From: Gluconacetobacter liquefaciens
Lineage (GTDB): Bacteria; Pseudomonadota; Alphaproteobacteria; Acetobacterales; Acetobacteraceae
Assembly (NCBI RefSeq): GCF_003350405.1
Contig: NZ_QQAW01000008.1
Location: 162,868 to 196,939, forward strand
DNA: 34,072 nucleotides
Reading direction: 5' to 3'
A program made the position numbers and the translations under genes. Positions 1 to 34,072 of this stretch are shown piece after piece. Below the pieces are notes generated by a model that was not told the DNA's origin, did no database searches, and was given only the letters and a program-made list of their open reading frames with translations. Each line of letters opens with the position of its first letter. Within the stretch, counting starts at the first letter, position 1.

Positions 1-2183
1 GTCCGCGATAGATATACTGGATCCGCGTCAGCAGCTTGCCGTAGGGAACGTCCCAGGTATAGGCGGCGGAAATCGATCCCTGCACGTGCGGCATCTGCGG
101 CGGCGTATTGCCGTTGAGATTGGAGGCGGCGGCTTCGACTGCGGCCCAGCAGGCTGGGTTGTAATACTGGCCGCCATAGGCGCAGGCGGCATTGTTGGCA
201 TAGACCGTCTGCTGCGCGATGGTGTCGATCGCCCGGTAATGGCTGGCGATCCGGCCGTCTTCCAGCGTCAGGTTGCCATCGAAGCGCAGCCGTCCGCCAA
301 GAGTGAGCCAGGTGGCTTCGCTTTCCAGTCCCCACATTTCGGTATTGGGAATGTTGGCGATGCCGTAGGCATAGGGGTAGGGATCGTTCTCGATATATTG
401 CATGTTATGATATTTCGAGAAGAATGCAGCGAAATTCAGCCGAAGATTCTGGTTGAAGAACATGTTCTTCGAGCCGAGTTCGAACGTCGTGTTGCGTTCG
501 GGCTGGAAATTCAGTCCGACCACCTTGGAATCGGGGTTGCCGTTCACGCCGCCCGGCTTGTAGCCCGTCGCCACGTCGAAATAGAGCATGTTGTCGTGGC
601 TCAGATCATAATCCAGTTCCGCCTTCCAGGTCGGTTCGCTGGTCTTGAAGCTGTTGCTCAGGCTGGAGGAGCCGAAGGCCGAGAAATTGCCGTCATAATG
701 CGCGAAATGGTCGTAATTGTAGCGCGCGCCGCCGGTCAGGTGCAGCTTGGGCGTGATATTGTAGGTGAACTGCACATAGGGTGCCACGGTGAAGCGGCTG
801 ACGGTCGTCTTGTTGCCGTAGCTGAGGTTGGACGGCGGATTGGTCATGATGTCGGACGGGACGAGGAACGAGAGTGGGTCCGGTGGCGTGGAGCCCTTGA
901 ATTCGGCGACGAACTGGTTGCTGCGCTGACCCAGAAGAAAAACGCCGCCGGTCCAGGACAGGGGGCCGTGTCCTGTGGAGTGGAGCGACAGTTCCTCGGT
1001 ATAGGTATGCATGGTCGTCTGCCATGCCGCGTCGTTGTCGTAATAGCCCAGCGCGTCGTAATTATACCGCGAGCTGCTCATCTGCAGGAAATTGTTCAGG
1101 TGCTGATAGGCCGTGACCGAGGTCAGCGTGGCCCAGGGCAGGTGCCAGTTCAGGTTTAGATGATAAAGCTGGGTATGGAGGTTGAAGCGGGAGGGATAGT
1201 CCTGCGCGACGCGGCGCGCGCCCGGCGTGGTGTCGAGAATGTTCTTCTGTTCGGCGCCGGTATTGGTCGCGCCGTACCATTGCGCGGTCAGCGAGGCTGA
1301 AAAATTCTCGACCGGTTGCCACAGGGCGGTGACTTTGCCCGCCGTCGTCTGCGCGCCGTCCAGGCCGAAGCCATAGGTCGAATGGGCATAGTCGGAATGG
1401 TCATATTGCTGGAACGAGGCGCGGACGGCGAAATGCTGGCCGACGGGAATGTTGATGATCGCCCGGCCCCGAGCCATGCTGTAATTGCCGCCGCTGCCTT
1501 CGAGAATGCCGTGAAACTTGCCCAGTTCGGGCTGTTTGGTGTTGATCACCAACGCGCCGCCGGTCGAGCTTTGTCCATACAATGCGCCCTGAGGACCGCG
1601 CAGGACCTCGACTTGGTCGACATCGAACAGCGTCTGGTCCAGCGAGATGGTGTTGGCGATGAAAACGCCATCGGTATAGAGCGCGACACCGGATTGCGAG
1701 ACCAGCGCGTTTTCGGGCGTTTGCGAGCCAACGCCGCGAATGGTCACGTTCGTTTCGAACCCAGCGGTCTTGGCGATGCTCAGGCTGGGCACCAGGCCGT
1801 TCAGGTCCGAAGGCTGGGTGATGTTCGACTGGTCCAGCGCCGTGCCGCTGATGGCGGTCACGGCGATGGGCGTCCGCTGCATGTTCGAGCGGACCTGCTG
1901 GACCGTCACGGTGACCTGTTCGATCTGCGGCCCCGTCGGCGTGCCCTGGGTGGCCGTGGTGCGGGTCGTTGTCGCATTCCGGGCGGCTGTGGTCGAGGCG
2001 GCCGCGGCTGGGGGGGGCAGCCGGAGTGGACGCGGGTGCCGCCGGATGCAGGCGGATGACGGGTTTCTGCGTCGGCGTGTCCGCATAGGCGGGCGCGGTG
2101 GGCACGACACCCAGACATGTCACCATCAACCACGCGCGAAAGCCAGCAGGCTGTCGGCGGGGGGACTGTTCGAACCTGCTCAT
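1..2183 (-). CDS. TonB-dependent receptor, frameshifted at a homopolymer and cut by the window edge
   Basis: Outer-membrane receptor for TonB-energised uptake of an unknown ligand. Translation from the ATG at 2183 (GAGG six bases upstream) gives a signal peptide of about 34 residues ending PAYA. It then runs into a run of eight C (plus-strand G, 2010-2017), after which the frame is lost. Reading seven C restores a continuous frame to position 1. That frame has a plug domain (TIRGVGSQT; VEVLRGPQGALYG about residue 195) and a long beta-barrel, giving about 727 residues so far; the C-terminal end lies outside the window. It is the last visible gene of set A, 139 bases after the dehydrogenase. 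The single defect may be real decay, phase variation or a base-calling error. The plug closely resembles that of the truncated receptor at 8625-9360. Family is certain, ligand unknown. Confidence 0.88.
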
Positions 2184-2322
2184 ATTTTGCCTCGCTTTGG
2201 AACAGATGAGACCTGGATTTGGGAGGAAGCCAAGGTCTTGTCGCCTGATGAGTTCAGCGTCTTGTCTGTAATGCTGTCTTGCCGAAATAATATCTTTTCT
2301 TGCCTTCAGACGTTTTGTTTCA

Positions 2323-3360
2323 CTATTGGATTGAAATGACGATCTTGCCGAAGAACTCTCCGGACTTCAGCTTGGCGAACGCCGCCGGAACATCTGGAAA
2401 GCTGTAGAGGGAATCAATGACAGCCGTGAGCGCGCCCGTCTGGTAGGCCGCGATGGTCTCGCGCATTTCCCGCCGCGTATAGCCGCCATGGCCGATCAGC
2501 GAACGGCCGAAATGGAACAGGCTGGTATTGCGGATGGTCGAATCATTGCCCGCCGTGGTGCCCGAGAGGATGACGCGGCCGCCGATGCGGCAGGCATCGA
2601 TCGCCTGTTGCAGGAAGGCGCCGCCGATCGAGTCCCACACGAAATCCGCGCCATGGCCGGTATGGCCGCGGACGGCGGCCACCCAGTCGACCGCGGTGCG
2701 GTCGAAGGCGATCTCGGCGCCCAGGGCCTCCGCCGCCCGGCATTTCTCGGCGCCGGCCGCCAGGGCGATGACGCGTGCGCCGGTCCGGCGCGCTATCTGG
2801 ATGCCGGCTGTGCCCAGGCCGGAGCCGGCGCCGGGGATGACGATCGTTTCGCCCGCCTGCAACCGTCCCGCGCCCAGCAGTCCGTGCCATGCGGTCACCG
2901 AGGCCACCGGCACGCTGGCCATCATGACCGGCGAGAGATTTTCGGGGTCGTAGACATGACAGTTTCGCGCCGGAGCGACCACGTACTCGGCTAGGCCGCC
3001 AGCGCGGGTGGAGCCGATCGTACGCAGGGACGGGCAGAAGCCGGGCTCGTCACGCCTGCACCAGGCGCAGTCGCCGCATGTCACCACCGGGTCGATCACC
3101 ACCGGGCGGCCGACCAGGGCCTCGCCCTCGGAGCCGCCAGTCGCGCTGACGATACCGGCCACATCCATCCCCGCGATGTGCGGCAGGCTGAAGCCGGGCA
3201 CCAGCGGTGCGACCTGTTGCAGCAGGTCGAGCCGGTTCAGGGCGCAGGCCCGCACCTGGACCAGGACCTCGTCGGCCTTGGGAATGGGGCGTGGAATATC
3301 CTGCAAGGCGACGGATTCGGGGCCGCCGAATGTGGTTTGTACCCATGCGTGCATCTGCAT
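2323..3360 (-). CDS. Zinc-type medium-chain alcohol dehydrogenase / quinone oxidoreductase
   Basis: NAD(P)-dependent MDR-superfamily oxidoreductase of 345 residues, the usual length. The N-terminal GroES-like domain carries Cys39 and His61 at positions that can bind the catalytic metal; the acidic partner is Asp66 (GMD) rather than the usual Glu. Four cysteines at 95, 98, 101 and 109 form the structural zinc lobe. The Rossmann fold has a glycine-rich loop at about 177-183 (GAGSGLG). It starts one base after the stop of the upstream TauD-type gene (TGA-C-ATG), so the two are translationally linked. It may oxidise an alcohol or reduce a carbonyl made by that dioxygenase; this is inferred from position only. 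An in-frame ATG two codons downstream is an alternative start. Confidence 0.88.
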   Translation of the reverse strand: MQMHAWVQTTFGGPESVALQDIPRPIPKADEVLVQVRACALNRLDLLQQVAPLVPGFSLPHIAGMDVAGIVSATGGSEGEALVGRPVVIDPVVTCGDCAWCRRDEPGFCPSLRTIGSTRAGGLAEYVVAPARNCHVYDPENLSPVMMASVPVASVTAWHGLLGAGRLQAGETIVIPGAGSGLGTAGIQIARRTGARVIALAAGAEKCRAAEALGAEIAFDRTAVDWVAAVRGHTGHGADFVWDSIGGAFLQQAIDACRIGGRVILSGTTAGNDSTIRNTSLFHFGRSLIGHGGYTRREMRETIAAYQTGALTAVIDSLYSFPDVPAAFAKLKSGEFFGKIVISIQ

Positions 3361-3361
3361 G

Positions 3362-4201
3362 TCAGGTAACCTCGGCCTGGATCCAGAGACGGTGGAGCAG
3401 CCGTTCGTACCGCGTGTCGTCGTACAATGTCGCCGTGTGCATCGTCTGCAGATTGTTCCAGATCACGATATCGCCGGGCTGCCAGTGATGACGATAGACA
3501 TGCTCGGGCCGGGTGACGAACTGCGTCAGCTCACGCAGGAAGGCGCGCCCGTCCTCGTCGGTCATGCCGTCGATGCCGCGCGCGCTGCCATTGCTCATAT
3601 ACAGCCCGGGGCGGCCCGTCGGGCTGCGCTGGACCAGCCGATGACGCACCTCGGGATTTTCGGCGCGCTGTTTGTCGGTGATCTGGTAGTCGGGGAAACG
3701 CGTCTGCATGTAGAAGACGAAATCATAGACGACGACCATGTCCTCCACCTTCACCTTCATCTCCTCCGAGAGGTTTTCATAGGCCGCGCAGGTATCGGCG
3801 AATATCGTATCGCCGCCTTCAGGGGGCACCTCCAGCGCGTGCAGCAGCGTGGCGGCCAGCGGGCGCTGCAGATAGGTGCCATCCGAATGCCAGCCCAGCC
3901 CGTCCAGATGGACGCCCAGCATGGTGCCGTCCTCCTTCTTCTTGTTCGTCAGGACATAGACTTCGGGATGGCCGGGCACCGTGTATTCCAGGCGTGTATG
4001 CGGCAGAAGCTCGCCCAGTCCCTTGCCGAAGGCCACATAGGAGTCGACCGGGATCGTCTGGTCGCGCAGGACGACGATCGGATTGTCATCATAGACGCGG
4101 CGGATCGCGGCGATGGTGTCGGCTGCGGGCCGGGTCAGGTCGGCATGCGTGATCTCGATGCCGATGCCGCCTTTAATTGGCGAAACAGTGAGTTTTTCCA
4201 T
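3362..4201 (-). CDS. TauD/TfdA-family Fe(II)/2-oxoglutarate dioxygenase
   Basis: Non-haem iron dioxygenase that couples 2-oxoglutarate decarboxylation to substrate hydroxylation; taurine, alkylsulfonates and phenoxyacetates are typical family substrates. At 279 residues it has normal TauD length. The iron triad is visible as His105-x-Asp107 (GWHSDGTY) and His255 (TMHTAT), with Arg267 and Arg271 placed to bind 2-oxoglutarate. It lies 12 bases after the ABC permease and one base before the dehydrogenase. A sulfonate-type transporter beside a TauD-type enzyme recalls tauABCD or ssu operons, so a sulfonate substrate is an option, but the hydrolase and cupin of this operon do not belong to those pathways. 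One of three TauD-type genes in the window. Confidence 0.92.
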   Translation of the reverse strand: MEKLTVSPIKGGIGIEITHADLTRPAADTIAAIRRVYDDNPIVVLRDQTIPVDSYVAFGKGLGELLPHTRLEYTVPGHPEVYVLTNKKKEDGTMLGVHLDGLGWHSDGTYLQRPLAATLLHALEVPPEGGDTIFADTCAAYENLSEEMKVKVEDMVVVYDFVFYMQTRFPDYQITDKQRAENPEVRHRLVQRSPTGRPGLYMSNGSARGIDGMTDEDGRAFLRELTQFVTRPEHVYRHHWQPGDIVIWNNLQTMHTATLYDDTRYERLLHRLWIQAEVT

Positions 4202-4213
4202 TGGATGATCCTC

Positions 4214-5029
4214 TCAGCGATCGCGCGACACGGCGCTTTCGTGCCAGCGTCGCAGGCAGAGATATTGAAGCAGGGACAAGGCCCCCGAGATGGCGACCCC
4301 CAGCAGGCCGAGCAGGAACAGGGCGGCGAACATGCGTGGGGTATTCAGGCGGTTGGCGGCTTCGCTGATGCGCCAGGCGAGCCCGGCATCGGTGCCGGAG
4401 CCGGCCACGAATTCGGCGACGACGGCGCCGACCAGGGCCATGCCGCCGGCCATACGCGCACCGGCCAGCGTATAGGGCAGCGCCGCCGGCAGTTCGAGCA
4501 GGAACAGACGTTGCAACGAGGTGGCGCGCCGCACTGTGAACAGGTCGTGCAGATCGTGGCTGACGCTGCGCAGGCCGAGCATGGTATTGGACGTGACGGG
4601 AAAGAAGGCGATGATGGCGGCCAGCAGTAGGATGGCGCTGTCGACATTGTCGATCCCGACCCAGACCAGGACCAGCGGGGCGATCGCCACGGTCGGCGTG
4701 ACCTGCGTCAGAACCAGCAGGGGCGACACCGCCAATTCCAGCAGGCGCGAGCGGGAGAACGCGATGGCCAGCAGGATGCCGGCCACCGTGCCCAGCGCGA
4801 AGGCCTTCAGCGTGATCAGCAGCGTGTTCCAGGCGGACAGGGCCAGCGTACCCGCGTGCTGCCACAGATCGTCGAAGACGGCGCTGGGGGCGGGGAGGAT
4901 GAGCGGCGAGATATCGGCCATCTGCACGACGATCTGCCACGCGACCAGCACCAGCACGAAGAACAGGCAAGGCAGCGTCACGCGCAGCCAGAGCGGCGGG
5001 CGGGCCATCAGGGCGGACCAGTCGGTCAT
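4214..5029 (-). CDS. ABC transporter permease (nitrate/sulfonate/taurine type)
   Basis: Inner-membrane subunit of an ABC importer, 271 residues from the ATG at 5029. This start is preferred over the upstream in-frame ATG at 5146 because it overlaps the ATPase stop as ATGA, the usual coupling, and leaves a normal N-terminus followed by a first hydrophobic segment. About six membrane segments are visible. The EAA-type cytoplasmic loop that docks on the ATPase is near residues 190-215 (LELPAALPYTLAGARMAGG). The family (BPD_transp_1, SsuC/TauC/ThiX-like) imports sulfonates, nitrate, thiamin precursors or aromatic acids. No substrate-binding protein is encoded nearby, which is unusual. Confidence 0.9.
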   Translation of the reverse strand: MTDWSALMARPPLWLRVTLPCLFFVLVLVAWQIVVQMADISPLILPAPSAVFDDLWQHAGTLALSAWNTLLITLKAFALGTVAGILLAIAFSRSRLLELAVSPLLVLTQVTPTVAIAPLVLVWVGIDNVDSAILLLAAIIAFFPVTSNTMLGLRSVSHDLHDLFTVRRATSLQRLFLLELPAALPYTLAGARMAGGMALVGAVVAEFVAGSGTDAGLAWRISEAANRLNTPRMFAALFLLGLLGVAISGALSLLQYLCLRRWHESAVSRDR

Positions 5030-5808
5030 GATAGGGCCGCCTGATCGGCGCGCAGCCGCGCGGAGATGTCGCCGCGAAGCGCCTGGAAGGCCGCGTGATC
5101 GCGAAGGTCTGCGCGGTGCGCCCCGAAATCGACCGGCAGGTCCCACGCGACGCGCCCCCGGCTGAGGGCAACGATGCGGGTGGACAGGAAAGTCGCCTCC
5201 TCCACGCTATGGGTCACCAGGATGACCGTGGGACGGCGTTGGGTATAGAGCGCGCGCAGATCGTCATTCAGGCGGTGGCGCGTCAGTTCGTCCAGGGCGG
5301 CGAAGGGTTCGTCCATCAGCAGGAAATCGGGATCCGTGACCAAGGCGCGCGCGATGGAGACGCGCATCTTCATGCCGCCCGACAATTCGCGCGGCCAAGA
5401 TTTTTCCCGGCCCTCCAGGCCCAGCGCGCGCAGCAGGTCCAGCACCCGCGGCATGGCCGCGGTGCGGGCGGTGCCCCGCAGCCGCAGGGGCAGATAGACA
5501 TTGTCGAAGACCGTCTTCCACGGCAGCAGCGTGGGCTCCTGCGGGACGAGAGCGATGTCCGGCAGGGTAGTGCCGGACGCGGATGACCCATCAGACGCCA
5601 CCCAGCGGATCGTCCCTGCGGACGGGCGCAGCAGGCCGGCCAGCAGGCGTAGCAGGGTCGATTTGCCGCAGCCGGACGGACCCAGCAGGCTGACGAATTC
5701 GCCGCCGCCGATCGTCAGGTCGAGTGCGCTGAGCGTTGGGGCCGCCTGGCCGCTGAAATGCTTGCCAATGCCCCGTGCCTCGATGCGAAAACCGTGCGTT
5801 CCAGCCAT
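5026..5808 (-). CDS. ABC transporter ATP-binding protein (nitrate/sulfonate/taurine type)
   Basis: ATPase that drives the adjacent permease. In 260 residues all motifs are intact: Walker A GPSGCGKST at 43-51, Q-loop Gln90 (VPQEPTLLPW), signature LSGGM at 142-146, Walker B FLLMDEP ending at Asp166-Glu167, and switch His200. The sequence is of the SsuB/TauB/ThiZ type. The stop overlaps the permease start by four bases (ATGA), and the gene begins 15 bases after the hydrolase, so all are probably on one transcript. It is at the cytoplasmic face of the inner membrane. Substrate specificity cannot be read from the ATPase. Confidence 0.93.
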   Translation of the reverse strand: MAGTHGFRIEARGIGKHFSGQAAPTLSALDLTIGGGEFVSLLGPSGCGKSTLLRLLAGLLRPSAGTIRWVASDGSSASGTTLPDIALVPQEPTLLPWKTVFDNVYLPLRLRGTARTAAMPRVLDLLRALGLEGREKSWPRELSGGMKMRVSIARALVTDPDFLLMDEPFAALDELTRHRLNDDLRALYTQRRPTVILVTHSVEEATFLSTRIVALSRGRVAWDLPVDFGAHRADLRDHAAFQALRGDISARLRADQAALS

Positions 5809-5823
5809 GCCGGGCTCCCGTGG

Positions 5824-6597
5824 CTACGCTGCCGCCCGCAACTGCGCCATCAACGTGGCGCCGAGGGCGGTGAAACCAAAGCATTGCCGGACATTGTACA
5901 GCGTGGCCTCCGTGCAGCAGGACGGCGAGGTGGTTGCCGCGCAATCCTCCAGAAGAACGCAATCATATCCCCGAAAGCTGGCATCCTGCAGCGTACACAG
6001 GACGCACTGGTCGAGATTGACGCCCCCGAACAGCAGCGTCGTGACGCCCAGATTGCGTAGGATCGCGTCCAGGGGCGTATCCCAGAAACCGGACATCGCA
6101 TATTTGGCGACGTGGACGTCCCCGCTGGTATCGCCGAATTCTTCGACGATCGCGGTACACCAGCTTCCTTGTTCGAGGATGCGCGCGCCATTGGGCAGGC
6201 AGGTGCCCACCCCGCGCCCCAGTCCCGCCCCGTCATAGGTATGCAGCGTCGACGGGCCGAGATTCAGCCGATCGGGCCGGTTGCCCCAATTGACCCAGAT
6301 CACCGGAATGCTCTGCGCCTGGCAGAGCTGCCGGAGCCGCATCAGGGGGGCGATCGGGGCCCGTGCCGGGGTGATGTCGACTCCGACGGAAGCCAGCCAG
6401 CCATCCGGGTGACAGAAATCATTCTGCATGTCGATAATGACCAACGCGGTCGCCGACAGGTCGAGTCGGATATCCTGCGGCGCCGCCGCTAGAGCCAGGG
6501 GGAGGGGCGGGCAGTGCGGCCGTATGAAGTCGACCTGTGTTTCATCGACGCGCCACTGGTTGCGCGCCGAACTTCCGAGGGGGCGTAGCACTGTCAT
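5824..6597 (-). CDS. Isochorismatase-fold cysteine hydrolase
   Basis: Hydrolase of the isochorismatase/nicotinamidase superfamily, 257 residues from the ATG at 6597. That start overlaps the cupin stop by one base (TGATG) and is preferred to an upstream ATG that would run far into the cupin gene. The triad is visible: Asp56 (IIDMQNDF), Lys165 (VAKYAMSGFW) and nucleophile Cys198 (NLDQCVLCT). The length and the roughly 50-residue N-terminal extension resemble RutB, biuret or ureidoacrylate hydrolases more than nicotinamidase, so a C-N bond of an amide, carbamate or ureido compound is the likely target. Which amide is unknown. It sits between the cupin and the ABC genes. Confidence 0.88.
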   Translation of the reverse strand: MTVLRPLGSSARNQWRVDETQVDFIRPHCPPLPLALAAAPQDIRLDLSATALVIIDMQNDFCHPDGWLASVGVDITPARAPIAPLMRLRQLCQAQSIPVIWVNWGNRPDRLNLGPSTLHTYDGAGLGRGVGTCLPNGARILEQGSWCTAIVEEFGDTSGDVHVAKYAMSGFWDTPLDAILRNLGVTTLLFGGVNLDQCVLCTLQDASFRGYDCVLLEDCAATTSPSCCTEATLYNVRQCFGFTALGATLMAQLRAAA

Positions 6598-7061
6598 CAG
6601 CACGATCCGGTTATTGTCTGCAGATCTTCGTCGTCCAGCGACAGCGGCTCTCCCGCCCGGATCAATTCGGCGAAGTCTTCGTTGGGTACCATGAATGTCA
6701 GCGTGTACAGCTTTTTCGGGCCGGTATTGACGACCTGGTGCGTCGTGCCGGGGCGCAACATCATGGCGTCGCCCTTGGCAATCGGCTGTGCCCGGTCGTC
6801 GCAATAGGCGACGCCTTCGCCGGATAGCACGTAGAAGAATTCGTGGGCGCGCGCGTGCATGTTCGGTGGGGTCCGGCCGCCCACGGTGAAGATTTCCACG
6901 ACGCTGACCAGATCGATGCCGTCGCGCTCCGGGTCGAACAGGATGGCGAAATAATTGGTGTCCGCCGGCGAGATCCGGCGGACGTCGATCTGCCGCGCGG
7001 AGCGGACGACCATGGGCTGCTCCATCATGTTCTGCCTGTGCTGTGGGGCATATGCAGACAT
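6597..7061 (-). CDS. Small cupin-domain protein
   Basis: Single-domain cupin of 154 residues. Motif 1 reads GGRTPPNMHARAHEFFYVLSG: His69, His73 and Glu74 are candidate metal ligands. Motif 2 (RPGTTHQVVN) supplies His108. The spacing in motif 1 departs slightly from the usual HxH form. Such proteins act as small metal-dependent dioxygenases or isomerases, or as non-catalytic binders; no specific reaction can be assigned. It is the first gene of set A after the LysR gene, 66 bases beyond the LysR stop and just after a palindrome. No strong ribosome-binding site precedes the ATG at 7061, and an internal ATG at 7028 (MMEQPMVV) is a possible start. Confidence 0.82.
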   Translation of the reverse strand: MSAYAPQHRQNMMEQPMVVRSARQIDVRRISPADTNYFAILFDPERDGIDLVSVVEIFTVGGRTPPNMHARAHEFFYVLSGEGVAYCDDRAQPIAKGDAMMLRPGTTHQVVNTGPKKLYTLTFMVPNEDFAELIRAGEPLSLDDEDLQTITGSC

Positions 7062-7102
7062 TACGATGTCATATCGAACCGATAAAGCACCGTTATTCGC
7101 AC

Positions 7103-7129
7103 GATATGTTGCCTTGAAGGCATCATATC
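7103..7129. promoter_or_regulatory. 27-bp near-perfect palindrome upstream of the cupin operon
   Basis: The arms GATATGTTGCCTT (7103-7115) and AAGGCATCATATC (7117-7129) are inverted repeats, 12 of 13 bases pairing around one central base. It overlaps the LysR stop codon and lies about 42 bases before the cupin start. A second, smaller inverted repeat, TATCG-AAC-CGATA, is at 7072-7084. No T-run follows the palindrome, so a terminator is less likely than an operator. Binding by the adjacent LysR protein is inferred. Confidence 0.55.
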
Positions 7130-8075
7130 ATCGGCCGGTGTCGCCTGCGCCCGGCGCGACGGCGCGCGCGACACCATAGCTGGCTTCGATGATCGCAGCC
7201 TTGAGTTGCTCGGCGAAGATGGCGGACAATGTGTTGGTTTTCTTTGCGTTTTCGACCAGCATCAGCGTCTGCGTATGCTGCTGGAGTTCCCGGATGGGGA
7301 TATAGGTCAGGCGTCCGTCGCGGCAATCGGTTTCGACGTCGAAGGGGGTCAGGAAGCAGATGCCGTTGCCGCACATGACGACGTGGCGCATCATCTCGAT
7401 CGCGTTCGTCTCCACGATTCCGCGGCAGTCGAGGGCGATGTCGGTGAAGGCTTCGACGATATACGGGCGGATGGCGGTCGTTTCATCCGCCAGGATCAGC
7501 GGATAAGGGGAGCAGTCTCTGAGGCTGAGCTCGCTTTCATGGGCCAGCGGGTGCTGGCTGCTCATGACCGCGCCGAGGCGGCCCTGCGCGGCATGAAGCA
7601 GTCGCACATTCGCGCGTTTCGAAAAATCGAACCCGATCCCCAGATCGACGTCGCTCCGTTCGACGGCGTCGAGAATCTGCTCGCCGGTCGTCATCAGTTG
7701 CAGCTTCAACTCCACGCGGGGATTTCGTTCCCGGAACGATATGGCCGCCCGTGGCAGGATATTGGCGGCCAGGCCGCTCATCAGAGCGACGCTGATCACG
7801 CCGCGCCGCAGGCCCTTCAGATCCTCGATCAGCGATTGCGTATGCGCCATGCCGCGCATGGTCTCGCGCACATGGCGGATCAGCAGTTCCCCCGCCGCCG
7901 ACGGGACCAGCCGCCGTCCGGACCGGTCGAACAGGCGCACGCCCATATCCTGCTCGAGGGCCAGGATCTGCCGGCTGATCGCCGAGGCCGCGACATTCAG
8001 CCGGTCCGCCGCCTTGCGGATCGATCCCTGGCGGACGACCTCGTCCAGATAGGTCAGTAAGCGGGCGTGCAGCAT
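7128..8075 (-). CDS. LysR-family transcriptional regulator
   Basis: DNA-binding regulator of 315 residues, normal LysR length. Residues 1-60 form the winged helix-turn-helix (GSIRKAADRLNVAASAISRQI), followed by a linker helix. The effector domain of the periplasmic-binding-protein fold starts at about residue 90 (GVISVALMSG). It is encoded upstream of, and in the same direction as, the cupin-to-receptor operon, not divergently as is most common for the family. It probably senses the imported compound or a pathway intermediate. The 27-bp palindrome at its 3' end is the best candidate binding site. Confidence 0.93.
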   Translation of the reverse strand: MLHARLLTYLDEVVRQGSIRKAADRLNVAASAISRQILALEQDMGVRLFDRSGRRLVPSAAGELLIRHVRETMRGMAHTQSLIEDLKGLRRGVISVALMSGLAANILPRAAISFRERNPRVELKLQLMTTGEQILDAVERSDVDLGIGFDFSKRANVRLLHAAQGRLGAVMSSQHPLAHESELSLRDCSPYPLILADETTAIRPYIVEAFTDIALDCRGIVETNAIEMMRHVVMCGNGICFLTPFDVETDCRDGRLTYIPIRELQQHTQTLMLVENAKKTNTLSAIFAEQLKAAIIEASYGVARAVAPGAGDTGR

Positions 8076-8242
8076 CGGGCCATTCTGGCGCTTTTGATGG
8101 ACCGCGCAAGCGCCCGGACCCGATGTGATTTCGATGAAACGACGATCATGGATATAGGACGGGCGTCACAATGAATCGGCTTATTCGGAGTCCTGAAGCG
8201 TCCCGGGTTTCCGGAGGCTCCTATCTGTGAGAAGGAGCTATC

Positions 8243-8440
8243 ATGAACACGATGAGCCAGAGATTTTCGCCTGAGGTCCGGGAACGTGCGGTCCGTATGG
8301 TTGGGGAGCATCGCGCCGACTACGGCTCGGAATGGGCTGCGATGACTTCGATTGCGGCCAAGATTGGTTGCACGGCCGAGACGCTGCGCAAGGCATCGGC
8401 GTATTTTGCGATGACGGAGCTCGATCGTCGCGGGAAATGA
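8243..8440 (+). pseudogene. IS3-family OrfA with in-frame internal deletion
   Basis: Remnant of the helix-turn-helix regulatory protein of an IS3-family transposon, 65 residues where about 100 are usual. The N-terminus ([16 protein letters not shown]) and C-terminus (KASAYFAM) are intact. The middle, including the leucine-zipper region, is missing: the sequence passes from AETLRK straight to KASAYF. In the second copy the KASAYF segment is preceded by the same bases CTGCGCAAG that end AETLRK here, so the deletion probably arose between these short direct repeats. The frame stays open and ends in the usual overlap with orfB. Confidence 0.8.
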
Positions 8441-8624
8441 TGATGTCGTTTATCGACGTCCATCGTGAGGAACTGGGGATCGAGCCGATCTGCCGCGAAC
8501 TGGCGATTACCCCGTCCTCCTATCACGAACATGCCGCCCGTATGGCAGACCCTGCCAGGCGGCCTGCCCTTGCCCGGCGTGATGACGAACTGAAGGACGA
8601 GATCAAGCGGGTATATGAGGCGAG
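8437..8624 (+). pseudogene. IS3-family OrfB transposase, N-terminal fragment
   Basis: This keeps only the first 60 or so residues of the transposase (MMSFIDVHREELGIEPICRE onward, through the KDEIKRVYEA segment) before the match to the other copy ends at 8624. The DDE catalytic core is absent. It overlaps the end of orfA (ATGATG at the stop), as is usual for IS3-family elements that make OrfAB by frameshifting. Confidence 0.82.
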
Positions 8625-9360
8625 GTCGTGTGTGCGAAGCCACTATGGGTATAGGACTGGAACGAACCGCGAATAGCGAGATTGCTGGTGAGGGGCACAT
8701 TCAGCTGCGCACGCCCCCGCGTGAGGTTGTAATCGCCGCCCGAGGCATCGACCTTGCCTGAAATCCGATCGAATGTCGGGTCCCCCGTATTGATCACGAT
8801 CGCACCGCCGGGCGCGCTCTGCCCATACTGGGTGGGGCCTGCGGTCCGCGATACACTTCAATGGACTCAAGATCGAAAAACGTTTGATCCAGCGAAACCG
8901 AGTTGGCGATATAGACGCCATCGATATAAACTGCCACGCCCGTCGAGGTCGTCAGCGTGTTCTGGGCCGTCTGCATGCCCACGCCGCGGATCTGGATGTT
9001 GGTCTGATAGCCAGCGGCCTTGGTGATGTTCAGACCCGGCGCCAGACCGTTCAGACCGGATATGCTCGTCACGTTCTGATGATCGAGCGTCGATGCCCTG
9101 ATGGTCGTGACAGAGGTTGGCGTCTTCTGAACATTCACAATCCGCGCAGTCGCACGCACCTGAATGGTCTCCGGTTTGTCCTGGACCTTTGGAGCCTTGG
9201 GGGCCTTGCCAGTTGTCACCATCCTGCCGTCCGCGATTTTTTTCGCCGCCCTGTCCGATGTCGTCTGGGCACCCGCCTCTGTCACGATACCGAGCGAGAC
9301 AATCAGGGACAGGGCGCTGCTGTTCAACGCGATATGACGGAGCCACGAACCTTTGCGCAT
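8625..9360 (-). pseudogene. TonB-dependent receptor, N-terminal part only, frameshifted and truncated
   Basis: The ATG at 9360 begins a signal peptide (about 31 residues ending EAGA) and a plug domain with the TonB-receptor motifs NIQIRGVGMQT and SIEVYRGPQ. Just after RGPQ, at about 8837-8845, the frame is lost: five bases (GCCCC) lie where three or six are needed. The next frame continues with APGGAIVINTGDP and the start of the barrel (SGGDYNLTRGRAQLNVP) until the sequence ends abruptly at the IS remnant at 8624. Most of the barrel is missing, so it is not functional. It faces the VanB-like gene upstream and probably supplied set B with its outer-membrane receptor. Confidence 0.88.
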
Positions 9361-9428
9361 GAGCTTATCCTTGCGTTGCGTTCTGACACCGCAGGCGCGA
9401 ACCGGAACTGCAGCATGAAAAGAGATTA

Positions 9429-9467
9429 GAGGGCACCAGAAAAAACCTTCTTGCTTCTGGTGTCCTC
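9429..9467 (-). terminator. Hairpin between the VanB-like gene and the receptor remnant
   Basis: The arms GAGGGCACCAGAA (9429-9441) and TTCTGGTGTCCTC (9455-9467) pair at 12 of 13 positions around a 13-base loop. It lies 51 bases past the stop of the minus-strand reductase gene. Only a short T-rich stretch follows on the minus strand, so it may be a weak terminator or an attenuator of the downstream receptor gene. Confidence 0.45.
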
Positions 9468-9518
9468 ATTATGTTCTGAAAACGAAATAGCTTGTCGGAT
9501 TAACGTTCCGATACCGCA

Positions 9519-10475
9519 TCAGAGATCCAGAACCAAACGTTGGGTTTTCGCACCGGAGCAACAGATCATCATGGTCTCGCCCCGCGCCTGTTCGTCGGCC
9601 GTCATGACGCTGTCGCGATGATCCGCAACGCCCTCGATAACGCGCGTCTCACACATGCCGCACACGCCTTCAGCGCAGGAAAACGTCGCGCTGACGCCTG
9701 CCGCGCGCACGGCTTCCAGAATGGTCTGGCCTTCGCCAACCTGAACGGTGCACCCGGTTCTGGCCAGAACGACCTCGAAACTGCGCTCCGTCGCGGGCGC
9801 GGCGACAGCCGTAAAATGCTCCCGGTGGCGCCGGGATTCCGGCAACGCCCCGAATGCGACATCAAACGCCTCCATCATGCGGGCGGGGCCACAGCAGTAA
9901 ACATGGCTATCCGTTGCACAGGTCTGTGCGACAGCCTCGAACGAAAGACGCTCCTGCCCATCCCGGGAAAAGTACATCTTCAGCCTCGCGGCTCCGCATT
10001 GACGGATTTCCTCTACAAAAGCAGCATCTTTCGCCGTGGCCGCCGCATAATGCATCTCCCAGGAAGCGCCGATCTGCATAAGACGCTGCGCCAGAGACCA
10101 GATGGGTGCGATACCGATCCCACCCGCGATCAGCACATGGTGCGGCGCAGGCTCGAACAACGCAAAGCGATCACGCGGCGCGCTGATTTCAAGTGTGTCG
10201 CCCACAGAAAGCTGACTGTGAATCCACGCCGACCCGCCACGGCTCCGAGGCTCCCGCAGCACGGCAATCTCATAGCGGTCGCGTGTTCCGGGGGCGCCTG
10301 TCAAGGAATACTGGCGGGTCAGTCCCTCATCGCAGGGGATCCGTACGTCGATATGCGCCCCCGCCACAACCGGCACCAGGGACGTGCTACTCTCCGGTTC
10401 CAGCGTGATGCCGAGTATTCGTGGTGTCAACGCGGCAAGCCGGGTAACACGTATCGGCAGGATAAGGTCGGTCAT
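9519..10475 (-). CDS. VanB-like ferredoxin reductase (FMN, NAD(P)H, 2Fe-2S)
   Basis: Reductase that passes electrons from NAD(P)H through flavin and a plant-type 2Fe-2S cluster to a Rieske oxygenase. From the ATG at 10475 it has 318 residues, typical of vanillate demethylase reductase and phthalate dioxygenase reductase. It has a flavin-binding RQYS at 54-57, a nucleotide-binding GGIGIAP at 118-124, and C-terminal cluster ligands Cys267, Cys272, Cys275 and Cys305 or Cys306. A possible ribosome-binding site (GGCGAG) precedes this start; longer upstream in-frame starts lack family similarity. The natural partner in the window is the Rieske oxygenase at 15226-16416, encoded 5 kb away. Divergent from the acetamidase gene. 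Confidence 0.9.
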   Translation of the reverse strand: MTDLILPIRVTRLAALTPRILGITLEPESSTSLVPVVAGAHIDVRIPCDEGLTRQYSLTGAPGTRDRYEIAVLREPRSRGGSAWIHSQLSVGDTLEISAPRDRFALFEPAPHHVLIAGGIGIAPIWSLAQRLMQIGASWEMHYAAATAKDAAFVEEIRQCGAARLKMYFSRDGQERLSFEAVAQTCATDSHVYCCGPARMMEAFDVAFGALPESRRHREHFTAVAAPATERSFEVVLARTGCTVQVGEGQTILEAVRAAGVSATFSCAEGVCGMCETRVIEGVADHRDSVMTADEQARGETMMICCSGAKTQRLVLDL

Positions 10476-10640
10476 AGCAAACTCGCCACAATCGGAAGGG
10501 TTGAAAATGTCCTTCTTCTGACAATCATCGGCATTCACGTAAAAACAAGACGGACCGCAGGCTTGTGCGCGCGTGTCAAGGATTAGGGCGCGCTGGCACA
10601 ATTCTATGGCCAACTCTTGTTATTATGATGTTGCATAAGA

Positions 10641-10663
10641 GGATCGTTCCGATCCCCGGGATC
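10641..10663. promoter_or_regulatory. Two overlapping palindromes in the divergent reductase/acetamidase intergenic region
   Basis: GGATCG-TTC-CGATCC (10641-10655) and GATCCC-C-GGGATC (10651-10663) are both perfect inverted repeats and share five bases, so only one can form as a hairpin at a time. They lie 24 bases before the ATG at 10687, between two divergent genes. An operator or a switch in the 5' leader is possible; the regulator is unknown. Confidence 0.4.
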
Positions 10664-10686
10664 TTTATGACGCAGAGGTATTACCC

Positions 10687-11764
10687 ATGGTTCTGATGTG
10701 CGACTCAGGCTCGACGCGCCCCCTCGTCGCGCCAAAAGCCCTTCATCACCTCAAGGCCGCCCCCCCAAAATGTGCACTGGGGCTATTTCGATGCCTCGCT
10801 GGCTCCGGCTCTCGTCATCGAATCCGGCGATCTGATTCAGGCCGAAGCCCTGACGCATCATGCCGGTGATGACCCAGCACTCCTGATGGACGAGGCGATG
10901 CACCAGATCTGGCGCGCCATTCCCGAAGCGGACCGTCATCCGGGCGTGCATCTGATGACCGGCCCGATCTATGTGCGCGATGCGAGACCCGGCGATATGC
11001 TGGAGGTCCGCTACCTCGCCATGACTCCGCGATTCCGTTACGGCTCCAATCTTGCCGCCCATTGGGGACAGCTCTATTCCGACCTCGGCAAGCGCGAGCG
11101 CGTCACGATCTATGGGCTCGATCCAGCGACCAACACGGCCGAAGCGGTGTATGCCTATGACGTCCATGAAAAATACCTGACACCAGGTCGTGTCACGGAC
11201 TGCCCGGAATGCGACCGCCAACCCGCCCTGGCTGGCGTGCGCGTCCCCGTCCGCCCCCATCTGGGTACGGCGGGCGTCGCACCTGACGCCCTCGGACGCG
11301 TCAGCACCATCCCGCCCGGCCTGCACGGTGGCAACATCGACAACTGGCGGATCGGCGCCGGGGCCACGATGTATTACAAGGTACAGGTTGATGGTGGGCT
11401 GTTTTCGATCGGAGATCCGCATATCAGTCAAGGCGACGGGGAAATCAGCGGCACGGCCATCGAGGCATCGCTCGATGTTCTGTTTCAGGTTATCCTGCGG
11501 CGCGATTTTACCTTCCGCTCGCCTCTTCTTGAAACGCCGGACCATTTCATTGTTCATGGCTTCGGAGACAGCCTCGACGTGGCGGCCAAGGAAGCCTCTC
11601 TCGACATGCTCTCGCTCATCAGGGAAACGGGTTTGTCATCGGACGATGCCTACTCGCTTCTGTCGATTTCCGGAGATCTCGGGATCACGCAGGTCGTTGA
11701 CGGCACTGTGGGCGCCCATATGAAAATCCGACGTGATATCCTGCCTCACCCCCGAAAATCCTGA
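10687..11764 (+). CDS. Acetamidase/formamidase-family amidohydrolase, frameshifted in a poly-C run near the 5' end
   Basis: Member of the FmdA/AmdA family, which hydrolyses formamide, acetamide or related short amides to acid and ammonia. The main frame starts at codon 10772 (VHWGYFDASL) and runs 330 residues to RRDILPHPRKS. The family normally has residues before this point. They are found in another frame from ATG 10687, which follows AGAGG by nine bases and reads to LHHLKAAP. Reading six instead of seven C at 10760-10766 joins the two as KAAPQNVHWGYF, a good family match. The gene is thus one base out of frame at the tract; a GTG at 10772 could still give a shortened protein but lacks a ribosome-binding site. 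Followed closely by an MFS gene. Confidence 0.85.
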
Positions 11765-11784
11765 CCTCATACAGGAGCGCGAAC

Positions 11785-13057
11785 GTGAGCCTTGAATCCA
11801 CGCGACGCGACGCAATCGGGCTGATGGCTGCCTGCACCATCGGGGCAATGACCGACGTCACACCGGTCGTCATGATCACCTTCGGCCTGCTTCTGGCCCC
11901 CATCGCCGATACTTTCCACTGGTCGCGCGGCTTCGTGAGCATGGCCTTTCTGATGCTCTCTCTTGGCATGGCCGCCGGTTCGCCCATTGCCGGACGCATC
12001 TCCGATCGCTTTGGAGCCAGGCGCACGATCCTCGTGGGCTTCATCCTCTATGCTGGCGCGCTTGCGCTGGTCGGGCTTCTCCCGGCCAACCGTGTCGTCT
12101 TTCTCGCCATTTTCGCGGCCATCGGGTTCACAGGCGCCTTACCCAGCACGATGATGTTCGCCCGCGTGGTCGCGTCGTGGTTCGACGCACGACGCGGGCT
12201 CATGCTCGGCATCATGGCCGGACTGGGCAACGGCATAGGGGCCAGCATCATGCCCGCGATCGCATTGGCGATCATGGCGCATACGGGATGGCGCGCGACT
12301 TACCCTGTACTGGCGTTGACGGTCCTCATTGCGGCATTCCCCATGGGCTTCCTCTGACTAACGGACGCCGCCAATCCTGTCGCGCTCCCGAAAGCCCGCG
12401 CCCACGAAGTCCCTGCCGACGACATCGCTTTTCCGCCCGATACCTTTGACGGGATGACGCATCAGGACACACTGGGAAGTGCCACGAGACAGCCCGTTTT
12501 CTGGATCATCCTTCTGACCATCGCCTCGGGCGCGGGCTGCATCACGGCCCTGATCGCCCATCTCGTACCGATCCTGACATCGCGAGGGCTTGCAGTCCCC
12601 CAGGCCTTGCTGGTCATGTCCGTCATGACCGGAACCTGCGCCGTGTGGCAGGTTGTCATCGGCCATATCATGGACCAGACACGCGCGGGCGCGCCATCAC
12701 CCCCTTCTATCTCGCGGCCCTAGCGGGTGTTCTCCTGCTCCAGAGCCGCAGCTTCGCAGCCCTCCTGGGTGGAGGATTGCCATCGGTGTCGCCATGGGAA
12801 CCGAGTTCGGAGCACTGCCTTACGTGGTATCCCCGTATTTCGGGCTTGCGGCTTACGGACGCATCGCGGGCGTCATGTATGCGGCCGTCATGATGGCACA
12901 GGGAATAACCCCCGTCCTGATAGACATGTCCTATGATCACACGGGAGACTACGGATGGTCTCTGCGCGCCATGACGATCGTCTTCGCCTGTGGCAGCCTC
13001 GCCCTATGCGCTCTGCCGCCCTATCCGACCCGCCTGCGGGCAACCAGGCCGACTTAA
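11785..13057 (+). pseudogene. Decayed MFS transporter
   Basis: Starts at GTG 11785 with GGAG seven bases upstream, 20 bases after the amidohydrolase, so the two were probably co-transcribed. The first half is a good MFS N-terminal domain, with the loop motif GRISDRFGARR and six membrane segments. It stops at an in-frame TGA (12355-12357). The same frame continues with a cytoplasmic loop and further membrane segments (QPVFWIILLTIASG) to 12723. The remaining segments lie in two other frames: ITPFYLAALAG from about 12690, and IGVAMGTEFGALPYVV from about 12775 to the stop at 13057. One stop and two frameshifts make loss of function likely. It probably imported the amide or its precursor. Confidence 0.85.
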
Positions 13058-13093
13058 GGCCCCTTTCCTGGGATGAGGGCTGGTTTCACCGCT

Positions 13094-13717
13094 TCAGTTG
13101 ACCTCCCACGCCGTCAGGATTTCCTGTGTCGTGACCGGCGTGGCGCAATGCGTTGACAGGATCGCCAGCGCATTCTCATGCGTGCGCGGGTCAAAGGCGG
13201 CACACGCATCGCTGGCAATAAAGATATCGAAATCGCGATGAAAGCCGTCGCGCGCGGTCGCATCAACGCAGCAGTCGGTCGTCAGACCGCACAGCATAAG
13301 GGTTTCGACGCCACTTTCACGCAGACGGCCTGCGAGATCCGTGCCCGCAAAGGCGCTGTAGAGCAGCTTTTCGACCTCCGGCTCTCCTTCCTCCGGAGAA
13401 ATCCGATAGTAATCCACGCCCGGAGTACCCGCACGGCAAATCGCAATGTCATCGGCCATTCCTGCACGCACCATGAATCGTCTGAGCGCACGCGGATCAG
13501 TTTCGGGGCGCGTGACCACGCGAATGAACCACGGCGTCACGCCGGCACGCCGCGCGGCGGTAATGAGTGTTTCCGCGCACGATATGGCTGCCTCGACGGG
13601 CTCAAGCGCCATACCCGCATGCGCCATTGCAAAACCGGGCGCTCCGAAATCGTTCTGGATGTCGATGACCAGAAGTGCCGTACGGGAGGGCGCGATGTCC
13701 TGAGGCGAGAGCGTCAT
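13094..13717 (-). CDS. Isochorismatase-fold cysteine hydrolase
   Basis: Cysteine hydrolase of 207 residues with a complete triad: Asp19 (VIDIQNDF), Lys117 (VEKLLYSAF) and Cys150 (TTDCCVDATARDGF). The segment around the nucleophile is like those of RutB, biuret hydrolase and N-carbamoylsarcosine amidase, which cleave ureido or carbamoyl groups. Its start overlaps the stop of the upstream MFS gene by four bases (ATGA), so transport and hydrolysis are coupled. With the RutA-like and RutF-like genes of this set it makes a partial match to the Rut pyrimidine route. Substrate unknown; only 29% or so of the RutB N-terminal context is present, and the resemblance rests on motifs. Confidence 0.87.
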   Translation of the reverse strand: MTLSPQDIAPSRTALLVIDIQNDFGAPGFAMAHAGMALEPVEAAISCAETLITAARRAGVTPWFIRVVTRPETDPRALRRFMVRAGMADDIAICRAGTPGVDYYRISPEEGEPEVEKLLYSAFAGTDLAGRLRESGVETLMLCGLTTDCCVDATARDGFHRDFDIFIASDACAAFDPRTHENALAILSTHCATPVTTQEILTAWEVN

Positions 13718-14958
13718 GCTTCATCCCGAAGGCGAGGGCGGCGCAAAAAGGTAACGGCGACCGTAAGAACCAGCCCCAGCGCGCCGAATGCCATGAAGAT
13801 CGCACGAAAGCTGCCTATGTTGTCATGGATCGCGCCCCCGAACCAGGGACCAAAGGCCGCCGCCGTCGAGATCAGACACATCGTCGCATAGAGTTCGAGA
13901 TTCTGCCGCGTGCCGAAATATTCGAGTAGCAGCATGGCACTGGCGACGTAGGACAGGCCCACACCAAGCCCCATCGTCAGCACGAAGACGCAAAGCGTCA
14001 GGCTGCTCTGAGGAAGCAGAAGATCGACGGCCGCGAGCGTCATGGCGCCGGTAGCTGCAACCGTGAGCACGCGCGCGCCCATGATCCGTCCAACCTCGCC
14101 GGCGAAAAACGATCCGGCGGCAGCAAACAAAGCCACGAGCGACATGATTTCAGCCGCATGCGCCGATGAAAGGCCATGTTCGGTAAAATGCTGGACCGAA
14201 AAGCCGTGCAATGTCGTGCTGATGGCAAGGCAACCCGTGTAGGATGCGACAATCACCCAGAATGCCGGAACGCTCAGCGCGGCCCTGGCGGGCCAGCCCG
14301 CGGTGCGGATCGTATCGTCATGGGCGTGGCCGAAAGGAATGCCCCGCACCACGAGAGCCGCGGCAACCCCGCACAGGCCCGTCGTCAGCGCACAAAGCCA
14401 CCAGAATGGACGCCAGGCATGAAAGACATTGTTAACGCCCAGATAGAAAAGCGGCCCCGCGATCGAGCCCAGACCGCCGACGCCGAAATAGATCCCCATC
14501 GGACGGCTGGACTCTTCGAAGAGATTGGCCACGACATAGGTACCGGGCACCGTGCCGCCAATCGTAAATGCGCACCCGATCAGCAACGTCCCCAGATCGT
14601 ATTGAAGTTTGCTCGATGCGCTGGCCAGCAGCGCAAAACCCAGAGCCAGCAGCACGCCGGCGGCCACCAGCGTCGCAACGATTCCGAAGCGCCGGATGGC
14701 CATGGCAGGCAACGGACTGGTCAGGCCACAGGCAAGACCAAGCAGCGTGAAGCCGAACCCGGCATCGCTCCAACTCAGCTTCATGTCCGCGACCATGGCG
14801 GGCAGGACGACGCCGAGCGCATTGAATGAACCGGCCATGAGAAAGAAATAGAGGGCCGTTACGGCGGCCAGCGCGAAATACCGCCTGACTGTCGAAGGCG
14901 CGGGCTGATCCACTGGCGTCACCACAAGGATGTCCTCACTGGAAATGGCGAGAGGCAT
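13714..14958 (-). CDS. MFS transporter
   Basis: Major-facilitator permease with about twelve membrane segments, 414 residues from the ATG at 14958 (GGAG nine bases upstream). An in-frame ATG at 15030 after AGGGG is an alternative that would add 24 hydrophilic residues. Features include the central split between two six-helix halves, a cytoplasmic loop at about 185-215 (RGIPFGHAHDD), and a charged tail (FLRRPRLRDEA). It resembles the oxalate/formate or monocarboxylate antiporter type in general form, but this is a weak guide. It overlaps the cysteine hydrolase gene by four bases. It appears intact, unlike the other MFS gene of this set. Confidence 0.88.
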   Translation of the reverse strand: MPLAISSEDILVVTPVDQPAPSTVRRYFALAAVTALYFFLMAGSFNALGVVLPAMVADMKLSWSDAGFGFTLLGLACGLTSPLPAMAIRRFGIVATLVAAGVLLALGFALLASASSKLQYDLGTLLIGCAFTIGGTVPGTYVVANLFEESSRPMGIYFGVGGLGSIAGPLFYLGVNNVFHAWRPFWWLCALTTGLCGVAAALVVRGIPFGHAHDDTIRTAGWPARAALSVPAFWVIVASYTGCLAISTTLHGFSVQHFTEHGLSSAHAAEIMSLVALFAAAGSFFAGEVGRIMGARVLTVAATGAMTLAAVDLLLPQSSLTLCVFVLTMGLGVGLSYVASAMLLLEYFGTRQNLELYATMCLISTAAAFGPWFGGAIHDNIGSFRAIFMAFGALGLVLTVAVTFLRRPRLRDEA

Positions 14959-15225
14959 GGGACGGTTCTCCACCTCACGGACCTGCGCCCGCAAGGGCGG
15001 ATCGGGTCGGGTTATCCAAACACTGGCCATCAGCACCCCTGCGACGCCGTCGGGCATCTTCCGACGATAGACCACACCACAGGGATATTCTTGCGCTATG
15101 CGAACGGATTATATTCCGATCGCGCAACTTCGACAAATGCTGTCCACTTAAAAATCGTTTCAAAACTTCTCTTAAACGGTAGCACCCGGCAAAGACTCCT
15201 CCAGATATATGATTCAGGCAGGATC

Positions 15226-16416
15226 TTATCTTTTTCCGACTTCTACCTCGCCCCAGGCCTTACGGTAGCGCGGGACTAGCCAGGTATTGAACAGGCGCTG
15301 CGCACCTTCTTGCCAGGAATAGCGCCCGCGCGGGGCGAAGCGTGATCTCAACCCGACCTGCACCATCTCGTCAACATGCAGATCCTGGTCGATGATCTCG
15401 GTAGCCGCAAGAAATCCCATCGCCATTTTCTGATGATAGGCCGGATCGGCCTTGGCGCGCGGGGCCGTCAGGACACCCTGGTCCACACGATGGCTTTCAG
15501 GGCCATCCGCGCGCAGGATGAGATAAATCACCGAATCCACCGTCATGACGAGAGACAGAGTGGGAGGGACGTTGGCGAACACCATCCGATGGCGTTCATC
15601 GGCCGTCAGATCCGGGAAAACGGGCAGGACAGCGCGTTGCGTGGCATTGAAGGCCGCATCCGGATGCAGCGTCCGATTGGTCCGATAGTAGCCTGCCGTA
15701 TCCTCGCCCAGATCATCGGGAAATTCGGCCAGCTCGCTCGGGATGAAATCATGCAGCGGTCCCTGATGAAGCTTGCTGGCATGATACCCGTCGTTGTTGT
15801 TCTCGAACATGACCTTCCAGTTCCACGGATAGCGCTGCTCCTCGGCTGGCTTGTCGCCCTGGGCGTTCGGCAGGTCATAACCGCGCAGCACTTCCGACAC
15901 CTTGACCAGACGTGGCGCAAGCGGGGGAGCTTCCCTGTCGAAGTTGATGAACACGAAGCCTTCCCAGATTTCGAGCGCGAAGACCGGAAGGTTGAAATCC
16001 TCCTTGTGGAACCTGCACGAACGCTCCATCGCGGGGGCGGCCGCAAGCGTGCCGTCCAGCGCGTAGGTCCAGTGATGATAGGGACAGACAAAAGCGCGCG
16101 CCTTGCCGCTGCCTTCGGCGACCAGCATCGCGCGATGCTGGCAGACGCTGGACATGGCCCGCAACACGCCATCACGGCCCCGCGCGACGATCAACGGCTC
16201 ATCCGCGATGAACGACGTGAAATAGTCACCAGGGTTCGCTGCCCATGATTCACGTCCGACGCAGAGCCATTCCTTTGAAAAGATCGCTTTCTTCTCGAAT
16301 TCGTAGAACGCGGCATCCGTATAGCAGAGCGGCGGCAGGCTCTCGGCCTCTTCCGTCGGAAGGATGGATGTCTCCATCGCGTCGAACAGGGCATCGTCGA
16401 GGGGAATGCTCGTCAT
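15226..16416 (-). CDS. Rieske non-haem iron oxygenase, large (alpha) subunit
   Basis: Terminal oxygenase that activates O2 for ring dihydroxylation, monooxygenation or O-/N-demethylation. From the ATG at 16416 it has 396 residues. The Rieske cluster ligands are Cys92-x-His94 (VCQHRAM) and Cys111-xx-His114 (VCPYHHW). The mononuclear iron site includes His212 and His217 in FENNNDGYHASKLH, with a bridging Asp209; the third ligand is probably an Asp in IIDQDLHVDEM. No beta subunit follows, so it is likely a homomeric type such as VanA or the quaternary-amine oxygenases. Electrons may come from the VanB-like protein at 9519-10475. It is the last gene of the RutA-like operon, 30 bases after the TauD-type gene. 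Confidence 0.93.
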   Translation of the reverse strand: MTSIPLDDALFDAMETSILPTEEAESLPPLCYTDAAFYEFEKKAIFSKEWLCVGRESWAANPGDYFTSFIADEPLIVARGRDGVLRAMSSVCQHRAMLVAEGSGKARAFVCPYHHWTYALDGTLAAAPAMERSCRFHKEDFNLPVFALEIWEGFVFINFDREAPPLAPRLVKVSEVLRGYDLPNAQGDKPAEEQRYPWNWKVMFENNNDGYHASKLHQGPLHDFIPSELAEFPDDLGEDTAGYYRTNRTLHPDAAFNATQRAVLPVFPDLTADERHRMVFANVPPTLSLVMTVDSVIYLILRADGPESHRVDQGVLTAPRAKADPAYHQKMAMGFLAATEIIDQDLHVDEMVQVGLRSRFAPRGRYSWQEGAQRLFNTWLVPRYRKAWGEVEVGKR

Positions 16417-16446
16417 GGTCAATCCAGATCGCAAATGAAGGGGGAA

Positions 16447-17289
16447 TCAGAAGGGCTTGTCGCCCGCAACGGTCACGCGGAACCCGGATCTCGTCTGGGG
16501 GAAGTAATCCCAGATGGCCTGATGCTGCGTGCAGCGGTTGTCCCAGAACGCCACGGAATTCGGCTTCCAGCGGAAGCGCACCTGAAAATCGGCCGCCATG
16601 CAGTGGCGGTAGAGCATGCTCAGGACGGCGTCGCTTTCAGGCTTGGAAAGCTGCGGGATCCGCGTCGTATAGGACTGGTTCACGAAAAGGCACTTGCGCC
16701 CGGTCTCGGGATGCGTACGCACGACGGGATGCTCGTTGCACGGAAAAGTCTTGCCGTTATTGCCGACGATCGGGCGATAAACGTGCTCCCCGTCATGGAT
16801 TGCGGTCAGCCCGTCGAGGAAATGACGCATCGGCTCGGAGAGCGCGTCATAGGCCGCATACATCGACGAAAAACACGTATCGCCGCCATATTCCGGGACG
16901 GTTTTCATCGTGAGAATACTGCCCAGAGGCGGCTCCGCGTTGCACGAAAGATCCGAATGCCAGTTCTCACCGGCCACGAATTTCGAGTTCGCGTCGGCAT
17001 GAATGGCCACGACCTCCGGGTAATCCGGCAGCCCCGCGACACCCGAATGGATCGCAAGTTCGCCGAAAGCGCGGCCGAGGCGTAGATGGTCCTCATGCGA
17101 GATCGGCTGATCGCGGAAGAAGATCACCTGATGGCGCAGCAGCGCACCCCGCAGACCCTTCAGCATGCGGGCACCCAAGGGATGCGTCAGATCCACGCCC
17201 TCGATCTCGGCGCCAATCCGGGCCGTCATCGGACGGACAATGACATCACCTTCAAAGTCGATCACGTTCATTTCCACATCTCCGGGCAT
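16447..17289 (-). CDS. TauD/TfdA-family Fe(II)/2-oxoglutarate dioxygenase
   Basis: Dioxygenase of 280 residues with iron ligands His111 and Asp113 (NWHSDLSC) and His256 (CTQHQAIWDY); Arg267 or Arg271 binds 2-oxoglutarate. The start at 17289 is chosen because it overlaps the stop of the M20 gene (TAATG) and has GGAGG seven bases upstream. The distal motif (HQAIWDYFPQTRSGFRV) is typical of true TauD and TfdA enzymes, closer to them than that of the other two copies. It sits between an M20-family protein and a Rieske oxygenase, so it should act on the same compound or its breakdown product. Substrate unknown. Confidence 0.93.
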   Translation of the reverse strand: MPGDVEMNVIDFEGDVIVRPMTARIGAEIEGVDLTHPLGARMLKGLRGALLRHQVIFFRDQPISHEDHLRLGRAFGELAIHSGVAGLPDYPEVVAIHADANSKFVAGENWHSDLSCNAEPPLGSILTMKTVPEYGGDTCFSSMYAAYDALSEPMRHFLDGLTAIHDGEHVYRPIVGNNGKTFPCNEHPVVRTHPETGRKCLFVNQSYTTRIPQLSKPESDAVLSMLYRHCMAADFQVRFRWKPNSVAFWDNRCTQHQAIWDYFPQTRSGFRVTVAGDKPF

Positions 17290-18566
17290 TACTGGACCTC
17301 CGAAGCCGCCACGCCACAGACCTCAATCGCGGTCCGGGCATAGAGCAGCGTTGCCGTCACGAAATCGTCGAGCGTCGGGCGCCAGCGGCGCGGCCCGAAC
17401 GTGACCGCCGGGATCCCCGCGCGGTTGTAAACATTGTGGTCTCGCCACATGGAGGCATAGACCGGGTCGGCAACTTCAAGCTCCGCCCCGCGCACCGCAC
17501 GGTTGGCAGTCGCGATCGCTCCAAGCAGGGGCGTGACGGCCGTTTCATCCGCAACGCCACCCTGACGATAGGCGACACAGTCGAGCGCATGCGGACCGAT
17601 CCCGTCGAGCACGACTTCCATTTCCCGCCGGATATCCTGCACGCGATCGATGGCGGACAGCCCGACTTCGACGTAGAGCGCGCAAACGCCCGTCCCGCCA
17701 CCGAGCGCGTAGGGCAGGCCGCCGCGAATGGCGCCGATCTGCACCTTGGGGATTGTGGTCCCCCAGGCCGTTTCGAACCGGTGTGCCTGTTCGAAACGGG
17801 GCGCCCAGGCATGCAGCCGCGCGATGGCATCTCCCAGACGATAGACCGGATTGGGATGGTCCTTCAGCGGCAGGCTGGCATCGAACAGCGGCGTAAAGAT
17901 CTGCTCGCCATAAAGGCTGAGCCGGAAAATCGCATAACCGGCTCCCTGCGCCGTAACCGCGAAGTCCGTCCCTTCAGATGCGATCATGAAATCGGGCGCC
18001 ATGCCCCCATTAGCCAGAAGATAGGCGGCACCCACATCCTTGCCCGACTGCGCCACGCCCTCACGTCCGTCCACCGGATCAGGGCCGATTTCACCCGGAC
18101 AGGCCGCCATGTGGAGGCGCCCCGCCAGCCGGATTCCAGCCTTCTGGATGAGCGAACCCGCCATGAGAAAGCAAGCCATGGGACCACGATCATTCGCGAC
18201 CGCCGCCCCGGTGAAGACACCATCCCGCTCCGCGACGGGCTCTTCCGGCGCAGCTCCAGGCGGCACGCACCAACGAGCATCCTGCGGGTCCAGGCCGCCT
18301 TCGGTGTCGAGATGCGAAGCCATCAACAACTCGCGTGACGAAGCAGATCCATGACCGCCAAGAGTGCCGACGACATGAAAGCGCTCCGGAACAGCGGCGA
18401 CGCGGCGCGGGCGAAAGCCTTCCTCCGCCATCCAGCGTTCGACGTACTCTCCCGCTTCCCGCTCGTGGCCCTGAGGCGAGGCAATGCTGCAAAGCTCAAG
18501 GATGCGCCGACGCAGAAGGTCCCGATCCAGCAGAGCGTCCAGACGCCGGGTGAGCGCGTCCGTCAT
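17289..18566 (-). CDS. M20-family metallopeptidase-like protein
   Basis: Protein of 425 residues in the M20/ArgE/DapE amidohydrolase family, whose members remove acyl groups from amino acids and peptides with two zinc ions. Metal ligands can be placed at His85 and Asp87 (ASHLDTEG), Asp126 (VANDRG), Glu159, Glu198 (ASEGTDF) and His377 (WRDHNVYNR). The usual catalytic-base and metal pair Glu-Glu reads Gly158-Glu159 (CPGEIG), so the general base seems to be missing. The protein may be inactive, use another base, or bind without cleaving. The gene overlaps both neighbours (ATGA with the monooxygenase, TAATG with the dioxygenase), a sign of tight coupling. Confidence 0.85.
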   Translation of the reverse strand: MTDALTRRLDALLDRDLLRRRILELCSIASPQGHEREAGEYVERWMAEEGFRPRRVAAVPERFHVVGTLGGHGSASSRELLMASHLDTEGGLDPQDARWCVPPGAAPEEPVAERDGVFTGAAVANDRGPMACFLMAGSLIQKAGIRLAGRLHMAACPGEIGPDPVDGREGVAQSGKDVGAAYLLANGGMAPDFMIASEGTDFAVTAQGAGYAIFRLSLYGEQIFTPLFDASLPLKDHPNPVYRLGDAIARLHAWAPRFEQAHRFETAWGTTIPKVQIGAIRGGLPYALGGGTGVCALYVEVGLSAIDRVQDIRREMEVVLDGIGPHALDCVAYRQGGVADETAVTPLLGAIATANRAVRGAELEVADPVYASMWRDHNVYNRAGIPAVTFGPRRWRPTLDDFVTATLLYARTAIEVCGVAASEVQ

Positions 18567-19672
18567 GCGCCGTAGCGCGCCCGGAGTGCCGGAAGGACAT
18601 CTTTGGACAGTTTCTTCAGTCCCTGCTCGTAATCCGGGAAAATCAGCATGAGGCCGTCGAGATCGGTGTCGTCGATAACCTGCTCGATACGCTTGACGAT
18701 CGTCTCCGCCGAACCCGCAATATGCGGCGCCATGAAACCGGTCCTCGCCCGCGCCGTCATGGCGTTTTCCTTGCCGATTTCAGCATCGATCACACCATAG
18801 GCCCGCATCATGTTACGGAAGCCTTCCGCGTCAAAGCCTTCGCGGAACACATCCATCGTGGCCTCGGCCTCGGCATCCGTTTCACCCTGGACGATGATCG
18901 CCATAGCGTAGGTCCGCAGACGACGCCCGGCGGCCCTGGCCTTCTCCTTGGCGCGCTGGCTGATGGCGCGCATCTCCGCGTCGTCCCGGCCGCCAATAAA
19001 CAGCGCGTCCGTATTATGGATGGCGAAATCCATGCCCTTTTCGGACTGACCGGCAGCCACAACGAAGGGACGCGGCTTCTGGACCGGCTTGGGCTCCGAG
19101 ATACAATGGTCGAGCTTGATATACTTGCCGTCGACCGTAACCTCGCCGTCCTCTTCCCAGAGACGGCGAACGGCTTCCATCCACTCCCCGGCATAGTCGT
19201 AGCGCGCGTCATGCCCCAGCGTCTCGGGCCATGCGCCCATCTGGGAGAACTCGTCCTTGAATGCTCCCGGCACGACATTGAGACCCGCACGGCCATTGCT
19301 GACCTGATCCAGGGTGGCAATCATCTTGGCGACGACCGCCGGATTGTGCAGCAGTGTCTGAAACGTGGTCCAGATCTTCACCCGTTTGGTCTGGGCTGCG
19401 AGCGCGCTCATCAGGACGGTTGAATCGAGCGCCACTTCCCATTGATGATTGGCCCCGCCATAGCCCCGGAACTTGGCCATCGACATGATGAAGTCGAGAC
19501 CTATTTCTTCGGCCAGCAGGGCCGCGCGACGGTTGTATTCGTAGGAGCCGTCTACCTTCGGCGCGGTGGTGGACAGAATCCAGCCCCCGTTGGCGATCGG
19601 CATGAAAATCCCGAAATCCTTTCCTCCCTTCTCGGAAGGCAGGTCAAACACCGGGGATGAGATCGTGGGCAT
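18563..19672 (-). CDS. RutA-like FMN-dependent (luciferase-like) monooxygenase
   Basis: Bacterial luciferase-like monooxygenase of 369 residues. Segments such as DFGIFMPIANGGWI, LDFIMSMAKFRGYGG, NGRAGLNVVPGAF and LDGLMLIFPDYEQGL match the RutA group, in which the pyrimidine oxygenase RutA opens the uracil ring with a flavin-N5-peroxide. It is not necessarily RutA itself: no other uracil genes except hydrolase and reductase look-alikes are nearby, and related enzymes attack other rings. It needs reduced FMN, likely from the RutF-like reductase at 23348-23896. It is the first gene of an operon with the M20, TauD-type and Rieske genes and is divergent from the AraC regulator. The best marker of the chemistry of set B. 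Confidence 0.92.
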   Translation of the reverse strand: MPTISSPVFDLPSEKGGKDFGIFMPIANGGWILSTTAPKVDGSYEYNRRAALLAEEIGLDFIMSMAKFRGYGGANHQWEVALDSTVLMSALAAQTKRVKIWTTFQTLLHNPAVVAKMIATLDQVSNGRAGLNVVPGAFKDEFSQMGAWPETLGHDARYDYAGEWMEAVRRLWEEDGEVTVDGKYIKLDHCISEPKPVQKPRPFVVAAGQSEKGMDFAIHNTDALFIGGRDDAEMRAISQRAKEKARAAGRRLRTYAMAIIVQGETDAEAEATMDVFREGFDAEGFRNMMRAYGVIDAEIGKENAMTARARTGFMAPHIAGSAETIVKRIEQVIDDTDLDGLMLIFPDYEQGLKKLSKDVLPALRARYGA

Positions 19673-19815
19673 AGGGCCCTCTCCTTACTTGCTGGCCGAT
19701 CGTTTCGCAAACCGATTGCAAAATCCAAATAAATATTACGCATCCGGTCCACTCGGGTTCTTGTCTGAATGCGATGCTCATTTGTATGATCCCATACGAT
19801 TGGCGGGAGATCAAA
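19673..19815. promoter_or_regulatory. Divergent promoter region, RutA-like operon / AraC regulator
   Basis: This AT-richer gap separates the two divergent starts. It holds a repeated element, CCGATCGTTTCGCAAA followed by CCGATTGCAAAA (19700-19730), of the direct-repeat kind that AraC proteins often bind, and an inverted repeat GTATG-ATCC-CATAC (19784-19797). Both are visible in the sequence; a role in controlling the operon is inferred. Confidence 0.45.
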
Positions 19816-20829
19816 GTGCAACCATGGACATTCGACCTTGCAGATCATGCGGATCAGCCCGCCGCGACGGTCTGGCGACAGGCACTCGCGCGGCTTTCTC
19901 TTCCGGAAGCGATACTGTTCCCCCCTACGGACACCGAACGTCACGCCGAGCCGCACCAAAGGACGATCGGGCGTGTCACGCAGGTTATCACGCCGCTCGG
20001 AATTGAGATCACGCGCCTGACCGGATCGCCACAGCGAATCGCCGGCCGCTATTCGGCGCAGACGGATGGCGTCTGGCTGGCGATCCTGCTTCCTGAAGGC
20101 GATACATCCGACGGTCCTGCCGCCACCCTGGCGTCGAATGGCAAGATCTGGCCGCTGGCCGTGGGCGCGATCGGCTGCGGCCCTCTGGCCGCCGATGCCG
20201 TCCTGACATTGCCGCGCTCGTTTTCGATGCTTTATGTGCGGCTGCCGAGACTGGCCCTCCATTTCCGACTTCTCGCACCGACGCCGCTGCGCGTCGGCGT
20301 GCTGGACCCGACGCCGGGTATCCGACAGGTGCTCGCCGGATTTCTCCAGTCCCTCGGGCAGTCTCTGGAAGCCATGGACACGCGCCAGCTCCGCGCCATC
20401 GAGCTAGCACTGTCGGAATTGCTGATCGGTTGCGTTCTAAGCGACCCGGCCTATGGCGGCGGAGACCCACCGCTCAACCGCCGCATCGCCGCCATGCACA
20501 ATCTCTGCCAACTCATCGAATCGGAACTCACCGATCCCGATCTGACCATGACGGCCATCGCCCGCAAGCACGGCATCTCACCGCGTGGATTGCAGAAACT
20601 CTTTGCCGCAACCGGGCAAAATTTTAGTCAGTATCTCCGGCAGCGCCGTCTCGCCCGTTGTCATGACGATCTTGCAAGCCCGCTTTCCGCCCATCTCTCC
20701 ATCTCGGAGATCTGTTTCCGCTGGGGCTTCAACGACGCGGCGCATTTCAGCCGCAGCTTCCGGCAGGCTTATGATCTGACGCCGCGTGAATGGCGGCGCC
20801 AGGCGACAAATGTCGTCGCGGAGGACTGA
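19816..20829 (+). CDS. AraC-family transcriptional regulator
   Basis: Regulator of about 337 residues. The C-terminal 110 residues hold two helix-turn-helix motifs (LTMTAIARKHGISPRGLQK and ISEICFRWGFNDAAHFSRSF), the AraC/XylS signature. The N-terminal domain, by length and form, is like the AraC-binding-like domain of regulators of amine and aromatic catabolism such as FeaR. The GTG start at 19816 follows GGGAGA by five bases and is preferred; ATG codons at 19774 and 19786 are alternatives without a good ribosome-binding site. It is divergent from the RutA-like operon, which it probably controls. It ends 38 bases from the convergent VOC gene. Confidence 0.9.
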   Translation: MQPWTFDLADHADQPAATVWRQALARLSLPEAILFPPTDTERHAEPHQRTIGRVTQVITPLGIEITRLTGSPQRIAGRYSAQTDGVWLAILLPEGDTSDGPAATLASNGKIWPLAVGAIGCGPLAADAVLTLPRSFSMLYVRLPRLALHFRLLAPTPLRVGVLDPTPGIRQVLAGFLQSLGQSLEAMDTRQLRAIELALSELLIGCVLSDPAYGGGDPPLNRRIAAMHNLCQLIESELTDPDLTMTAIARKHGISPRGLQKLFAATGQNFSQYLRQRRLARCHDDLASPLSAHLSISEICFRWGFNDAAHFSRSFRQAYDLTPREWRRQATNVVAED

Positions 20830-20867
20830 GCACGGCCTCCAGACTCGGAAACCTCCCTCTCCCTTAC

Positions 20868-21353
20868 CTATTCGCGCGTATAACTGTCTGGAATGGCGGG
20901 ATTGGATCCTGCCTTACCCCACAGAAGGATTTCGTTCCCCCAGGGATCCATGAACGCGTGGTTGTAGCCGTTGAACGTGGACCAGTAGTGATCACGCCAT
21001 AACTCCGTCGCACCGCGCGCCACAGCTTCCGAAAGTATGCGTTCAGGCGTATCGTCATCGCCGATCAGCAGCCAGACACGCGGCTTGCGCCCCTCATGGG
21101 ACAACTCCCGCGGCGCAACGCCTTCGGGCTGCGGATGGGGCCGCGCATTATCGGCCTTGAAAATTCCGATATGCAGATTTCCGATTTCGCTGTCGGTTCC
21201 ATCGGGATTGCGGAACTGTCCGCCCGGCACCATCCGATGATAAAGACCTTCCGGCTTCGGGTCGTTCCGCCATCCAAACACTTCGGAATAAAATGTTGCC
21301 GCTGCCGACGGATCGTCCGCAGGAATATCAACAAAAATCAGTGTATCAGGCAT
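20868..21353 (-). CDS. VOC-superfamily (glyoxalase/bleomycin-resistance-like) protein
   Basis: Protein of 161 residues from ATG 21353. It has the beta-alpha-beta-beta-beta pattern of the vicinal oxygen chelate fold: DTLIFVDIPADDPSAAATFY at the N-terminus and HAFMDPWGNEILLW at the C-terminus, where the final Glu is a possible metal ligand. VOC proteins include extradiol dioxygenases, glyoxalases, epimerases and resistance proteins; this one is too short for the usual two-domain extradiol enzyme. It lies 75 bases after the TauD-type gene, in the same direction. Specific function is unknown. An in-frame ATG at 21383 is an alternative start. Confidence 0.83.
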   Translation of the reverse strand: MPDTLIFVDIPADDPSAAATFYSEVFGWRNDPKPEGLYHRMVPGGQFRNPDGTDSEIGNLHIGIFKADNARPHPQPEGVAPRELSHEGRKPRVWLLIGDDDTPERILSEAVARGATELWRDHYWSTFNGYNHAFMDPWGNEILLWGKAGSNPAIPDSYTRE

Positions 21354-21428
21354 GAAATCCCATCCAAACGAAACGCTGGCCATTCCATGATCGGGGGCCA
21401 GTCATAAAACCTGCCGAAAGTCCGTCGC

Positions 21429-22301
21429 TCAGTAGGGGCGATCGCCTTTCACCCAGAGACGATGCATCGTGCGTATATATTTCTTGTCGTCGAACAACGT
21501 GCCCGTATGAAGCGTGCAGCGGTTATCCCACATCAGGAGATCGCCCACCTGCCACTTATGCCGGTAAACGAATTCCTCGCCCGTCATGAACTCCACCAGT
21601 TCATCGAGGATCGACAGATCCCTAGGGTCGTCCTGCCCGGAGATCTCCGTCACCGTGCCTGTCGAAGGCCAGAGCGCGCGTCGGCCATCCTTCGGATGAA
21701 CGCGGATCAGGGGGTGGTCGACGTCTGGATTGTCGCGGATCTGCTCGGGGGTCAGTTCGCGCCTTTGATGCTCACGGGTTTCCATGAAATGCCGGTATGA
21801 ATGATGCAACCTGAGTTTTTCGAGGGCTTCGCGTCGCTCGGCCGGGAGGGCCTCATAGGCGGCCACACCGTCGGCAATCAGCGTATCGCTTCCCTCCGCC
21901 GGAACTTCGACTGCATAAAGCATCGTGCTCATGACCGGCTCTTCCTTGTAGGAATAGTCGGTATGCCAGCCCACCCCGTCATTGTGAGCGCCAATCGGAC
22001 GACCGTTCTCGATCCGGTTGGATAGCACGTAGATTTCCTCGAAACCGGGAAGCGTGAAGTCCTGGATCGTGTGTCCCTCGGGCGTTCCGACGCGGCGGAT
22101 AAACCGCATCAGGTCGGCTGGATCGAGCTTCTGGCCGCGCAGGAGAAGCGCGCCATGCCGATTGAACGCATCCACGACTTCGTCCAGCGTGGCATCATCG
22201 GCTGTGGCAATATCGAGCCCAATGATTTCCGCACCGAAACCGGAGCCCGGCTTGAGCGGTACGATGCGAAGAGCTGTCTGGGTTGCCATCGAGTCCGCCA
22301 T
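21429..22301 (-). CDS. TauD/TfdA-family Fe(II)/2-oxoglutarate dioxygenase
   Basis: Third TauD-type dioxygenase, 290 residues from ATG 22301 (AGAGGAG nine bases upstream). Iron ligands are His113 and Asp115 (GWHTDYSY) and His265 (CTLHTGTLFDDKKY); Arg277 and Arg281 are available for 2-oxoglutarate. The C-terminal end (TMHRLWVKGDRPY) and the ENG-RPIGAHNDGVGWH segment make it more like the copy in set A (3362-4201) than the one in the RutA-like operon. It is likely to be in one operon with the VOC gene and is divergent from the LigB/YgiD-type gene. Substrate unknown. Confidence 0.93.
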   Translation of the reverse strand: MADSMATQTALRIVPLKPGSGFGAEIIGLDIATADDATLDEVVDAFNRHGALLLRGQKLDPADLMRFIRRVGTPEGHTIQDFTLPGFEEIYVLSNRIENGRPIGAHNDGVGWHTDYSYKEEPVMSTMLYAVEVPAEGSDTLIADGVAAYEALPAERREALEKLRLHHSYRHFMETREHQRRELTPEQIRDNPDVDHPLIRVHPKDGRRALWPSTGTVTEISGQDDPRDLSILDELVEFMTGEEFVYRHKWQVGDLLMWDNRCTLHTGTLFDDKKYIRTMHRLWVKGDRPY

Positions 22302-22523
22302 CTTCTGCTTCTCCTCTGGATGCCGCCGCGACGTGCGTCACATGCTGTCGTTTCGATCTAGACATTGTTCCGGCATCCCCGCTTGCCTGAATGCGACGCA
22401 GACTATCATGGAAAAGCAAGTTGCGCTCGCGCCGACATCATGACACTTGGCGCGCCCGCAGTGCCGCAGTCATGATATTTCAAGCGCCTTCACGGCCGTG
22501 ATCAAACAGGAAAGGAACGATCC
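22302..22523. promoter_or_regulatory. Divergent promoter region, TauD-type/VOC and YgiD-type/RutF-like genes
   Basis: These 222 bases separate two divergent starts, each with its own Shine-Dalgarno sequence (AGAGGAG on the minus strand; AGGAAAGGAA ahead of 22524 on the plus strand). No convincing operator palindrome or standard promoter hexamers were found. Confidence 0.35.
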
Positions 22524-23330
22524 ATGCGGATGCCCGTCATATTTTTTGGGCATGGAAGCCCGGCCATCGCCTTGCAGGACAACGCAACAACGCAACTCTG
22601 GCGGCGTCTCGCCCTGCGGATCGAGCGCGATTACGGTCGGCCACGCGCCATCCTTTCCATCTCAGCCCACTGGCTGACACGCGGCGTCGGCGTGACGGCC
22701 ATGACACATCCACAAACCATTCACGATTTCGGCCGTTCGCTGCCCAGCGCCCTGTTCGACATCCAATATCCCGCGCCGGGCAGCCCTGAAGTCGCCCGTG
22801 AGGTCGCCGCTCTACTGGCGCCGGAGCGGGTCGTCCTCGATGAAGGCGACTGGGGTCTGGATCATGGAACGTGGTCGGTCCTGTGCAAAGCATGGCCCGA
22901 CGCGGACATTCCCGTCGTGCAGCTCAGCCTCGATGCCCTGCGCTCGCCCCGAGATCATTACGCACTGGCCCAGAAATTGCAGCCGCTCCGAGAAGCAGGC
23001 GTGCTCATCATCGGCACGGGCAATATCGTACATAACCTGCCGCGCATGAACTGGGGGGCGCAGAACTGTGAGCCCTATCCCTGGGCCAAGACGTTCGACG
23101 ATCATATCGTCAATGCCATCGCCGCCAGAGACATCAATGGCGTAGTTGATTACGAAGCACTCGGAGACGCCGCCACGCTCTCCGTCCCCTTACCCGATCA
23201 TTACTGGCCCCTGCTTTATACGCTGGGTACGACCACCGCTGCCGACCGTCCCGACTTCGAACCGCGACATATCGAACACGGCTCGCTCAGCATGACGAGC
23301 GTTGCCTGGTGGCCCGCTGAAGCCGCTTGA
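22524..23330 (+). CDS. LigB/YgiD-type extradiol ring-cleavage dioxygenase (DODA-like)
   Basis: Class III extradiol dioxygenase family protein of 268 residues, the size of E. coli YgiD and plant 4,5-DOPA dioxygenase. Candidate metal ligands are His10 (FFGHGSP), His49 (ISAHW) and His226 (PDHYWPLLY), with a catalytic His114 in GLDHGTWSVL. The family cleaves catechol rings next to the hydroxyl pair; YgiD works on DOPA-like molecules. Here it could open a ring hydroxylated by the other oxygenases of set B, an inference from context. The start has AGGAAAGGAA just upstream, and the RutF-like gene follows after 17 bases, so the two are co-transcribed. Confidence 0.9.
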   Translation: MRMPVIFFGHGSPAIALQDNATTQLWRRLALRIERDYGRPRAILSISAHWLTRGVGVTAMTHPQTIHDFGRSLPSALFDIQYPAPGSPEVAREVAALLAPERVVLDEGDWGLDHGTWSVLCKAWPDADIPVVQLSLDALRSPRDHYALAQKLQPLREAGVLIIGTGNIVHNLPRMNWGAQNCEPYPWAKTFDDHIVNAIAARDINGVVDYEALGDAATLSVPLPDHYWPLLYTLGTTTAADRPDFEPRHIEHGSLSMTSVAWWPAEAA

Positions 23331-23347
23331 TGACAGGAGACAGCCTC

Positions 23348-23896
23348 ATGTCGGCTCCGACCCCAGATATTTCGGTGGACGCATTCCGCGCCGCCATGAG
23401 CCAGCTTGGCGCCCCTGTGGTAGTGGTCACTACCGATGGGCAGGAAGGACGGCATGGCCTCACGGTCTCGGCCGTCTGTAGCGTCAGCGATACGCCGCCC
23501 ACGCTCCTGGTCTGCCTGAATCGCAGCAACCGTTCTTATGCCGCTTTCGCGGGCAATCGTGTACTGGGTTTCAACATTCTCGGCGAAGGCGATCAGGCTC
23601 TCGCCGCCGCCTTCGCCAGTTCCCGCCTGCAGCCTGAAGAGCGCTTCTCCCATGGAACGTGGCATCAGGCCGTAACCGGCGCGCCCCTGCTGGACGGGGC
23701 CGTGGTCTCCCTCGACTGCACGGTCGAGGCCGTCCATGTTTCCGGCACCCATGATGTTCTGATGTGTCATGTGAAGGCCATTCGGCATGGCGCTGATGAC
23801 ATTGACGTCCTGACGTGGTTCGATCGACGCTTCCATGTTCTGCCCAGAACAAAAACCATGAAGCGTCCCGGGTTTTCGGGAGGCTCCTATCTGTGA
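23348..23896 (+). CDS. RutF-like flavin reductase, C-terminal end rewritten by an IS insertion
   Basis: NAD(P)H:FMN reductase of the flavin_reduct family, 182 residues from the ATG at 23348 (AGGAG eight bases upstream). Motifs VVVVTTDGQEGRHGLT, SAVCSVSDTPPTLLVCLNR, GTHDVLMC and WFDRRFH closely match RutF, the partner of RutA. It should supply reduced FMN to the RutA-like enzyme, which is encoded 4 kb away on the other strand. The IS3-family element is inserted after the codons for KTM, and its first bases supply the last eleven residues (KRPGFSGGSYL) and the stop. Without the IS the frame would end two codons later (MP-stop), close to the usual RutF end. Activity may well survive. Confidence 0.92.
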   Translation: MSAPTPDISVDAFRAAMSQLGAPVVVVTTDGQEGRHGLTVSAVCSVSDTPPTLLVCLNRSNRSYAAFAGNRVLGFNILGEGDQALAAAFASSRLQPEERFSHGTWHQAVTGAPLLDGAVVSLDCTVEAVHVSGTHDVLMCHVKAIRHGADDIDVLTWFDRRFHVLPRTKTMKRPGFSGGSYL

Positions 23897-23908
23897 GAAG
23901 GAGCTATC

Positions 23909-24171
23909 ATGAACATCATGAGCCAGAGATTTTCGCCTGAGATCCGGGAATGTGCGGTTCGTATGGTTGGTGAGCATCACGCCGACTACGGCTCGGAATG
24001 GGCTGCGATGAGGCGAGACGGCGAGCGGGACCGGCGGGGCAGGCTGGTGACGAGCGGGTTCGGCTCAGGGAGCTTGAACGCGAGGTCAAGGAATTGCGCC
24101 GCGCCAACGAGATCCTGCGCAAGGCATCGGCGTATTTTGCGATGGCGGAGCTCGATCGCCGCGGGAAATGA
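23909..24171 (+). pseudogene. IS3-family OrfA, internal deletion and frameshift
   Basis: It starts like the left copy ([16 protein letters not shown] to SEWAAM), then jumps from GCGATGA to a point beyond the helix-turn-helix, losing the TSIAAKIGC segment kept in the other copy. The downstream part ([19 protein letters not shown], then [14 protein letters not shown]) is now in another frame. The two copies therefore carry different, partly complementary deletions. No working OrfA is possible from this copy. Confidence 0.83.
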
Positions 24172-25075
24172 TGATGTCGTTTATCGACGTCCATCGTGAG
24201 GAACTGGGGATCGAGCCGATCTGCCGCGAACTGGCGATTGCCCCGTCCTCCTATCACGAACATGCCGCCCGTATGGCAGATCCTGCCAGGCGGCCCACCC
24301 CTGCGCGGCGTGATGACGAACTGAAGGACGAGATCAAGCGAGTATATGAGGCGAGTTCAAAGCTCTACGGGACGCGCAAAGTCTGGCATCAGATGCGCCG
24401 TGAAGGTATCCAGGTGGCCAAATGCACCGTGAAGCGCCTGATGCGGGCCATGGGTTTGGCCCGCATCAGGCGCGGGAAGAAGACGGTCACGACCATCAGC
24501 AATCCCAAGACCCCATGTCCGCAGGACAAGGTGAACCGTGAATTCCGTGTGAGCCGGCCGAATGCCCTGTGGGTGGTCGATTTCACCTACGTCCACACAT
24601 GGAGCGGCTTCGTCTACGTCGCCTTCGTGATCGATGCCTATGCCCGGCGCATCGTCGGCTGGAAGGTCAGCACGTCGGCCACTGCCGGTTTCGTGCTCGA
24701 CGCCCTGGAGCAGGCGATCCATGCGCGCAGGCCCGGCCCCGGGGATGGTTTGATCCACCACAGCGACAGGGACGTTCAATATCTTGCCATCAACTACACC
24801 CAAGCCTGGCCGAGGCCAACCTGGTGCCCTCGGTCGGCAGCGTCGGGGATTGGTATGACAACGCCTTGGCCGAGACCATCAACGGCCTCTACAAGGCCGA
24901 GGTCATCTGGCGCCTGTCCTCTTGGCCCGGCGTATCGGCCGTAGAAATGGCAACATTGCGCTGGGTCGATTGGCTCAATAACCGCCGCCTCTCCGGTCCC
25001 ATCGGCTATATCCCGGCCGCCGAGGCCGAAGCCAACTACTATGCAGCACTTGAGATGATCGATAGAGCTGCATAA
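24168..25075 (+). pseudogene. IS3-family OrfB DDE transposase, frameshifted
   Basis: Starts with MMSFIDVHREELGIEPICRE and has the rve integrase core: the first Asp is in WVVDFTYVH and the second in HHSDRDVQY, where a Gly is more usual than the second Asp. After YLAINYT, at about 24809, one base is missing relative to the family. The last part, LAEANLVPSVG, the catalytic Glu in DNALAETINGLYKAE, and the C-terminal AEANYYAALEMIDRAA, is in another frame. The frame as it stands gives 258 residues without the third catalytic residue. Confidence 0.85.
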
Positions 25076-25117
25076 CTCAAACCAAATAGCCGCCGGGAAA
25101 CCCGGGACGCTTCCCAT

Positions 25118-25518
25118 GCCATAATCAATGCTTCACGGCGCTCGGCTGACGCCGCGCTCCAGAACACCGGACCTGGTACGGCAGGAGTTTCACGGGCTGA
25201 TCATGGCGCACTTCGCAATCTGCGCCCTGATCCATGAAGCCGCTCTCAACGCGAACGAGGACCCGGACAGGCTCTCGTTTCTCCATGCCGTCAGGGTCGT
25301 GCGTCGCAAGATGGCCGCAGCCATCGCCCTTTCTCCCACGGAACCAGACAATCTTCCATAAGACGGTTCTCGCTGAACTTCTTCAGGAGCGCCTGACACC
25401 GCGCGTCGGCCGGCGCAATCCATGCGGCGTGAAACGCAAGATGTCCGGCTTCCCAATCAGACCAAAGGCTCAGCCCCCCATCCCGGGTCGACTTCCGCAA
25501 CGCCATTCATATCATTAA
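25118..25518 (+). pseudogene. IS4-type transposase, C-terminal fragment, frameshifted
   Basis: The frame from 25128 reads RSRTPDLVRQEFHGLIMAH and NEDPDRLSFLHAVRVVRRK, well-known segments near the C-terminus of a DDE transposase group of the IS4 family. It ends at a stop at 25361. The family's final part (VLAELLQERL, RRNPCGVKRKMSGFPIRP) follows in another frame to 25518, so a frameshift lies near 25350. The catalytic domain is absent. The fragment begins immediately after the end of the RutF-like gene and may have fixed where that gene's neighbourhood ended before the IS3 element entered. Confidence 0.8.
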
Positions 25519-25885
25519 GTGAACGGTATTGGATACAGGACGAGTTCACTATAAAGATTTTCAGGCTCGTGAGCATGCATGTTCTCGTACCAGCCCACTG
25601 CATTGAGGCGATGGTATAGGTCAGGTCGGACATCATGCCTTAACGGCGGCTGTAGGCAGCGAACTCCTTTTCGGCAAGAGGCGCCCCAGAGGGAGAGGAA
25701 TAATAGGGCGACGTGTAATAGTCCGCGAAATTCTTGGCATGGGCGTAGACGGTTGAGGTCGCTAATTTTTGACACCGTCCTTCGGTGTCACTGGTGACGG
25801 GAGCGTTAGCTCCTGAGTTAGCGCGAATCATCACGCAGACGTGAAACTCGACATTTTGTGTTTCCTGCACGGGATTTCAAGCAAC

Positions 25886-25906
25886 AAAAATCCGCCCATG
25901 AGGGCG
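25886..25906 (-). terminator. Possible rho-independent terminator (minus strand)
   Basis: On the minus strand CGCCC-TCAT-GGGCG forms a five-pair GC stem with a four-base loop, followed by GATTTTTG. It lies 35 bases downstream of the tRNA-3'-like sequence on the same strand, the arrangement expected after a real tRNA gene. Confidence 0.5.
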
Positions 25907-25940
25907 ACCTTTAATGTTTGATATCAAGAACTTGAACAAT

Positions 25941-25966
25941 TGTTGCGGGGTGGGATTTGAACCTAC
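25941..25966 (-). other. tRNA 3'-end-like sequence, possible attachment-site remnant
   Basis: The minus strand reads GTAGGTTCAAATCCCAC and then CCCGCAACA. This is like a tRNA T-arm (loop TTCAAAT, four of five stem pairs) and acceptor 3' strand of the kind seen in alphaproteobacterial initiator tRNAs. The rest of a tRNA is not present upstream. Partial tRNA ends of this sort are left where integrases recombine, but no integrase is seen here. Confidence 0.4.
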
Positions 25967-26109
25967 TTGAACGGGATGAAGTCATGGGGTATGTTTGAGG
26001 GTGTCACACAACTATCTACGGATAGATTAATATTTTTTACCAACTACTTACACCATTAAATGTGTTGACACTCTCTCCGCCATGCCTTCTAAGGCATTAA
26101 TTTTACAGA

Positions 26110-27018
26110 AAAAAATTTATAGGTTCCCGCCGTGTGTCACATGAGTGACGCCAAGCCTCCATTTTTGCCCGGACGTCGTCAAGGCTTATGAACCAGTGCG
26201 TGTTCAGACACTCGGCCCGGAATTTGTCGTTGAAGGACTCGATGAAACTGTTGTCGGTCGGCTTGCCTGGGCGGGAAAAATCGAGCACGCCTCCCCTTCT
26301 GATACGCCCATAGACCCAGATCCCGGCTGACAAACTCCGGATCCTGGTCGAGCCAGATACTTTTGGAATAACCTATCTATTCGCAGATCCGCTCCAGGGT
26401 CTGGGCGACATTCTCTCCGCGATAACTGAACCGGGGATCGGTAGCCAGCGAGAAACGGGAGAAGATGTCGATCACGGTCAGTATCCTGCGGTCCGTCGCA
26501 CGCCGGTCGTGAACACAATCCTTCGCCCAGCTATCATTGGCGTGTGTGTGCGTCGCCGGACAACGGTCCTCGCGCACTTTCGCCGTGACCCGATGCCTGG
26601 GCACCTTGTTGCGCAATTGCATACCCAACGCTTTGTAAAGACGATAGATCCGCTTCGGGTTAACCGCCCAGCCATCCCGCTGCAGCAGGAGATGAACGCG
26701 GCGATCGCCTTGTCGAGCGACAGGTCCGTCACGATCCATTTCAGCTTCGCGTTCTCATCTTCGAACTGCTGCAGCCGCTTCATCTCGGACGGCATCAGGC
26801 CCGCATATTTCTTCCGCTAGTTGTAGAACGTCGCATCCGAAATGCCTGCCTTCCGGCAGACCTCGGCGACAGGTGTGCCCCCTCCGCCTGCTTCAATACA
26901 AACGTGCTTTGCACCTCGGTGAACTTCGATGCCTTCATGAAACTCTCCTCGTCCCGCTTACGGGATCATACGTGAAAAATTCCAACTCAAAATGGCTGTG
27001 TTTTCGGGGGGCACGTCA
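26110..27018 (-). mobile_element. Degenerate IS3-family element (IS407-like)
   Basis: Minus-strand remnant of a second, unrelated IS3-family element. OrfA starts at 26939 (MKASKFTEVQSTFVLKQ), is out of frame within a G-rich run, and has TAG where YNWRKKY needs TGG. OrfB follows in pieces: KRIYRLYKALGMQLRNK, FSRFSLATDPRFSYRGE, a stop after ERICE, then FSRPGKPTDNSFIESFN and HWFISLDDVRAKMEAWR, after which the family match ends at about 26135. One end (TGACGTGCCCCCCGAAAA on the minus strand, ending at 27018) looks like a terminal repeat; the other is lost. Not able to move. Confidence 0.82.
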
Positions 27019-27061
27019 TATACCCAGTCGGCCAACGATATTACAAAGTTCGGCAAGAGAC

Positions 27062-27095
27062 GGCCCTCCAGCATGCTTCGGTCGAATGGAGGGCC
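27062..27095. promoter_or_regulatory. Hairpin with perfect 9-bp arms upstream of the MarR-like gene
   Basis: GGCCCTCCA (27062-27070) and TGGAGGGCC (27087-27095) are perfect inverted repeats around a 16-base spacer. The second arm ends 29 bases before the preferred GTG start and 15 bases before the Shine-Dalgarno sequence. It could be an operator for self-regulation or a leader hairpin. Confidence 0.45.
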
Positions 27096-27124
27096 AATTT
27101 GGAGCGGATGGGAGAGAAAGCAAC

Positions 27125-27709
27125 GTGCCGAAACGTCTTCCCGAAGACTCACATGGCAAGAAACAGGCGGAGGATCGCTCCGACTTGCAGGCCACCGAAG
27201 CGACGCGATCCTATATCGTGTCCTCCTCCCATCTGGCGACACCGGGAAGCGAGGATCTGAGCGAATTCGAGTTCGCATTGACGGTCGTCAATCACGCCTT
27301 CCAGCGTTGGGTCGCCCGCGGCATGACGGCGGCCGGCCTTCCGGAACTTTCGCCTCTTGATGGCCTGATCCTTCATGCGGTCCATCATCGGGAAAGAGAG
27401 AAGAGCATCTCCGATCTTCTGCTGACACTCAATCTCTCCGAACGGCACTACTTGAACTACGCAATGAAGAAGCTCGATGAACTCGGTCTGATAACGCGGC
27501 GAAAACAGGGGAAGGAGGTTTTCGTCAGCGCGACGGAAAAAGGACGGACCGCATGCGCGGAATACGCACGCTTGCGCCGCTTCTGCCTTCTCGAGCTCAT
27601 TCCGTCCGATCGAAAGGTCGCTGGTGTTCCAATCAGCGATCTGGCAAAGGCCCTGCGCGTCCTCACAGGACTGTATGAACAGGCGTCACGGTCGGCGGCG
27701 TCTCTGTAG
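27125..27709 (+). CDS. MarR-like winged-helix regulator
   Basis: DNA-binding regulator of 194 residues from GTG 27125, which follows GGAGAG (27111-27116) by eight bases. An upstream frame reaches 26873 but crosses IS debris, so a longer protein is unlikely. After a variable N-terminus there is a dimerisation region (FALTVVNHAFQRWVARGM) and a winged helix (KSISDLLLTLNLSERHYLNYAMKKLDELGLI, wing RRKQGKEVFVSATEKG). It seems to belong to the MarR-related group often found beside KipI/KipA genes; I recall this from gene neighbourhoods and could not check it. It converges on the biotin/5-oxoprolinase-like operon with only four bases between the stops, and probably regulates it. Confidence 0.85.
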   Translation: MPKRLPEDSHGKKQAEDRSDLQATEATRSYIVSSSHLATPGSEDLSEFEFALTVVNHAFQRWVARGMTAAGLPELSPLDGLILHAVHHREREKSISDLLLTLNLSERHYLNYAMKKLDELGLITRRKQGKEVFVSATEKGRTACAEYARLRRFCLLELIPSDRKVAGVPISDLAKALRVLTGLYEQASRSAASL

Positions 27710-27713
27710 GCCA

Positions 27714-28103
27714 TCACCTTGGTGCGGCACCTGTCAGGGTGAACAGAACGTCTCCATATCCGACGACGATGCCGTCTTCACGGAGCGCGGGACCAAGCCA
27801 TCCGTCCATCGGCGCGATCACGGAAACCCGAACGGGATCGATATCAATATATCCAAGGATGTCACCAGCTTCGACACGACGATCGGTTGGTAAACCTACA
27901 GATCGGAATCGTCCCATTTCGGGGCTTCTCACCGGCTGGCATGACGCCGTGTCGCCGCCGGGCGACACGGAGGAACGCTGGTCGGCCTCCCGCCCGTACG
28001 GCTGAAGCCGCAATTCCAGCGTCTGGTCGCCATCGCGTATAGCAAGCGAGACGATATCCGCCCGCCGCATCATTGCGATAAGGCTTTCAATACGATCGAG
28101 CAT
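27714..28103 (-). CDS. Biotinyl/lipoyl-domain-like protein without the modified lysine
   Basis: Protein of 129 residues shaped like a short biotin carboxyl carrier protein. The N-terminal helix (MLDRIESLIAMMRRADIVSLAI) resembles that of the true carrier encoded two genes upstream. The C-terminal half has the beta-hairpins of a lipoyl/biotinyl domain (VEAGDILGYIDI, APMDGWLGPAL, GDVLFTLTG). Where carriers have the biotinylated Lys in EAMKM, this has no lysine; the region contains none at all. It cannot be biotinylated in the usual way and may be structural or a decoy. It is the last gene of the operon, two bases after the biotin carboxylase. Confidence 0.78.
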   Translation of the reverse strand: MLDRIESLIAMMRRADIVSLAIRDGDQTLELRLQPYGREADQRSSVSPGGDTASCQPVRSPEMGRFRSVGLPTDRRVEAGDILGYIDIDPVRVSVIAPMDGWLGPALREDGIVVGYGDVLFTLTGAAPR

Positions 28104-28105
28104 GG

Positions 28106-29464
28106 TTATTCTGGCCTGACTTCGTATAGAAAAGTCTCGAGGTAATGGACGCTCACGCCCCCCGTCCGGAATCCCGACGCCCCCAAAATCCGCCTGTGCA
28201 AAGGAACGAGGGTACTGATACCCTCGATATGAGTCTCGGAAAGGGCCGCGTCCATGCGCATCAACGCATCGTCGCGATCCGTTCCATGAACGATCAGCTT
28301 GGCAACGAGCGAATCATACTGCGCGGGGACGCGATAGCCGGCTTCAAGATGCGTATCCACCCGCACCCCAGGCCCACCCGGTGCATGCCATGCCGTCACC
28401 ATTCCCGGTGATGGACGGAAATCCTCCGGGTTCTCGGCATTGATTCTGCATTCAATGGCGTGTCCGCTTACGCGAACGTCCTCCTGGAGGAGCGACAGCG
28501 GGCACCCCATTGCAACCCGCAACTGCTCCCGCACCAGATCAATGCCCGTCGTCATTTCCGTGACCGGATGCTCGACCTGCAAGCGCGTATTCATCTCTAT
28601 GAAGGCGAACGTGTCGTTTTCATAGAGAAACTCGAACGTCCCCGCTCCCTCGTAGCCCATAGCCGCACAGGCGCGCGCACAGGCATCACCGAGTGCAGCA
28701 AGACGATCCTCCGCGATCCCTACCGGGGGGGCCTCCTCGATGAGTTTCTGATGCCGGCGCTGAACGGAGCAATCCCGTGCACCGAGCCAAATCGCGTTTC
28801 CGAAACGATCCGCCATGACCTGGATCTCAATATGGCGGGGCTCCTCGAGGAATCGTTCCACATAGACCACAGGATTACCGAAAGCCCGCAAGGCTTCCTC
28901 TCGCGCGGCATCGATAGCGGGCAGCAGGTCGGCCTCGCGGTGCACGACGCGCATGCCGCGCCCCCCACCTCCGCCAGACGCCTTGACGATCAGCGGATAG
29001 CCAACGCATGCGCCGGCGCGCGACGCCTCGGCCGGATCTTCGGGCAGCGCGCCGTCAGAACCAGGCAGGCACGGAATGCCGCTACGCTGCATCTCGTGCC
29101 GGGCACTGATCTTGTCGCCCATCAACCGCATAATGCGCGCGGATGGCCCGACCAGGATCAGGCCGGCCTCTTCCACCGCCTCGGCGAAAGCGGCATTCTC
29201 CGATAGGAACCCATAGCCGGGATGAATTGCATCTGCACCGGTGAGACGGGCGGCCCGCAGAATGCGCGATCCGTCGAGGTAGGACAGCGCGGCCGATGCG
29301 GGACCGATGCAAACGGTCTGATTCATCAGGCGCAGATGGGCCAGATCGGCGTCGACGTCGGAATGAACGCCAACCGTTTCAAGGCCAAGCAACCGGCAGG
29401 CCCGTGCGATCCGCAGGGCGATCTCACCCCTGTTGGCAATCAGGACACGCCGGATCTCACGCAT
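28106..29464 (-). CDS. accC: Biotin carboxylase
   Basis: ATP-dependent carboxylation of carrier-bound biotin by bicarbonate. From ATG 29464 it has 452 residues, as expected for AccC. It has the N-terminal fold (RRVLIANRGEIALRIARA), Lys161 and the glycine-rich ATP-grasp loop at 164-170 (KASGGGGGRGMR), and later motifs RDCSVQRRHQKLIEEAP, FIEMNTRLQVEHPVTE and HAIECRINAENP. The start overlaps the carrier gene by eight bases. An upstream in-frame start would run into that gene. Lying within a pxp-like operon rather than with accA/accD, it probably serves a dedicated carboxylase; the symbol denotes the family. A separate fatty-acid accC is likely elsewhere. Confidence 0.95.
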   Translation of the reverse strand: MREIRRVLIANRGEIALRIARACRLLGLETVGVHSDVDADLAHLRLMNQTVCIGPASAALSYLDGSRILRAARLTGADAIHPGYGFLSENAAFAEAVEEAGLILVGPSARIMRLMGDKISARHEMQRSGIPCLPGSDGALPEDPAEASRAGACVGYPLIVKASGGGGGRGMRVVHREADLLPAIDAAREEALRAFGNPVVYVERFLEEPRHIEIQVMADRFGNAIWLGARDCSVQRRHQKLIEEAPPVGIAEDRLAALGDACARACAAMGYEGAGTFEFLYENDTFAFIEMNTRLQVEHPVTEMTTGIDLVREQLRVAMGCPLSLLQEDVRVSGHAIECRINAENPEDFRPSPGMVTAWHAPGGPGVRVDTHLEAGYRVPAQYDSLVAKLIVHGTDRDDALMRMDAALSETHIEGISTLVPLHRRILGASGFRTGGVSVHYLETFLYEVRPE

Positions 29465-29894
29465 CGATCGGTTCCACTTCGAACAGCGCCACACCCGGCG
29501 AGACGACGTCTCCATCTTTCATCAGAACACGCATCACACGAAAGGCATACTCCGCCTCGATCTTCGAAAGCATCTTCATGGCCTCGACGACACAAAGCGG
29601 GTCGCCGGCCTTCACCAAGCTTCCGACGTCAACCAGGGGCGGCGCATGTGGCGCATCCGAGCGGTAGAACACGCCATGCATTGAAGAATGGATGAACCTG
29701 GGCGCAGTGATGTCCCGACACTCTTTCAACGGCTCGACCATGTCCGGAGAGTCCGCACCTACCCCCATCGTGCCGGACCGCGCGTCGGCGACAAGACGAA
29801 TCGCTTCGCCTCTTGCCTCGTAAGCAAGTTCCGCGATGCCGAGCGATTGCATCTTCGCCATGAGGTTTTCGAGTCGTTTTATATCGATTGGCAT
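29457..29894 (-). CDS. accB: Biotin carboxyl carrier protein
   Basis: Carrier of 145 residues, typical AccB size. It has an N-terminal helical region, a short linker, and a C-terminal biotinyl domain with the modification motif EAMKM; the biotinylated residue is Lys107. The thumb-like segment characteristic of AccB (IHSSMHGVFYRSDAPHAPP) precedes the domain. It overlaps the biotin carboxylase gene by eight bases and lies nine bases after the PxpA gene. As for the carboxylase, the partner may be the PxpB/PxpC pair here rather than acetyl-CoA carboxyltransferase. Needs biotin ligase from elsewhere. Confidence 0.95.
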   Translation of the reverse strand: MPIDIKRLENLMAKMQSLGIAELAYEARGEAIRLVADARSGTMGVGADSPDMVEPLKECRDITAPRFIHSSMHGVFYRSDAPHAPPLVDVGSLVKAGDPLCVVEAMKMLSKIEAEYAFRVMRVLMKDGDVVSPGVALFEVEPIDA

Positions 29895-29903
29895 GGCGAT
29901 CGT

Positions 29904-30668
29904 TCAGTGCAGTGACCTAAGCGGAATTCCGGCGTCCTCAAGGACACACCGCACCTTACGCGCAACCCGCACGGCATCTACGGAATCTCCATGAACGCAA
30001 ATGGTATCGATCGGTGTGGGCAACATACGGCCCGAGACAGTCTCGATCGCGCCCGCCTTGACCATGCGTACCACACGATCCGCTATGACGGCGGGATCAT
30101 GCAGAAGAGCTCCCGGCTCCCGACGCGAAAGAAGGTGCCCGTCCTCTGCATAGCCACGGTCGGCAAATATCTCGGAATGGACGGTTACCCCCCCGTCCCG
30201 CGCAAGTCGTTCGAGCGCACTGCGCGCGATCGCCACGATCGACAGCGATGCATCCACCGCGCGCGTCGCCGCGATAATGGCGGATGCGACGCCCTCATCA
30301 TGCTCAGCCATGTTGGCCAGAGCACCGTGGATCTTCACATAACGTGCCCGATGCCGCGAATAGGCGGCCATCGCCATCGCAGCACCGATCTGATAGGCGA
30401 CCAGCCGCTCGATCTCGCCAACAGAAAACGGCATGACACGACGGCCGAATCCCCACAGGTCCGGGAAGCCGGGATGCGCCCCGACGGCAACGCCGCGTTC
30501 CCGCGCCATGCACATCGTCGCGTGCATGATCTCCGGATCTCCGCCATGCAGACCGCAGGCGACGTTCGCCGAGGTCACGATATCAAGCAATGCCACATCG
30601 TCGCCGATACGATAGGCGCCAAAGCCCTCACCGAGATCAGCATTGAGATCGACCGTACGGATCGACAT
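29904..30668 (-). CDS. pxpA: 5-oxoprolinase subunit PxpA (LamB/YcsF family)
   Basis: Protein of 254 residues in the LamB/YcsF family, subunit A of the prokaryotic 5-oxoprolinase, which turns 5-oxoproline into glutamate using ATP. The family signatures are clear: VDLNADLGEGFG at the N-terminus, SANVACGLHGGDP, GVAVGAHPGFPD, VKIHGAL, and IFADRGYAEDGHLLSR with TICVHGD near the C-terminus. It follows PxpC by 12 bases. In most operons PxpA lies with PxpB and PxpC, as here. The presence of biotin enzymes in the same operon raises the chance of a related lactam or amide substrate instead of 5-oxoproline. Confidence 0.95.
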   Translation of the reverse strand: MSIRTVDLNADLGEGFGAYRIGDDVALLDIVTSANVACGLHGGDPEIMHATMCMARERGVAVGAHPGFPDLWGFGRRVMPFSVGEIERLVAYQIGAAMAMAAYSRHRARYVKIHGALANMAEHDEGVASAIIAATRAVDASLSIVAIARSALERLARDGGVTVHSEIFADRGYAEDGHLLSRREPGALLHDPAVIADRVVRMVKAGAIETVSGRMLPTPIDTICVHGDSVDAVRVARKVRCVLEDAGIPLRSLH

Positions 30669-30680
30669 GTATGGTTCCTT

Positions 30681-31652
30681 TCAGTCCAACAGTCCGCCAC
30701 GCAACCGCTCAACGTCCGCTTCCAGGCAGTCGAGGGCACGCGCCTCTTCGCGCAGGACCGCGATGGCGCCGGCCTCGTCGACCGGAACGAACCGTACGCT
30801 TCCGCCGATGGCGGTCTGTGCCAAAAGACGAAGATCAGACTCGATCACCGTCGCGATCTTCGGGTACCCCCCACAGGTATTGGCGTCTGCCATCTGAATG
30901 ATCGGCATACCGTCCGGGGGCACCTGAACCGTGCCGGGAACGATTCCGTGCGACATGAGGGTAAGTGGCCGCGACAGCCGCAAAGCATCCCGGCCATCCA
31001 TCCGAAATCCAGTGCGATTGGCCCGGGGTGTGACCTGCCATGCCAGTTCACCGAACGCCGTGCGCGACGCCGAAGTGAAGGCTTCATGTTCGGCGGCTGG
31101 CAGGACGCGTAGCACGGTATGATCGTCCTCGGGCAACACGGCGCCACGGACCAGGCCGAAACCACCGTTGCCTGGCGGAGGAACGGAAGAGCATCCTGCC
31201 TTCAGACGTCGCCCCTTCTCTGGCGCGCGCCCATCGACGCCGCCGAAGCCACCCTTCAGATCGGTTCCACGCGCGCCAAGCACGACCGGAACGTCGAGAC
31301 CACCCCGAATCCCGAAATAGGCCCACGCACCGCAGGTCGGGGCTGGAACAACGAGGACCTGCCCGGCCTCGGCAGTCATCGCCCAGTTCGACGGGATCGG
31401 ACGTCCGTCGAGTTGCGCGGCACACGATGCGCCGGTCAGGGAAAAGGCTGTCCGCTCGACGAATCGTGCGCGAAAGGGGAAAAACGCGATTTCAAGGGCC
31501 GCGGCATCGCGCGCATTTCCCAGGAGGATGTTCGCGTGCGCAATGGCAAGCCTGTCCATCGCGCCGCCTCGCGACACGCCCATATGAAGGGCATGCGGGC
31601 GGCCGAAATCCTGAATCGTATTCAGGGCGGAGGTCGAAAGGATCTCGATCAT
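30681..31652 (-). CDS. pxpC: 5-oxoprolinase subunit PxpC / biotin-dependent carboxyltransferase family
   Basis: KipA-family protein of 323 residues, homologous to subunit C of 5-oxoprolinase and to part of the carboxyltransferase domain of urea carboxylase. Signatures are TIQDFGRPHALHMGVSRGGAMD near the N-terminus, GASCAAQLDGRPI, YFGIRGGLDVPVVLGARGTD and, toward the end, VQVPPDGMPIIQMADANTCGGYPKIATV. The start overlaps the PxpB stop by four bases (ATGA), so the two subunits are made together, as they form one complex. With AccB and AccC beside it, it could act as a biotin-dependent carboxyltransferase; this is inference. Confidence 0.94.
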   Translation of the reverse strand: MIEILSTSALNTIQDFGRPHALHMGVSRGGAMDRLAIAHANILLGNARDAAALEIAFFPFRARFVERTAFSLTGASCAAQLDGRPIPSNWAMTAEAGQVLVVPAPTCGAWAYFGIRGGLDVPVVLGARGTDLKGGFGGVDGRAPEKGRRLKAGCSSVPPPGNGGFGLVRGAVLPEDDHTVLRVLPAAEHEAFTSASRTAFGELAWQVTPRANRTGFRMDGRDALRLSRPLTLMSHGIVPGTVQVPPDGMPIIQMADANTCGGYPKIATVIESDLRLLAQTAIGGSVRFVPVDEAGAIAVLREEARALDCLEADVERLRGGLLD

Positions 31653-32293
31653 GCGACCGGATCGAACCGAACGACATCACCCATCCGCAAAAGGCATGGC
31701 TCGTCGCGATGTACATCGAAGAGAATGCTCTCGGTCGCGCCCACCATGTGCCAGCCTGACGGCGCGTCACAAGGCATCACCCCCGCATGCCCGCCGCCTA
31801 GGATCACGGCGCCCCGGGGCACATGCACACGCGGCGTATCGCGCCGCGGCACGCATAAGCGACCGTCCAGCCCGGTAAGATAGACGAAACCCGGCATCGC
31901 GCCGATCGCCGCCACGCGATAGATGCCGGCCGCGTGCACTGCAATTGTCTCGCGCACGGAAAGGCCTGCCTGCGCCGCAACGTCGGCCAGATCCTCGCCC
32001 AGCGCACCGCCATACGCGACCTGGATGCGTACCTCGCGTGTAGGCACAGCAACGTCCGTCGCAGCCTCCCACGCCTCCGCGATGACATCGCGAATGGCTC
32101 CCGGCCCGGTGTGAAGCCCATCGAATCCCACCAGAAGGTTATTAACGCCGGGAATTGCCGAAATGACATGCTGATGGCGCTCTACCGCCCGTGCAGTCAC
32201 CCAAATACGTCTCTGGGCGGCATCATCGAATCCGCCATGGGCGATGTCGCACAGCAACGCAGTCGCCCCGGCCAGATGAAAGCGCATCTTCAT
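31649..32293 (-). CDS. pxpB: 5-oxoprolinase subunit PxpB (KipI family)
   Basis: KipI-family protein of 214 residues from ATG 32293, the start that overlaps the MFS stop as ATGA; longer upstream frames lie within the MFS gene. Signatures include the mid-region VQVAYGGALGEDLADVAAQAG, AIGAMPGFVYLTGL, VPRRDTPRVHVPRGAVILGG and, near the end, GWHMVGATE. Members are subunit B of 5-oxoprolinase, inhibit histidine kinase KinA in Bacillus (KipI), or form a domain in urea carboxylase and allophanate hydrolase. The coupling to PxpC supports the enzyme role. Confidence 0.94.
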   Translation of the reverse strand: MKMRFHLAGATALLCDIAHGGFDDAAQRRIWVTARAVERHQHVISAIPGVNNLLVGFDGLHTGPGAIRDVIAEAWEAATDVAVPTREVRIQVAYGGALGEDLADVAAQAGLSVRETIAVHAAGIYRVAAIGAMPGFVYLTGLDGRLCVPRRDTPRVHVPRGAVILGGGHAGVMPCDAPSGWHMVGATESILFDVHRDEPCLLRMGDVVRFDPVA

Positions 32294-33645
32294 GGGACCA
32301 ACTCCTCCCAGCCTTGCCCACGACACCGATCCGATACCCGGGAGACGGGTGGCTCCTGCGAGCGACCCAGAAGCACCAGTAGAGCGACAAGCCCGATGGG
32401 ACTGGCCAGCATGGTCGTGAAGGCCGGAAGCAGGAGCCAGCCGGTATGATCGATCGACCACTCCATGACCGGTTGGGCCAGACCACCGAACACGGACACA
32501 GCCATCGTATAGAGCATGCCGAACAACAGGGACCGCCGCTCAGCCGGAATGGCGCGCAGGATCGTCATGATCGAAATCGCCGAGGTGATACCCGAAAGCC
32601 AATACGTAACTGAATTCAAAAGCAGCAGCGTCGGAAGCGACGGATGGCGGATGCAAATAAGATAAACGGGCAGGACGGAAAGTTCCGTCGCGATGATCGT
32701 ACCGAGTAATATTAGACGCCGTGACACCCGGTGATAGAGCGCGATGCCCGTGATCATCGCCGCCAGCCCTGCGGCAATGCCGACAGTCATGGCAACCAGA
32801 GAGGTGAAAGCCGTCGCGTGAAGCTGGCCCATGGCATAGCTGACGCCAAAGCTACGTACATAGGTCGCCAGTGCGGATGCGGAGACGACGCACAGAATGA
32901 GCGCGGCCGTCGTCCATGAAAATACATCGGCCCCTTCATTCGACGCCGAAAGGTTCTTCATTCGGACAGGCGCCGCGCCGACCCGATCTTGAGGTCGGAT
33001 AGCTTGCCCGACCCTCAGGCGAAGACCGATGACGGCCACCAGACTGCCGATCAGGAACGGCAGGCGCCAGCCCCAGTCGGCCAGAGCGCCCTCCGGGAAA
33101 AGCACAGACACCAGCGTACCGACCAGAGCGGCGACGAGTGATGCAACATACTGGGTGATATACTGCATCGTCGCGTTCGCGACCTGGCGCCGACCCGTCG
33201 ACGTCGCATACAGCATCTGCGTTGCGGGTCCGATCTCGCCTCCCTCGGCAAACCCCTGGATCGCGCGAAACACGAACACCATGATCGGTGCCAGCATTCC
33301 AATCCGCCGCGCTCCGGGCAGCAGGACGAAGCCGAGCGACGCCATGCCCATCAAAAGGAACGTCAGGACCAGGACCGGCATCTCGCCGCGCTTCGCCGCC
33401 ATACGCCCCATGACAAAGGCGCCAAGCGGCCGAAACAGAAAGCCCGAGCCAAACGCGATCAGCGCCGGCAGAAGCGTATGGCTGCCAGGGCCAAGGTCGA
33501 AAAATGTCGTACCTATGAAAGGTGCAAAAAAAACGTAAAGGACGAAATTGTAATATTCAAGACCGTTTCCCATGCTCAAGGAAACGACGCGCGAAATCTC
33601 CCGTTTCCGGCACATGCTGGCATCGTCAGGAAAGGAATATCGCAT
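32290..33645 (-). CDS. MFS transporter, metabolite:H+ symporter type
   Basis: Twelve-segment permease of 451 residues from ATG 33645, which follows a strong GAGGGGG; a longer frame to 33807 would overlap the receptor fragment. The N-terminal MGNGLEYYNFVLYVFFAPF, the loop GRMAAKRGEMPVLV and the GFAEGGEIGPATQML segment place it in the metabolite:H+ symporter group (proline/betaine, dicarboxylate, shikimate carriers). First gene of the set C operon, overlapping PxpB by four bases, so it likely imports the compound processed by the operon, for instance 5-oxoproline or a related lactam or acid. It lies 23 bases after the receptor remnant. Confidence 0.91.
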   Translation of the reverse strand: MRYSFPDDASMCRKREISRVVSLSMGNGLEYYNFVLYVFFAPFIGTTFFDLGPGSHTLLPALIAFGSGFLFRPLGAFVMGRMAAKRGEMPVLVLTFLLMGMASLGFVLLPGARRIGMLAPIMVFVFRAIQGFAEGGEIGPATQMLYATSTGRRQVANATMQYITQYVASLVAALVGTLVSVLFPEGALADWGWRLPFLIGSLVAVIGLRLRVGQAIRPQDRVGAAPVRMKNLSASNEGADVFSWTTAALILCVVSASALATYVRSFGVSYAMGQLHATAFTSLVAMTVGIAAGLAAMITGIALYHRVSRRLILLGTIIATELSVLPVYLICIRHPSLPTLLLLNSVTYWLSGITSAISIMTILRAIPAERRSLLFGMLYTMAVSVFGGLAQPVMEWSIDHTGWLLLPAFTTMLASPIGLVALLVLLGRSQEPPVSRVSDRCRGQGWEELVP

Positions 33646-33668
33646 CGCCGCCCCCTCGCCAGCCTGCT

Positions 33669-33985
33669 TCAGAAACTTGCCGAGAGCCGACCGCCGACGT
33701 AACGCGGTTCTCCCGCAATACGGAAATACGTCGTCGTATTCGATCCCGATGCCAGGAAATACTGTCTGTTCAAAAGGTTGGAGGCATAGATCGTCGCCGA
33801 CCACCATCCGTGCGTCGGACGAACGGTCAAATGGGTTCCCATCAGGAAATAATCCGGCAGACGATACGCACCGACCCCGCCGATCGCCATCGCCTGCGAA
33901 CCACGATAGGACCAGTCCAGACCGCCATCGACGGTATAACCGTGAACGAACTGCGTTTCGTAATCTGCCGATCCGTTAAGTGACT
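33669..33985 (-). pseudogene. TonB-dependent receptor, C-terminal fragment
   Basis: Last 100 or so residues of an outer-membrane receptor: beta-barrel strands (GYTVDGGLDWSYRG, MGTHLTVRPTHGWWSATIY, ASNLLNRQYFLASG) and the typical C-terminal YVGGRLSASF ending in aromatic Phe. Going upstream, the receptor frame meets a stop near 33988, where the sequence changes character. The rest of the gene is missing, probably removed or pushed away by an insertion. It may once have been the first gene of the set C operon. It is not a simple continuation of the N-terminal fragment at 8625-9360, since both lack the middle of the barrel. Confidence 0.83.
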
Positions 33986-34072
33986 GTTTGAAAAGTCATA
34001 GAACGGTCTGAAACCCTGAGGCGGCGTATGCCGACTTGGGCAGGTTTACCTATATGAGGGTAATTTCTGCCC
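33986..34072. mobile_element. Possible end of a further insertion sequence at the window edge
   Basis: The receptor sequence gives way here to unrelated DNA beginning, on the plus strand, GACTGTTTGAAAAGTCATAG. The abrupt break within a receptor gene suggests an IS terminus. Too little is present to name the family, and the other end lies outside the window. Confidence 0.35.

What the first reader, a model, noticed from the sequence alone, without database searches (positions are those of the whole stretch)
15226..19672. Overlapping operon of RutA-like, M20, TauD-type and Rieske oxygenase genes
Three different O2-dependent chemistries (flavin, 2-oxoglutarate/iron, Rieske iron) are encoded in one operon whose first three genes overlap by 1-4 bases. 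I know of no described pathway with this set. It may be a new route for a nitrogen heterocycle or an N-acylated aromatic.
Basis: partly seen in the sequence, partly recalled or inferred. Interest (0 to 1): 0.75.

Follow-up and report, generated by a model that had tools for sequence, protein, structure and literature searches.

The report
Conserved Rut-like N-heterocycle degradation island
These genes belong to a widely shared bacterial gene set, for which no description was found, that probably opens a uracil-type ring and then burns the rest of a nitrogen-rich ring compound, possibly vitamin B2 or its breakdown product lumichrome.

Summary
The four genes are real and lie where stated. The operon is longer: LLM, "M20", TauD, Rieske, MFS, cysteine hydrolase (IHL), facing an AraC gene, inside a 15.2-kb block 95% identical to a Kozakia plasmid between two IS3-type repeats. 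The "M20" is closest in sequence and predicted fold to 5-nitroanthranilate aminohydrolase (NaaA), an aromatic-amine deaminase. LLM, IHL and flavin reductase resemble RutA, RutB and RutF, below family cut-offs; the LLM keeps RutA's oxygen-pocket residues. The set is not strain-specific: LLM+M20+TauD+Rieske lie together in 41 of 79 loci from six bacterial groups; 38 of 79 also have IHL, an extradiol dioxygenase and a formamidase-like amidase. No describing paper was found in an open-licence library.

Best reading: a Rut-like uracil-ring-opening module joined to an aromatic-ring-cleavage module. Flavin (riboflavin or lumichrome) is the leading candidate: the enzyme types fit the old Pseudomonas RF products oxamide and 3,4-dimethyl-6-carboxypyrone, and 15 of 79 loci carry a ribokinase-like gene. 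Substrate and reactions are inferred, not shown.

The parts
18563..19672 (-). LLM flavin monooxygenase, RutA-like (369 aa); proposed uracil-type ring opener
   Evidence: TIGR03612 RutA 252 bits, cut-off 498; best PDB RutA 5wan E 5.6e-56; RutA residues T105/N134/V136/F224 identical in 72 of 72, L65 is Met in 72 of 72
17289..18566 (-). M20-fold NaaA-like hydrolase (425 aa); proposed hydrolytic deaminase
   Evidence: best PDB 5-nitroanthranilic acid aminohydrolase 5k8p E 3.7e-64; 140 of 397 identical; predicted model nearest to NaaA; H85 D87 D126 E159 E198 invariant 82 of 82
16447..17289 (-). Fe(II)/2OG dioxygenase, TauD family (280 aa)
   Evidence: PF02668 5.1e-70; nearest solved sequence taurine dioxygenase; HSD 111-113 and H256 of WDNRCTQH
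15226..16416 (-). Rieske oxygenase alpha subunit (ORF from TTG 16434; likely start ATG 16416)
   Evidence: nearest solved sequence carnitine monooxygenase; Rieske motif at ORF residues 98-120, D215/H218/H223/D351 identical in 49 of 49
13714..15075 (-). MFS transporter, same strand, 150 nt after Rieske
   Evidence: PF07690; found near the operon in the 6 acetic-acid-bacterial loci
13094..13717 (-). IHL: isochorismatase-family cysteine hydrolase, RutB/biuret-hydrolase-like; overlaps MFS by 4 bases
   Evidence: PF00857 1.1e-39; biuret amidohydrolase and RutB models, below cut-offs; a homologue in 73 of 79 loci
19774..20829 (+). Divergent AraC-family regulator
   Evidence: PF12833 5.4e-22
20868..21383 (-). 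VOC/glyoxalase-fold protein
   Evidence: 40 of 79 loci
21429..22301 (-). Second TauD-family dioxygenase (TauD2)
   Evidence: PF02668 2.1e-68; 33 of 79 loci
22524..23330 (+). LigB-type extradiol dioxygenase (4,5-DOPA dioxygenase family, DODA)
   Evidence: NF007914 288.7 bits, above cut-off 233; 40 of 79 loci
23327..23896 (+). Flavin reductase, best model RutF; probable LLM partner
   Evidence: TIGR03615 184 bits, cut-off 254.75; homologue in 32 of 79 loci
9519..10613 (-). FNR-ferredoxin reductase; probable Rieske partner
   Evidence: PF00111/PF00175; GbcB/BenC-type models, below cut-offs; found in only 12 of 79 loci
10687..11764 (+). AmdA acetamidase/formamidase homologue; frame changes near its 5' end relative to Kozakia
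   Evidence: formamidase model, weak (60.5 bits, cut-off 500); 46 of 79 loci
11785..13057 (+). Second MFS transporter, reading frame interrupted
8552..9360 (-). TonB-dependent receptor, frame-shifted and cut short at an IS copy
   Evidence: PF07715 plug
8618..23858 (.). 15.2-kb block 94-95% identical to Kozakia baliensis pKB16680_1, ending at the inner ends of two IS3-type direct repeats (8194-8624, 23859-24355)
   Evidence: ALIL pseudoknots at 8398 and 24129; integrase core at 24168-24944

Best explanation
The operon is part of a mobile, widely conserved catabolic gene set for a nitrogen heteroaromatic that contains a uracil-like (2,4-dioxopyrimidine) ring fused to a ring that ends as a catechol. 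Step 1 (inferred): the RutA-like LLM, fed FMNH2 by the RutF-like reductase, cleaves an amide C-N bond of the uracil-type ring. Step 2 (inferred): the RutB/biuret-hydrolase-like IHL removes the exposed carbamoyl or ureido group. Step 3 (inferred): the NaaA-like M20 enzyme replaces the remaining ring amine (ortho to the new carboxylate, as in anthranilate) by OH. Step 4 (inferred): TauD and TauD2 oxidise the product or its side chains. Step 5 (inferred): the Rieske oxygenase with its reductase dihydroxylates the ring, the LigB-type dioxygenase opens the catechol, and the AmdA amidase hydrolyses the released amide. The leading substrate candidate is flavin (riboflavin or lumichrome). Shown: gene content, homology, conserved residues, synteny. 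Not shown: any reaction or the substrate. The confidence below is for the fused-uracil N-heteroaromatic class; for flavin itself I give about 0.3.
Against: No reaction is shown. LLM, IHL and reductase score below the RutA, RutB and RutF cut-offs. The P450, TPP decarboxylase and molybdenum hydroxylase of the lumichrome route have no counterpart among the 30 window ORFs given to Pfam, so TauD would have to stand in. The SDR that could make the pyrone is in 40 of 79 loci but in none of the 6 acetic-acid-bacterial ones, and the Kozakia SDR and nitroreductase gave no match in the window. The reductase meant for the Rieske is in only 12 of 79 loci. The Rieske is nearest to carnitine monooxygenase, by recall a C-N-cleaving enzyme, not an alpha/beta ring dioxygenase as in the Lum pathway. 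Arg289, altered in NaaA entry 5k8p, aligns with Gly290 here, so substrate contacts differ from NaaA's. Nine of 79 loci carry an AtzA/5'-deoxyadenosine-deaminase-like hydrolase, which flavins do not obviously need. Core-only loci in Bacillota (0 of 7 with TauD or Rieske at my thresholds) may handle another substrate; two Caulobacter genomes (Root343, BIN43) have both a core-only and a fuller locus. No FMN riboswitch in 13 sources. No ribokinase-like gene in the 6 acetic-acid-bacterial loci.
Confidence: 0.55

Rival explanations
1. A pyrimidine nucleobase or nucleoside pathway (uracil, thymine or a 5-substituted uracil): LLM-IHL-M20-reductase replace RutA-B-C/D-F, and M20 deaminates an aminoacrylate. 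TauD and Rieske trim substituents.
For: RutA/B/F resemblance; a nitroreductase above the malonic-semialdehyde-reductase cut-off in L057 (298 bits, cut-off 152), with relatives in 6 of 79 loci; OmpK-type porin in the Paraburkholderia and Thalassolituus loci; a uridine-phosphorylase-like gene, below cut-off, in the Paenibacillus agri locus L078.
Against: Gives no role to the tightly linked Rieske, extradiol dioxygenase and AmdA (39 of 79). The Kozakia nitroreductase scores only 33 bits on the same model. It fits the core-only loci better than the window.
Confidence: 0.2
2. A purine or methylxanthine pathway: Rieske and TauD N-demethylate or hydroxylate, the AtzA-like enzyme deaminates, LLM and IHL open the uracil half of xanthine, AmdA hydrolyses formamide.
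For: AtzA/deaminase-like gene in 9 of 79 and ribokinase-like gene in 15 of 79 loci; AmdA is formamidase-like, weakly.
Against: The Rieske matches methylxanthine demethylase NdmA only at E 3.6e-4; the LigB-type dioxygenase has no place.
Confidence: 0.1
3. Breakdown of the thiamine pyrimidine (HMP) or a similar aminopyrimidine.
For: Four Bacillota loci carry an NMT1/THI5-type binding protein; the one tested (L040) has as best solved match a formylaminopyrimidine-binding protein (E 6.5e-21). M20 and AmdA could remove the amine and acetamide.
Against: The same binding protein also matches sulfonate/taurine families; no role for Rieske plus extradiol dioxygenase.
Confidence: 0.06
4. One reading: an N-acylated aromatic whose acyl group the M20 removes, followed by Rieske and TauD oxidation.
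Against: M20 is clearly closer to NaaA; position 158, the peptidase general base by recall, is Gly or Ala in 82 of 82; the IHL and RutA-like LLM would be unneeded.
Confidence: 0.05
5. A chance neighbourhood of unrelated catabolic genes.
For: The block is bounded by IS copies and some genes are broken.
Against: Four-gene set in 41 of 79 loci across six groups in different orders; 7 of 12 control genes in 0 of 79.
Confidence: 0.02

Closest known systems
Rut pyrimidine utilisation pathway (RutABCDEFG, E. coli)
   Same: RutA-like LLM, RutB-like cysteine hydrolase, RutF-like flavin reductase; a RutE-like nitroreductase in some relatives
   Different: All below family cut-offs in the window; NaaA-like M20 and no RutC/RutD recognised; adds TauD, Rieske, extradiol dioxygenase and amidase
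Lum lumichrome pathway, Nocardioides simplex (Sinha et al. 2025, PMC12746152, main text read)
   Same: Logic of uracil-ring opening, ureido removal, amine hydrolysis, later Rieske then extradiol cleavage; a 24-kDa hydrolase (LumI) at the ureido step
Pseudomonas RF riboflavin degradation (Stadtman and co-workers; seen only as summarised and cited in PMC12746152)
   Same: Reported products urea, oxamide and 3,4-dimethyl-6-carboxypyrone fit the enzyme types here
   Different: Strain not preserved and no enzymes reconstituted according to that paper, so no direct comparison is possible
5-nitroanthranilic acid aminohydrolase NaaA (PDB 5k8m-5k8p; Bradyrhizobium origin recalled)
   Different: Asp126 here is Cys in NaaA, Asp201 is Asn, Gln276 is Ala; NaaA Arg289 aligns with Gly290

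Membership tests
RutA (TIGR03612) | Score above the curated cut-off 498.3 bits | tested here: not met
   252.3 bits
RutA-type N5-oxygenating LLM | Oxygen-pocket residues T105, N134, V136 (and L65, F224) | tested here: met
   T, N, V, F identical in 72 of 72; L65 is Met in 72 of 72, so 4 of 5 (residues from PMC7662398 passages; the numbering offset of 19 was inferred by me from the letters)
RutA-type N5-oxygenating LLM | Uracil amide cleavage with FMNH2 and O2 | not testable with these tools
   no assay
M20 peptidase/deacylase | Catalytic Glu before the metal-binding Glu (EE motif, recalled) | tested here: not met
   Gly in 76 and Ala in 6 of 82 at position 158
M20 peptidase/deacylase | M20 fold | tested here: met
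NaaA-like aminohydrolase | Full-length homology and fold of the solved enzyme | tested here: met
NaaA-like aminohydrolase | Same active-site residues | tested here: inconclusive
   H85, D87, G158, E159, E198, SMWRD shared; D126, D201, Q276 and the Arg289 position differ
Rut pathway | rutA-G gene set including RutC and RutD | tested here: inconclusive
   A-, B- and F-like genes present below cut-offs; no RutC or RutD named among the 30 window ORFs given to Pfam; 13 window ORFs went to NCBIfam
Lum lumichrome pathway | P450 LumU, TPP pair LumK/L, xanthine oxidase LumJ | tested here: not met
   no such family among the 30 window ORFs given to Pfam; genes elsewhere in the genome were not searched for
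Lum lumichrome pathway | Homology to LumH, LumI, LumM, LumC/D, LumE | not testable with these tools
   Lum sequences could not be fetched
Rieske oxygenase | [2Fe-2S] CxH..CxxH and facial triad | tested here: met
   motif at 98-120; H218, H223, D351 and D215 identical in 49 of 49; triad roles assigned by pattern
TauD Fe(II)/2OG dioxygenase | HxD...H facial triad | tested here: met
   H111-S-D113 and H256 in the window protein; PF02668
4,5-DOPA extradiol dioxygenase (NF007914) | Score above cut-off 233 | tested here: met
   288.7 bits

The most novel reading that the evidence does not exclude
This is the missing gene set of the Pseudomonas RF type of vitamin B2 breakdown, or a close variant. A flavin-dependent enzyme of the RutA type destroys the uracil ring of the flavin cofactor family itself, an anthranilate-type metal aminohydrolase deaminates the resulting aminoquinoxaline carboxylate, TauD dioxygenases take the place of P450 and molybdenum enzymes, and a Rieske/LigB pair yields oxamide and, after oxidation, the dimethyl-carboxypyrone. 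It would recur in Caulobacter, sphingomonads, Nitrospirillum and acetic acid bacteria, and travel on mobile DNA at least among the last.
Probability: 0.28. Interest if true: 0.82.

Novelty: new variant of a known kind. Interest (0 to 1): 0.62.

Why it matters
It points to a recurrent aerobic pathway for which no description was found, and links RutA-type flavin chemistry, metal-dependent aromatic deamination and Rieske/extradiol ring cleavage. If the substrate is flavin, it would supply candidate genes for a route reported in 1958 whose strain was not preserved, in culturable organisms, and would make lumichrome turnover in water, soil and on plants traceable from genomes. Even if the substrate is another heterocycle, the module is a clear target for enzyme discovery.

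Tried and rejected
M20 as acetylornithine-type deacylase: rejected on the NaaA match and the missing Glu. Methylxanthine demethylation as main role: weak NdmA match. Riboflavin lyase beside the cluster: the extra LLM in L076 matches YtnJ/MoxC best, and riboflavin lyase is last of the 11 sequences listed at E 1e-20; the extra LLM in L078 was only placed in the NtaA/DmoA family. Riboswitch evidence: none for FMN or TPP in 13 sources. Paper search for NaaA or M20: 15 listed, none relevant by title.

Counting caveats: of 148 relatives found, only the best 80 (79 distinct loci) were returned; 68 were never seen. Several loci are cut by contig ends, and two genomes contribute two loci each, so k of 79 are counts of loci, not of independent events. 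Identity thresholds were chosen by me to separate paralogues. Group labels were typed from record titles; L055 (isolate name) and L062 (likeness of its neighbourhood) were placed by me without a family name in the title. The query labelled TBDR_n is in fact the AraC-AmdA fusion protein of L103, not a receptor.
Full report
OBSERVATION. On the minus strand: LLM 19672..18563, M20 18566..17289, TauD 17289..16447 and Rieske 16434..15226 (likely start ATG 16416). The first three overlap by 4 and 1 bases; the fourth does not overlap. The operon continues with an MFS transporter (15075..13714) and an isochorismatase-family cysteine hydrolase, IHL (13717..13094, 4-base overlap), and faces a divergent AraC gene (19774..20829). 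Next to it lie VOC, a second TauD, a LigB-type extradiol dioxygenase and a RutF-like flavin reductase; further on, an AmdA amidase and an FNR-ferredoxin reductase.

SETTING. The genome is probably a Gluconacetobacter: a same-genus genome, G008, has a contig with the number and length of a G. sacchari LMG 19747 contig and the cluster at the same place. Window 8618-23858 is 94-95% identical to Kozakia baliensis plasmid pKB16680_1, and the identity stops at the inner ends of two IS3-type direct repeats (ALIL pseudoknots; integrase core). M20 is present in 3 of 14 genus genomes, this one included. This looks like a mobile catabolic island. Relative to Kozakia, the TonB receptor, the second MFS gene and the 5' end of AmdA have interrupted frames here, and the nitroreductase and SDR of the Kozakia block gave no match, so the island may be partly decayed or the assembly may contain errors. 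The six genes of the operon are open.

CONSERVATION. A protein search of plasmids (3 records) and one scan of species genomes (148 relatives, best 80 kept, 79 loci) gave the neighbourhoods. LLM and IHL accompany M20 in 71 of 79. LLM, TauD and Rieske are all present beside M20 in 41 of 79. Rieske, DODA and AmdA occur together in 39 of 79. Seven genes (LLM, IHL, M20, TauD, Rieske, DODA, AmdA) are together in 38 of 79. By group the four-gene set occurs in Acetobacteraceae 6 of 6, Pseudoxanthomonas 2 of 2, Caulobacterales 18 of 29, Nitrospirillum/Azospirillum 4 of 4, Alteromonadaceae 3 of 3, Sphingomonadaceae 8 of 12, Paenibacillaceae/Bacillaceae 0 of 7, Hyphomonadaceae 0 of 8 and others 0 of 8. 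Gene order differs among groups while content stays, as expected for a pathway. Of 12 control genes 7 gave 0 of 79; ADH gave 1, the ABC genes 6 and 4, and the paralogues TauD3 and IHL2 46 and 18. In Paraburkholderia, Acinetobacter and Thalassolituus the core is MFS-LLM-IHL-M20-flavin reductase with an AraC regulator; the Bacillota loci carry LLM, M20 and IHL, 3 of 7 with a flavin reductase of that type.

FURTHER CLUES. A ribokinase-like gene (in L103 TIGR02152 245 bits, cut-off 300) lies in 15 of 79 loci: ten sphingomonads, four Caulobacterales and one Pseudoxanthomonas; in L103 it stands just upstream of LLM. For scale, the window's own 4.17-Mb genome has six matches to this model, one strong, so roughly 0.4 to 2.3 hits would be expected in 79 stretches of 20 kb; relatedness among loci means this is only a guide. 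Some loci add an AtzA/deaminase-like hydrolase (9 of 79), a third TauD (12 of 79; 13 loci) or a RutE-like nitroreductase (6 of 79). Four Bacillota loci (three Paenibacillus, one Bacillus sp. FJAT-27264) have an NMT1/THI5-type binding protein; the one tested is nearest to a formylaminopyrimidine-binding protein. No Rfam riboswitch was found in 13 sources.

HOW IT PROBABLY WORKS. A RutA-like LLM, a RutB-like hydrolase and a RutF-like reductase suggest oxidative opening of a uracil-like ring. If that ring is fused to an aromatic ring, removal of the ureido part leaves an amine next to a carboxylate on an electron-poor ring, which is the substrate pattern of NaaA. This parallels the published lumichrome pathway (hydrolytic opening by LumH, ureido removal by LumI, amine hydrolysis by LumM, then decarboxylation, oxidation, Rieske and extradiol steps; PMC12746152, parts 1-3 of 6 read, which hold the text up to the reference list, and passages), but with different enzymes at several steps. 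The same paper summarises the older Pseudomonas RF route: urea and oxamide among the products, a dimethyl-carboxypyrone, no enzymes reconstituted, strain not preserved. By my reasoning, Rieske attack on the ring-fusion carbons of dimethylquinoxalinedione would give 4,5-dimethylcatechol plus oxamide; LigB-type cleavage and oxidation would give that pyrone; AmdA could hydrolyse oxamide. The dehydrogenase for the last oxidation is not identified in the window. Flavin is therefore the leading candidate (about 0.3), within a broader claim (0.55) of a fused-uracil N-heteroaromatic. Pyrimidine, purine and thiamine-pyrimidine rivals remain open.

NOVELTY. No paper was found that holds 4 of 6 describing terms. 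One search listed four papers; passages of two were seen and describe RutA and an ordinary rut operon. Searches on lumichrome and riboflavin catabolism, NaaA (listing) and quinoxaline with Caulobacter (none) gave no description of this cluster. The library holds only open-licence papers, so a description elsewhere cannot be excluded. A preprint (PMC12934955, passages) says the known RcaE-type riboflavin cluster appears specific to Actinomycetota and Devosia. The perspective PMC12752717 was read in its first of two parts. I rate this a new variant of a known kind: a Rut/Lum-like heterocycle pathway with a new enzyme set.

A motif position in TauD was corrected (H256), the number of groups with seven genes is six, and the structure result, the missing SDR and nitroreductase, the 12-of-79 count of the Rieske reductase and the Arg289 difference were added.

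Noticed in passing
8618-23858, with repeats 8194-8624 and 23859-24355: Composite-transposon-like island shared at 94-95% identity with a Kozakia baliensis plasmid.
   Followed up: partly
8552-9360, 11785-13057, 10687-11764: TonB receptor, second MFS gene and AmdA have interrupted reading frames compared with Kozakia.
   Followed up: partly
L103 11404-13800: About 790-aa protein combining an AraC-type regulator with an AmdA/formamidase-like domain; at 50% identity or more in 17 loci (11 sphingomonad, 4 Hyphomonas-type, 2 Pseudoxanthomonas). Possibly an amide-sensing regulator.
   Followed up: no
L047, L049, L053, L062: These loci hold two M20 paralogues in one neighbourhood.
   Followed up: no
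3362-6804: A third TauD (3362-4201), ABC transporter genes and a second isochorismatase-family hydrolase (5824-6804) lie outside the island; a 91%-identical TauD3 lies a few kb from the cluster in G. sacchari (L031, L038).
   Followed up: partly
L054/L089 and L056/L066: Two Caulobacter genomes carry both a core-only and a fuller version of the locus.
   Followed up: partly
L029: An Acinetobacter baumannii plasmid carries the core LLM-IHL-M20-reductase module amid IS elements.
   Followed up: no
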